Assembly: GCA_030407315.1 (NCBI GenBank)
Contig: JALQPE010001726.1
Location: 1 to 64,000 of the forward strand
Direction: 5' to 3'
DNA length: 64,000 nucleotides
DNA from: Asparagopsis taxiformis
Lineage: Eukaryota; Rhodophyta; Florideophyceae; Bonnemaisoniales; Bonnemaisoniaceae
Shown: positions 1 to 64,000 of the stretch, in pieces
Layout of the letters: each line of letters starts with the position of its first letter
Numbering within the stretch: the stretch's first letter is position 1
Position numbers and translations under genes: made by a program
Notes under the pieces: model-generated
What the model was told of the DNA's origin: nothing
What the model saw: the letters and a program-made list of their open reading frames with translations, nothing else
Database searches by the model: none

Positions 1-106
1 TGCTCATCCATCATGCTGCACATGCTACGTGCACTTCGTATGAGCATTGGGCCCCGCCTGCGTGGTTGCTGTAATGCGTAGATGTGAGCAGCATCACGAA
101 CAACCC

Positions 107-1050
107 AGAATGGACGTCTGGTGGTGTCCGGCTCAATTGCATTGCTGGCGAGCCCAGAAATTCTAAAATTTCGGCAGAAAAAAATTGTGAAATCATCGAT
201 TTGGGCGGGTCGATTGTGCCGTACGGCAGACCCCCATCTCAAAAACATGTTCACATGTGCATGTTTTTGAGATAGCCCAAATTTCAATTCAAATCAAGGT
301 GTCTAATTTGGCCACAACGGCCCCAGGAACCGGCTGCTGCCCGGCCGGGGCGTCAGGGCTTCGGTAAGCACTAACTGTAAGCCAAAATCGCGTCGTACGA
401 AGGGTCGATTCCAGGCTTCAAGCCAAGTTATGCTAGGGAGACATCTTTTTCCCTGTTTCATCATGGTCCCACCTTACATCCTCACGACAAACAACACTCA
501 CACATCACGTTACTCATATTCCGTGCACTTTGTATGAGTAGTGAGCCCGCCTGCTTAGTTGCTGCAATGCATGGATGTGGGCAGCACACGACCAACCTGA
601 AATGGACGTCCGGTGGATGTCCCAGCTCGATTGCATTGCTGGCCAGCCCAGAAATTCTAAAATTTCGGGCAGAAAAAAATTGTGAAAATCATCGATTTGG
701 GCGGGTCGATTGTGCCGTACGGCAGACCCCCATCTCAAAAACATGTTCACATGTGCATGTTTTGAGAATAGCCCAAATTTCAATTCAAATCAAGGTGTCT
801 AATTGGCCACACGGCCCCAGGAACCGGCTGCCGCCCCGACCGGGGTCATCACTGGCTTCTGTAAGCACCAACTGTAAGCCAAAATCGCGTCTTACGAAGG
901 GTCGATTTCAGGCTCAACAAGTCAGGGACATGTCTTGGTCCTTGTTTCATCATGGTCCCGCCCTACTCTCTCACGATCAACCTGAATGGACGTCCGGTGG
1001 ATGTCCAGCTCGATTGCATTGCTGACCAGCCCAGAAATTCTAAAATTTCC
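107..1050 (+). repeat. Three structured repeat modules with hairpin and GGACGTCC motifs (copy A)
   Basis: Modules begin near 107, 602 and 985. Each starts with a GGACGTCC-like palindrome followed by GGTGGATGTCC, then ATTGCATTGCTGG, then AGAAATTCTAAAATTTC. The first two continue with the palindrome GTGCCGTACGGCA and a hairpin, CTCAAAAACATG / CATGTTTTTGAG with a 10-nt loop (238-271 in the first; one T shorter in the second). The same modules recur in copies B, C and D with different copy number. Short ORFs here are repeat shadows. Confidence 0.85.
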
Positions 1051-1779
1051 GAGAAATCAATTTGGTGGCTCAGCATCTCCTGTGCAGAAAACTCTCGCAC
1101 TCATTTCTGATATACGTTTTTGACGTGTTTTTTTTTACTTTTAAGCATCAGGAAAGGCGTTACGGAAATTGGGACTACGCCACTTGTGAGCCGCGTCGTC
1201 TGAGATAGCAAGTAGAGTTTGTTGTATAGTATTTATATTGTATTCCAATGTGCGTTCGAGACCTCGTTGTAATGTTCTCGTGGTTTTGTGGGTATCAGTT
1301 TTGTGCTCACACTTCAGTGCCAGAAGTTCTGGCAGCCCAATGGTGGAATGTGCCTGAGCGATCAGTCATCACCGCTAGGTCACACATTTTGCTGGCAACG
1401 TGCGCTTGGAAGGACGAATGACCGCCGTGGGAGATGGATTTTTCAATTAATTCATTTGAATATAAAATTATTTAATTGCGAACTTTTGGAATAAGTTTGT
1501 GCTTTACAGTGGATATTACGGGATCATTTAAGGGAGCAAATGGATTGTGATATATATGATTATACCATTCCGATGTTCTCGATCCGGATCTCCTCATTCG
1601 GGAGTTCAGAGACCATGGCTTGGGCCATTATTAATCTCAATACCGGCGATGATATGGAGTATGCACAGCAGGACTTAAGCTGACGTTGAAAGCTGTCCAG
1701 TCGACGCCGCAGGTTAACCTGTGGAATTCCACTTCTCCGCCGTCACTGGCTGAGGTTCTTTGGTCGTGTTTCCTTTGTT

Positions 1780-3359
1780 TGGTGTAGAGGATAGAACGAC
1801 GGTGAGTATGCCAGTTTGGAGAGTATGCAGCGAGGGAAGCGTGTGTTTTGAGTCGTACTGTTGTCGTTGGATGCGATATTGATTCATTAGAAGCTTCGTG
1901 AGTCCATGGTTTGCATGTTGTGAACCATGGGAGGCAGGTAAGTAAGTGAGTCTCGCGGGTGTGCAATAAGGGATGCATGGGTTTTTAGTCTGACTGTTCT
2001 GGTTCATTTTGATGTTGTATAGGTGGTGCAGGAATAGTGATGAAGTAAGGTAAGTTTCATTGAGCTGAAAGACGGGTTTCGCGATGAAATGGAATGCTGA
2101 CTACATTTTTTCGTTGCACGATTTGTGAATTATTGGTTGTATTGTTTGTATGATGCAACGAGATGAAGAGGTTAAGTGCGTCCTGAGGGTATGAAGCGAG
2201 GGAAGTGTTTGTTTTAAATTTCTGTCGTCTTTTATGCAATTTTATTTATTGGGAGCTTAGTGAGTCATGGTGCATATTTGCTGAAGGGTGGAAGGGAGGT
2301 AGGCGAGCATTTGAGGGGTGCAGTGAGTGGAATGTGGTTTTTGAGTCTGACTGCTGTGGTTGATGTTGATTTTGTGTAGGTGATTCTGGAATGGTGATGA
2401 CGGAAGGTAAGTTACATTGAGCGCCTAGTTAAGTTGCGCGAAGATATGGAATGCTGACTACATTTTTTTGTACAATTTTTGACTATGGGTTTCTATTGTG
2501 TGCAGGATACAACGAGGGTAAGTGAGTTTCTGAGGGTATGCAGCGAGGGAAGCATGGGTTTTCAGTCCGACTTTTGTTGTTGATTTCGATTTTTTGTAGG
2601 TGATGCAGGAATGGTGATGACGGAAGGTAAGTTGCTTTAGCGCGCAGTCCGGTGGTGCGAAGATGCGGAATGTTGACTTCATTTGTTGGTTGTGAGATTT
2701 TCGACTTTTGGTCTGTATTGTGTGTAGAATGAAACGAGAGTAAGTGAGTTCTGAGGGTATGCATCGAGAGGAAGTGTTTGGTTTCGAATCTGACTATTGC
2801 AGTTAATGCGATATTTATTCATGGAAGCTTATCCAGTCATGGTGCGTATTGTGTCGAGCGAAGGAAAGTGCGGAAGTTTAGAGTATGCTGAGAGGGACAT
2901 GTGGGTTTTGAGTCCGACTGTTGTTGTTGATTTCGATTTTTTATGCAGGTGATGCTGGAATGGTGATGACAGAAGGTAAGTTTCATTGAGCGCCAAGACT
3001 TGTTTTGCGAAGATATGGACTGCTGACTTTGATTATTCATTGCAAGGTTTTTGCATCATGGTTTGTATTGTGTGTAGGAGGGATGAGAGGTAAGTAAGGG
3101 ATTTTCTAAGATATCTGGCGTGGTAAGCGTTGCTTTTCAATCTAACTGTTGGGGTTGATGTTGTGTATGTGATGCAGGAGTGGTGAAGCAGAACGGCAGG
3201 ACTCAGGGGGTGAAGAAGGGATCTAGGAAGATGGGGAATGAAGCTGTGAGGTGTTTCTGGTATGTGTATATTTTCGGGCATACGATAGAAGTAAGAGTGG
3301 GTTTCAAGCCGTGTAAGATTTTGCTGACCATGTTCGTGTTTCATGTCTTGATGATTTAA
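1780..3359 (+). other. Microexon-like cassette array, copy A
   Basis: 27-nt cassettes lie at 2,023-2,049, 2,380-2,406, 2,600-2,626 and 2,949-2,975. 12-nt cassettes lie at 2,506-2,517, 2,728-2,739 and 3,078-3,089. Each is preceded by an acceptor-like TATAG/TGTAG/GCAG and followed by GTAAGT or GTAAG. Gaps of about 80-100 nt contain CTGAC-type branch-like motifs. The last acceptor (3,176-3,177) opens a 182-nt stretch, 3,178-3,359, with 60 codons and a TAA, read in phase 1. Compared with copy C this terminal stretch has three single-base deletions that together keep the frame. Splicing is inferred from the sequence only. In phase 1, the first 27-nt cassette has a TAA and the 12-nt cassette at 2,728 has a TGA, so a full-length product is doubtful. 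Confidence 0.55.
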
Positions 3360-3739
3360 TGGGCTGGGGTGGTGTCGAGGAAAGCGGGATGGTATTGGGA
3401 AGGAGCAGATTTTTTGTAATCTAGGTCGTGAGGGTTCTTGAAGTATGTGCGGATGGTGGTGCATGGCGTTCGGATGGTAGGGAGAACGCGATAGTGGGGA
3501 GATGGTGATCGACGGTATGCTGACAGGTATTTTGTATTCTGGCTGGATACGTATTCCTATTCTAACCGGGTATTTATTTCCTATTCTGACCAGATATGTA
3601 TTTCCTATTCTAGAGAGACGTATTGTATACCAGCAGTTTCGTAAATGAGAGAATAAAATACGGTCCGATATGGGCCCTTAATTTACCATCCGCTGTAATT
3701 TCTTCCCTCCCGGTTTTTTGCTGATATATTGTATACTGA

Positions 3740-3824
3740 ATGTCGGGTCCTAGGATCCCGCCAAACGTACTAGAGAACTGGATGTCGGGTCCTAGTATTC
3801 CGCCGAACGTACTAGAGAAAGTGG
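3740..3824 (+). repeat. Subterminal 43-bp tandem repeat, 2 units (copy A)
   Basis: Two units, starting at 3,740 and 3,782, of a 43-bp sequence that begins ATGTCGGGTCCTAG and ends CTAGAGAAACTGG; the first has lost one base. The homologous sites in copies B and C hold six units each, so this minisatellite varies in copy number near the element end. Confidence 0.9.
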
Positions 3825-3954
3825 ACGTCCGCATCCAAAAAATTTTATTTTTTTTTCGGACGCGGACGTTCATTTGTTCTAGTAAATCTCGGGGCCGACT
3901 AGGACCCGTACTAGAGAGACTGGACGTCCGCGTCCACTTCCGAAAACACAGACG

Positions 3955-4523
3955 GCACTGCAGTTTCTTCCGTCCGTCTGACCCCATTGTTTCACAGATG
4001 GTCATTCGGGTGCCAGTTTCCAGAAACCCCTCGGTAGATATTTTGCTGACCAGATCGCGCACTCTGGCCTCCTGCACAAGACGAGAAGTTGATTCCGGTT
4101 TGGCAACATCTAGCGGATTGATCATTTTAGGTTCAGTCCTGCATTCGACAATGTTGATGTCTTCCCCATCACAGACTCTTCTGATGCTTCCATGCCAGCA
4201 GGACTCCCCTCGCCTTCACGGACGTTAGACCTCTCCCTGTTTTTCGATTTCACCGTCCCAGGAGTAGATGGAAAGCGTAGAGTGTTTTTCCCAGATGGTG
4301 ATATATCGCCAAGGGTTTTTGCTGCCTCTATCATGGCAGCGTCTGCTCCCTGAATGGGTGTCTGGCTATCTGCCGTCTCCCTTCCCGCTGCAGACGGAGC
4401 CCCTCCATCAGCAGAATCTCCGGAGGGTGTTTTACCACCGCCTACCGTCGTTGCAAGTCTCTCTGCAACGCTTTCGACGGTATCCTTTTGTTCCGCAGCG
4501 CGCTCAGTGTCGCTTCCGGCCAT
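3955..4523 (-). pseudogene. Degenerate ORF interrupted by foldback element A
   Basis: A minus-strand reading frame starts at 4,523 (ATG) and runs 133 codons of Ala/Gly/Ser/Thr/Glu-rich, probably disordered protein to a TGA at 4,122-4,124. A second frame begins at an overlapping ATGA (4,125) and continues about 55 residues, including RVRDLVSKISTEGF and SDGRKKLQCRLC, until it runs into the terminus of element A at 3,954. The second part loosely resembles a ParB-like or DNA-binding segment, but I do not recognise it with confidence. One frame change plus truncation by a transposon end makes a broken gene or transposon ORF the simplest reading. Confidence 0.35.
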
Positions 4524-4784
4524 TGCAAAGATTTGGACGCGGAGAGAAGCCGTTCAGGATGACAAAGACACCTTTTCTCTCCGACTACACGATCAAGAGA
4601 TTTCCTCTTTCAAGGTGGTATTTGGCGGAAACGATCTCCCTACACGTCTAAACGTGAAATATCAGTTATTGATCCACCTTCCACGCGCTCCAATTGTATT
4701 CTGCCATCTGTCATTCCTCGACGAAGGACTTCCCACACACAATTCCTTCGTTCCCAAAATCATCCTATTGCCATGAATCATAGT

Positions 4785-5074
4785 ACTCCACTTGTCACTG
4801 GAGCCAGAAAACTATACCGGGTATTATTTTCCACTTCATTGGCCAGGTGCCGGCTCCCCATTGGCCAGCAGACAGCCATCAGTCACAATACTCCACTTGT
4901 CACTGGAGCCAGAAAACTATACCGGGTATTATTTTCCACTTCATTGGCCAGGTGCCGGCTCCCCATTGGCCAGCAGACAGCCATCAGTCACAATACTCCA
5001 CTTGTCACTGGAGCCAGAAAACTATACCGGGTATTATTTTCCACTTCATTGGCCAGGTGCCGGCTCTCCATTGG
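4785..5074. repeat. 105-bp tandem repeat, 3 copies (last incomplete)
   Basis: Units start at 4,785, 4,890 and 4,995. The period is 105 bp, a multiple of three, so all three plus frames stay open and give repetitive ORF shadows. Copies are almost identical. On the minus strand each complete unit holds GGCCAATG twice, i.e. CCAAT-box-like sites, and the array lies about 260-550 bp upstream of the minus-strand ORF starting at 4,523. A promoter array is possible but unproven. Confidence 0.8.
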
Positions 5075-5333
5075 ATGATGCGAACTCAACTTTGTGGAAC
5101 TAGGAGTCCTGCAATTCGCGGCTCCATCTCTAGTACCAATGGCGTCATACGTACGTAAGTGCGTACGCTCTCCGCAAAACACACTTTATTTGTGCGCATG
5201 GAACAAAAGCCCACTCTATTCTTCAGACGACATGTACAAATTTTGTATAGCATTTGTTGGAAGACTTGATCAGGACTGCTGCTAAATGAATTACGAAAGT
5301 TTACTGATGTATTAAACACTGTGCTGGAACACT

Positions 5334-6151
5334 CTATGCTGAACGTGGTGGGTATCCATCTTCTCTAGTTAAGACGCTCACTTCACCACCAGAAAGAATA
5401 TCACTATTGTGCTCTACAATGCCACTTTGTCTATCGTATGAACAAACTCCTGACTCGCAGTTATGTACGTGCAAAACGTCTCGGACCCCGTCGTTCATTT
5501 CAACGTGAACTATAGTATCATTCCCACCTTTCCGGTACATACCGTCTCCAGTGCATGTCAAGGGAATGCAGACAGCATATGGAGTTTTCTGCTTCCATTT
5601 CTTTGCCTTCTTCTCCTCTCCTGCCCTACCACAATAAAAAAGGACAGTGTGACGAAAAGGACACGTCTAGAACATGTGAATTCCTCCATGCTCGTCCTGC
5701 TATGGGCGGGTACTACTATACCAGCATCATACCATCCATCTTTGCACACTGCTTGAATGATGCTTCCAGGTTCAGCACGCCCTAACCTCGATTCGCTCTC
5801 AGATCCCTCATGACTAGTGCGCACTCTTTGTGCAGCTGTGAGCCACCATAGTCGTTCACCATGTTGAGACCCGTTTACCTGTCTGGTTCTGAGAAAAGTT
5901 TCAGAAGCTTTACGTATCCTTGCCATCATGACGGTTTCTTCTGCCGGAACATTTTTCGCGTCTTCAACAGATTCCCCTCGCCACCGCGTGATTGGACAGT
6001 GGGTGCTCACCATAGTACTGCTCCTCTCTGATATGAGATGGAATACAGGACTTAAGAAGCATCTTTTTGCTGCCTCTTCTGTCGCATGTGGACTCTCCGA
6101 AATTCCTTTCCTAGTGCAAAATACACGCGTCTGCAATCGGCAGACGTCCAT
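5334..6151 (-). pseudogene. Possible 3' exons or frameshifted C-terminus of the DDE transposase
   Basis: Downstream of the 993-codon transposase frame, a second minus frame is open from 6,151 to 5,558 and overlaps the transposase 3' end by about 100 nt. A third is open down to the stop at 5,334. A good acceptor (T-rich tract ending TAG, exon starting at 5,635) joins into a frame reading EEKKAKKWKQKTPYAVC and on to GGEVSVLTREDGYPP before the stop. This may be a spliced C-terminal extension or the result of frameshifts; the sequence alone does not decide. No domain is recognised. Confidence 0.35.
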
Positions 6152-9033
6152 TGTTTTGTATTGTGACCTACCGCACCCAGCGTGATGGCTATTCGTGCGA
6201 GCCAGTCATCGGCCATGATGAGCTCCATTGATGACAGATGTTCATTCTTATGGTTTGAGTTTCGAACCCCTCTTTTAAGAGGCTGGTGCATTCTCTCGAA
6301 TAAAAGCTCTTCCACATGTTTCGCAGCTCCAAAAGCTGGTAATGTATGTACGCAAAATTCTATCAACCGATGCAAGTTCGGTTTGTCCAGATGTTTCATT
6401 GCAATAGGATCCTTCTTGCATACCTCATGCAGTTCTTTCATATAGTCTGAAACAAGAGCTAGAATGTGGTCATGACGTCCGCCATTCTCGGCCTCGAACC
6501 TCCTGGTTGACTCAAGTCCATCTATCCACCATGTTGGGATGAATCGAATGCTGGCAACAACCATTTGAAACTTTTTCAGCAAACGAAGAATACGTTCAAG
6601 TTTTTCATACCCGTCCCAAGAGTTCCCGATGACGATACGAAATGCCGAATAAAATGCTTGGGGAGCTACAACGAGAACAGCGAATATATCGCTCATGTTC
6701 ATCGATAATAGGTAGTTCTGCCCGAATACCTGACTCTGACTACTCAAACAGAACATTCGGAGGGTATTCAGTACAACTGTTTCCGCAACATTTCGAAGTA
6801 CAGGTGTTGCTGCGGTGATTGTCGCATTCATCACATCTTGAGCCAGTCCGGAGAGCAGATGGTCTGGGGCAACTACAGCAGAGCGATATGGATCGAATTG
6901 ACAAGGAACAACTGGAACTCCTTCTTCGTTTGTAGGAACTCCTCTCCACACACGATTAAGGGATTCACTCAAATTATGGAGTGCCTTATTCTCAATCGGA
7001 TCTAGGCTTAGTCCAAGAACTTTGAGCTGATCTTGCGATGCGACTTCCCTCACAAGCTTGTTTCGGTGCATTCCTCGGGCATGCGTACTCATCTGACTGT
7101 TTAGCAATGCTGTGTATGCATTTCGTGAACCTCCACTGCTGCTCATATCTTGCTTTTCGAAAATGCAGCTATGGCATGGTGTATTACTGGTGTGTCCACG
7201 GACATCCAGAGTATGCGAAACAGCTGGGTAATCTCCGATAAATCCAACAGGATCCAGGAATATGACCACATCTTCTCCATTTGCATCTTTCGCTGGAAAA
7301 CCGTCTGTACTTCCCTTCACAATGTCGGGTACAACTCTCTCAATTACAACATTTGTTGAAACTCCCGGGGGAACGAATCCAAGAACGCGGACTGCGTGGA
7401 AGCTTGCTCTCTTGCTTGGCTGTATGCCTAATGGAAGCATATAGCAGCCACCAAAACTTCCTTTCCGGCTTGTGAACGGCTGGAAGTCATCAGCATATAG
7501 CAGAAATCGGTATACGATATATTTCCTGCCATCTGAAAGATTCCCCTCACTGCAGGCATCCATACGTTTAGAGCCGGGGTGCCATCTAGACCTCTTGTCT
7601 GGAGCTCCTATGAGCTGGACGTCTTTCACCCGAATTTGTTCGCGATGTAGCTGCCCAGTTGCTCCCCTTGTGGAGCAAATGAGAAAAGTCGCATGTTCAG
7701 AGCGTCCCTTTTTCAGATGTCTGTTCACGAGTAGTAACTCTTCAAATGTGCTCCCATCAGACTTACTTTTTGGCCGAAACAGAGTGATAGCGTCACCTGC
7801 CCGAATATCATTGTTGCAATGTTCTCCGTCGAGCGTTGTGGTGGAGACGATACGCCTCGCATTTCTTTTCTCGGTTTCTTCCATTGCATCGATTTGCGGG
7901 CCTATCACATCTTCCATATTTGATTCTTGTTGTTCTTCTCCGGTTGCAAGATAACTTGCAATGATGATAGCTTCAATTCTCCAGTCACTCCTTGCTGCAA
8001 AACTTCTTCTGCTCCTAGAATTCTTTCCAATTTCGATGTTCTTTCCCTGTTTCGTTCTGGCTCCTCCCAGCTTAGCCACCAGGGCCTCTTGATTTGTCGT
8101 CGGCATACATATGATCCTCAACTCGTCTCCATGTCGGGCGTATACCTTTCTGTGCATCTTGTGACCGTCATGATCTGATGCACTTACCGAAATGCGATGG
8201 AATGGGTCATTCAGAACAGCTGAACGGCATTTGACAATGAAAGAGTTTTCAATACTTTCTGAAGCAATTTGATATGCTTCATCTTCTCTTTCATCACTAT
8301 TATCCCTTTTACTAGACTTTATGCAGTCCAGAATGGGTCCGGTCTGTATATCCCTTTCCGCCCATGTGCTCGGTAGCACGACTCGTACCGATGTAGTACA
8401 ATGAGCTCTACGGCTACTAGACAGTCCTGGAGACATCTTTCCAAGCCTAGAGCCGCTTTTTGTTACATCTATTTCACACGTTGTATCCATGCTTTGTGGG
8501 AAACATGTTTTCAGAATGAACGGTAAAATGACTTTCCTCATGTACGAGTCGCTGGGTGCTTGATCCGAAATGTCCCGCTTGAAATTAGACATCGCACGCA
8601 TACCTTCATAGTCCTTGCGTTTCATCCGTAGCGTTCCACTAAGCAATATTATTGCAGAGAATACTGGCCAGGTCAGCAGTTTATCCACAAGTCCGCGGTC
8701 ATCTTCCGCTGCCTCTTCTCCGTCGTGGTCATCACAGCTCTCGGCCGAGCTTTCCTCAGAGCCTATCGTTTCTTCTTCTCTGGTAACTTTTCCAGCCTCA
8801 AAAAATCCAATGTGCTCTTCTCCATTGCCACTAGAAATATTCTCGTCTTCAGCAGATGCTTTTCCGACGTTTTCGTCCGGTATATCGGCGTGAACCTCGA
8901 ATGTTTCGTTCGAAACTAGCGGGGTTTCCCCATTTTCGTGCCTTGCCCCACTTTCGTATGGGATTGGCAATGATTCAAACCTTCTCCGGGTTCTTCGACG
9001 TGTACCTTTCTTCCGAACAGCTGTTCGTTTCAT
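6052..9033 (-). CDS. DDE transposase, Plavaka/KDZ/CACTA (Tnp2)-like
   Basis: One 993-codon frame starts at the ATG at 9,033. The N-terminus is basic (about residues 1-20) and then acidic and disordered (40-115). The catalytic half shows LLYADDFQPF (Asp515/516), GDYPAV (Asp601) followed by a CxxC (620-623), a VAPDHLLSGL segment (about 721-730) like the APDLLH motif of Plavaka transposases, and LLFERMHQPLKR (Glu about 913), the FE..H..LKR signature of CACTA/KDZ enzymes. These give a plausible RNase-H-fold triad. It would catalyse cut-and-paste transposition in the nucleus. It lies next to a CAGTA/TACTG motif array (10,470-11,640) that could be its binding region. The exact superfamily is inferred. 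The frame is intact, but whether it is active is unknown; the C-terminus may continue into 5,334-6,151. Confidence 0.6.
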   Translation of the reverse strand: MKRTAVRKKGTRRRTRRRFESLPIPYESGARHENGETPLVSNETFEVHADIPDENVGKASAEDENISSGNGEEHIGFFEAGKVTREEETIGSEESSAESCDDHDGEEAAEDDRGLVDKLLTWPVFSAIILLSGTLRMKRKDYEGMRAMSNFKRDISDQAPSDSYMRKVILPFILKTCFPQSMDTTCEIDVTKSGSRLGKMSPGLSSSRRAHCTTSVRVVLPSTWAERDIQTGPILDCIKSSKRDNSDEREDEAYQIASESIENSFIVKCRSAVLNDPFHRISVSASDHDGHKMHRKVYARHGDELRIICMPTTNQEALVAKLGGARTKQGKNIEIGKNSRSRRSFAARSDWRIEAIIIASYLATGEEQQESNMEDVIGPQIDAMEETEKRNARRIVSTTTLDGEHCNNDIRAGDAITLFRPKSKSDGSTFEELLLVNRHLKKGRSEHATFLICSTRGATGQLHREQIRVKDVQLIGAPDKRSRWHPGSKRMDACSEGNLSDGRKYIVYRFLLYADDFQPFTSRKGSFGGCYMLPLGIQPSKRASFHAVRVLGFVPPGVSTNVVIERVVPDIVKGSTDGFPAKDANGEDVVIFLDPVGFIGDYPAVSHTLDVRGHTSNTPCHSCIFEKQDMSSSGGSRNAYTALLNSQMSTHARGMHRNKLVREVASQDQLKVLGLSLDPIENKALHNLSESLNRVWRGVPTNEEGVPVVPCQFDPYRSAVVAPDHLLSGLAQDVMNATITAATPVLRNVAETVVLNTLRMFCLSSQSQVFGQNYLLSMNMSDIFAVLVVAPQAFYSAFRIVIGNSWDGYEKLERILRLLKKFQMVVASIRFIPTWWIDGLESTRRFEAENGGRHDHILALVSDYMKELHEVCKKDPIAMKHLDKPNLHRLIEFCVHTLPAFGAAKHVEELLFERMHQPLKRGVRNSNHKNEHLSSMELIMADDWLARIAITLGAVGHNTKQWTSADCRRVYFALGKEFRRVHMRQKRQQKDAS

Positions 9034-9871
9034 CTCTTCTCTTTGGATTCGAGAGAACCTTGCACAAATTGTGGATTAATGTCAAGTAGTAGGCAACTAA
9101 TAGGATGGTATCCGTCTCTTTTTAACCAGGCCACTGTAATAGTTTATGGTACCTATATTTTCTTACCGTTACATCTTATCGAAAACTTCACACTGACTAG
9201 TGTCCTACCTAACTCAAGGAACAGGTGACTTGATTTCCCATGTTGGGTTCTTGAGCGATCTTTAATGCCTCCAACGATTCCTGCTTCCTTTTCTGAATGA
9301 AATACACGAATCATTTACAATTTAGCTTCAGTACATGGTATAATAGGCCTCAATAGTAATCTTGTTATGGTAATAAACTATATATCGATGAGAACACGGT
9401 TGCAATTCTCTTTCGGATTGTCTACTACTCTAATTTACATCATTTATTCGATGTTTCTCCTTCAGTATGCAGCTAAACATCAATACCAAGACTTTTAGGT
9501 TGGTTTCACATTGCGTAGGGGCATGATTTCTATTTCTGCTAATTTATCACGTCCAGAAAATTTGACAGATCATCCGCTGCCAAATCATCTGCCACATCAT
9601 CGTCTGCCAAATCATCTGCCTTCTAGTTACGACGAGGTCATTATGAGTGGATGAGCTGTCTATTTAAGGCTGTTGATGCGCGACGTATAGGACCATTTCA
9701 TCATCAGGTTATCATGAAGATGACAGGTAAGGCTGGTACGTTGTCGAGTAGGTATCTTTCCCCTCTCTCATTTCTTTCCACATGCTTTCCATGAAAGATA
9801 GTGCACTAACCATAAATATCGTTCTTCGCTGATCTTATTCTAGTCTATTGATTGCAAATGATTCTGGCATA
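9034..9871. other. Non-coding region upstream of the transposase
   Basis: AT-rich sequence with no credible ORF. A short run of imperfect CCAAATCATCTGCC repeats occurs near 9,570-9,625. It may contain the transposase promoter, but I see no decisive TATA or initiator signal. Confidence 0.4.
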
Positions 9872-9939
9872 GGTATTGGTTATAGGTTGGAATGACGAAA
9901 GCTTGCAAGCTTTCGTCATTCCAACCTACAACCAATACC
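9872..9939. repeat. 68-bp spacerless palindrome
   Basis: Two 34-bp arms meet at 9,905/9,906 with no spacer and differ at one position (GGTTATAGG against GGTTGTAGG). The centre reads GAAAGCTTGCAAGCTTTC. It is flanked by similar TTGCAAATgATcTg words (about 9,852 and 10,043). No gene overlaps it. Confidence 0.95.
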
Positions 9940-10469
9940 GTTGCACGCAAAAATAGTTCAATGATGGTAAGTTTGTTCATTCCATTCATACTCATGTTCT
10001 TCTCATCCTTTACAATACTTTTCTATATCCGATTGCTAACCTGTTGCAAATCATCTGTAATGGTGTTTATTTCCCTCCTGTCTGAACATCACATGTAGTT
10101 TTGAAACAGCAAGGAACTCGATTTGCTTGCACAATAGTCCTGGTTGTAGAGATAGTAAGATTTTAGATACGATAGTTCGATTTTATGAGTAGTCTAGTCT
10201 AATGATAGAACTGAAACAATCCTTCAGGCATCGTTGTCCTTGCTACATAAAAATTCTGACATCCTTTTAGATCACACTTGGTTATCCCTATACACTTCTA
10301 TGAAGACCACCGAGAGAGATACTCCATTCTGCCCGACATTTCGTAGCCAGATGCCTGAACATGCGGCTGGAATGGCATTTCCACCTCATTCTATCGTCCT
10401 GAACATCAATTGTAGGCACTAGAAAGTATTACCCTAGGCATCATATTCTACTACTTTCCCGTTCTGTCC

Positions 10470-11642
10470 GAGTCAGTACCGCCAGGCACTACAATTTACT
10501 GGTTCAGTATAGACTTCCCGGCAGTAAATTGTACTGTCTCAAGCACTAGTTCCAGGTAGTGAAATGTACTGCCACAGGTAGCACTTCCAGGTAGTACACT
10601 GCACTGCCACAGGAAGTAACTGGTACTGTCCTATGCCCCTGTCGAGTACAACACTATCAGACAGTACTTTACGCTGATCTGGACAGCTCTATAATACATC
10701 AAAATCTACTACTTTTCGTAGTGCTGTGGGGCAGCAATTCACATATCCTGGAGCAGTACAGCGTGGCAGTGATTTACACATACGCAAGTAGTAGAGCACG
10801 GCAGCACTTTCCACCACGGCAAGTAGCACGGTACGGTAGCACTTTTCGTATCATAAATCAGTACTATCAGGCAGCTTTTTCCAGAGACTATCAGCACCTC
10901 ATTTCATTGCTTTCACACATTTCGTCAGACATCATAATTTACTGTCCCCACTCGCTTCCACAGGCAGTAGAATACACAGCCTCGAAGCATGTCTGCTGTC
11001 ATCATATTCCACTGCATTACTCTACTGCCAGAACATAGACTTGTCACTACCTGTAAGTACAAAAAAAAGCAGCACCACACAGCAGCAGAAATTACTGCTT
11101 TGTCCAATAATAGAATACAGTACATTTCTCTGCCTCTGCCATGACCTGCAGGTAGTATCATACAGTACATCGGGGCACTACCTAAATATAGCAAAATGTG
11201 CTGCCGTCATTCGGGCCCGCAGCCAGCACAGCACGCTGCCGGAAACACTAGCTTCTACTGCCACACGGTGCGTCCCACGCCACCAAATAGTACTGCCGTG
11301 GGCCATATTCCTGGACAGCATATTTTACTCCCTCCCCGTGCTGCCCAAGTCAGCACAATATACTACTTTATTTTACAGGCCAATGTAGCACAAATCACTG
11401 CCAGAAAGACAATCTAAATCCAGCAACTATCACTGCCTCCCACCACTGCCTCTCGTCATACATCCAGGCAGTACTTTCTACTGCCGTCGGCAGCACATGG
11501 CCACTGCCTCCGGGCAGTGCACTGTACTGCCGGCAAGTAGGGCATTAATTTATATTTTTACAGTACTAAATTTTACTGCCTCAGGCAGTAAATTTTACTG
11601 CCGTACAGTACTGCCCCAGGCCCGATTTCAGACACAGTAGTG
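10470..11642. repeat. CAGTA / TACTG motif array (possible subterminal transposase-binding zone)
   Basis: Over about 1.2 kb the words GGCAGTA and TACTGCC, and degraded forms, recur every 20-50 bp in both orientations, often as short inverted pairs such as GGCAGTAAATTTTACTGCC (11,584-11,602). ORFs across it are low-complexity shadows. The density falls at about 11,640, where TAGTG (11,638-11,642) resembles a CACTA-type end. No matching CACTA end with a 3-bp target duplication was found on the far side of the transposase, so the element boundary is unproven. Confidence 0.6.
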
Positions 11643-11839
11643 CCTATTTTTGACCAATTTTGTCATAGTTTTCCGCTTCATCCCTTTGTATCGGTGTCGG
11701 TCGATCTTGTGTTTGCAAAAGTTACTGAATAATCCCCATGCTCACGTTGCGAGGTACAAAGCCTCTTCATCCAATACGTAGCAGTTGCGCAGTTCGTAGC
11801 GTGCGCAAGGTTTATCTCTCGATAAGATTATGGTTCGGA

Positions 11840-12256
11840 TATGAAAAGTTGGGATTCTGTAGGTGACGATAGAATCCACAGAGTGAATCGTAGAGCGTAG
11901 ATCAAAAGAACTTCGAGTAGAGAACAAAGAACATGTATTCAAGAGTGGTAGACAGTAGTAGTCCGTAAAATGGTAGAACAATGATCTGGAGAACAAAGAA
12001 CTGAAAAAAACTTGTGCTTCACTATCGACTCATGATGTGAGCAGAGGCGAGGGCTTATATACTTAGCCGACGACCGGAAGGCCGCAAGAATCATAGGTGA
12101 CTAGACAACCCAACAGCTAACGTGATTCAGTCTAATTGCGCAACCTACGATGTGGGCAACACTGGCCCGAGCACAGTTGTCGAGATCACTTAAAACAGCC
12201 ACCCAGCCGGTAAGGCGTGAGCATGGCAGTCGGATACTAACTGATTGATTTCCATA
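11840..12256 (-). repeat. copia 3' LTR (417 bp)
   Basis: Reads TATGGAAATC...TTTTCATA on the minus strand, with TATG/CATA ends. A TATATAAG box lies on the minus strand at 12,054-12,061. A purine-rich tract (AGAAAGAGAGAGTAA on the minus strand, 12,257-12,271) just upstream is the likely polypurine primer for plus-strand synthesis. It looks identical to the 5' LTR at 28,864-29,280. Confidence 0.93.
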
Positions 12257-12282
12257 TTACTCTCTCTTTCTAGAAGAGCAGA

Positions 12283-15024
12283 TTATCCCAGAGGCTTATA
12301 CTGAGAACTTGAGGCTTCTAGTTCGGGAAATCCAAATGGAAGCTTTCCAGAGTAAAGTAATAGTTGCAAAGCTTGAGTGAGCGGACTATCGGGTTTGGTG
12401 CCCGGATCAGCTAAGTTGAGACGTCCAGGAACCCAACAAATTCGGTTAGCATTGCCCACCTCAAATTGGTAACGAATGTAATTAACATCAGCACGAACAG
12501 ATCGATCAATAGATTGCCGCTGAGTGGAGAGAGAGGTATATAAGTCCTTAGAGTCGAGGATAACAATGAGCTCAACGGATAGATCCAGTAATAACGAAAA
12601 CGTGCGCTTCAGCATGATACCTTCATCAATAGCCTCACCCGCAGCTAATATCTCACCTGCTGCAATAGAGCAAACTGGTCGTTTAGATTTTTGCGAGGAC
12701 CATGAGACCGTGTGGTAGAATGAACCTTCTTGAACAGAACCAATAAGCACTCCCCACAATGTCGAAAGCTGCACGCTTTCTGAGGGTTTACCTGCATCTG
12801 CAAAGACAAGAACCGAGATCGAATATTCTTTTCCATCGCTTGGCCTTCCAAATGTGATAGTTGAACCGAGTCGCTGCAGTTCCTTCAGATTTGACCTTTG
12901 CTTAATCAGATCAGAAACAAGCAAATCGGGTAGACGTTGCTGGAGCCGACTGGAAACGGACGAACAAAAAGGCGATACAGTGGTGCCGAGCCAAACAAGA
13001 GAGCTGTTGATTGAGCAAAAAGTGTGTCGTTCGATTTGATTCATAGAGTCCGTGACTGCTTTGCGGCGGATGCGCGCTAGTGGCGCAGGTTCAATGTTGT
13101 GGAGCTTATCATCCGCATTAATAGCACACGTGAAATCATCGTTCTGAAAAATGTTAAAACCAAAGAATCTCAATATACCGGGACCATGAATCACAGTACC
13201 AAACTTGAAACGATCATTAAAATCGCTAAGAACCCTTTCAACTGCATCTTTCTCGCCAGTGGCTAGAATGTCATCAACAATCTTAGCCACAAGAACGCTT
13301 ATCTTGCCGTCAACTTTGCGATAGAACAGCTGAGGAACGTCTATAAGACGTTCTAAACCTAAATTGAGGAGCAAATTGTCCGACTGAACTTGGTACTTTG
13401 AGTTAGCATTCACTAACCCGTAGGATGCAGCTAGTAAAAGCCATAAAAACCGAAAACGATCATCCGACTCTCTAGGCGGGATAACATAGACCTCGCTCTC
13501 AGCAGAACCTGTCTGCAAAAATGCTGACTTCACACCAGCACGCGAAATGCACCACCGTCGAATAGAAGCGACAGATATCAGTATGCGGACACCAACAGGG
13601 GCACACATCGAACAATCAGAGCGTAGCTCGTGTCGAAGACTGTCTTCATTACCGTGCGGGGCTATGCGCGCTTTGAGCTTGAGGGCTTTGTCCTCATCAA
13701 TTTTGATCTTGTAAATCACATGAGATGAAATTATATTCGCATCACTTGGAACGGAAGAGCGCGGAACCACACGGACGGTACGCTTGAAGCTTTCCTCTTC
13801 CTTAGAATAAGACTGCCGTAGAACATGCGAAGGAAAGCCTTGCGCTTGATGAGCTAGAAATACCTTATTGCCAAAGTGTTCAAGCATCGATTGCAAATCT
13901 TCCTGTACGGAGCTCTTGAGCTCAAAAGCTGCCGAGGCACTGATTGTGCCTGAAGCCTGAGGGTTTCCAGAGAAGCGCCACATTTCCTTATTGATATCTA
14001 AAGTTTCCTTGTCACCGTCGTCGTAGGTAATATGGTGGTTTGTACCATCAACATGAGTAATATGACCAGCGTAGTACTGGTTATCCAGTGGCCAGAAAAC
14101 TTCAATCTGATCACCCACGGCCGGTATGACAGGCGCTAAATCTTCGTCAGTATCACCTTCAGCTGGAGCTGTTTGCTTTTCTGAATCCACAGGATGAACA
14201 TCCTGTGTGCTAGAATAGTCTTCAAGAGCGTTGGCAATTGCATCATCTAGAGTATCGATGCTTTGCTGAACCATTGATGCAAAAGAATCTCCATCTAAGG
14301 CCTTTCTTACATCTTCAAACGCAGCTCTGATGATACGTCCAGCAGATCCAGGGACAGTCACCGTACCTGTAGTGCGATCAATGGTCAGAACGGACCGAGG
14401 AGTCAGCCATTTGCCCCTCTTCTCCTTGTCACGCTTGATAAAGACTTCAACCAAATCGCCGACGGATACTTGAGTCTCAGAAGCAGCTTTAGACCGTAAA
14501 ATTCGGGTAAGCTTGCGTTTGGCTTCAAGCTGAAGCTGGGCTTCAATTAGATCAGGATCAATTTCAACAACTTGAGATGAGATTGTAACAGGACGAGTAA
14601 AGCCTTTGGCCATTTCAAAGGCAGAAAGAATGTCAGAGCCATAAAGATCGTTAGAGATACGTACCGCTTGCATGGCAGCCATCTCGGGAGCTGTGGCTTT
14701 GTCTCCTGTCAATCGCAGAAATATACTGCGGATCACACCATGCTTCGACTCGAGAACATTCTTATTATGTCGTCGCGGTGGAATGGGCTTGAACTCAATA
14801 TCCAGAGATGAGAAGTACTGCTTGCACTCGTCATGATTGAACGCAGCGTCACCAAGCACAGCAGTAGGTGGCCAGAACTGGTTAAGCCAACCAGATTCGA
14901 AAGCAAGAATAGCATCGCTCAATGAGGTACTAGGAACCAGAGAGCATGACGAGTAGCGGGAAACAGTATCCATAATATGAAACAGACATAAGTTTGCAAG
15001 ATAGAAGTGGTCAATGCAGACCAG
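12283..15024 (-). pseudogene. pol: copia pol 3' part: integrase core, reverse transcriptase, RNase H
   Basis: The minus-strand frame ends with TAA at 12,283. In order it shows the integrase DDE core (Asp in CIDHFYL, Asp in VLGDAAF, Glu in VLESKHG about 35 residues later), a linker, then RT with SAFLQTG, AASYGLVNANSKYQ and the KIVDDILATG box (Y of YVDD replaced), and RNase H with FADAGK, AAGEILAAGEA and ILDSKDLYTSL. The first RT catalytic Asp, expected as ADVKSAFLQ, is Gly here (AGVKSAFLQ at about 13,525-13,555), which should abolish polymerisation. The frame runs upstream through X sequence to 15,282, but that part belongs to the inserted LTR, not to pol. The 5' half of the gene is at 27,143-28,860. 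Confidence 0.9.
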
Positions 15025-15771
15025 TGTAGTAGGTAGAAAATCCGCAAAGCGGCAAAACCACCCTACAGGTGTCCCGAGTTTCGGTAGCGTGGTAGAGCAA
15101 GCGAATCTTGCGTCAACCGCCAATGGCGAGTATACCACGAATGGTCTTCCGGTAATGCCGGGTGAAGGTTGGGGGTGCTCACGCACGGAGTGCGTATTGA
15201 TGGAGCAGAAAGACGTAACCCGTCGAGCTGTATAGCTAAAGCTAATTCGTCCTAGAAGGATAGAAAAGAGCGATGCAAACACTGTTCAGTGGAGTCGTAA
15301 ATTCCACGTGAGTTTACGTTACCTCTAAAGGTTAAGCACTCTGGCTAATCCAGAGGCATTTTATACTAAACTAAGTTACTGTAAACAGTTAGGGTAGGTA
15401 GACAGTTAGGAATAAATATCCTTATGTGCACCAATCAGATCCCTGATTATGGCGACTGCGGGAGCCCGCGAGATCACCAACTGTTAGTGTTACAGTGTAA
15501 AGTTAGCTGAGTCAGCTTAGTTAAAATTTGCCCCTTGGGGGGTCTTTAATTGTCCCAATGGTGTAGGACCTTAGCCCTTGTAGATGGATTATACCTCCGA
15601 GGAGGATTAGAGGATAGGGATAAGGCTTCGAACTCACGAGTGACGTCTGTGTTTTCGGAAGTGGACGCGGACGTCCAGTCTCTCTAGTACGGGTCCTAGT
15701 CGGCCCCGAGATTTACTAGAACAAATGAACGTCCGCGTCCGAAAAAAATAAAAATTTTTTGGATGCGGACG

Positions 15772-16030
15772 TCCACTTTCTCTAGTACGTTCGGCGGAAT
15801 ACTAGGACCCGACATCCACTTTCTCTAGTACGTTCGGCGGAATACTAGGACCCGACATCCAATTTCTCTAGTACATTCAGCGGGATCCTAGGACCCGACA
15901 TCCACTTTCTCTAGTACGTTCGGCGGAATACTAGGACCCGACATCCACTTTCTCTAGTACGTTCGGCGGAGTACTAGGACCCGACATCCAGTTTCTCTAG
16001 TACGTTTGGCGGGATCCTAGGACCCGACAT
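15772..16030 (-). repeat. Subterminal 43-bp tandem repeat, 6 units (copy B)
   Basis: CCGACATCC recurs with exact 43-bp spacing (GACATCC or GACATTC at 15,811, 15,854, 15,897, 15,940, 15,983 and 16,026). Units alternate between TTCGGCGGAATAC and TTTGGCGGGATCC variants in the mirror order of copy C. Confidence 0.93.
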
Positions 16031-16461
16031 TCAGTATACAATATATCAGCAAAAACCGGGAGGGAAGAAATTACAGCGGATGGTAAATTGAGGGACCATA
16101 TCGGACCGTATTTTATTCTCTCATTTACGAAACTGCTGGTATACAATACGTCTCTCTAGAATAGGAAATACATATCTGGTCAGAATAGGAAATAAATACC
16201 CGGTTAGAATAGGAAATACGTATCCAGCCAGGATACGGAATATGTATCCAGCTAGAATATGGAATACGTATCCAGCCAGAATACAAAATACCTGTCAGCA
16301 TACCGTCGATCACCCATCTCCCTCACTATCGCGTTCTCCCTACCATCCGAACGCCATGCACCACCATCCGCACATACTTCAAGAACCCTCACGACCTAGA
16401 TTACAAAAAATCTGCTCCTTCCCAATACCATCCCCGCTTTCCTCGACACCACCCCAGCCCA

Positions 16462-18050
16462 TTAAATCATCAAGACATGAAACACGAACATGGTCAGCAA
16501 AATCTTACACGACTTGAAACCCACTCTTACTTCTATCGTATGCCCGAAAATATACACATACCAGAAACACCTCACAGCTTCATTCCCCATCTTCCTAGAT
16601 CCCTTCTTCACTCTCCTTGAGTCCTGCCGTTCCTGCTTCACCACTCCTGCATCACATACACAACATCAACCCCAACAGTCAGATTCAAAAGCGACGCTTA
16701 CCACGCCAGATATCTTAGAAAATCCCTTACTTACCTCTCATCCATCCTACACACAATACAAACCATGATGCAAAAACCTTGCAATGAATAATCAAAGTCA
16801 GCAGTCCATATCTTCGCAAAACAAGTCTTGGCGCTCAATGAAACTTACCTTCTGTCATCACCATTCCAGCATCACCTGCATAAAATCGAAATCAACAACA
16901 ACAGTCGGACTCAAAACCCACATGTCCCTCTCAGCATACTCTCAAAACTTCCGCACTTTCCTTCGCTCGACACAATACGCACCATGACTGGATAAGCTTC
17001 CAATGAATAAATATCGCATTAACTGCAATAGTCAGATTCGAAACAAACACTTCTCTCGATGCATACCCTCAGAACTCACTTACCCTCGTTTCATTCTACA
17101 CACAATACAGACCAAAAGTCGAAAATCTCACAACCAACAAATGAAGTCAACATTCCGCATCTTCGCACCACCGGACTGCGCGCTAAATGCAACTTACCTT
17201 CCGTCATCACCATTCCTGCATCACCTACAAAAAATCGAAATCAACAACAACAGTCGGACTGAAAACCCATGCTTCCCTCGCTGCATACCCTCAGAACTCA
17301 CTTACCCTCGTTGTATCCTGCACACAATAGAAACCATAAGTCAAAAATTGTACAAAAAAATGTAGTCAGCATTCCATATCTTCGCGCAACTTAACTAGGC
17401 GCTCAATGTAACTTACCTTCCGTCATCACCATTCCAGAATCACCTACACAAAATCAACATCAACCACAGCAGTCAGACTCAAAACCCACATTCCACTCAC
17501 TGCACCCCTCAAATGCTCGCCTACCTCCCTTCCACCCTTCAGCAAATATGCACCATGACTCACTAAGCTCCCAATAAATAAATATTGCATAAAAGACGAC
17601 AGTCAAATTTAAAACAAACACTTCCCTCGCTTCATACCCTCAGGACGCACTTAACCTCTTCATCTCGTTGCATCATACAAACAATACAACCAATAATTCA
17701 CAAATCGTGCAACGAAAAAATGTAGTCAGCATTCCATTTCATCGCAAAACCCGTCTTTCAGCTCAATGAAACTTACCTTACTTCATCACTATTCCTGCAC
17801 CACCTATACAACATCAAAATGAACCAGAACAGTCAGACTAAAAACCCATGCATCCCTTATTGCACACCCGCGAGACTCACTTACTTACCTGCCTCCCATG
17901 GTTCACAACATGCAAATCATGACTCACGAAGCTTCTAATGAATCAATATCGCATCAACGACAACAGTACGACTCAAAACACACGCTTCCCTCGCTGCATA
18001 CTCTCCAGACTGGCATACTCACCGTCGTTCTATCCTCTACACCAAACAAA
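16462..18050 (-). other. Microexon-like cassette array, copy B (reverse)
   Basis: Mirror of the copy C array. 27-nt cassettes lie at 16,849-16,875, 17,198-17,224, 17,417-17,443 and 17,777-17,803. 12-nt cassettes lie at 16,735-16,746, 17,084-17,095 and 17,306-17,317. The terminal open stretch is 16,462-16,646 (185 nt, 61 codons with stop, phase 1). At 17,084 the cassette reads ...ACGAGG before GTAAG where A and C have ...ACGAGA. Repetitive plus-strand ORFs across this region are shadows. Confidence 0.55.
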
Positions 18051-18755
18051 GGGAACACGACCAAAGAACCTCAGCCAGTGACGGCGGAGAAGTGGAATTC
18101 CACAGGTTAACCTGCGGCGTCGACTGGACAGCTTTCAACGTCAGCTTAAGTCCTGCTGTGCATACTCCATATCATCGCCGGTATTGAGATTAATAATGGC
18201 CCAAGCCATGGTCTCTGAACTCCCGAATGATGAGATCCGGATCGAGAACATCGGAATGATATAATCATATATATCACAATCCATTTGCTTCCCTTAAATG
18301 ATCCCTGTTATATCCACTGTAAAGCACAAACTTATTCCATGAAGTTCGCAGTTAATATAATTTTATTATTTCAAATGAATTAATTGAAAATCCATCTCCC
18401 ACGGCGGTCATTCGTCCTTCCAAGCGCACGTTGCCAGCAAAATGTGTGACCTAGCGGTGATGATTGATCGCTCAGGCACATTCCACCATTGGGCTGCCAG
18501 AAGTGAGCACAAAACTGATACCCACAAAACCACGAGAACATTACAAACGAGGTCTCGAACGCACATTTGGAATACAATATAAATACTATACAACAAACTC
18601 TACTCGCTATCTCAGACGACGCGGCTCACAAGTGGCGTAGTCCCAATTTTCCGTAACGCCTTTCCTGATGCTTAAAAGTAAAAAACACGTCAAAACGTAT
18701 ATCAGAAATGAGTGCGAGAGTTTTCTGCACAGAAGATGCTGAGCCACCAAATTGA

Positions 18756-20416
18756 TTTTTTGGAAATTTTAGAATTTCTGGGCTGGCCAGCAATGCAATC
18801 GAGCTGGACATCCACCGGACGTCCATTTCAGGTTGATCGTGAGAGAGTAGGGCGGGACCATGATGAAACAAGGACCAAGACCTGTCCCTGACGTGTTGAG
18901 CCTGAAATCGACCCTTCGTAAGACGCGATTTTGGCTTACAGTTGGTGCTTACAGAAGCCAGCGATGGCCCCGCTCGGGGCGTCGGATGGCTTCTTCTGGG
19001 GCCGTTGTGGCCAGATTAGATACCTTGATTTGAATTGAATTTTGAGCCATTCTCAAAAACATGCACATGTGAACATGTTTTTGAGATGGGGGTGTGCCGT
19101 ACGGCACAATCGACCCGCCCAAATCGATGATTTTTCACAATTTTTTTCTGCCCGAAATTTTAGAATTTCTGGGCTCGCCAGCAATGCAATTGAGCTGGAC
19201 ATTCACCGGACGTCCATTTCAGGTTGGTCGAGTATTGCACATGGATACAGTTTTGCAGCTATTTCTCAGCCCAACATTCTAGAATTTCAGGGCTGACCAG
19301 CAATGTAACCGAGCCGGACTTCCACTGGACGTCCATTTCAAGTTAGGCTAGTGCTGCACATTTGCTCGCATCGCAGCAACTAAGCAAGTGTTGACAGCAC
19401 CGAGATGCCATGCAGACAAGGGGGAATCGGCTGCAAACGGCTTCCCTGGTCGGCGGCTGGATGTCTGGATGTGAATGGCTGCAAGCATGGAAATCTTGCT
19501 ACCGCACAGCGCATACACACTGCAGCAGCACATCACTGACGCATGCGAAAGTTGGGTGCTGCAGTGCGTGGTTGTTTGTGTGTTTGTGTGTTTGTGTGTT
19601 TGTGTGTTTGTGTGTTTGTGTGTTTGTGTGTTTGTGTGTTTGTGTGTTTGTGTGTTTGTGTGTTTGTGTGTTTGTGTGTTTGTGTGTTTGTGTGTTTGTG
19701 TGTTTGTGTCTTTGTGTCTTTGTGTCTTTGTGTCTTTGTGTCTTTGTGTCTTTGTGTGTGTATGACGAACCTTGTGGTATCCCTAGGCGTGCACTGGTAC
19801 AAAAAGTTTGGACTGCCCCATCGGTCGTACTTTGGCGCATTTACATGCATCGGAGAACGACCAAGGAGGTAGAGCAGCAATCGCTGTTGGCTGAGCGTCC
19901 AAACTGGAGGGCTTGGGGCAATGGTTCTATAGCAGTCATTTATAGGACGCCCACCGTTGATGACTGAGATCCACGGTGGGTTTAGTATTCATGGTGTTGT
20001 CCTGCATTGGCGGACGTCGAAGACGAGTACTTCCAGTGAGCGTCCAAGGTGAACAGCTCAACAGAGGATTATGATGTGGATGTGAAGGCATGGATGAGGC
20101 CAGCAGGAACGTTTCTGCAAGATGGGCGTGAGTGGGTAAGTGAGCGGGGAGGGGCCGCTCGGGGCGCTTGGTAGCTTCTGGGGCCGTTGTGGCCAAATTA
20201 GAATCAAGCCTATGTCCGGCGGACGTCCTGAATTGCTTTATTTTTTGGGCTATTCTCAAAAACATGCACATGTGAACATGTTTTTGAGATGGGGGTGTGC
20301 CGTACGGCACTTTCGACCGCCCAAATCGATGTATTTTTGCATTTTTTTTCTGACTGAAATTTTAGAATTTCTGGGCTCGCCAGCAATGCAATTGCGCTGG
20401 TCATTCACCGGACGTC
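18756..20416 (-). repeat. Structured hairpin modules, copy B
   Basis: Four modules with AAATTTTAGAATTTCTGGGCT and GGACGTCC cores lie near 18,756, 19,163, 19,285 and 20,360. The CTCAAAAACATG hairpin occurs near 19,052 and 20,256, each next to GTGCCGTACGGCAC or its variant and GCCCAAATCGAT. TTGTGGCCA/TGGCCACAA words sit between modules. Confidence 0.85.
19575..19758 (+). repeat. TTTGTGTG / TTTGTGTC microsatellite, 23 octamers
   Basis: Twenty-three 8-bp units, the last several as TTTGTGTC. The matching sites in copies C (about 21,972-21,990) and D (61,562-61,582) have only two or three units, so the array expanded in this arm alone. ORFs reading VCLCVCVF through it are simple-repeat artefacts. 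Confidence 0.95.
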
Positions 20417-21384
20417 CATTTCCATTTCAGATCTACTGGTTGCACTAGGCCTGAAAGTGTTTCTGGATAGGGCTGAATAACGACCTGGGCAGCACGCACT
20501 GCGTAAGATGATCTGTGTTATGCAGACTGCAAGGATTTCTATGGTGATTCTGGCTGGGGAATGTGGTAAGCTTGATTGTTGCGTGGCTTTGTATCTCCTT
20601 GCCTGCCATTTTGCTTGGATATTTACACGAGCGATCAAACCGAAGACGCCGACTCGGCACAACTACCAACTCTCCTAGCTTCGAGTCAGCGCCATCTAAT
20701 TGCAACTTGTGACACTCAAGACGAATACGTTGTGCTGATCTCTGCAATGAAAATTGAGTTAGTGCTGCAGTTCTTTTGGTCGATGCCAATATGCAGGGAT
20801 ACTGTTTACACCTTTTGGGAGTCAAGAAGTTCTCGGATTGCAAATCAAATCAGATCATGGTAGAATATCTGACTTTTCTCTCGTGTAGTTGCATCAAGGC
20901 TTTAGTGGCCATTGCTAGAGAACTTTCTCCAATGCCCTTATTGCAGGATGGGCAGAAAACCCGGCCGGCTTCGAGATTGAAGAATTCATTGCGCAGATTG
21001 AATGAATGCAATTGACGGAGAATGCAGAAGTATACAATGGTATCGTTTTGCAGGGTGACGTAGGGGAAACATGTTGGGCTTGTTGGAAATGCTGAGAGCG
21101 ATGATGAGATCCAGTCGTTTCCGTCGTAGATGGCAGTGCTTATTTTCTGCACGGCTAGCTTGTCTGCTGGGCGACTGGGCGGTATTGGCGTACGATGAAG
21201 CGGGACTGGTGGTGTTTAAATGACATTTTTTGTTTGAAGATGGATGTATGTGTGCGACTAGAATGTAGTAAGAGCATGAAAATGTTTATGTTTGATGGGC
21301 GTCGCATGTTGGGGGACTTTATGTCGTGTGGGGCAATAATGTCTCAGGTATTTGAAGCAGACAGCAATCGCTTGAGCGCATATA
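20417..21384. other. Loop of the foldback palindrome
   Basis: 968 bp between the inverted arms. The left half (20,417 to about 20,884) is also present in copy D at 62,237-62,702, so it is part of the ancestral element. The right half (20,885-21,384) has no second copy in the window. No credible gene is seen; a short frame near 20,640 is open but unrecognised. Confidence 0.7.
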
Positions 21385-22910
21385 GACGTCCGGTGAATGA
21401 CCAGCGCAATTGCATTGCTGGCGAGCCCAGAAATTCTAAAATTTCAGTCAGAAAAAAAATGCAAAAATACATCGATTTGGGCGGTCGAAAGTGCCGTACG
21501 GCACACCCCCATCTCAAAAACATGTTCACATGTGCATGTTTTTGAGAATAGCCCAAAAAATAAAGCAATTCAGGACGTCCGCCGGACATAGGCTTGATTC
21601 TAATTTGGCCACAACGGCCCCAGAAGCTACCAAGCGCCCCGAGCGGCCCCTCCCCGCTCACTTACCCACTCACGCTGTTCAGCTTGGACGCTCACTGGAA
21701 GTACTCGTCTTCGACATCTGCCAATGCAGGACAACACCATGAATACTAAACCCACCGTGGATCTCAGTCATCAACGGTGGGCGTCCTATAAATGACTGCT
21801 ATAGAACCATTGTCCCAAGCCCTCCAATTTGGACGCTCAGCCAACAGCGATTGCTGCTCTACCTCCTTGGTCGTTCTCCGATGCATGTAAATGCGTCAAA
21901 GTACGACCGATGGGGCAGTCCAAATGTTTTGCACCAGTGCACGCCTAGGGATACCACAAGGTTCGTCGTGCACACACAAACACACAAACAACCACGCACT
22001 GCAGCACCCAACTTTCGCATGCGTCAGTGATGTGCTGCTGCAGTGTGTATGCGCCGTGCGGTAGCAAGATTTCCATGCTTGCAGCCATTGACATCCAGAC
22101 ATCCAGCTGCCGACCAGGGAAGCCGTTTGCAGCCGATTCCCTCTTGTCTGCATGGCATCTCGGTGCTCTCAACACTTGCTTAGTTGCTGCGATGCGAGCA
22201 AATGTGCAGCACTAGCCTAACTTGAAATGGACGTCCAGTGGAAGTCCGCCTCGGTTACATTGCTGGTCAGCCCTGAAATTCTAAAATGTTGGGCTGAGAA
22301 ATAGCTGCAAAACTGTATCCATGTGCAATACTCGACCAACCTGAAACGGACGTCCGGTGAATGTCCATCTCAATTGCATTGCTGGCGAGCCCAGAAATTC
22401 TAAAATTTCAGTCAGAAAAAAAATTGCAAAATTATATCGATTTGGGAGGTCGAAAGTGCCGTACGGCACACCCCCATCTCAAAAACATGTTCACATGTGC
22501 ATGTTTTTGAGAATGGCTCAAAATTCAATTCAAATCAGGGTGTCTAATCTGGCCACAACGGCCCCAGAAGAAGCCATCCGATGCCCCGAGCGGGGCCATC
22601 GCTGGCTTCTGTAAGCACCAACTGTAAGCAAAGCCACATCTCACGAAGGATCGATTCCAGGCTCAGGCTCAATACGCCAGGGCGAAGTTTTGGTCCTTGT
22701 TTCGACATGCTCCCACCCCACTTTCTCACGACAAACACTGCTCATCCATCATGCTGCCCATGCTACGTGCACTTTGTATGAGTAGTGAGCCCGCCTGCTT
22801 AGTTGCTGCAATGCATGGATGTGGGCAGCACACGACCAACCTGAAATGGACGTCCGGTGGATGTCCAGCTCGATTGCATTGCTGGCCAGCCCAGAAATTC
22901 TAAAATTTCC
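21385..22910 (+). repeat. Structured hairpin modules, copy C
   Basis: Modules lie near 21,385, 22,226, 22,348 and 22,848, in the mirror order of copy B. The perfect 14-bp palindrome GTGCCGTACGGCAC is at 21,491-21,504, followed by the CTCAAAAACATG hairpin; the same pair recurs near 22,457-22,512. Confidence 0.85.
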
Positions 22911-23629
22911 AAAAAATCAATTTGGTGGCTCAGCATCTTCTGTGCAGAAAACTCTCGCACTCATTTCTGATATACGTTTTGACGTGTTTTTTACTTTTAA
23001 GCATCAGGAAAGGCGTTACGGAAAATTGGGACTACGCCACTTGTGAGCCGCGTCGTCTGAGATAGCGAGTAGAGTTTGTTGTATAGTATTTATATTGTAT
23101 TCCAAATGTGCGTTCGAGACCTCGTTTGTAATGTTCTCGTGGTTTTGTGGGTATCAGTTTTGTGCTCACTTCTGGCAGCCCAATGGTGGAATGTGCCTGA
23201 GCGATCAATCATCACCGCTAGGTCACACATTTTGCTGGCAACGTGCGCTTGGAAGGACGAATGACCGCCGTGGGAGATGGATTTTCAATTAATTCATTTG
23301 AAATAATAAAATTATATTAACTGCGAACTTCATGGAATAAGTTTGTGCTTTACAGTGGATATAACAGGGATCATTTAAGGGAAGCAAATGGATTGTGATA
23401 TATATGATTATATCATTCCGATGTTCTCGATCCGGATCTCATCATTCGGGAGTTCAGAGACCATGGCTTGGGCCATTATTAATCTCAATACCGGCGATGA
23501 TATGGAGTATGCACAGCAGGACTTAAGCTGACGTTGAAAGCTGTCCAGTCGACGCCGCAGGTTAACCTGTGGAATTCCACTTCTCCGCCGTCACTGGCTG
23601 AGGTTCTTTGGTCGTGTTCCCTTTGTTTG

Positions 23630-25208
23630 GTGTAGAGGATAGAACGACGGTGAGTATGCCAGTCTGGAGAGTATGCAGCGAGGGAAGCGTGTGTTTTGAG
23701 TCGTACTGTTGTCGTTGATGCGATATTGATTCATTAGAAGCTTCGTGAGTCATGATTTGCATGTTGTGAACCATGGGAGGCAGGTAAGTAAGTGAGTCTC
23801 GCGGGTGTGCAATAAGGGATGCATGGGTTTTTAGTCTGACTTTTCTGGTTCATTTTGATGTTGTATAGGTGGTGCAGGAATAGTGATGAAGTAAGGTAAG
23901 TTTCATTGAGCTGAAAGACGGGTTTCGCGATGAAATGGAATGCTGACTACATTTTTTCGTTGCACGATTTGTGATTTATTGGTTGTATTGTTTGTATGAT
24001 GCAACGAGATGAAGAGGTTAAGTGCGTCCTGAGGGTATGAAGCGAGGGAAGTGTTTGTTTTAAATTTGACTGTCGTCTTTTATGCAATATTTATTTATTG
24101 GGAGCTTAGTGAGTCATGGTGCATATTTGCTGAAGGGTGGAAGGGAGGTAGGCGAGCATTTGAGGGGTGCAGTGAGTGGAATGTGGGTTTTGAGTCTGAC
24201 TGCTGTGGTTGATGTTGATTTTGTGTAGGTGATTCTGGAATGGTGATGACGGAAGGTAAGTTACATTGAGCGCCTAGTTAAGTTGCGCGAAGATATGGAA
24301 TGCTGACTACATTTTTTTGTACAATTTTTGACTTATGGTTTCTATTGTGTGCAGGATACAACGAGGGTAAGTAAGTTCTGAGGGTATGCAGCGAGGGAAG
24401 CATGGGTTTTCAGTCCGACTGTTGTTGTTGATTTCGATTTTTTGTAGGTGATGCAGGAATGGTGATGACGGAAGGTAAGTTGCATTTAGCGCGCAGTCCG
24501 GTGGTGCGAAGATGCGGAATGTTGACTTCATTTGTTGGTTGTGAGATTTTCGACTTTTGGTCTGTATTGTGTGTAGAATGAAACGAGAGTAAGTGAGTTC
24601 TGAGGGTATGCATCGAGAGAAGTGTTTGTTTCGAATCTGACTATTGCAGTTAATGCGATATTTATTCATTGGAAGCTTATCCAGTCATGGTGCGTATTGT
24701 GTCGAGCGAAGGAAAGTGCGGAAGTTTTGAGAGTATGCTGAGAGGGACATGTGGGTTTTGAGTCCGACTGTTGTTGTTGATTTCGATTTTATGCAGGTGA
24801 TGCTGGAATGGTGATGACAGAAGGTAAGTTTCATTGAGCGCCAAGACTTGTTTTGCGAAGATATGGACTGCTGACTTTGATTATTCATTGCAAGGTTTTT
24901 GCATCATGGTTTGTATTGTGTGTAGGATGGATGAGAGGTAAGTAAGGGATTTTCTAAGATATCTGGCGTGGTAAGCGTTGCTTTTATCTGACTGTTGGGG
25001 TTGATGTTGTGTATGTGATGCAGGAGTGGTGAAGCAGGAACGGCAGGACTCAAGGAGAGTGAAGAAGGGATGTAGGAAGATGGGGAATGAAGCTGTGAGG
25101 TGTTTCTGGTATGTGTATATTTTCGGGCGTACGATAGAAGTGAGAGTGGGTTTCAAGTCGTGTAAGATTTTGCTGACCATATTCGTGTTTCATGTCTTGA
25201 TGATTTAA
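23630..25208 (+). other. Microexon-like cassette array, copy C (best preserved)
   Basis: 27-nt cassettes lie at 23,869-23,895, 24,229-24,255, 24,448-24,474 and 24,797-24,823. 12-nt cassettes lie at 24,355-24,366, 24,577-24,588 and 24,926-24,937. A possible first one is at 23,636-23,649. Every one has an upstream ...TGTAG/GCAG and a downstream GTAAGT, GTAAG or GTGAGT, with TGCTGAC or TCTGAC words within the gaps. Read in phase 1 the 27-mers give the family DAGMVMTE / DSGMVMTE and the 12-mers G-Y-N-E or G-W-M-R. The terminal stretch 25,024-25,208 continues in the same phase for 61 codons to TAA, ending in a hydrophobic tail. In phase 1 the first 27-mer has a TAA and the 12-mer at 24,577 a TGA. 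More diverged units containing GCGATATTTATTCATTGGAAG alternate with these. No homologue is recognised. Confidence 0.55.
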
Positions 25209-25639
25209 TGGGCTGGGGTGGTGTCGAGGAAAGCGGGGATGGAATTGGGAAGGAGCGGATTTTTTGTAATCTAGGTCGTGAGGGTTCTTGAAGTATGTGC
25301 GGATGGTGGTGCATGGCGTTCGGATGGTAGGGAGAACGCGATAGTGAGGGAGATGGGTGATCGACGATATGCTGACAGGTATTTTGTATTCTGGCTGGAT
25401 ACGTATTCCATATTCTAGCTGGATACATATTCCGTATCCTGGCTGGATACGTATTTCCTATTCTAACCGGGTATTTATTTCCTATTCTGACCAGATATGT
25501 ATATCCTATTCTAGAGAGACGTATTGTATACCAGCAGTTTCGTAAATGAGAGAATAAAATACGGTCCGATATGGGCCCTCAATTTACCATCCGCTGTAAT
25601 TTCTTCCCTCCCGGTTTTTGCTGATATATTGTATACTGA

Positions 25640-25897
25640 ATGTCGGGTCCTAGGATCCCGCCAAACGTACTAGAGAAACTGGATGTCGGGTCCTAGTACT
25701 CCGCCGAACGTACTAGAGAAACTGGATGTCGGGTCCTAGGATCCCGCTGAATGTACTAGAGAAACTGGATGTCGGGTCCTAGTACTCCGCCGAACGTACT
25801 AGAGAAAGTGGATGTCGGGTCCTAGTATTCCGCCGAACGTACTAGAGAAAGTGGATGTCGGGTCCTAGTATTCCGCCGAACGTACTAGAGAAAGTGG
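25640..25897 (+). repeat. Subterminal 43-bp tandem repeat, 6 units (copy C)
   Basis: Units start at 25,640, 25,683, 25,726, 25,769, 25,812 and 25,855, each ATGTCGGGTCCTAG...CTAGAGAAA. They end at the inverted GGACGTCCGCATCC motif that leads to the element terminus. Confidence 0.93.
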
Positions 25898-27142
25898 ACG
25901 TCCGCATCCAAAAATTTTTATTTTTTTTTGGACGCGGACGTTCATTTGTTCTAGTAAATCTCGGGGCCGACTAGGACCCGTACTAGAGAGACTGGACGTC
26001 CGCGTCCACTTCCGAAAACACAGACGCACTCAAGGGTTAACTAGGCACTGAGCGCGATGGATCCCCGCGGGGATTGTGGTCGCCTCCACGCGTGGTTTTC
26101 ACACGACGTATTCCGCAACTGTGATACCACTGACGGCAGCGGTCGGACCGTTTGAAAAGCCTGCGGGCGTTGGCTTCGGTTGACCGGCTGGGGGTGCCAA
26201 ACGATAGCCACTCCCAGTCGGCAGCCTTGTCCCGGTGGGCGGAAGGCCCCTCCCGGTCGCCTAGCGGCGTTTAAAAGAAGCGGGATGGTTCTCCACTACC
26301 GTGGAGACGAAATGCCCTAGGGCAATCCACGTGCACCCCGCCGGAGGAGGCTCGCGGCGGGCAATTGGGGAAATGTGCGAGCGATCCCCAATTGGAGATC
26401 GAAACGGAGCAGCGGGTATCCGGTAAGGGAACTGCCGCCGCCGTCTAGTTGTAAGTTAAACGACCACGGTCGAAAGATTTGGAACCGAGACGATCTGCCT
26501 TTATTGTAGCTTAGTAGTCAATCCGTTGACCTTAAATGGACCGGACCAGGACCAATGGTCCCGGTCTGGCGTCCAATGGACCTTGTGGGGTGTTTATGTG
26601 GCCCAGGGGCCTTACAGAATAAGCTGCTACGTTGCTACGTGTAAACTAATAGAAACGGCTAGCCGTAACGTACACGTGCACATCTGTAACGGGAGAATCC
26701 TCCCGCTCGCACACGTGTGTGACTAATCGCGCCTATATCGCTACACGTTGCACGCTCGCCGAAGGGTCCCGCGCAAGCAATGTGGCCCGGTGCCAGTGCA
26801 AGGCGGCACGCGCCATTCGCCCTTGGGCGACAATTGCCTTGCCACGTCACCGCGGCCATTGATTCCCAACGCGGCTCTTCGCGGCTGATTCCCTATCGAG
26901 CACCCACTCACGCTCTCGAGCGTACCGCTTAAGCGACCCTTCCTGGCGCCCATTCCAGACGCCTGGAATTGTCCCCCCGCGACCGCTCGCAGCGCAATAC
27001 GGGACGAGTCCCACAAATGGGTCCCTCTCCCTCACTGGTCTGAGGTACAGCGAGGCTGTTTCCATTGGTTATTCCCGAACCGGGGTCGTCCAATAGGATG
27101 TCGACACGACCCCACCAGGGCAGACCACTCCGTGGTATGACA

Positions 27143-28860
27143 ACCAGCTCATTGAAGGAGCGACTTAAAGAGCTTAGTGATACCTTGCGTGTAGCTTTGG
27201 GAAGGGCGGTATGGCGACATCCTGCACATTTTTCAACGATCTGTTTGAGGTGCCGTTCTACTACGTCGTTCCAAAAGTTGTTGCGAACGAGCAACAACTT
27301 GATGTCTGAGTAAGGGGAGTGGCCGCAGACTTGTCTATGAACCTTTTCGATTGTGTGCTTAATTGCTTGCCATGAGCACTCTTCAATTGGTTTAGCAAGC
27401 ATAGAACTGAGAACCACAGGCGGTGAGTCACTGAGCAAAGACTCGGGGTTATAAATACACAGAAAAGCAGATCTCGGAATGTAAGAGTGCATGTCGTGAT
27501 CGATCAGAGAAACAAATTCATATGTACCATCTTGCGCTGTGAATCTGATACAGTTTTGACCATCATGTAGAATGTCGGACCTGCGTGTCATATTGCGACC
27601 AACAATCCATTGCGAGGAGCCTTCTAAAACAAGGTGGCGAATCATTACATGTGAACCACCGTCTGACTGAACGCATAGAACAATAGAACCAAGTATAGTG
27701 CTCTTCGCATTGCTGTGCTGGCCAGAACCATACTGCCATTGAGAATAGCCTTCAAGACTGGAAGGAATAGGATCTAGTCTCCCATGCCACTCTTGAATGG
27801 TATTTGAAGTAAGTATTTGAAGTTCACGATATCCAATAGCAGAATATGGTGCTCCGTCGTCGAGAAGAGCTCCATGCGATAAATCTGTCGTATCAATTTC
27901 TTCGTCCCTAGAATCATTAAGAGCTAGATTGGACATGTTGAACTTGATAGTCTTTTTCTCAGATCCATGTCCTGATTTTGCATTATGGCCTGCCGGCAGA
28001 TCTGTTGACTTGACAATGGGCGGAAGAGAACCATCTGTATTGTGTTCGGACGCCCAATGTCCAAACTTTCCACAAGCGTTGCACTTAGATTTTGCCTTTA
28101 AATCAGCAAGCTCCGAAGGAGAGAGCTTCTTCTTGCGATTTTTCCGACGTCTAGAAGGGTCATCATTTGTTCTTGCCAACATGCCTGAAAGCGACTTAGG
28201 TGTTATTCCTGACATATGGTTGTCACACTGACGAATAACAGCTGCAACAGACTCATACTTAATAGCGTTGAGAAACGCATTCTTACCAGAGGTACGAGTA
28301 AGAGCGGAGGAATCAGCTGAACTAACAGCAGCTGTCATGACACCTAGGTGTTGGGAAGGATCGATATTGGCATTGTGGATCAGAGACCAAGCCGCCAATG
28401 TTGCTGGGATTGAGACAGCAGTTCCATTGGCATTCAGTTTTGTGAGAGCAGCACTAAAGCGATCTTCGTAATTAGCATATGTCTCATTAGGGCTTCTGCG
28501 AATGCTGAGCAACTTGACATAATCTGAAAAAGCTGCATTGCCAACTGAGAGAGCATCCATTTTGTACACAGGATCAATAATTGCATTCACGCCTTCATCA
28601 GAGCAGAGAACGGAATCATCAAGAGCATCGCCTCTTATCTTAGCCCTTCCATACAGTTGTGACTGTAAAATCATACCACGAGAAGCCTTCATAATTTTGT
28701 TACTGTTCGAGTCTGGTAGAGAATCATGAATGGCACACCAACGTTTGACAGCATTGGCATAGGCTTCTTGGTCACCGACACCATCAGTCCAAGGAGCATT
28801 GCGAGGATCCCAAGAAAATCTTGGTCGGGACGGTAGAGCATTGGCCGAGTCTGGGCCCAT
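27143..28860 (-). pseudogene. gag-pol: copia gag, protease and integrase N-terminus (5' half of gag-pol)
   Basis: ATG at 28,860, four bases inside the element. The product shows a capsid-like region (about residues 10-250), a basic linker, a zinc knuckle CNACGKFGHWASEH with His in place of the last Cys, a protease motif ALLDDGAPYSAIG, and the integrase HHCC region ending CAGCRHTALPK. Coding sequence is cut at the ACCAG duplication (27,143-27,147) by insertion X and resumes at 15,024. Read-through into X gives a false C-terminus. The in-frame ATG at 28,929 lies in the LTR and is not the natural start. Confidence 0.88.
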
Positions 28861-28863
28861 AAC
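28851..28863 (-). promoter_or_regulatory. copia primer-binding site, half-tRNA type (initiator Met)
   Basis: Immediately after the 5' LTR the minus strand reads GTTATGGGCCCAG. This is complementary to the anticodon region (CTGGGCCCATAA) of eukaryotic initiator tRNA-Met, not to a tRNA 3' end, matching the cleaved half-tRNA priming known for Drosophila copia and yeast Ty5. The gag ATG lies inside the site. Confidence 0.8.
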
Positions 28864-29280
28864 TATGAAAAGTTGGGATTCTGTAGGTGACGATAGAATC
28901 CACAGAGTGAATCGTAGAGCGTAGATCAAAAGAACTTCGAGTAGAGAACAAAGAACATGTATTCAAGAGTGGTAGACAGTAGTAGTCCGTAAAATGGTAG
29001 AACAATGATCTGGAGAACAAAGAACTGAAAAAAACTTGTGCTTCACTATCGACTCATGATGTGAGCAGAGGCGAGGGCTTATATACTTAGCCGACGACCG
29101 GAAGGCCGCAAGAATCATAGGTGACTAGACAACCCAACAGCTAACGTGATTCAGTCTAATTGCGCAACCTACGATGTGGGCAACACTGGCCCGAGCACAG
29201 TTGTCGAGATCACTTAAAACAGCCACCCAGCCGGTAAGGCGTGAGCATGGCAGTCGGATACTAACTGATTGATTTCCATA
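28864..29280 (-). repeat. copia 5' LTR (417 bp)
   Basis: Same length as, and by eye identical to, the 3' LTR at 11,840-12,256. The minus-strand TATATAAG box is at 29,078-29,085. The outer flank TCGGA (29,281-29,285) is the target duplication. Confidence 0.93.
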
Positions 29281-29285
29281 TCGGA

Positions 29286-30980
29286 AGCCTAGTATGAAGG
29301 CGTGAATCACCTGGCTTCTGTGGCTTTTGAGCCTTCTGTACGAGACGCTAGCAGACTCTCCACCTGTAATCGCGCCGTATTTTGGTACTGGTTGACGCAC
29401 TTCTATGGTGTAGGCCGAATGGAGATTGCGTATTGATGAGGTTACTAGGACAGAAGGCGTTTTTCCATCTCTTGACCGCGAACATGTTTTTCAGTGCACT
29501 CCCGGAGCTCAGATCGGTCAATTGCGGAATTCATATTAGGTTTCGGACATCAGTGCGGCATAGCATAGACTTGTCTCGTGGACGTGACTAACTGAATTGA
29601 AGACGTAGAGATCTGCCTTGATGAAGTTTTCATGAAACATTTCGGCAAGTTCCCCGGCTCGGGATTTCTGTCTGGAATATTAGCGATTCCTGTGGTTTTT
29701 GTTTGTTTGGGAATCCTGTACCATCTCTGAAACACGATGGTATTCAGTGGTTGTTATGAAATGTGTTTTGAGTTCTAATAGGCTTGCGGTCAAGACTATC
29801 ACCTTCAACTACGGGCATTCAAAGACTTTGAGTTAGTGTAGGTCAGGATATTAGTGATAAGGCGCAGTGATATGATATGTAGAGCTCCGTGGGAAATATG
29901 AGGGAACAAATAGGGGTGCACACATCGGAAGCTTAATACTACAGCCTTTTGAGAGATTGTAATGACATTTACTCGATCTGCCCAAGGCGAATAAACAAGT
30001 GGATTATTGGTTTGTAGATATTTCCTGAGGTAGCGATCCGGGTGCCTGGGGATGCGGTACTGTTCCGCCATGCCTGTTCTACTCATCGGAGTGCTACTCT
30101 GCAATATGCGCCGCTCGATTCGGTTAGCTACTCTGTGAGTGTAAACCGGCTGTCCACCTGGATGCCACTTATACACACCGTTCTACTCAACCGCAAATTC
30201 AAATAGGATTTTAGCATGGAAGTATTGGGATTTTGTTCCGATGTGCGCAACTGCATCATGATATCGTTGAGAGATTGATCAATGATGAAAGGATAGTGCT
30301 TCATGGTCCGGGAAAGCGTGTATGTCAAAGGATGTGTTGAATGTTGAAGTTTGTCTGGAAGAGGGGGGAGAAGAATTGAAGAATGAATACTTGAGCAGAG
30401 TTTCTAGAGAGAACGGACGAACTAGAAGCGCGCTCAGCTAGGATTGCTTTGGGAGGGGGGTAGTTGCTGTTAGAAGGGAATGACATGACGTAGTCGAGCT
30501 CGCTGTAAGTCAACTTGGTAGGGCCAAGAGTGAACCGTGTTACAGATTTGGGTGTACACAAACGCTGTACGACAACAGTGTTGTCATCCGAGTAAGGCAT
30601 TCAACCAATTTGGTTCCAATTTCGATATGAGCAGAAGATTTCTTACAGGTTTTTATCTTGAAATATATTTCGAAAATAAAACGAATATTGACATGTGTGC
30701 CGTGTTTCCATTATGAATTGGACAATAACATGGCGCGCAAAGCGATCTGCCGCCGCAGCACCCTGTGTCGGCAGCGGCTGCTGGCACGACACTTCCATCC
30801 TTCATAGCAGACAGGGCAGGCAATGATGAACACAATGATATTATAGAATTCCAATTCAGTCGTCACACCTGGCGCTGGTCCATTCTAACTTGCCTACTGA
30901 ACGGGGCAAGCACTCTCCGAGTGACCAATCTGTTCTTAGGTTCTCTGTACGCCTTCACGCGATATCACCATTCTCAAGAT
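29286..30980. other. Unassigned region with short minus-strand frames
   Basis: Minus-strand frames at 30,325-30,600, 30,128-30,328 and 29,805-30,176 follow one another in different phases and have ordinary amino-acid composition, for example RIPRHPDRYLRKYLQ. Together they could be remnants of one frameshifted gene, but I cannot identify a family. The rest shows nothing clear. Confidence 0.25.
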
Positions 30981-31145
30981 GTTAGATTCGACATGGCGAA
31001 ACCCAGGACCCCGATGAAGACCTGATTGCACAACGTCTCCGCAATTTCAGATGCCTCTTTCAGGTCTCCAAGGAATGTTTCTGTCGAAGAAGCAGAATTG
31101 TGTATCATGACATACTTTCAGACACCTTCATGGTTGAGGTGAATT

Positions 31146-32440
31146 TCAGCATTCGTACTTACATGCTTTTACACAACGTCGTTGGTGGCGTCTCGATGCT
31201 CGTTTACTTCTTATGGATCGACGCACAGCAAAAGATTCTGCACGGGAGCACTCTGTGAACTCTGACAGAAATAGTTGACCTTCGCCTCGACGTGTTGAAA
31301 CAATGTATTCGTACGGTACAAGGTTCACATCATCTCAAACTAGCGTCGGAAACAGAAAGTCACATACCGCATATTTGAGCCATTATGTCATCAAAAAAAA
31401 TAGCCTCTTCGATGTACAAGGCAGGGCCATGACCTTCTGTGCCGTACTCAACGTAATGTGTTCCTCGAGTTCTCTAATTTCTTCTCTGGCACTTTTTCCA
31501 CTCTTGTAGTTCTCGGAAGAGAAACTCAGATTAGTGCAATATTCGATCGAACATGCTCTGAGGAAGTAGCTAGGTAGCTTTCACGTGCAATGAGTACGGG
31601 AAACCTCAGAGCTTGGCTATCGGATGTGCAGAAAGAAACCTATCGTGACATCATTGCGCTTGACTCTTAGAAAGTATGATAGGAGCATAAGATGATAACC
31701 ATGAACCCCGATCAGATGTCTATCGTAGTACTCCACGACGACATTACTGAACATTCTGTCTACCAGATGATAGACATTCCGTGCATTGCAATCACAACTC
31801 TTCATCTTGCTGTCATTTCCGCAGACATGCGTGGTCATGTGGAAGAGCGGCCAAAGAGTCCCCTCGCAGAAGCCCTGGTAGAACTCGATGCACGACTCGG
31901 GCGGGATGAAGACTGGGGTACATTTGAATTCATCGAAGAGTTTAGTCTCGATTGTACTGCGATCTCGGAGGGAAATGGGTTCACCAGCACTGAGAATTCC
32001 CACCTACAGTGGTGACATCTTGCGCACGCCGAGTCGGTGGCATAAACCAATACATCTGAGATACCAGGTATCGTCATTGCAGTCAAACGACCAGTTTCCA
32101 TCCGCATCCTTCTCTGCAGTCATGTCTATTCGGTACACAACGATAATGATTCATTCTAGCTCGGCAAATGATACAGGACTGATTGTCAGGGAGGTTGGAG
32201 CCACGCCATCCCGTTCGCTTTCGGGTGAATGGCTTGCAAGCGTACAAGCCACTTTTGCAACGCGTCATTCAGCATCGCTGTTAGATACTTTAACATGACC
32301 ATCGTCGACAGCCGTAGTTGCGCCGGCCTCGGTATCCATCGAACGACTTTGTTCGAATTATTGCCAAAAGCCCAGGACTGGGTCAATCGAAGGATGGGAA
32401 CATTTTGGATCTCTATCCAACGCTTGTCGGGGCTGTTGAG
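31146..32440 (-). pseudogene. Trehalose-6-phosphate synthase (GT20) pseudogene
   Basis: On the minus strand, pieces of a GT20 glucosyltransferase appear in order but in different frames: GNWSFDCNDDTWYL (about 32,105), CTPVFIPPESCIEFYQGF with TLWPLFH (31,800-31,930), HLIGVHGYHLMLL and IGFFLH (31,620-31,710), an in-frame TAG at 31,617-31,619 where PFPSSE is expected, then PSSEVSRTH, and finally NLVPYEYIVS...LSEF (31,260-31,328). These match the order of the family's active-site blocks, in which the enzyme makes trehalose-6-phosphate from UDP-glucose and glucose-6-phosphate in the cytosol. Several frame changes and stops show it is broken. Whether it began as a processed copy is not visible. A trace of the C-terminal region may extend to about 30,980. 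Confidence 0.75.
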
Positions 32441-34007
32441 AGGTTGCATCGATGGTTTCATTGCCGTGCACTTAGAGACACTTGTGTTCAGTACGGCGGT
32501 TTACGGGCACGCGACGCTAATACGCCGCATGGGAAAGTCGACAGCAGAAGCGGTCAACTCCATGGGGCAGAGCGAATCGTAACCACCAAGTGCGGTATGG
32601 TCATCAATAACACGAAGACGGTGGCCGAATTGGTCTGGTAACGCACGAAAATGTGGCGCGAATGTCATCAGCTGTCAAATTGTCGGACGGGGAGAATGTA
32701 CCCGACGCGATTGGAGGCCTATACGCATGGTCCGAGATTGAGACTGGTCAAACACTTCCTGGGCTGTTTAGAGCTGCAGTCGAATCGACGTGTGCGCCGA
32801 TGGCGGTCAGAAAGTGTGACTGTCTTGCCATGGGAATTGATGGCGGCGCTGCGTCCACTTCTCAGGAGGATATTGGACGGTCGGGTCATCTATGCAAATA
32901 TCAATGGAGCGCTTTGACTTTGTCGGAGGACTTTGAAACAAAGTGTTCACCTCGCACTGGTCGCGTTCGCATGCAAGTGGGATGCGTGCATGTGGGAGCG
33001 CGGGTGTTGAGTGCTAGGCTGGAAAGGCCATATGCTATGACGATAGATGTCATATTGTTGGACTGCGTACGTGGAAAGCATGCGATATGCTCGCCTAAAC
33101 TCGGCTGCTGAGCAAGAAGTGACATGCAAGTGGCATTGTCATCGCGTGCTTTACGAACGGGAATGAACGTGATTGCCTCGGTGGACTTGTGCTGCTGACT
33201 TTCCAGGTTGTTTATATTAAATCAAAAAAACAGCCAATGGGTAACGTCCAAATAATGCCACCATGTATTTGTTGTAAAATATTTCCGAGTCTCAGAAGGG
33301 AAGGTGCAGCTCGCGTTGGATATATTCAGTACTTACAGACTAACCGATGACGTGCGCATCCGTACTTACCGTCCGTCATTGCTGACCGTCGTCGTTGTAC
33401 GAGCCAAGTTGACACACCCGTTGCAAGCTGCCTCTTTCTTCCAGCGCTTTCGCCATTTCAAACTACTGATGCTTGCGTGTTTTCATCTTCTTCCTCATCG
33501 TCCTATTCACTCACTGTCTACACATAGGCGCTGAATACGCACAAATGTTCTTCCCACGACGTGGTGACGCTTGCTGCTTCATCTCGACAATCGCCAGAGG
33601 ATGAGACGAAGATTGTAGGGAATAAGGCAAATTCTATAACTGGAATAAGCGGAATTCTTGGACCAGTTTACACTTTCTGTTTACCAACATTGTAAATACG
33701 ATGTTAATATCCGTCCTACGCATTCACAGGGTCTCAGTCTTCGATGCACAAACAAATATCGGAGGGAAACAAGTGTAGTACGCGCATACGGATATCATCA
33801 AGACACTTGATGGTGGGACTAAATTGCTACTAATTTAGTAACATAGTTTACATCCTCTACAACGAGAGGTCCTGCGAAAAACGACAGTTGGCCAAACACG
33901 ATGGATAAATATTTTAGATGTCGATTCAAACGTTCAGCAAGAGCGGACATCTGGAACTTGACAAAATTCACACAGCACGCACAGTTCAAGCAAAATATCA
34001 CAGGCCA
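32441..34007. other. Intergenic, nothing convincing
   Basis: Open frames on both strands overlap at 32,650-33,110 (152 codons on plus, 74 on minus), but neither has recognisable motifs or a supported start. 33,130-34,007 shows no coding signal or repeat that I can support. Confidence 0.3.
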
Positions 34008-34409
34008 TCACTGTTCAGCCGCCTGCGAATCATTCCCCGAATCGACGCCGTCATCAGTCTCCGTATCCTCATTCGCGCACGCGATGTGAAAAACGCGATG
34101 GTTAGCCCAGGTGCCAGACCCGGGCTTGCTGATAATTTCGCCGATGATGATCGGCGCATCACTAGACGGTGACAGGATGGGCTGTGCTGAATTTGCGGAA
34201 CACACTTGCCAATGAATGATGAGTTGCACGTCAGAAGTGCTGTCTTCAGCAAGAAAATCAGCGATATTCTCCGCGGCGCTTATGAGGATTCGTTCGATGA
34301 AGACGGGCAGACGCGACTGTGTTTGATTATCGGCCGTTTTGGAAGATGTTGATGACGGCATTGCCGCTGATTTAGACGGCGCAGATGTCCGTCGGCTAGA
34401 TGGGTTCAT
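34008..34409 (-). CDS. Small hypothetical protein (133 aa)
   Basis: Start at the ATG at 34,409; the longer upstream frame is rejected because a TATATA box lies at 34,460-34,465, about 50 nt upstream of this ATG. The N-terminal 40 residues are Ser/Thr/Lys-rich and disordered. The middle (RLPVFIERILISAAENIADF, then VQLIIHWQVC) looks like a small folded domain with alternating hydrophobics. The C-terminus is acidic and ends SGNDSQAAEQ. No family is recognised and no signal peptide is seen. Ordinary composition and the TATA box support a real gene; conservation is untested. Confidence 0.45.
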   Translation of the reverse strand: MNPSSRRTSAPSKSAAMPSSTSSKTADNQTQSRLPVFIERILISAAENIADFLAEDSTSDVQLIIHWQVCSANSAQPILSPSSDAPIIIGEIISKPGSGTWANHRVFHIACANEDTETDDGVDSGNDSQAAEQ

Positions 34410-34459
34410 TTCGGTAGATACCAGTCTAGTCGCGAGCTGCTGCGGGCGTTGAGGTAGGA

Positions 34460-34465
34460 TATATA
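34460..34465 (-). promoter_or_regulatory. TATA-box candidate for the 133-aa ORF
   Basis: TATATA in the context CGTATATATCC on the minus strand, about 50 nt upstream of the ATG at 34,409. Confidence 0.4.
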
Positions 34466-35408
34466 CGGCTGTGATGTGGTGTGATAGGAGATATGATATT
34501 AGGATTTTGTGGTTTTTTATTGAGAATGTTATAGTTTGCTTACGTGTTGGACATCCGTTATGGCGCTTCGATTGCCATAACAACAGGGTTTGTGGACTGC
34601 AAAGCGAGAGATGATTGGCTGTCATCGAACTGGAGAAGGAAACAGCGTATAGTGTGCGGTTCTAGGAGCGTTGGTGGTCTTGAACGTGAAGTTGGGAAGG
34701 GCGCGAGAGAAATTATTGTAACCTCGATGAAGGCGATAGCGTGAGAAGCCTGGCAGCGATGCAGGTGCTTACATTTTGAGTAATTAAAACATGTTTTCGG
34801 AGTGGCGTATGGTCCAGTTGGAAAGGCACACTGCTGGATTACACCGGCGCGATGTGAAGTTATTCGGGACACTCCAACAAGGCCGATCGCGATTAAATTA
34901 GAAGTAGCCACATATACTCCTGGTGACGACAGATGAAATACAGAGAGTCGTCAACATAGCATGACATCGTCATATTGAGTATATATTTAGGAAGCAACAC
35001 TGTGGACAAATTCCATTTTGTACACCGTCTCTCTGGCCCTGTTGCCAACGTTTCCAACACGTGTGTGGAATAGGTCAGTTTCCAGAAGCCACTCGTTTTC
35101 TCCCTATTGTTCTTTTACCAATGGAAAAAATCAGCGTGCCTCATCTCCCATTTTTTTCCACCATGACAAACTGTCTTCCTCCAACATGCAGCCCATCCGC
35201 CCAAGGTACCAAGGCCCTTGGTACAACTGCCGAGATGTGCTCATCCGTATCCTTCAACTCATATTCCATATCTAGCTGATGGTCCTCAAACAGCCGCAAC
35301 AAGCCAAAGATGAAAACTACAGTATGGCACCTGTGGATTCATATCCTCTTCGAATCAAATTTGATTCAAGACAGGCTGACGCACCACAGAAGACCATGAT
35401 TGGTGTCG
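34466..35408. other. Intergenic
   Basis: Only short overlapping ORFs on both strands; no supported gene. Polymerase III genes such as the tRNA that follows depend on internal promoters, so no upstream element is expected. Confidence 0.4.
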
Positions 35409-35501
35409 GCCTCCCTAGCTCAGTCGGTAGAGCGATAGACTCTTACTGTTGAAATCATGAGTGGTATCTATTGGTCGCGGGTTCGAGCCCCGCGGGAGGT
35501 G
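35409..35501 (+). tRNA. tRNA-Lys: tRNA-Lys (CUU) with a 20-nt intron
   Basis: The acceptor stem GCCTCCC pairs with GGGAGGT (one G-U). The D arm is TAGCTCAGTCGGTAGAGCG, the anticodon stem ATAGA/TCTAT, and the T arm GCGGG-TTCGAGC-CCCGC. The anticodon CTT is at 35,442-35,444, giving the loop CTCTTAA after removal of 35,446-35,465. That intron lies exactly between positions 37 and 38, as in other eukaryotic nuclear tRNAs. The 3' CCA is not encoded. A TTTTTT run at 35,503-35,508 is the polymerase III terminator. Confidence 0.95.
35446..35465 (+). other. tRNA-Lys intron (20 nt)
   Basis: Interrupts the anticodon loop after nucleotide 37. It would be removed by the tRNA splicing endonuclease; its length is within the usual eukaryotic range. 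Confidence 0.9.
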
Positions 35502-35502
35502 G

Positions 35503-35508
35503 ATTTTT
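35503..35508 (+). terminator. Polymerase III terminator
   Basis: A run of six T residues starts two bases after the tRNA discriminator base. Confidence 0.85.
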
Positions 35509-36683
35509 TGATCGGAAACTCTTTCGGCCTAATCGAGCGTTCTGTTCAGTCTTTGTCAGAACGAATCGATTGTTATTTCCGGGATAGTACATACGATTGC
35601 TTCTCTATTACCATGATACTATTGAATTTAGTTGAATCCAATACAGTCAAACATGAAAACCATTCATTGTCTATGGAAGTATCGAAATGAAGTTATTAAC
35701 AGTTCCGCTTTATTCCGTTCTAAGTAGAAATACATGACACCAAAACGTGTCTTCAACGTTCCTTCCCTTTCCATTCTGCAGGACAATTTCTCCATCCCTC
35801 TTTCGTTCATTTGTCTCACGTTTTTTCAACTTCGAAAATGTCCGCAACGTCAAACAATACCAATTCACTCGCAAGAAATGTTCAACCCATGCATGTAATT
35901 TCGGAAGCTTCGTCTTCAACATTGGTAACAATTTCAGCATGCAGCCATTCTGGCCGCGTGGATGTCCAAGACTCCGCGGATACACCTGCCAGAAAGTACC
36001 GATTCACCCATAGCACCCGTACTTCCAAATCATTCACCGTATCAACGTCTAGGCAATATTTTGGCGATGTTGATTGCTCGGTGCGTAGACTAGTCAAGCA
36101 GTCTCTCAAATCATTACACGTCAATGGAATCCAGAGGGCCATTTTCCAAATACCGAGCAGTGTCAGAAATAATCTCAACTATCGACATGGCGCAATTCGA
36201 AAGAAGAGACATGTACCGCACAAATTCACTATTTCTGTTCAAACGTGCAGTGAGCACGATAGTGTACAACTATCTATGTCCGACACAAGTGGCTAGCGTT
36301 CCAATATTCAAGTATTGTGGATCCTTGTCCTCGACGAATTACTAGAGGAGGAAGCAACAAACTGTACGGTAGTTTCTAGTCACATTTATATACATCACTA
36401 ATAAATTTGTTACTCATGGTCTCAATGCTTGCGGGAGAACGGTGATAGTCAGCAGGGAGTTGGTTGAAATATTTATTTCAAAACACGATCCCATCTTAAA
36501 CTTGTTGAACATTCTAATGATGCATGATTTCGCAGTCAAATTCCCACTATGGCGATTTCCCGTCTGTTCCAGTTTCTGCTCTAAATAAATACAGTAACGT
36601 CACTGATCAAACTGTATAGCGCAGTGGCCACTGCGACTGAACAAGTGATGAACACACTAAAAGTAATGATACGATTTATGCAT
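35509..36683. other. Intergenic with unassigned overlapping ORFs
   Basis: A 161-codon plus frame (35,811-36,296) and a 98-codon minus frame (35,882-36,178) overlap. The minus one has the more protein-like composition (e.g. RYFLAGVSAESWTSTRPEWL), but no family is recognised and no promoter supports either. Confidence 0.25.
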
Positions 36684-39600
36684 CTACATCTCTTCGTTCA
36701 TATCAATCCTAGAAACCATTTCACTCACTCGATCAACTTCCGCCTCCCCGTCGATTTCCTCACATCGCCTATACAACTCCATTGCACACTTTGCATCCAC
36801 TTCAACTCCATCCTCTCCACTCTCCAATGCCCTCGCAAGCGTCTTCATAGCTTCGCAGTCTTCTCCTTCACGAATCATACGCTCATACAGTTCCTTCGCA
36901 CCCGCCTTGTCCACGTCGACACCTTCTCCACCCCTTCCAAGAAGCAGTGCCAATCTCACTGTGCACCAATCATCTCTATTTTCCTCTATTGCGTTTCTAT
37001 ACAATGCTGCAGCCCGTGATGCATCAACATCGACCCCTGGTGCACCTTTCTCCAATAACTTTGCCAGTGAGTACATGGCAGCGCAGTCATTACCTTCGGT
37101 TACCGCTCTCCCGTAGAGCTCTACAGCGCGAGGTACATCTACGTATATGCCTGGCGCACCTTTCTCCAGAACCCCAGCAAGGTAGAACATGGCATCACAG
37201 TGTCCACCTTCCTCTATACATCGCTCATATAACTCGACCGCACGACTTGCATTAGCTTCAACCCCTGGTGCCCCTTTCCGGAGTAATCGAGCAAGATTGA
37301 ACATGGCACCACAGTGTCCACCTTCCTCTATACATCGCTCATACAACTCGACCGCACGACTTGCATTAGCTTCAACCCCTGGTGCCCCTTTCCGGAGTAA
37401 TCGAGCAAGATTGAACATGGCATGACAGTCCCCGTCTTCCTCTATAGCTCGCTCATACAACTCGACCGCACGACTTGCATTAGCTTCAACCCCTGGTGCC
37501 CCTTTCCGGAGTAATCGAGCAAGATTGAACATGGCACCACAGTGTCCACCTTCCTCTATACATCGCTCATACAACTCGACTGCACGACTTGCATTAGCTT
37601 CAACCCCTGGTGCCCCTTTCCGGAGTAATCGAGCAAGATTGAACATGGCACCACAGTGTCCACCTTCCTCTATAGATCGCTCATATAACTCGACTGCACG
37701 ACTTGCATTAGCTTCAACTCCTGGTGCTCCAATTTCGAATAATAGGGCAAGATTGAACATGGCACCACAGTGCCCACCTTCTTGTATTGCTCGCTCATAT
37801 AACTCGACTGCACGGCTTGCATCAGCCTCGACTCCTGCTGCACTGTTTTGGAGTAATCGAGCGAGATTGAACATGGGAACACAGTTTCCACCTTCCTCTA
37901 TACATCGCTCATACAACTCGACTGCACGACTTGCATTAGCTTCAACTCCTGGTGCTCCAATTTCGAATAATAGGGCAAGACTGTTCATGGCATGACAGTC
38001 CCCACCTCCCTCTATAGATCGCTCATACAACTCGACTGCACGGCTTGCATCAGCCTCGACTCCTGCTGCACCATTTTGGAGTAATAGGGCAAGATGGAAC
38101 ATGGCATCACAGTTTCCACCTTCCTCTATAGATCGCTCATACAACTCGACCACACGACTTGCATTAGCTTCGACTCCTGCTGCACTGTTTTGGAGTAATA
38201 GGGCAAGATTGAACATGGCATCACAGTCCCCACCATCCTCTATACATCGCTCATATAACTCGACCGCACGACTTGCATTAGCTTCAACTCCTGGTGCCCC
38301 AATTTCGAATAATAGGGCAAGATTGTTCATGGCATGACAGTCCCCACCTTCCTCTATACCTCGCTCATACAACTCGACTGCACGACTTGCATTAGCTTCA
38401 ACTCCTGGTGCTCCAATTTCGAATAATAGGGCAAGATTGTTCATGGCATGACAGTCCCCACCTCCCTCTATAGATCGCTCATACAACTCGACTGCACGGC
38501 TTGCATCAGCCTCGACTCCTGCTGCACCATTTTGGAGTAATAGGGCAAGATGGAACATGGCATGACAGTCCCCACCTTCCTCTATAGCTCGCTCATACAA
38601 CTCGACTGCACGACTTGCATTAGCTTCAACTCCTGGTGCCCCAATTTCGAATAATAGGGCAAGATTGTTCATGGCATGACAGTCCCCACCTTCCTCTATA
38701 CCTCGCTCATACAACTCGACTGCACGACTTGCATTAGCTTCAACTCCTGGTGCTCCAATTTCGAATAATAGGGCAAGATTGAACATGGCACCACAGTTTC
38801 CACCTTCTTGTATTCTTCGCTCATACAACTCGACCGCACGACTTGCATTAGCTTCGACTCCTGTCGCACCGTTTTGGAGTAATACGGCAAGATTGAACAT
38901 GGCATGACAGTCCCCACCTTCCTCTATACCTCGCTCATACAACTCGACTGCACGACTTGCATTAGCTTCAACTCCTGGTGCTCCAATTTCGAATAATAGG
39001 GCAAGATTGTTCATGGCATGACAGTCCCCACCTCCCTCTATAGATCGCTCATACAACTCGACTGCACGGCTTGCATCAGCCTCGACTCCTGCTGCACCAT
39101 TTTGGAGTAATAGGGCAAGATGGAACATGGCATGACAGTCCCCACCTTCCTCTATAGCTCGCTCATACAACTCGACCGCACGACTTGCATTAGCTTCGAC
39201 TCCTGCTGCACCGTTTTGGAGTAATACGGCAAGATTGAACATGGCATCACAGTGTCCACCTTCCTCTATAGATCACTCATATAACTCGACCGCACGACTT
39301 GCATTAGCTTCGACTCCTGCTGCACCATTTTGGAGTAATAGGGCAAGATGGAACATGGCATGACAGTCCCCACCTTCCTCTATAGCTCGCTCATACAACT
39401 CGACTGCACGACTTGCATTAGCTTCGACTCCTGTTCCACCGTTTTGGAGTAATACGGCAAGATTGAACATGGCACCACAGTGTCCACCTTCCTCTATAGA
39501 TCGCTCATATAACTCGACTGCACGACTTGCATTAGCTTCAACTCCTGGTGCTCCAATTTCGAATAATAGGGCAAGATTGAACATGGCACCACAGTGCCCA

Positions 39601-40736
39601 CCTTCTTGTATTGCTCGCTCATATAACTCGACTGCACGGCTTGCATCAGCCTCGACTCCTGCTGCACCGTTTTGGAGTAATCGAGCGAGATTGAACATGG
39701 GAACACAGTTTCCACCTTCCACTATAGCTCGCTCATATAACTCAACCGCACGACTTGCATCAGCTTCAAGCCCTGGTGCTCCAATTTCGAATAATAGGGC
39801 AAGATTGTTCATGGCACCACAGTGCCCACCTTCTTGTATTGCTCGCTCATATAACTCGACCGCACGACTTGCATTAGCTTCGACTCCTGTCGCACCGTTT
39901 TGGAGTAATACGGCAAGATTGAACATGGCATGACAGTCCCCACCTTCCTCTATACCTCGCTCATACAACTCGACTGCACGACTTGCATTAGCTTCAACCC
40001 CTGGTGCTCCAATTTCGAGTAATATGGCAAGATTGTTCATGGCACCACAGTGCCCACCTTCTTGTATTGCTCGCTCATATAACTCGACCGCACGACTTGC
40101 ATTAGCTTCAACTCCGGTTGCTCCACACTGCAGCAAATCAGCCAGCAGAAGCATGGCCCTTGTGCTATTCCATTCACTAATCGCACGCTCATACAATCCA
40201 ACCGCCCGACTTGCGTCGGCCTCCACCCCTTCTGCACCGCGATGCAATACAGATCCAAGGAGACATATTGCTTCACTAGAGATATCCGCGTCGTCTTCAA
40301 TCAATGCTTCCAGAAGCTGCACAGCCCGAACATTGTCTACCTCTACGCCATCTCCTCCTTCCATGAAAGCACACGCAAGGAAGAATCTGCCATGCTGACT
40401 GTTCCACTCTTTTGCCGCTCTCTCGAACAGCTCAACCGCTCGCTCGACATCCCTCGTAATCGGCTCCTTACCATCCATAAACAATCTCCCGAGAGCAACT
40501 ATAGATTCACAATGATGCGCTTCTACAACCGCTCTCTCCAACAGCACAACACCGGCATACACATCACGTTCCAAACCAGCTACACCATTTACCAGGATGT
40601 GCCCTAGTCGGAACATCGCATCGAAGTTATTCTGCTCCTGAACACATCTGTCGTACAGGTCAGCTGCTGCAAGCGTATCCCTATCAACGTCTTCGCTGCC
40701 ATACTCCAGTTGGATTGCGATGTGATACATGATCAA
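36684..40736 (-). CDS. Sel1-like repeat protein with one internal nonsense codon
   Basis: ATG at 40,736. The frame is continuous for 1,351 codons except for one TGA at 39,273-39,275. There the repeat context ELYE-R has CGA mutated to TGA by a single base. The product is about 35 tandem 38-residue helical repeats of the Sel1/TPR superfamily, with core GVEANASRAVELYER. Such solenoids usually act as scaffolds for protein binding. The first five or so and the last four repeats are diverged; the central 25 or so are nearly identical in DNA and differ mainly at a few positions (the residue after LYER, the E/Q after I, and the D/H/N before Cys). No signal peptide or other domain is seen. If translation stops at the TGA the product has 487 residues; the downstream 853-codon frame could not start without a new promoter. 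The stop could be a recent mutation, an allele or a sequence error. Confidence 0.85.
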
Positions 40737-40952
40737 TGATTACGCAAAGATGTCTGCAGGTGCTTCGTGTGCGCAGTTGACGATGAATGGCGTGGATGGG
40801 CGCGCGATTGACGGGCGGTCGGTAGTGGGCGAAGGGAGAATTCAAAACGGGGATACAGGGGAGAGAAGTATGGGATGCAAACAGGCGCTGTGTTGAGCGT
40901 ACTTGGAAGGTTAGCGTAGCGTTGTTGTGAGCAATGAGGTCATCCTCCGGTG

Positions 40953-41279
40953 CAGATGGACACATTCGAGGGAGTGCCATACCTCAAACAGTGGCTGATG
41001 CAGTCTGAGACAACGGGTGTGATAATCTACGGCAACGATGATATCTATTGGATGAAGCAAGATTTGCTTTGTAGGACACCAACAGGTTGCAGATGTGCCG
41101 GACGTCTTGTCCTCCGCCGCTGGATGGCGCTAGTCTCGTTGGTTCTCCCACAGCATACATCAGGTGACGGTACAGGTGTATCGGAGTTCATGGAACTTGT
41201 GCTACGCTCACTAGAAGCGTTGGATGCTTCGCGTCGCGGTGACGATGCATCCACGATGGCGCCTGTCCACTGGCTGTAA
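40953..41279 (+). CDS. Hypothetical protein, divergent from the Sel1 gene
   Basis: ATG at 40,953 gives 108 residues ending PVHWL. It shows a hydrophobic start (YLKQWLMQSETTGVIIYGND) and a CRTPTGCRCAG cysteine cluster, but no family is recognised. It would share a 216-bp divergent promoter with the Sel1 gene. An overlapping minus frame exists, so the strand is uncertain. Confidence 0.3.
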   Translation, partial: QMDTFEGVPYLKQWLMQSETTGVIIYGNDDIYWMKQDLLCRTPTGCRCAGRLVLRRWMALVSLVLPQHTSGDGTGVSEFMELVLRSLEALDASRRGDDASTMAPVHWL

Positions 41280-41809
41280 ATCTCTGCCGACTTGTGTAAC
41301 ACGATTGTACCGAGAAGATGTGATGATACTATTGGGATAAAAAATGAAACGTGTTCGAGTTTGCGAGTACGAGATACAGTATTTTAATGTATTTGAGCTT
41401 TTAAATTTTAAAAACCTGTTTCATCGAAGTCCATCGCCATGCTTCCCTACAGTGTACACGTGTTCCACGTCACACATATGACGGCTCCTACAAACACCCA
41501 CCTTGCTCTCAACTCGTTGAATCAAATTCCTTCAGCTAGATGCGCAATTGCTACCAAATCTCACCACACCTTTACAATGCTCTCCCCGAGTCATCGCAAG
41601 CCTCGATCCGCGTTTCCATCTTGTAGAAACGCCAAAATTAGAGGCCGCAATGGCCGCCCTGGTTGAGCATCGGTATCCCATCCGCAACACCGCACATGGT
41701 ATAGCGCACACACTTGGTCAACACGACCTTACTAGTACCATATTCCGATCTAATCAAGGTCACTGATACGAGCAGAAATTCCTCAGCGTTCTCGCCACGC
41801 CTACGCGTT
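41280..41809. other. Intergenic
   Basis: Short plus frames only (for example 41,439-41,666), rich in His/Ser/Thr and without recognisable motifs. It probably contains the 3' flank of the DUS gene, which ends at 41,810 on the minus strand. Confidence 0.4.
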
Positions 41810-43141
41810 TCACCCGCCACCATCGCCCGTCTTACCACGCGCCCCTGTAATTAAATCAACGCGAGCAGAAACACAGTCCGCATCGACTCTGAACAAAAGC
41901 TGTGCAACTTCCGCAACCGTCTCAACCACACAAAGTCTCCTCACAAGTCCGTCAGGCAACCCCTCATACCCTTTCAAATACCACCCGAAAAACCTGCGCA
42001 TGCTAACAATCGCCTCTCGTTCACAAACGCCCAATGCGCCACACCAATCCACCTGCAGAACCAAATGCTCCATCAATATCTCCCGCACCTCCGCAAATCC
42101 CGGAACACTCGTCACAGCCACACCGGTCCGGAACGCATCTGCGAGATCGCGAAACAGCCACGGGCGCCCCAAGCAGCCGCGTCCGACTGCAATCCCAGCG
42201 CACCCTGTGTATCGCATCATATCCAACGCGTCGCCCGCGGTGAAGATATCACCATTTCCGATAACTGGAATCTGCAACTGCTGAACAAGCTCGCGGATGC
42301 AACCCCATTTCTCGCGCGCATTTCCGCCGTACCCCTGTTTCACGGTACGCGCATGCAGTATGAGTGCTTTCCCGCCCTGCTCCTGCACGACGCGCCCGGC
42401 ATCGAGATACGTGTAGTGTCCGTCCTGCGCTCCCAGACGCATCTTTGCCGTGACGGGCACGTTGTATTCATCGGCGACGGAAACAACGGCGCCAACTATG
42501 CGCGCAAGCAGCGGTAAATTGGCCGGGATGCTCGAGCCGCCCCCTTTCCGCACGACTTTGCGCACCGGACATCCAAAGTTCAGGTCGATGTGTTGGACTG
42601 ATTCGCGCGTGATGAGCAGCTCCGCCGCGGTGCGCATTTCGACCGGGTCGTGGCCGAGTAGCTGCGCGGAGCGCGGCGCTTCGGAGCGTCCGAAGCGCGA
42701 CTTGGTTGAGGCTACTTTGGACGCGGTGAGGAGGGACGCGTGGAGCATTTCGGATACGTATAGTGCGGCGCCGTAGCGGGAACAGAGTGTTCTGTAGGGG
42801 TTGTTGGTTACGCCGGCCATCGGCGAAAGGATCACCGCGGGCGATATTGTGAGTGGGGGGAGATGGAGACTAGGGAGCGGGAAGGATGGTTGTGTCGGTT
42901 TGGATTGGTGGACGGGAGCGCGATTGCATCTTGGCGGAGGTTTGTGTGTGTTGTTCGGTGCATTGGGCAGTGGCGGTTGGATGAAGGTTGTGATGCGGGT
43001 GCGCATCTCTGATGGCGTCAGAGATTGGTTTGTGTCTTGGCGATGCGGTGCGGAGATTTGATCTCGGCGGGTGCGATGTAGCATAAAATTGGGAAGAAAT
43101 TTATTGGTGAAATTGGCGTGGGATCTCTGTGCTTCTCTCAT
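41810..43141 (-). CDS. DUS: tRNA-dihydrouridine synthase (DUS family)
   Basis: An FMN-dependent TIM-barrel enzyme that reduces uridines in the tRNA D loop with NADPH. Visible motifs (numbered from 43,141): SPMAGVTN (106-113) at the start of the barrel, LNFGCP with the catalytic Cys191, VTAKMRLG, LHARTVKQGYGG, IPVIGNGDI and GIAVGRGCLGRPWLF in the FMN-phosphate region, all typical of DusB-like proteins. About 100 residues precede the barrel, rich in Arg, Asn, Pro and Ser and poor in acids, so a plastid or mitochondrial transit peptide is possible. Start choice is open: 43,141, 43,084 or 43,006 are all in-frame ATGs. It is intronless and lies 92 bp downstream of the kelch gene's stop on the same strand. 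Confidence 0.93.
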   Translation of the reverse strand: MREAQRSHANFTNKFLPNFMLHRTRRDQISAPHRQDTNQSLTPSEMRTRITTFIQPPLPNAPNNTHKPPPRCNRAPVHQSKPTQPSFPLPSLHLPPLTISPAVILSPMAGVTNNPYRTLCSRYGAALYVSEMLHASLLTASKVASTKSRFGRSEAPRSAQLLGHDPVEMRTAAELLITRESVQHIDLNFGCPVRKVVRKGGGSSIPANLPLLARIVGAVVSVADEYNVPVTAKMRLGAQDGHYTYLDAGRVVQEQGGKALILHARTVKQGYGGNAREKWGCIRELVQQLQIPVIGNGDIFTAGDALDMMRYTGCAGIAVGRGCLGRPWLFRDLADAFRTGVAVTSVPGFAEVREILMEHLVLQVDWCGALGVCEREAIVSMRRFFGWYLKGYEGLPDGLVRRLCVVETVAEVAQLLFRVDADCVSARVDLITGARGKTGDGGG

Positions 43142-43233
43142 CCCGCCAGTGATGATAAATCGCTACCAACATACGATATGAACCCGTTGAGGGGTAGTCG
43201 ATATAACGAGTTTGAAGGATCATGACGTTAGTG

Positions 43234-44347
43234 TCAAACATTCATCGGTCTACTCAATCTCCTCGAAAACACACTCGAAGCGTTACCAGGGCGCCCACTG
43301 CCAGTGGCACAGTACAACGTGCGTTGGAAGACGGCACAAACAGGGCTTTGGACCATCCTGGGATACGAGCCAATAAACGACCACGCGTCGGCTGCGACGT
43401 CATAATACAAAATCCTCGAACTCAATCTACGACCATTTTGCACGCCACCGACGATCAAGAAGCCGCCCTCATATTCCACAGTACTGACAGCGATATGCCC
43501 GAGCGGCATGGGAATGCCCTGTCTTCGAATCCACACATCTCTGTCGAAATCGTACTCATCAACCGATCGTTGATTGCCGGTATCCTCGCGGTTTCGATGC
43601 TGCCCGCCCACGAAAAAGTACCTATCACCGACCGACACGCCCGCCATATGATTTCTGGGATTCGACAAGCTACGTCTTTTCTGCCAACCGGCGCCCAAGT
43701 TGCCGAGGAATAGCACCCAACTATCGCCGGAATCCTCGCTGCGAAACGAGCCGCCGCCCCTGCGATAGGTCCCACTGGAATAAAACAGGGCATTTGCTCT
43801 CCGCACCCACACAAGACCGCCGCCGGCACGAGGTTCCGGAAGCCGCGGTAGCTCTCTCCAGCGGTTTGTATTCCGATTATACACCAGGGAAATTCCGGTG
43901 GATCGACCGGGTCCACGACCGATGAAGCCGCCAACTGTGTACAGATTTTGTCCAACTACAGCCTGGGCAACGTGGGTGAGCGGGTAGGGCATATCGGCCT
44001 TTTGTTTCCATTGCGGGTTGAAGATGGGGAAAACAAATGTACGAAGCGTCGTTTGGAGACGTGTATTTATTAAATAGCCGCCGGAAACGAGCAGTTGTGG
44101 GCCGCGGGAGGGCGTTGGTGGGAAAAAGGCGCCTGTAGATTCGAAGATTTCAAGCGGATAGGACGGCTGCACCGTCCATCCGTTGTCGAGGAGCTGTGGC
44201 GGAGGTGGAAAGATGGGTGTTAATGGGCTGTGGACGATGCGATGTGATTTAGGGTTGTGAAAGGAATGAGCTTACCTTTGGAGCTTTTTTGGCAGACGCG
44301 AGAAGGAAAAGTGTGAGCACCAGGGCGTATCGTGGATTGATCGTCAT
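43234..44347 (-). CDS. Secreted kelch-repeat beta-propeller protein, two exons
   Basis: Exon 1, 44,276-44,347, encodes MTINPRYALVLTLFLLASA, a clear signal peptide, and ends AAAG before GTAAGC. The 82-nt intron is 44,194-44,275 and ends CCGCCACAG. Exon 2 is 43,234-44,193. The join is phase 0 and gives 343 residues. Kelch-type blades are seen as VSGGYL, YTVGGFIG, FFVGGQHR and LIVGGVQNG, each followed by Trp-containing strands (NRWRELP, DVWIRRQ, DAWSFIG). A secreted or lumenal propeller may bind glycans or proteins; a galactose-oxidase-like catalytic centre is not evident. The single-exon start inside exon 2 is rejected because it lacks an ATG. Confidence 0.85.
44194..44275 (-). other. Spliceosomal intron of the kelch gene (82 nt)
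   Basis: Donor AAAG|GTAAGC and acceptor CCACAG|CTCC join a signal-peptide exon to the propeller exon in phase 0. It gives an in-window standard for what a working intron looks like here: GTAAG donor, YAG acceptor, length close to the cassette-array gaps. Confidence 0.85.
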
Positions 44348-44909
44348 TTTGGTGCTGAGTTGGATGAACTAGAGTGTCTCGAGCGAGGCGGTCGATTGGA
44401 TACTTTAAGTGCGAGCATTGTGGATTGTAAAGGAGCCGGATAGCTGGCTGCCGTGGGAATCGCGAGTGACGTCATAGCAGCGGGAAAATGTTTCATAGAC
44501 GTTTGGACAGAGCGCTTTTGAAGCAGAAGGGGAAAGGAACAAGAGGGTGTAACGGTGCTTTGCGAAATCTCGCGAGGGATCAGGCGTCAATCCAACTCAG
44601 TCATTCGCAGCACTGAAAGAAGAGTGGACCAACTCGACAAGTGAAACCAGATACAATTCAAAATTTCAGAAACTGTAAGTTGAAAACCCTCAACTGCATC
44701 CAAAAATGCCGGCCAATCAATCAAATGTCCATCAGCGCCAACGCCTCAATTCCATCTCATCAGCTAAGCGAGTTGATTCCATTGCGCGCCCACATTTTCG
44801 CCGCGCACATAGCTCTGCTCCACGTCAACGCACGCGCCTCCCCGACCATTCAGCGCTGCGACCTGGACAATGCGCTAGTGTAAACACGCGCCAACCGCAT
44901 TGATTTGCC

Positions 44910-45563
44910 ATGCACGCGGCATCGATAATCCTGCTACTGGTGCTCATTCCCGTCGCGCGTTTCATTCTGCACACACGCCGTCTCCAACACCGTCGACTGA
45001 CGCGAGCGGTGTGCATCGAGAGGGTGCGGTATGCAGCGTGCGCAGTCGTCGTTTTGGGATCCGGGGGTCACACGGCTGAAATGCTAACAATGATCTACGA
45101 TCTCGTGCACAGCAATAGCCTACGGGACATAACGTACATCAGCACGAGTCAGGACACACTTTCAGTACGAAAGACGCACGACTTCCACGCCGATCTCGCC
45201 GGATTTGCGTACCGAATCGTCGAGGTACCGCGCGCGCGACGCGTGAAACAACCGTGGATCTCGTCGATTCCCACCGCGATTCATTCGCTGTTCTGCACTG
45301 CGCGCGTCTTGTACGCGCACCGACCCGAGGTCGTGCTCCTGAACGGGCCGGGGACGGCTGCGATTACGGGGTATGTCGCGATATTGTTCAACACGCTCGG
45401 CGTGTTGAACGCGTGCGTGATCTACGTGGAGAGTCTGGCGCGCGTGACGAGTCTGAGTCTATCCGGGCGATTGTTGTACCCGTTTGTGGACCGCTTTCTA
45501 GTGCAATGGCCGGATCTGGCGGAGCGCTATGCGCTGGCGGAGTTTCACGGGCGGCTATGCTGA
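44910..45563 (+). CDS. ALG14: ALG14, membrane subunit of UDP-GlcNAc transferase
   Basis: 217 residues, full length for the family. It has an N-terminal membrane anchor (ASIILLLVLIPVARFIL, about 4-18), then the GT-B fold with VVLGSGGHTAEML (about 46-58), LLNGPGTA (about 142-149) and YVESLARVTSLSLSGRLLYP (about 170-190) ending in FLVQWPDLAERY. Alg14 anchors the catalytic Alg13 at the cytosolic face of the ER and adds the second GlcNAc to dolichol-PP-GlcNAc in N-glycan synthesis. The start is the first ATG at 44,910. It converges on DAD1, with 37 bp between stop codons. Confidence 0.95.
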   Translation: MHAASIILLLVLIPVARFILHTRRLQHRRLTRAVCIERVRYAACAVVVLGSGGHTAEMLTMIYDLVHSNSLRDITYISTSQDTLSVRKTHDFHADLAGFAYRIVEVPRARRVKQPWISSIPTAIHSLFCTARVLYAHRPEVVLLNGPGTAAITGYVAILFNTLGVLNACVIYVESLARVTSLSLSGRLLYPFVDRFLVQWPDLAERYALAEFHGRLC

Positions 45564-45600
45564 GCACGGGCGTTTATTCACGGGGTGGAAACGGGAGGTG

Positions 45601-45951
45601 TCATCCCAGAAAATTGAGCACGGCCAGATGTAGAACTAGATTACAGAAGAGCCAGTCGGCGTAGGCGCGCGATCGCGAGAGATCGCCCCAGCGATTGCGC
45701 GCGTCGCGTCGATTGCGCTCGTCGACCTGCATGCGCAGCGCGACGGTCAGAACGAAGACGCCGACGCAGGATAGGAAACCGGCCAGGAAAGAGTTGAAGG
45801 GAAAGGTGCCGACGAGACTCATGTAGCAGAATTGGACGATGCCCGTCGCGAGAACGTAGACCAGAAATGCGTCGATGGCTTGGAGATGCTTGGGGACCTT
45901 GGCGCTGTAGGCTTGGAACACCTCGCGTCCGGCGTTGCTTGTTGACGCCAT
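45601..45951 (-). CDS. DAD1: DAD1/OST2, oligosaccharyltransferase subunit
   Basis: 116 residues, the usual size. It shows three membrane spans (about 24-46, 50-72 and 97-115) and the family core FPFNSFLAGFLSCVGVFVL, LRMQVDERN and the C-terminal end FCNLVLHLAVLNFLG. DAD1 is a core, non-catalytic subunit of the ER oligosaccharyltransferase that transfers the glycan to Asn in nascent proteins. The start is the ATG at 45,951 (MASTSNAG). It is tail to tail with ALG14, an earlier enzyme of the same pathway. Confidence 0.96.
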   Translation of the reverse strand: MASTSNAGREVFQAYSAKVPKHLQAIDAFLVYVLATGIVQFCYMSLVGTFPFNSFLAGFLSCVGVFVLTVALRMQVDERNRRDARNRWGDLSRSRAYADWLFCNLVLHLAVLNFLG

Positions 45952-48025
45952 CTTGGCGTGATTGGTGCCGATCGGATTGGTCGGCGCGCTTGAAGGGTTT
46001 GATGAGTTGAAGGGGCGTGATGGATGTCATGTTGATAGACTTTTGGGTGATGTAAAGTATGGAATATTTTGTGTGTTTTTGAAATTTGTGTTTTTTGGGA
46101 ATGTGATGAATGGAGATATGTATCAGTAATCGGACGATTGAGCCACGGGTTACACGTGGGAGTCAAAGATTGTCGATCAATATGATATGCGACGGTAGCG
46201 CTCGCCAGAGACCAGCTTTCCTCGGAAGTGTAGTCGTCCGTTGAGTAGATGTGCCACTCTTGCACTTGTTCGAGTAGTTTAGCTTTGTTCCAGATGTGCT
46301 TAACAACATTGGCGAATTGATGTATCGGCCAGAAATTAATATAGTGTAGTTACCTTGATTACTAACTTTGTCCACTCGTGGGCAAACATCTGTAGCTCAA
46401 GTTGTCGAGCCAACCGGCTCGTTCTGGGCCGATGCGGCGAGCTATCTTGACGTGCGGTTTTAACGGCAAGCCAGCTTACTGATCCTCATAATTTCTCATG
46501 ATTCTACGCGTACCTTCGGCGCTGTATGGACAGCGTATAAATACGGTCGAGTATAAATTAATGCACCTTTTGACAGGTGTCAGTGACAGGCTAGAATCAC
46601 ACCGTCGTCGGAATCGGAGTTGGTGCAAGCTGGCTCTTCGGAACGTCATGCTGCGCATAGGAGCGATGGGGTGCAGTATGAGAACTTGAACAGAGGCGCG
46701 GTACTGCAATGTTTCGTAGACCGGAAATAAACATGATGTCGTCCATGGAAGAGAACAAGATGCGCAGTGGGAAACGACGGTCATTTTAGAAACCAGTCTT
46801 CGAGAGTTGGAATCAAACGGTCAGAGAGATATCTCAATTGCGGGAGGATATTGAAATGATGTTGCTGTGCTGTGAGAGGAACGCTTTTGGGTGATAAAAC
46901 TGTAAGATGCCAAGGAATGAACGTATACTAAACTACTTACATGGTCCAGGTTGAGCAGTGCTGCACTTGTGTTGACCAAGGCAGTGCAACGTCTTTCAGC
47001 TACCCCCTTCTGGTGATGTAAACTATGTGCTCGGCCATTGCGGCTCGTAAACGTCGTCATCTATTCCCCGCACCGAGAAACAATTGATCTCAATCGGCAC
47101 ATATCTCTTGATCCAGTGTGTGGAATGATGACATAAGGGTACAAGATCTCAAACGTCAATGAAGTTTGATGGGTAGCCGACACTACCGATCTGCTTGCAG
47201 GACTTGTGCAATATCTGCGCTCCGAAGCCGAGAATCAGCACTCGATACCGATGCGTGGTAGTGCGTTGAATCACAGATGCAGTTGCAAGAGATTGAGAAA
47301 CCTGGAGAGGCGTCCAGAACAAGGCGCTGCAAACTTGTTATATTCACGGCGGGAAAGCGCAAAGGACATGTCGCGCAGTGGCAACGGAAAGCGTCGCAAC
47401 TGCTCGGCTGTGGGCCAAAGTGAATTGGGCAAATCGTCACGGAAAACTGGTATGGTATGACGTTGGGGCAAGTGAAGACAGGCTGGTGACAGTCTGTCCG
47501 AATCGAATCAAGATGCGGTTTCCATAGAGTTTGCGCCGATTGTACACGGATGAACAATCACAGATGTTTGGCTTGCAAGATGGAATCGGCGCACATTGTA
47601 CCATTGGTGGTGTCGGAATTGGGCACAACTTTTCTCAGCGCCATGCCACTGGTTCAACTCGCTGCACGGAAACGTGGTTGCAAACAAACAAACTAGTCAT
47701 CCTTTCTACCGTTATACACCAGCAGCCACGATGAATAACGCCATTGGCCGTCGTATATTTGGAACAGATACATACCGACACTACCGCATCATCGACACAT
47801 CATCCAGTCCAACACACATGCATCAAAAAGCGTCCAAGAAAGCTAGCCACACGCCAATCTCCAATCTCTCTTACACATCCGATACAACCGTCATTCCACA
47901 ATCTCCATAACTTCCACCGCCACCCATCCAACACCCAATCTCTGCGAGATCATACCGACCAATGTCTACATAAACCAACCGCCACACCGCCGCATCCCAG
48001 CCACTCCCCCGCCGGTCGCACCACC
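45952..48025. other. Intergenic between DAD1 and SDR1
   Basis: About 2 kb. Overlapping frames at 47,183-47,557 (minus) and 47,206-47,460 (plus) have no recognisable motifs. A plus frame from 47,744 is continuous with SDR1 but lacks family similarity before 48,026 and is taken as 5' flank. Confidence 0.4.
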
Positions 48026-48853
48026 ATGTCTCTGCAGAAAGACTACGCCAAAAAGTTTGGCCCGTGGGCCGTGGTGACGGGCGCCTCCTCGGGCATCGGA
48101 CTGGCGTTTGCGACGCATCTAGCGGCGGCGGGCGTGAACGTCGTACTGGTAGCGCGTCGACGCGAGCGACTCGAAGCGCTGTCCAAACAGCTGATCGACA
48201 AGCATGGGATTTCGACACGCGTCGTCGTGGCCGATCTGTCCGTCGCGGAGGGCGCGCAAACCGTCGTGTCCGAAACGTCCGATCTGGACGTCGGACTGCT
48301 GGTGAACAATGCGGGCGTCGAGGTGCACGGCTCGATGCTACGCGAGCCGGTGGAGAAGCACCATCGCATGATATCAGTGAATGTTGTAGCTGTCACGACG
48401 CTCGCGCACCATTTCGCAAAAGTGTTTTCCGACAAGCGACGTGGCGGTATCCTCTTCGTCAGTAGCACCGCCTCGCATCCCTTCCCGTGGTTCGCGACCT
48501 ACTCGGCCACCAAGGCGTACGTGTCCAATTTGGCCTACACGCTGCGTCATGAGCTCTGGGAGAGGGGCGTGTATGTCACGTCGGCCGAGCCTGGCGCGAC
48601 CGTGTCGGAAATGTCGGATCATGTCAAGGGGGAGATTGACTTTGCCAAGGCGGGCATGTCGTTTATTTCGGCGGAAAAGTGCGCCTTGGTGGGGCTCAAG
48701 TGTTTGTATAAGCGGAAATTACGCGTGTCGCCCGGTGTGAGTAATGCCATTATGATGGGTGTGATTAGGGTTTTGCCGCTGCGACTTTCTATCGGTATGA
48801 TGGGGAAGATGTTGAAGAAGGCCGGCAGTCCGGAATTGTTCACGTATGAGTGA
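48026..48853 (+). CDS. Short-chain dehydrogenase/reductase (SDR1)
   Basis: 275 residues from the ATG at 48,026 (context ACCATGT). Classical SDR motifs: cofactor-binding TGASSGIG (about 18-25), NNAG (about 94-97), catalytic Ser in FVSSTAS (about 144-150) and YSATK (about 159-163). The Arg-rich ARRRER after beta-2 suggests NADP(H). The overall pattern, with a hydrophobic C-terminal tail (IMMGVIRVLPLRLSIG), resembles the 3-ketoacyl-reductase/17-beta-HSD branch; the substrate cannot be told. The next gene is its tandem paralogue, 245 bp downstream. Confidence 0.92.
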   Translation: MSLQKDYAKKFGPWAVVTGASSGIGLAFATHLAAAGVNVVLVARRRERLEALSKQLIDKHGISTRVVVADLSVAEGAQTVVSETSDLDVGLLVNNAGVEVHGSMLREPVEKHHRMISVNVVAVTTLAHHFAKVFSDKRRGGILFVSSTASHPFPWFATYSATKAYVSNLAYTLRHELWERGVYVTSAEPGATVSEMSDHVKGEIDFAKAGMSFISAEKCALVGLKCLYKRKLRVSPGVSNAIMMGVIRVLPLRLSIGMMGKMLKKAGSPELFTYE

Positions 48854-48949
48854 GCGCTTTGTAGCTTGTCATGTCGAGATAGTTGAATTTCAGATATGAA
48901 AAAAGATAACACCTTTTTCGTTTTGTGTCAATTCATTGTGCGCTACCCT

Positions 48950-48975
48950 CAAGGGTACCCTCGAGGGTACCCTTG
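48950..48975. promoter_or_regulatory. 26-bp perfect palindrome between the SDR genes
   Basis: CAAGGGTACCCTC followed directly by its reverse complement, with two GGTACC cores. It lies 97 bp after the SDR1 stop and 124 bp before the SDR2 ATG. It could be a dimeric factor site for SDR2 or a 3'-end structure for SDR1; the function is not shown. Confidence 0.6.
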
Positions 48976-49098
48976 CTACCTCAAACCAAGTGCGCCACAT
49001 TCATTGGCCTCCACTCCAACCCCATCATAAACTACATATCCAACACATCACCACCAACAAACCGCGACCGTCATGCACCCCTCCACCGCCGCCAAACA

Positions 49099-49932
49099 AT
49101 GCGCAAGCGCAAGAAACTGTCCGAAAAGTACGGGCCCTGGGCGGTGATAACCGACGCCACCACCAGTCTCGGCGCGCAATTCGCGCGCAAACTCGCCGCG
49201 TCCGGTCTATCCATCGTACTAATCTCAGCTCAATCTTCAATTGAGCCAGCCCAAACGCTATCCACCGAAATCTGCACCAAGCATCCGATCGACACGCGCC
49301 TGCTCTGCATCGACGCTGCACATTCGTCCGCGTCCGACGCGATCATCTCCGCGACGGGCGACATCGACGTCGGACTATTGGTGCACACAGCGCGCGTCGA
49401 ACAGCACGGCGCGATGCTGATGCGTCCGACCTCGACGCATCTCGCGGCCATCGCGGTCAATTGCTGGCTACCGACCGCGCTGACGCACCATTTCGCGCGA
49501 CGGTTTGCGGCGCGTGCGCGCGGCGGTGTCGTGTTTGTCGGTAGCGTCGCCTGCCATCCCGTGCCGTGGATGGCGACCTTTTCGTCGACGATGGCCTACA
49601 CGTCCGCGTTGGCCTACGCGCTGCGCGAGGAGCTCCGTCCGCTCGGCGTGCAGGTCGTCTGTGTGGAGGCGGGCGCCGTGGACGCGGCGGCGCTTGCATC
49701 CGCCGGCGCGGGACTTGATTTAACGAGGACTGGATTGGCTGTTGGCGCCGCTAGACGATGCGTTGATGTCGCGTTACGCGCGCTGTGTAGAGGCAGATTG
49801 CGCGTCACGCCGGGTGCAAGGAATGCGTTTTTGATGGGCGTGTTTAGATGGATGCCTATGAATGTTGGCGTCGCGATGAAAGGCGCTGTTGTGGCTAGGA
49901 TGATGGAGGAGGACGCGAGACGGTATGTATGA
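49099..49932 (+). CDS. SDR-like paralogue lacking catalytic residues (SDR2)
   Basis: 277 residues from the ATG at 49,099, collinear with SDR1. Shared landmarks include KYGPWAVIT, DIDVGLLV, LTHHFA, GGVVFVGSVACHPVPW and RVTPGARNAFLMGVFRWMP. The glycine motif is TDATTSLG instead of TGASSGIG, NNAG is replaced by HTAR, and YSATKAY by FSSTMAY, so both Tyr and Lys of the active site are gone. The frame is otherwise open and GC-rich. It is therefore either a non-enzymatic, possibly regulatory, SDR or a pseudogene still without stops. The duplication is tandem and old, to judge from divergence. Confidence 0.88.
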   Translation: MRKRKKLSEKYGPWAVITDATTSLGAQFARKLAASGLSIVLISAQSSIEPAQTLSTEICTKHPIDTRLLCIDAAHSSASDAIISATGDIDVGLLVHTARVEQHGAMLMRPTSTHLAAIAVNCWLPTALTHHFARRFAARARGGVVFVGSVACHPVPWMATFSSTMAYTSALAYALREELRPLGVQVVCVEAGAVDAAALASAGAGLDLTRTGLAVGAARRCVDVALRALCRGRLRVTPGARNAFLMGVFRWMPMNVGVAMKGAVVARMMEEDARRYV

Positions 49933-50158
49933 GTGAGACGTGGACAGTTTATGAGATTTGGTGGTCGTGTGATTGTTGGTTTCGATTCGGTGTTGCGCAA
50001 GCGAGTCCTCCCGCCCCGTCTGTCTGCCGTCCCTGCGCGTATACAGTCGACTCAGTTTTGGTTTTTTGTTCATCCACTTATGGCAAAGACACACGTGGCG
50101 TGTTTCTAAAAATAGATTTAATTGATATTCCAGACAGTAATTAACAAATTGATATTTT
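49933..50158. other. Short intergenic between convergent genes
   Basis: 3' flanks of SDR2 (plus) and the membrane protein (minus); nothing else is evident. Confidence 0.5.
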
Positions 50159-51949
50159 CTACACAACATCATCCAACTGCTGCAAGCTCCCGCAATACGT
50201 GCATTGTCTCCCAGTGAAACGTGTCAACCCTGTGACGCCCAGATTCGTCGCCTGCACAGACTCTCTCTGTTCCAAATTGGCGTGTTGCTCACTCCCAGTA
50301 ACCGCATAGTACGTCTTCCAATCCGGCGCGAGCAGCACACCGAGTCCATAGATCGACCCCGCAGCCGCAAGCGCTCGGCCTGTGATCGGCACGCGTGCCG
50401 AAACAGACCCCGTAGTCCTGCCTCTCACAAAGCACGCGCCATCCGCCGCCAGCCAGTTGCGATCTCCCTGCACAAGATGCATTAGAAATGCCAGTTGCGA
50501 CCGGTCGCCTTGGCACACAAATTTCGCGACATCACTAAACGACGTCGACCGTTTAATCCCAAAGATAATCTTCGTCAGCACATCCTGATCGTCGCTCTTC
50601 AACTTCCACGGCCCGAATATCGCCGCGAGTATCACGGTGCCTATACTGGCACCGTCCGTCACCCGTTCAAATGTGTTGCTTCTCTCGCCGACGTTCAGCC
50701 CCCCTGTGAGTAGTGCCACAATCAGCGCCACCATCAACACCCCGCGCGCCACAATCGTCTTCCATCTTTCTGCTGGAATTTCGCATAGTCCCCCTCGTTG
50801 CGTCACCGCGTTCAGACGATTCACCTGCTCGCGATACACCTCCGCCTTTCTGTCCACGTCGTTTTTCCCCCGCGCTGCGTCTTCCCCCCGCGTAAATTCA
50901 TGGATAAACGGCTCGTCGCGTCGCTTGACTGCATTCTGCACCTTCCAGTTCAGTAACTCGGTGACGTACTTTGCTCTCTCCCCCTCATGTTTGTACGGCC
51001 GCCCAGTGTGAAGTTCAGTATCCGCTTGGACTGCTTGTGCCACGCACATGGCTTCGGATACGCCTTGAATGTGAGAGAATATTCTCTTGGTCAACCTCTC
51101 TCTACTAGACCCCGTCCTGCTATTGGCCAAATTGTCAGCAAATCCGCCACTCCATCTCTGCACCGTTCGTAACACAACACGCAGCCATCTCTGGTCTATC
51201 CAATCAGAAATACTCTTCTTCGTCGAAAAGCTCTGACGAAAATGCGCTTGCATGTTACTCCTCCGCTCGTCCTGTAAATCCCTGTAGATTCCCCATGCTG
51301 AAACTAGGATACGCGCTTTTCGATGCTGTCTAAACATCCCTGAACACGTGAAATCCATATCAAACTTTCTGTCCATCAACACGCCCATAGCTTCCTTCAA
51401 AAAATCCTCTTCCGTCGCAAGCTCAATCTCCTGTAACAGGTCAACAACTTGCATCTCGAGTTCCTCCGCCTGGCTACTGAAAGCCTCCATCAACTCCATC
51501 CACATCAACCGCGACGTGATGATGATAATAACATCAGCGGCTCTCTCAACCATCTCGTTCGTTTTGCGAAGCTGATCTGAGCGAGACCTGGCCCTGTTTT
51601 GTACTAAAAAGTCTTTCGGGTACTTGACCCTTGGGATAAACCTGTAGCGTACCTCATCGTCATCTGATTCTGTCGTTGAATCGTCATGAAACCCAAATAT
51701 ACCATCCGGAGACTCTGACGAATCAGTGGACACTGTAGCACTCTGTTGTTTACGCTCTTGACTTTCAGATGGCTGCTTCATTTTGCTCGTCCGCACTTGT
51801 TTCTTGTCGGCTGATGGGGCTGCTGTTTTCTGATTCCGGTTGGGCCGTGCCGCAGGCGGAGCACGCATATCCTCGCGGCTCCGACGATCTTTCTTGGAGC
51901 TCATCGATTGGTTTTCGGACGCCTTTGGCGTTTCGAAAGTTTGTATCAC
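50159..51949 (-). CDS. Hypothetical membrane protein (about 581-596 aa)
   Basis: Intronless frame with ATGs at 51,949 and 51,904. The N-terminus to about residue 100 is Lys/Ser/Gln-rich and disordered, with an acidic stretch STTESDDDEV. A helical region (125-390), probably coiled coil in part, includes AFSSQAEELEMQVVDLLQEIE. Hydrophobic segments follow at about 398-420 (TIVARGVLMVALIVALLTGG), 434-447 and 522-540. The C-terminus has CTYCGS. No family is recognised. The long open frame and even composition argue for a real gene; the role is unknown. Confidence 0.7.
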   Translation of the reverse strand: MIQTFETPKASENQSMSSKKDRRSREDMRAPPAARPNRNQKTAAPSADKKQVRTSKMKQPSESQERKQQSATVSTDSSESPDGIFGFHDDSTTESDDDEVRYRFIPRVKYPKDFLVQNRARSRSDQLRKTNEMVERAADVIIIITSRLMWMELMEAFSSQAEELEMQVVDLLQEIELATEEDFLKEAMGVLMDRKFDMDFTCSGMFRQHRKARILVSAWGIYRDLQDERRSNMQAHFRQSFSTKKSISDWIDQRWLRVVLRTVQRWSGGFADNLANSRTGSSRERLTKRIFSHIQGVSEAMCVAQAVQADTELHTGRPYKHEGERAKYVTELLNWKVQNAVKRRDEPFIHEFTRGEDAARGKNDVDRKAEVYREQVNRLNAVTQRGGLCEIPAERWKTIVARGVLMVALIVALLTGGLNVGERSNTFERVTDGASIGTVILAAIFGPWKLKSDDQDVLTKIIFGIKRSTSFSDVAKFVCQGDRSQLAFLMHLVQGDRNWLAADGACFVRGRTTGSVSARVPITGRALAAAGSIYGLGVLLAPDWKTYYAVTGSEQHANLEQRESVQATNLGVTGLTRFTGRQCTYCGSLQQLDDVV

Positions 51950-53313
51950 CAGACGTGGAGAGATCGTTGTAACGGAGACTAGGATTCCGCAAAGGCTTTA
52001 TGAACAAACTGCAGTAATACCAAACAATGTTATTACCTGTGCGAGAGAGGATGGTACGGAACACATATATCGGCATGCGTGGAACACGCGAGTTGCTTCT
52101 GTAGTATGTGCAGACAGTCGCCGAAAATCAGAGTACGTGGTTCCATGTTTGCTGTCACTGATGGTTCAAACTTTACCAATGGCAAGTAGCGGTTGGTCTC
52201 AGTCGAGTCTGCACTCGGAGGAACGGTGAAAAACCAATTAGACAGCATATCGGGTGCAATGTCTGCTGCAGATGTAGTGACAGTAGATATACTGCTACAA
52301 ATAGTATAGTTGGGTTGCAAATCGAGTGGTGTTGAAGTAGGAATTGGGGTGGACAAAATCTAGTCCACGGTTGGCGCATCAAGGCTGCGTTGCGCATCGG
52401 AGGCCAACTTTCATGACTGCAATAAATGAAGTCACAAGTGCTTTACAAATCTATTGCGTCGCACCGCAACGATGCAACGACCAAACATCAGGAGAAGCGA
52501 TTGAATCGAGTGCACACGCCTGTGTTGGCTGCAGCTCAGAGCAAAAGCGCAGTCATCATGTACAGCGTGGGCTTAGCTGCATCGGATGGAGATGATAGTC
52601 GCGCGGTAGAACTGCGGGTTCAGAACACATGTATCTTATCAAACGTGTAGAAAACATGTACGGCCGGCCAGTATACTTTAATTTTGACCATGGCTCTTAT
52701 GCACCATATTCTGAGAAGATAATTGTCTTGCCTGTTTATTGTCGCCGCGTTGATCGCCGGCGTGTCATTAAATATCAGAGCTGAGCTGTAATGCTAGTGT
52801 AATGTACAAGTTATTCGTCAGAGACTGAGGGCCGTTCCCAGACAAAATTTTGAACGGGAAATTTGTATGCACGTACACAAAACGATGGAATAGAGACTTT
52901 CGACCGGCTCCATGTAGAAGTGAGTGAGACACCTTGCACAGAACAGTTAAGTTCGAAAACGTGCCGAGATGATAAGTTTGAAACTCCAAATCTCTGCATG
53001 CGCGCCACTTGTAAGCGGTACGATGGGGAATCACTGAGGTATCCCGAGTGCTAGCTTTTTCTCTTCAGCAACCTCGCATAGCGGAGGATGCCAAGGAGCA
53101 GACGCATCCTGGAGTGGACTACTAGTACCCGCCTGTACTTGAACCAATCGTAACGGGTCTGAAGAACCTGGAACTCCAAATTTGATCTACCCGGATCTGT
53201 AACGCTCTGTATGCACAGGTATAGATGATGCATTGATCAACATATTGGAGGTATTGGGCACCAGGAGAGAAATATCAGATCAAAACAGCGCGTGGTACTC
53301 AAAACGTAATCGC
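51950..53313. other. Intergenic, no supported gene
   Basis: Short overlapping frames on both strands only. This may include the left end of the Harbinger element, but I could not find a terminal repeat pair with a 3-bp target duplication. Confidence 0.35.
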
Positions 53314-54525
53314 ATGAGTGGTTCTAGTCTGCTAAACCGTCAAATAGGCGAGATATTCGCTTCAGAAGATGATGAATTCGGTATCGTGGTTTTTATGGGG
53401 TATTTGATGGTTCTCCCAGAGGAAACATTTCTGCAATCTCCCTGCAGGCGGCAGTGTAGGCAGTTTATTTGCATAACTTCTATGCTAAACTGGGAAGACT
53501 TCACAAGAACGTACAGACTGTCACGGAATACCATTTACCGGTTATTTTCACTTCTCGGTGGAATAGTTTTTGAAAGTGTAAGCTGCGTTCACAACACAGG
53601 AACTGAGGTTGCAGCACACAGCCGCCTCGCAATTACACTTTGGATACTTGCTGGGGCCAGTTATTTGGATCTATGGTTGTGTTTCAATGTCTCTGTTCGT
53701 TCCATTTATCGAATTTTTCATGACACATGCCAAGCAATAATGGAAGCTCTTAGGCTTGCAGGAATTGCATGAGGCTGGGAAGAACTGCACAGAGAATATA
53801 TAGAATTTAAATTGTCAAGAAGATTCACAAATCCTTTACGCAGATGTGTCGGTGCACTCGATGGATTTGCCATAAAAATAGCAAAGCCAGGATGTAAAGA
53901 GCGACCAGCAGCCTACTTTTTCAGAAAACGGTATTACGCACTCTCAGTACAGCCACTCGTAGACGCCAAGTACAGGTTCCTCTGCTATTCAGCTCGGTGT
54001 CTAGGTACCACACACGATTCTTTAGCACATTCTGTGTCTGAACTAGGAGCATATCTATATCAAGGAGGCTTGCAGGAAGAGTTTTGGAATTGTGGAGACG
54101 AGGCGTACGAGTGCAGAAATTGGTTGATTAATCCTTACGCAAGAAGTCAGTGCAACGAGAAAGAAAAGCATTTCAATTTCTTTCTCTCTTCCCACCGGGT
54201 TCATATCGAGCAGGCGTTCGGGCACTTGGCGGCTAGGTGGCGTGTTCTGCGCGGTGGTCTGGAATTTTCGCTAAGTCGAAACATACGAGTCGTATGTGCA
54301 TGCATGAAACTACACAATCTTTGTATTGAACAAGGCGTGAGTTTCGATTCTGTAAGAAATGAATTGAATTCGCATGGAAGTACTCTGGAAGAAGTGCAGG
54401 AATGGTACGAGAAGGCGAAAGAACATGGACTATCATCTCACTCCTTTTCGAGAACGAGGTTACCTGCTAGTTCAATAAAAAGGGATAAAATGCAAGATTT
54501 GGTATGGGATTTACGAAAGGTGTAG
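53314..54525 (+). pseudogene. PIF/Harbinger transposase with one in-frame stop
   Basis: ATG at 53,314; the frame runs 404 codons to TAG with a single TGA at 53,770-53,772. The N-terminal helix-turn-helix region includes YRLSRNTIYRLFSLL and SVRSIYRIFHDTC. The nuclease domain shows GALDGFAIKI (first Asp), CGDEAYECRNWL (second Asp) and HIEQAFGHLAARWRVLRGG (Glu), followed by CACMKLHNLCIE, all standard Harbinger-transposase landmarks. It would cut and paste DNA with a 3-bp target preference. The stop lies between the DNA-binding part and the nuclease, and there are no frameshifts, so inactivation is recent. The usual Myb-like partner gene was not found nearby. Confidence 0.9.
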
Positions 54526-54832
54526 TAGAACTGAAGTAAAAGAGATTGCTCTAGTAGAAATTTATGTGTATTCTCCAGACCGGTTGGTACAGACCTTATT
54601 CGTTCAAATTAGTTCATGTTCAGCTCCTCAGCTGCTAATAAATGATTATGCAGTGCTTGTGGATCCATACGGTGCGCAGAACGAGGAACCGGTCATCAAT
54701 TCCACCAGGGAGTTGCAGAAATAGAAATGGTGAAGATCGTCACTGGCCTTCGAGAGAAGATCGTAGTCGAGAAACTGGCAGTACAGAATCGTTTCGTGTA
54801 ATGAAGGTTTCAATAGCTTTCTTTTCATACCA

Positions 54833-55480
54833 CGGAGTGGTCTGCCCTGGTGGGGTCGTGTCGACATCCTATTGGACGACCCCGGTTCGGGAATAACCAA
54901 TGGAAACAGCCTCGCTGTACCTCAGACCAGTGAGGGAGAGGGACCCATTGGGACAACTAAAGACCCCACAAGGGGCAAATTTTAACTAAGCTGACTCAGC
55001 TAACTTTACACTGTAACACTAACAGTCGGTGATCTCGCGGGCTCCCGCAGTCGCCATAATCAGGGATCTGATTGGTGCACATAAGGATATTTATTCCTAA
55101 CTGTCTACCTACCCTAACTGTTTACAGTAACTTAGTCTAGTATAAAACGCCTCTGGATTAGCCAGAGTGCTTAACCTTTAGAGGTAACGTAAACTCACGT
55201 ATAATTTACGACTCCACTGAACAGTGTTTGCATTGCTCTTTTATATCCTTCCAGGACGAATTAGCTTTAGCTATACAGCTCGACGGGTTACGTCTTTCGC
55301 TCCATCAATACGCACTTCGTGCGTGAGCACCCCCAACCTTCACCCGGTATCACCGGAAGACCATTCGTGGTATACTCGCCGTTGGCGGTTGACGCAAGAT
55401 TCGCTTGCTCTACTACACTACTGAGGCTCGGGACACCTGTAGGGTGGTTTTGCCGCTTTGCGGATTTTCTACCTACTACA
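54833..55480 (+). repeat. LTR of the X family, uninterrupted copy
   Basis: Starts TTTCATACC (TGTCATACC in the other copy) and ends CTACTACA. It equals the two outer parts of X (27,142-27,016 and 15,561-15,025) joined at a single CCATT, with no Y inside. TATAAAA is at 55,141-55,147. It is probably the 5' LTR of the gag-like gene that follows. A possible primer-binding site, TGGTCTCTCCACTG, begins two bases after its end. Confidence 0.8.
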
Positions 55481-56750
55481 TTGGTCTCTCCACTGTGGTG
55501 GGTAGTTCGGTAGAAGTAGCTGGTACGAGCCAGTGGACACGCTGTCCTACGAAACGAAACAACGAACAGTGCCACCCGCTCGTGTTTGACTGTATGGGTA
55601 GAAAGGTAGAAGATAGAGTAGTTAACGAGTAGACACGAGCGTCACGACGCAACAATCCACGCGAGGATTACGTTCGGTAAACGAGGTAGCACGTCACCGG
55701 AGGCGCTCTCAACCAAGCCCGTAGGCACTACACGCGATCAGCCTCACGTGTGGCGATGGGTAGGGAGTGCGCAGCTCGACGGAGACGAAGCCTCGTTAGG
55801 CGAAAACGTAAAACATAACGTAGAAGTCAGTCGTAGATTAGAGCTCGTTTCTCGTTCGATGCTTGTCCCCTTTCCCTCCCGGCACGATGCCAATACCTAT
55901 TTAGCCACGATGGCATCGGATTACAGTGTTAACACTATTCGTAACGTCCCCGAATGGGAAAAGACCTTGTGGGTCGCGCGTGTGGACCCGTTGGTCCGTT
56001 GGCCGCGTGCCAGTTCGTTCGCTGCACACGTGTGCCGGTTGCGCGCGCGAATGCGCCATCAATACTCGTACATTGCTGTCCCCGGTCGTGTCCGCCGAAA
56101 TTCTAATTTCGCGGAAGTCGTAAATATTTGCCATTTTCGTATTGGCCACGTATACTACACAGCCCCACCCCCACACGTGGACGTCCCGGCCACGCGAGGC
56201 CCGTCAGGACACGCCTGAGGCACGGGGCGTTGGCGCCTTTTCGGGTAAAATCGCGGACATGGCAATTGTCCCGAAAAATCTCGCCTAAACGAACGTGGCC
56301 CGGTTGGCCGATCGGTTGGCCACGGCGCTGGAGCGCGCGCGTGCGCTCCCGCTTCCTCATAATCATCGGGGCCTGCCCGTTGGCATCGTTCTACAATGCT
56401 TCGCGTAGGCATCTCTTGCAATCGAATGCAGTTTCCAGTTCCACTACGCGGGTGAGGTTCGAATCTGCGTGATACGCACGCAGGCCGCGGCCATCTCGTG
56501 TATTTCGTGCCAACGGGCATTGCGAAAGCGGTCGTCGGAACGATATTTAAGCTACGGCTCAGACGTCGGAGCGTTCGTCGCTTCCCTATCCGTCATCATC
56601 ATCGCTTAGGCCGTTACCGTTTCGCTTCGTCAACTCGTCCTGCATCGGCTCGCAGCCTTTTCCGTTTTCTTCTTCTCTCGTCTCGCCCGCGTGGCTTTTC
56701 CCCTTGTGCTCGTTGCACTTGTCGCTTTCGTCGCGTACACGGTAACCACG
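55481..56750 (+). other. GC-rich leader of the X-family retroelement
   Basis: 1.27 kb between the LTR and the gag-like ATG, markedly richer in C and G than neighbouring DNA and without a credible ORF. A TATTTAAG word occurs near 56,551. Confidence 0.4.
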
Positions 56751-58370
56751 ATGGTTAATACGCGCAGTACCGACACCAACACTCCGCGGCCCGCCGGCTC
56801 TGCTGGAGGTGGAACGAGGAACCCTTCGCAGGGCGCTCCCTCCCTCACCAGGGTGGGTGCGCCGCCAGCGACGGAAGCGTCCGTCGCGCCCGCCCCTTCC
56901 GATAGGGCGGCTCACGCCGGTGTTCCACAGGCCGTTGCCTCGTCGTCTCGCCTGATGGCTTCCGTTGCGCCTGTCGAGGCTGCCAAGACTGACGCTCCGC
57001 GTGGCGCTGACGCAACGGCGTCAGAATCAGGGAATTCGTCACCCATAATCCCGGAAGTCGCAGCCTCGTCCCTGGGTGTGGCCGCGATGGCAGCGGCCGT
57101 TCCATCGCGTTGGGCTGGGGCAGTGGCCCGCACGGGCGTACCTCGTCGTGACGGTTCACCTCATTCTCCTCGTCAGGGTTCGCCGGAACGTGGTGATCCC
57201 GCGAGAACAGTCGGCAGCCCCCTACGCGACGGCGTGGCGCTCAACGTAGACGCTCTGACCCACGCGTGGGCCGCATTGCCTCGCACGGCAATCACGGATG
57301 ACGATGTCGCCACGTTGGCTAAAGACCGTCTAGATGCCCGCGCGGCTACCGATTATACCCGAATCGCGGAAGATCCGTGGGGGCGACGTGCCGCTCATCG
57401 TTTTGCGAAAGGGTCCGAGGGATCGATTCGTTATCAGATCCTCGCGTCAATTTGCTGTGACCGCTCGTGGCTCTCCGCGACGTCAACGACGCGATATACG
57501 TACACCGCATGGACGCGTTCCAGTGGAAGGGGACGCCCGAGGAACCGCCGTTCATCTCGTTGGCGTCTGTCTACGTGTGTCCGCGGACACTTTCCGAGAG
57601 GCAGCGAGCCGAGTGGAAGACCGCCCTTTCGTTGAGCGTCATTTCCAAACGCGTGGTGTCGTACGACGACTATTTCGCGCTTCGTTACGCGAACGCAGAC
57701 GATTACCGCGTGTCGCACGCGTCGGCTCCGTGGGCCATTCCGAACGAACTCTACTTCCCGTCGTTGCAGGACGTGGTAGAGGATTACCCGGATCCTCGTG
57801 GGTCATCCACATTGCTACCACGCGTGGTGCACTACTTTACCGATGCCGTGAAGGACGCGGCTGCCCCCGTGAAGGAACGTTTCCTCATGGCTGTGGACAT
57901 CGAACACGCAGCGATGCTCGCGTGCTTGCGTGCTTGCTATTCGTGGAACGTCGTGTGTTCGGGCGCGCGTGCCTGCTGCCGGGGTCCTCGTTGGACTTCC
58001 TGGCCGACTACGAGTTGCTTCATGCAATCCCGGTGGACGGTTCCGATACGTTAATCTCCGTCACCAGCGCGTTGGCGGAGGCTCGCGGCGCTCTCTCGTT
58101 GGGCCGGAGTATCGAGTTATACGCCCCGACTACGCAAGCGGCGATAATCAGGAGTTCGTGCACGTGCGCAACGATGATGCTTACGTGCCGCGGGCCGCTT
58201 CCCGTTCCGAACGCCGTCGTGGCAATCGTGCTGGTTATTTCGGTGGCCTCGGGGGCAGCGACCGACCTCGTGGGTCGCGTTCTGGCCACAGCATGAGCAA
58301 AAATGGCTATTTTTCCAGCCCAGATTTTAGTTCGTACAGTGGTGAAAAACCAGGCCACGTCGCTGGTTAA
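56751..58370 (+). pseudogene. Gag-like protein gene with about three frameshifts (X family)
   Basis: The ATG at 56,751 (context ACCACGATGG) opens an Ala/Pro/Ser-rich N-terminus (about 150 residues), then ALTHAWAALPRTAITDDDV and further. Reading needs frame changes near 57,460, 57,955 and 58,140 to continue through VNDAIYVHRMDAFQWKG, DYELLHAIPVDGSDTL and the basic, Gly/Arg-rich end RSERRRGNRAGYFGGLGG, stopping at 58,370. A basic Gly/Arg C-terminus without a zinc knuckle is seen in gag proteins of some LTR and DIRS elements; assignment to either is inference. No pol follows, since the next 275 bp lead to the terminus of foldback copy D. Confidence 0.55.
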
Positions 58371-58640
58371 AACGATCCCCAACCTCTAGATAAGCGCCAT
58401 CTAATATTTTAGTAAATTTGCTGGTGAAATTCCAGTGCATGTACAGTACGGGTGGCCTGGTTGAAAACCAGTGGATTGGATGGTTTGGCCAGGGGTACTG
58501 GTTTGCACCAGGCCACGGCGGTGGGTCGGACAGTGGTTATGATCCAGCGTACTGTGCTGGTTAATTTCAGGAGGTGATCTGGATTTTGACCAGCCAATGA
58601 AGTGAAGTATACCAGTGTTGGTGATGGAATATGACCAGAG
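58315..58640. repeat. ACCAG / CTGGT motif cluster
   Basis: More than ten CCAG or CTGG words in ACCAG/CTGGT context, many as short inverted pairs such as CTGGTTGAAAACCAG (58,451-58,465), in about 325 bp. The cluster straddles the gag-like stop codon. Confidence 0.6.
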
Positions 58641-58979
58641 GGTAGCGTCTGTGTTCTCGGAAATGGACGCGGACGTCCACAACCTCTAGTACACCTAGTA
58701 TTACTAGGCGGACGTCCATGTTCTCCAGTATTTTTGGATGTCCGCCTAGAACCGGACGTCCATGCGGTCTAGTACGTCTAGTATTACTAGGACGACATTC
58801 ATTGTTTCTAGTACCACGGATGTCCCCCTCGGGATGGACTTCCGCCATGTCTATGTCAACCTAGGACGGGCGCCGGTTCAGAAATTCAAAAATTTCGACC
58901 CCAGAAATTTCTGCCGCCTTGCTCGACATGGATGTCCGCATCCATCACGGCGACCACTCTATTTTTCCTTGTCGGTCGA

Positions 58980-59900
58980 CTCCAATTTTGTCTTTAATTT
59001 TTTCATCCTCTCGCTCACACCCCCTTCCATTTGGTGCTCACCTCCCCCGTACTGTACCTCAAACACCCCCAATACCACTCTAGAACGCATTTTCAGCTAC
59101 CTATCCCCGCTTCCACGGTGCACACCTCCATTCCATACCTACTTTTCTGCTCTACCGTACAGATTTCTTATAACCAGTCCTCATACTACCTCAGAATAGG
59201 AAAAAACATCCCCTATCCCTTCGACCATGCTCTCCCCCATCACCTTTGCAACGTATTGTTCTTCAATACCCTCTCTCCTCTACCTTCAACCCCTCTCCTT
59301 CGCCCTCTCCACAAACTTCCCCTGCAGCTTACTCTTCGACCTGCTCCACCCCTCCCTCCCTCACCTGCTACATGCCCCCACGCCATCCACATCTTCGATA
59401 CCGTATACACCACCACCACCACCGGCCCACGCTCCCGCTCCCACGCCGTCTCCCCAGAAACCTCCCCGCTCTGAACCACATATCAACCCCCCACTTCGCA
59501 CCCATCCTCCCACTCCCCTCCCTCCCCAAATACAATAACCCTCTTCTTCTCCATCACATCCCCACTCACCACAGCCAGAACAGACGCCACCCCCTTCCCA
59601 CCTCTTTCTCCTCACTTTCCTAAAACCCCCTCCTCTCGGGGCCTTCAACCGCACCCTCCTACGGTCCCACCTAAACACCTCCTCCGCCCTCACTACCCCA
59701 ACACCCCGCAGCGTCTCCCCAATCCCCATAATATGCTTGTCGGCACTCCTCTCCGAATCACACTCCAATCTAAACCCGCACTCCGTACATTTCCACTTCC
59801 CCCTGTACCATCCCATCCCAAGATTCCATCCACCCCCCACAGAACACATCCTCATACCACAGAAGAATTTTCTTCCTCTCATACCTCATCCTTAAAACCT
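58980..59900. other. Pyrimidine-rich tract inside copy D
   Basis: About 900 bp with C and T dominating the plus strand. A 173-codon minus frame (59,361-59,882) is Gly/Arg-rich with a CTEC...C pattern and reads as a possible zinc-binding protein, but such frames are expected by chance in purine-rich strands. No gene is claimed. Confidence 0.5.
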
Positions 59901-60261
59901 CCATCTCTCCATGTAAATTTCGATGTAAATATTTTCTCCACTATGCAAACTCATACATGTATGAGCGTATGCCTTTCCGCTTCGTCAACCTGAATATTTG
60001 TATTCATGTATTCATAAAATGGAGCCACCCACATCCTATCCCGTTCTGCAAGCTTTACAAACCACCAGACGCATACTCCACAACTATACAACAACCACTA
60101 CTCGCTATTTCAGACGACGCGGCTCACAAGTGGCGTAGTCCAATTTTCCGTAACGCCTTTCCTGATGCTTAAAAGTAAAAAACACGTCAAAACGTATATC
60201 AGAAATGAGTGCGAGAGTTTTCTGCACAGGAGATGCTGAGCCACCAAATTGTTTTTTCGGA

Positions 60262-62245
60262 AATTTTAGAATTTCTGGGCTGGCCAGCAATGCAATCGAG
60301 CTGGACATCCACCGGACGTCCATTTCAGGTTGATCGTGAGAGAGTGGGCGGGACCATGATGAAACAAGGACCAAGACCTGTCCCTGACGTGTTGAGCCTG
60401 AAATCGACCCTTCGTAAGACGCGATTTTGGCTTACAGTTGGTGCTTACAGAAGCCAGTGATGACCCCGTCGGGGCGGCAGCCGTTCCTGGGGCCGTTGTG
60501 GCCAAATTAGACACCTTGATTTGAATTGAAATTTGGGCTATTCTCAAAAACATGCACATGTGAACATGTTTTTGAGATGGGGGTCTGCCGTACGGCACAA
60601 TCGACCCGCCCAAATCGATGATTTTCACAATTTTTTTCTGCCCGAAATTTTAGAATTTCTGGGCTCGCCAGCAATGCAATTGAGCCGGACATCCACCAGA
60701 CGTCCATTCTGGGTTGTTCGTATGCTGCTCACATCTACGCATTACAGCAACCACGCAGGCGGGCCCACTGCTCATACGAAGTGCACGGAGTATGTGCAGC
60801 ATGATGGATGAGCAGTGTTTGTCGTGAGAAAGTGGGGTGGGAGCATGTCGAAACAAGGACCAAAACTTCGTCCTGGCGTATTGAGCCTGAGCCTGGAATC
60901 GATCCTTCGTGAGATGTGGCTTTGCTTACAGTTGGTGCTTACAGAAGCCAGCGATGCCCCCGCTCGGGGCGTCGGATGGCTTCTTCTGGGCCGTTGTGGC
61001 CAGATTAGACACCTTGATTTGAATTGAATTTTGAGCCATTCTCAAAAACATGCATATGTGAACATGTTTTTGAGATGGGGGTGTGCCGTACGGCACTTTC
61101 GACCGCCCAAATCGATATAATTTTGCAATTTTTTTCTGACTGAAATTTAGAATTTCTGGGCTCGCCAGCAATGCAATTGAGCTGGACATTCACCGGACGT
61201 CCATTTCAGGTTGGTCGAGTATTGCACATGGATACAGTTTTGCAGCTATTTCTCAGCCCAACATTTTAGAATTTCAGGGCTGACCAGCAATGTAACCGAG
61301 CCGGACTTCCACTGGACGTCCATTTCAAGTTAGGCTAGTGCTGCACATTTGCTCGCATCGCAGCAACTAAGCAAGTGTTGACAGCACCGAGATGCCATGC
61401 AGACAAGGGGGAATCGGCTGCAAACGGCTTCCCTGGTCGGCAGCTGGATGTCTGGATGTGAATGGCTGCAAGCATGGAAATCTTGCTACCGCACAGCGCA
61501 TACACACTGCAGCAGCACATCACTGACGCATGCGAAAGTTGGGTGCTGCAGTGCGTGGTTGTTTGTGTCTTTGTGTGTGTATGACGAACCTTGTGGTATC
61601 CCTAGGCGTGCACTGGTACAAAAAGTTTGGACTGCCCCATCGGTCGTACTTTGGCGCATTTACATGCATCGGAGAACGACCAAGGAGGTAGAGCAGCAAT
61701 CGCTGTTGGCTGAGCGTCCAAACTGGAGGGCTTGGGGCAATGGTTCTATAGCAGTCATTTATAGGACGCCCACCGTTGATGACTGAGATCCACGGTGGGT
61801 TTAGTATTCATGGTGTTGTCCTGCATTGGCGGACGTCGAAGACGAGTACTTCCAGTGAGCGTCCAAGGTGAACAGCTCAGCAGAGGATTATGATGTGGAT
61901 GTGAAGGCATGGATGAGGCCAGCAGGAACGTTTCTGCAAGATGGGCGTGAGTGGGTAAGTGAGCGGGGAGGGGCCGCTCGGGGCGCTTGGTAGCTTCTGG
62001 GGGCCGTTGTGGCCAAATTAGAATCAAGCCTATGTCCGGCGGACGTCCTGAATTGCTTTATTTTTTGGGCTATTCTCAAAAACATGCACATGTGAACATG
62101 TTTTTGAGATGGGGGTGTGCCGTACGGCACTTTCGACCGCCCAAATCGATGTATTTTTGCATTTTTTTTCTGACTGAAATTTTAGAATTTCTGGGCTCGC
62201 CAGCAATGCAATTGCGCTGGTCATTCACCGGACGTCCATTTCCAT
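60262..62245 (-). repeat. Structured hairpin modules, copy D (5 modules)
   Basis: GGACGTCC/AAATTTTAGAATTTC cores lie near 60,262, 60,645, 61,146, 61,265 and 62,180. CTCAAAAACATG-type hairpins lie near 60,542, 61,041 and 62,076; the second has CATATG in the loop. One module more than copies B and C. Confidence 0.85.
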
Positions 62246-62702
62246 TTCAGATCTACTGGTTGCACTAGGCCTGAAAGTGTTTCTGGATAGGGCCGAATAA
62301 CGACCTGGGCAGCACGCACTGCGTAAGATGATCTGTGTGATGCAGACTGCAAGGATTTCTATGGTGATTCTGGCTGGGGAATGTGGTAAGCTTGATTGTT
62401 GCGTGGCTTTGTATCTCCTTGCCTGCCATTTTGCTTGGATATTTACACGAGCGATCAAACCGAAGACGCCGACTCGGCACAACTACCAACTCTCCTAGCT
62501 TCGAGTCAGCGCCATCTAATTGCAACTTGTGACACTCAAGACGAATACGTTGTGCTGATCTCTGCAATGAAAATTGAGTTAGTGCTGCGTTCTTTTGTCG
62601 ATGCCAATATGCAGGGATACTGTTTACACCTTTTGGGAGTCAAGAAGTTCTCGGATTGCAAATCAAATCAGATCATGGTAGAATATCTGACTTTTCTCTC
62701 TT

Positions 62703-64000
62703 CCCTTCACCACATCTGCATCCGGAGCTGAGCCAAGCTGAGCTGGAGGGAACCCGGCCGCTGACCCCTGTCATTCTCATAAACATCTTTAATGCAATAC
62801 TATTCGTGTATGGTAATGTAAGTGCTAATGAAAATGTATACAAGTCTAGAATAAACGTTGCAGTGGTTCTTTGTAGCTATCGATACTTGCTAAAAATCTG
62901 TAGCTTTTGCTTCTCGCATGGACGAGTTGCAGTCTTTGTGTTTGTTTCATTTCTGCCACAAACGAGAGGCAATCAGGGTCTGTGTTCACATAGAGAATGA
63001 TTTATTATGCGCTCATTGCCGTCGTAGATACTTTTAACAATGGCCAGTACGTTTCTCTCGGCCGCCGCCGGTACGGTCGGACTGAAAGATCGGGGAGATG
63101 TGTGGAGAGTAGTGTTTGATAGAGACGAACGTTGCGATGGATGGAATGGTGATGATTTCATGCTGAAGCGATGGGAGATGGATGGATATGGTTGAATGAA
63201 ATCTAGTATTCCGAAGGAGGCTTTTCTCGAGGAAGAGGCATTATATTCTCACAAAGCATGTAGATACTGGTTTCCAGTTTGGTATGCTATTGTAGCTCAA
63301 TTCACATCTTATCTACACGTACGTATGGAGAGAGATCCAAGTGTGCGTGGCACAGGTCCAACGGTGAAACAACGCAGTATGAAACTACCACAGATAAGGC
63401 GGCGTACAAAATCCTCGACTCAAGGCAGCTCTCAGGCTTTCGTGAGCACCGACTTCGTTCCACCAAGATGTTGCGGAAATATGTGCTGGTCTAACTTGAT
63501 ACGACCATTGGACAGTTTTGCTCTCTAAGCAATGAGCGAAAAACAATGATTGCGCGTGTCGTCGGTACGGTCTTGTAATGTTGGCTCAACCAATAACATC
63601 TAACGTTGAGTTATCCACCCTCCGCCGTGTCGCGTCGTAAATTTGCACAGAAAATTTGTTTCAAATCTTTGCTCCAATTATCAGCTCAAATACGGCATTG
63701 ATCTCCAGCTTCATCTGGACAGAAACACCGATCGCTCGATGTCTGTCTCAAATAAACCGCAGTCAAACGCCATGCGGAAAGTTTCATCGCTTCCCGTTGC
63801 GACTGAATCTGCAAACGCCACACAAAAATTTGCCCTTTCCGCGTCCGGAACGAACGCCGACTACATGTCGTCAGGTTCCTGATCGACTGGATCGATGGAG
63901 CTTGCTCTGCAGGAGAGCAGGACAGGCGGTTTGTTATGCCTGGACAATTTCCATACCGATCTCCCTTCTTGAGTGCAAAATTACGAGTCTAGAAATTGAC
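62703..64000. other. Unassigned region at the window end
   Basis: A plus frame of 110 codons (63,196-63,528) and a short frame of 47 codons from the ATG at 63,739 to 63,882 (Ser/Ala/Thr-rich, could be a first exon) are the only candidates. Neither has a recognisable family. Confidence 0.25.

Follow-up and report, generated by a model that had tools for sequence, protein, structure and literature searches.

An array of exon- and intron-like units in one arm of a high-copy DNA transposon of Asparagopsis taxiformis

Introduction

CACTA/EnSpm transposons generate target duplications of 2–3 bp, carry subterminal repeats and end in a terminal CACTR motif. Tandem repeats inside transposon arms are known from Tetris, a foldback DNA transposon of Drosophila virilis with repeats of about 220 bp (PMC4079207). 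Introners derive from DNA transposons and can carry splice sites, terminal inverted repeats and target duplications, each copy forming a single intron within a gene (PMC9860276). Introns have also been attributed to tandem duplication of a segment bearing an AGGT site, one site having to supply both the GT and the AG (PMC4974935).

The locus described here combines features of these systems in a layout that we found undescribed in the literature searched, which covered titles and the openings of abstracts with a limited set of wordings. It lies in a stretch of 64,000 nucleotides (the window), the first part of the 69,926 bases of contig C1605; the assembly comprises 141.5 Mb in 3,156 contigs. 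Small exon-like cassettes of 27 and 12 nt alternate there with intron-like gaps, and three such arrays are present in the window, each in one copy of the same transposon arm (Table 1).

The host transposon

The array is located in the right (R) arm of a DNA transposon of about 11 kb and very high copy number, so the initial annotation was right in calling it transposon-borne. The R arm ends in the 24-mer CGTCCACTTCCGAAAACACAGACG, which has 1,258 exact copies genome-wide (637 + 621). The related 24-mer at the end of the left (L) arm, CGTCCATTTCCGAGAACACAGACG (e.g., at 58646 of the window, minus strand), differs from it at two positions and has 1,215 exact copies (604 + 611). Inverted terminal repeats of the form CGTCTGTG...CACAGACG were found at both ends of all ten fetched elements, a result given by construction, since the elements had been picked by those ends. 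Independent support comes from 13 correctly oriented L–R pairs spaced 10.0–12.0 kb apart, the pairing having been made among the places listed, i.e., the first 100 or so per search. Among the same places, some L–R pairs of the same orientation are 14–21 kb apart (e.g., on C113, C12, C88 and C192), and many ends are without a partner there. Two elements fetched at full length, on C1904 and C2328, run from L end to R end over 11.3–11.4 kb.

Flanks of 40 bases on each side were fetched for ten of the 13 pairs. A 2-bp direct repeat was present in seven of these insertions (AA, TG, TT, TG, AG, TG and TA), TAA was repeated in one, and two had no direct repeat. Of four further elements, those on C2328 and C100 have a 2-bp repeat, and the one on C1904 and the one at 15644–26026 of the window have none, which brings the 2-bp target duplication to nine of the 14 insertions checked.

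Both arms are long. The R arm contains internal tandem repeats, namely the array and the 24-bp and 43-bp repeats, and the L arm has no array; the inner parts are common to both arms in inverted orientation. The inner part of the element in the window also includes 23 copies of an 8-base unit, TGTTTGTG, at 19573–19759. The first genome search with the array DNA gave 1,685 candidates; 40 of them were scored, each proving 99–100% identical over 1,579 bases. Within the window, the inverted match to R arm copy A spans 15638–18841 and is 98.9% identical.

Nine open reading frames of the C1904 element were compared with Pfam, and none exceeded the curated cut-off (a weak match to DUF5736 has an E value of 0.044); the transposon therefore looks non-autonomous. 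The frame at 2570–2983 of locus L009 (minus strand) yielded neither a Pfam match nor a homologue at E 0.001. The genome contains 36 matches to Transposase_21; in the five matching contigs up to C218, no transposon end among those listed flanks them.

Copies A and B form a symmetric element with two R arms (15644–26026), and a similar one occupies positions 220069–230492 of C100. R ends on both sides in place of an L and an R end suggest arm exchange between copies. At locus L025 (448–1764), R-end sequence directly adjoins an interior part of a different array, which looks like the insertion of one element into another; such a junction could be used to date insertions. The start of contig C1605 appears to lie inside the element carrying R arm copy C, and our uncounted impression is that contigs often start or end inside these elements. 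The assembly may break within them, and copy counts may be off.

Other mobile and repetitive sequences in the window include a DDE_Tnp_4 transposase frame at 53773–54522 (plus strand), which we take to be of Harbinger type, a Copia-type RVT_2 frame at 12286–15285 (minus strand), and a 114-base unit repeated about 26 times at 36687–40739 (minus strand), a region mostly covered by a reading frame matching Sel1 repeats.

Table 1. Positions of the transposon arms and of the array components in the window
Feature	Position	Strand	Remarks
R arm copy A	22831..26026	+	ends in 24-mer ...CACAGACG at 26003-26026; holds the array described
R arm copy B	15644..18841	-	array at 16462-18042
R arm copy C	972..3954	+	array at about 1782 to 3360
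L arm of a further element	58646..60083	-	G-rich; bears a related 24-mer at its end; lacks the array and, where tested, GTAAGT
12-nt cassette e0, GATAGAACGACG	23638..23649	+	preceded by AG and followed by GTGAGT; first cassette of the array; new here
27-nt cassette a	23869..23895	+	TAA stop in the proposed phase
Dead homologue of 12-nt cassette	23999..24016	+	from unit alignment; acceptor AG reads TG, donor degenerate
27-nt cassette b	24229..24255	+	exact borders
Intron-like gap, 99 nt	24256..24354	+	GTAAGT...CTGAC...GCAG
12-nt cassette b	24355..24366	+	exact borders
Intron-like gap, 81 nt	24367..24447	+	
27-nt cassette c	24448..24474	+	exact borders
Intron-like gap, 102 nt	24475..24576	+	
12-nt cassette c	24577..24588	+	TGA stop in the proposed phase
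27-nt cassette d	24797..24823	+	exact borders
Intron-like gap, 102 nt	24824..24925	+	
12-nt cassette d	24926..24937	+	exact borders
Intron-like gap, 86 nt	24938..25023	+	ends in the last acceptor (25022-25023)
Last exon-like stretch	25024..25208	+	frame in the proposed phase runs to the TAA ending at 25208
24-bp and 43-bp subterminal tandem repeats	25379..25902	+	AATAAA at 25553-25558 between them

Anatomy of the array

The four 27-nt and three 12-nt cassettes reported initially are all in place, with TAG or CAG before and GTAAGT after them, and e0 adds a fourth 12-nt cassette that had been missed. The order is 12, 27, (dead 12), 27, 12, 27, 12, 27, 12 and the last exon-like stretch. The e0 borders are intact in all copies that cover them, the AG in 35 of 35 and the GT in 40 of 40. 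Both cassette lengths are multiples of three and any joining of cassettes keeps one phase, as had been pointed out; the last acceptor does open a frame in that phase. The gaps had been described as about 80–100 nt long, which fits five of them (81–102 nt), but the other three measure 208, 219 and 333 nt. The 333-nt gap contains a homologue of the 12-nt cassette that lacks an acceptor, and similar decayed pieces were recognised by eye in the 208- and 219-nt gaps. The branch-like words are present, not only as CTGAC but also as CCGAC or TTGAC.

The two borders of a cassette have different contexts, GGAAG|GTAAGT at the donor and TTGTAG|GTGAT at the acceptor, and both are found in intact units. 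The sequence has an AATAAA at 25553–25558, between the 24-bp and the 43-bp repeats, a position 3' of the last exon-like stretch that would suit an outward transcript. In one subfamily of the array, which includes L011 (8315–9901) and L052 (C1739 and C1593, respectively) and, by match, C1714 and C1715, the last exon-like stretch begins with a short duplication in inverted orientation, and the length exceeds that of the main form by about 30 bases.

The likeness to a genuine intron of the kelch gene, the one host intron compared (44194–44275, minus strand, GTAAGC...CACAG), holds as far as its length of 82 nt and its donor are concerned; in composition, however, that intron is rich in pyrimidines, and the gaps of the array are GT-rich. 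The kelch gene belongs to a small host gene cluster at 41813–48850 together with Dus, Alg14, DAD and a short-chain dehydrogenase.

Splice-like words and their conservation

The frequency expected by chance was estimated from 500 dinucleotide shuffles. The whole array contains eight GTAAGT words against 0.48 in the shuffles, and eight intron-like strings against 0.06. As the units are tandem duplicates, the fair figures are those for a single unit (24229–24474), which has two GTAAGT against 0.06 (P 0.002), one intron-like string against 0.01 (P 0.008) and one cassette-like string against 0.11 (P 0.07). No GTAAGT occurs on the antisense strand, in the left arm or in either of the flanks tested.

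Conservation was assessed in 43 aligned arrays, of which 41 were counted after L033 and L052 had been dropped; L001–L008 were omitted as repeats of other loci. As many copies are near-identical, independent mutations are scarce, with 159 changes counted at 795 sites. The tests reported below were exploratory, i.e., chosen after the data had been seen and with several masks tried, and their P values are uncorrected. The splice borders were compared with matched GT (137 sites) and AG (100 sites) elsewhere in the array, in 51 copies, ten of them covering only 24229–25023. Of ten additional copies, nine share 99.4–99.5% identity with the window copy and the tenth 97.7%. None of the 34 border nucleotides (eight GT and nine AG) is changed wherever covered, against 5.2 changes expected (P 0.015). 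The 40 copies scored in a later genome search were 98–100% identical to the query and so added no new divergent copies to this comparison.

Donors, acceptor AGs and branch words taken together have 0.091 changes per site between copies, against 0.200 overall (P 0.018 with shifted masks); singly they are not significant (P 0.23, 0.20 and 0.15, respectively). Between units a–d of one array the identity of the same words is 0.897 and that of the remaining sequence 0.719 (P 0.008); of the three classes taken singly, only the donors fall below 0.05 here (P 0.028; AG 0.295, branch words 0.108).

Taken as a set, the cassettes are about as variable as the sequence around them (P 0.41 with shifted masks, or 0.22 with the borders added). 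In the 41 copies, changes per site amount to 0.102 in the 27-nt cassettes, 0.278 in the 12-nt cassettes, 0.240 in the short gaps, 0.132 in the long gaps and 0.288 in the last exon. A later count gave 0.306 for the 12-nt cassettes, the most variable part, against 0.200 overall. The 27-nt cassettes on their own display a trend towards conservation (P 0.088 between units, P 0.187 between copies), and the 12-nt cassettes on their own display none. None of the 25 indels falls in a cassette; with homopolymers controlled for, this is not significant (P 0.108), and we dropped indel avoidance as a sign of constraint. The comparison of drift in borders and frame with drift in the gaps, as suggested in the initial annotation, gave a divided answer: a weak constraint on the borders is not contradicted, but the content of the cassettes as a class drifts like the gaps.

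The flanks were compared in 23 copies. Variation in the array is about as low as in the R-specific sequence immediately before it, and the sequence downstream is more variable (24 of 258 sites, and nine of 184 in the last exon). Special conservation of the array relative to both flanks was considered and then narrowed to the downstream side, the variable upstream part being 22831–23080 alone, which is common to both arms. A 47-codon reading frame upstream of the array (from 23388) has two variants in these copies, too few to be informative.

Coding capacity

Stops in the proposed phase interrupt three of the eight cassettes, e0 (with a TAG), 27a and 12c; two stop-bearing cassettes had been noted before. 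No open frame runs through the cassettes. Variants of the last exon, 61 codons long, are distributed over the three codon positions as 14, 11 and 14 in 41 copies, i.e., with no codon-position signal; its frame stops earlier in nine of the 41 copies and is open in 32. The exon–exon junctions 27b|12b, 27d|12d and 12d|last have no genomic match at up to three mismatches; such a lack of retrocopies counts weakly against splicing.

Two environmental proteins, P0121 and P0122, have lengths of 60 and 57 residues and match the last frame with 90% and 85% identity. Their source contigs are 563 and 511 bases long and carry no upstream exon, and the first residue of each is compatible with initiation at a GTG immediately inside the acceptor, so the two look as mechanical open reading frame calls on element DNA would. 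Judged by them, the array element or a near relative is present in an ENA data set. No relatives of P0121 were confirmed in prokaryote genomes or viral contigs.

Origin and possible function of the array

The reading we favour, at a probability of roughly 45%, is that of a tandemly amplified exon–intron module, probably spliced as non-coding RNA. The module would consist of a 27-nt exon-like part, an intron-like part of about 100 nt, a 12-nt exon-like part and an intron-like part of about 81 nt, amplified in tandem roughly fourfold together with decayed intermediates. A transcript reading outward through the R arm would be spliced across the array, now or until recently; splicing would have kept the donor, branch and AG words while the content of the 12-nt exons drifted. 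The array may have grown by duplication of whole exon–intron units through unequal exchange or slippage, with no new introns made from AGGT sites.

The initial annotation had offered two other readings, both of which fare badly. Symmetric protein-coding microexons, skipped or included to give combinatorial peptides, would agree with lengths of 27 and 12 nt that keep one phase on joining, with the last frame open in most copies and with the two environmental matches to it. However, the stops in the cassettes, the variability of the 12-nt cassettes and the codon-position counts in the last exon weigh so heavily against peptides that we discarded this reading as highly improbable, and the environmental frames, from short contigs with starts just inside the acceptor and no upstream exon, do little to restore it. 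Kept borders, free 12-nt content and the lack of a codon signal are together better accommodated by spliced non-coding RNA. Intron birth, in which tandem duplication of an AGGT-bearing unit would itself have created the introns, could draw on the AG|GT found at both borders of the 27-nt cassettes. Against it, the donor and acceptor contexts differ, whereas the AGGT model needs one site to provide both, and we rejected it on this ground, giving it very little credence. Since each intact unit holds both complete borders, duplication multiplied introns that already existed: what was duplicated is whole exon–intron units whose two borders differ in context. The two gap types have weak homology to each other; eight of nine pairs are not above shuffles at P 0.05 and one is clearly above, so that we regard such homology as unsupported in eight of the nine comparisons.

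A more serious competitor treats the array as a subterminal tandem repeat of ordinary kind in a foldback-like transposon, serving transposase binding or merely carried along, with splice-like words that are unused and represent a relic (e.g., of a captured gene piece) or chance. The other tandem repeats of the R arm, the repeats within the inverted repeats of Tetris (PMC4079207, as far as this account was available), the cassettes varying overall like the gaps, and an array about as invariant as the R-specific stretch upstream are all in keeping with such a repeat. It leaves unexplained that splice borders and signals are more conserved than matched sites, that GTAAGT is in excess within a single unit and that the downstream stretch is more variable than the array. 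On the sequence evidence, spliced non-coding RNA fits slightly better than a plain subterminal repeat, and the latter is nearly as likely.

A stronger version of the favoured reading is that the R arm carries working tandem spliceosomal introns on its outward strand as the non-coding functional part of the transposon; this we consider rather doubtful. The transposon would then benefit from the spliced RNA or from the repeated U1-binding donors as such, possibly because outward or read-through transcripts would be spliced or shielded from early 3' processing, and selection would bear on splice signals rather than on what the exons contain. If the array is spliced, a transposon arm present a thousand times or more is a vehicle for the tandem multiplication of introns, and it would offer a direct setting in which to study both the spread of introns and small exons and what the element gains from splicing. 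If it is not, intron-like signals have been copied about a thousand times within a subterminal repeat and constitute a trap for gene prediction.

Comparison with known systems

CACTA/EnSpm elements resemble the present transposon in their 2-bp target duplications and subterminal repeats. The ends differ: here they are CGTCTGTG and not CACTA, the ten fetched elements reading CGTCTGTGTT where CACTR would be expected, and no transposase was found among the nine frames of the one element compared with Pfam.

With introners the transposon shares derivation of intron-like sequence from a DNA transposon together with splice-site-like borders, terminal inverted repeats and target duplications; but an introner copy is one intron within a gene, whereas several intron-like units lie here inside one 11-kb element, and the word "tandem" is absent from the main text of the introner paper, as far as that text was available (PMC9860276). 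The introns attributed to AGGT duplication are similar in that tandem duplication leads to repeated splice signals, and they differ in that whole exon–intron units are duplicated here and no AGGT site is shared by the two borders (PMC4974935, in the part available).

Tetris comes closer. In the available part of its description it has no apparent coding capacity, long modular arms and rearranged forms, as the present transposon does, and its arms likewise contain internal tandem repeats, in that case of about 220 bp and varying in copy number (PMC4079207). Its target duplications are 8–9 bp long, against mostly 2 bp here, and that part of the description mentions no intron-like content; we liken the two by anatomy and not by end sequence (PMC4079207). 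The L arm of the present transposon, unlike the arms of Tetris in the same account, has no array. As far as the literature searched and the available part of that account go, Tetris is the nearest system in anatomy, and what the present case adds is repeats with intron-like content.
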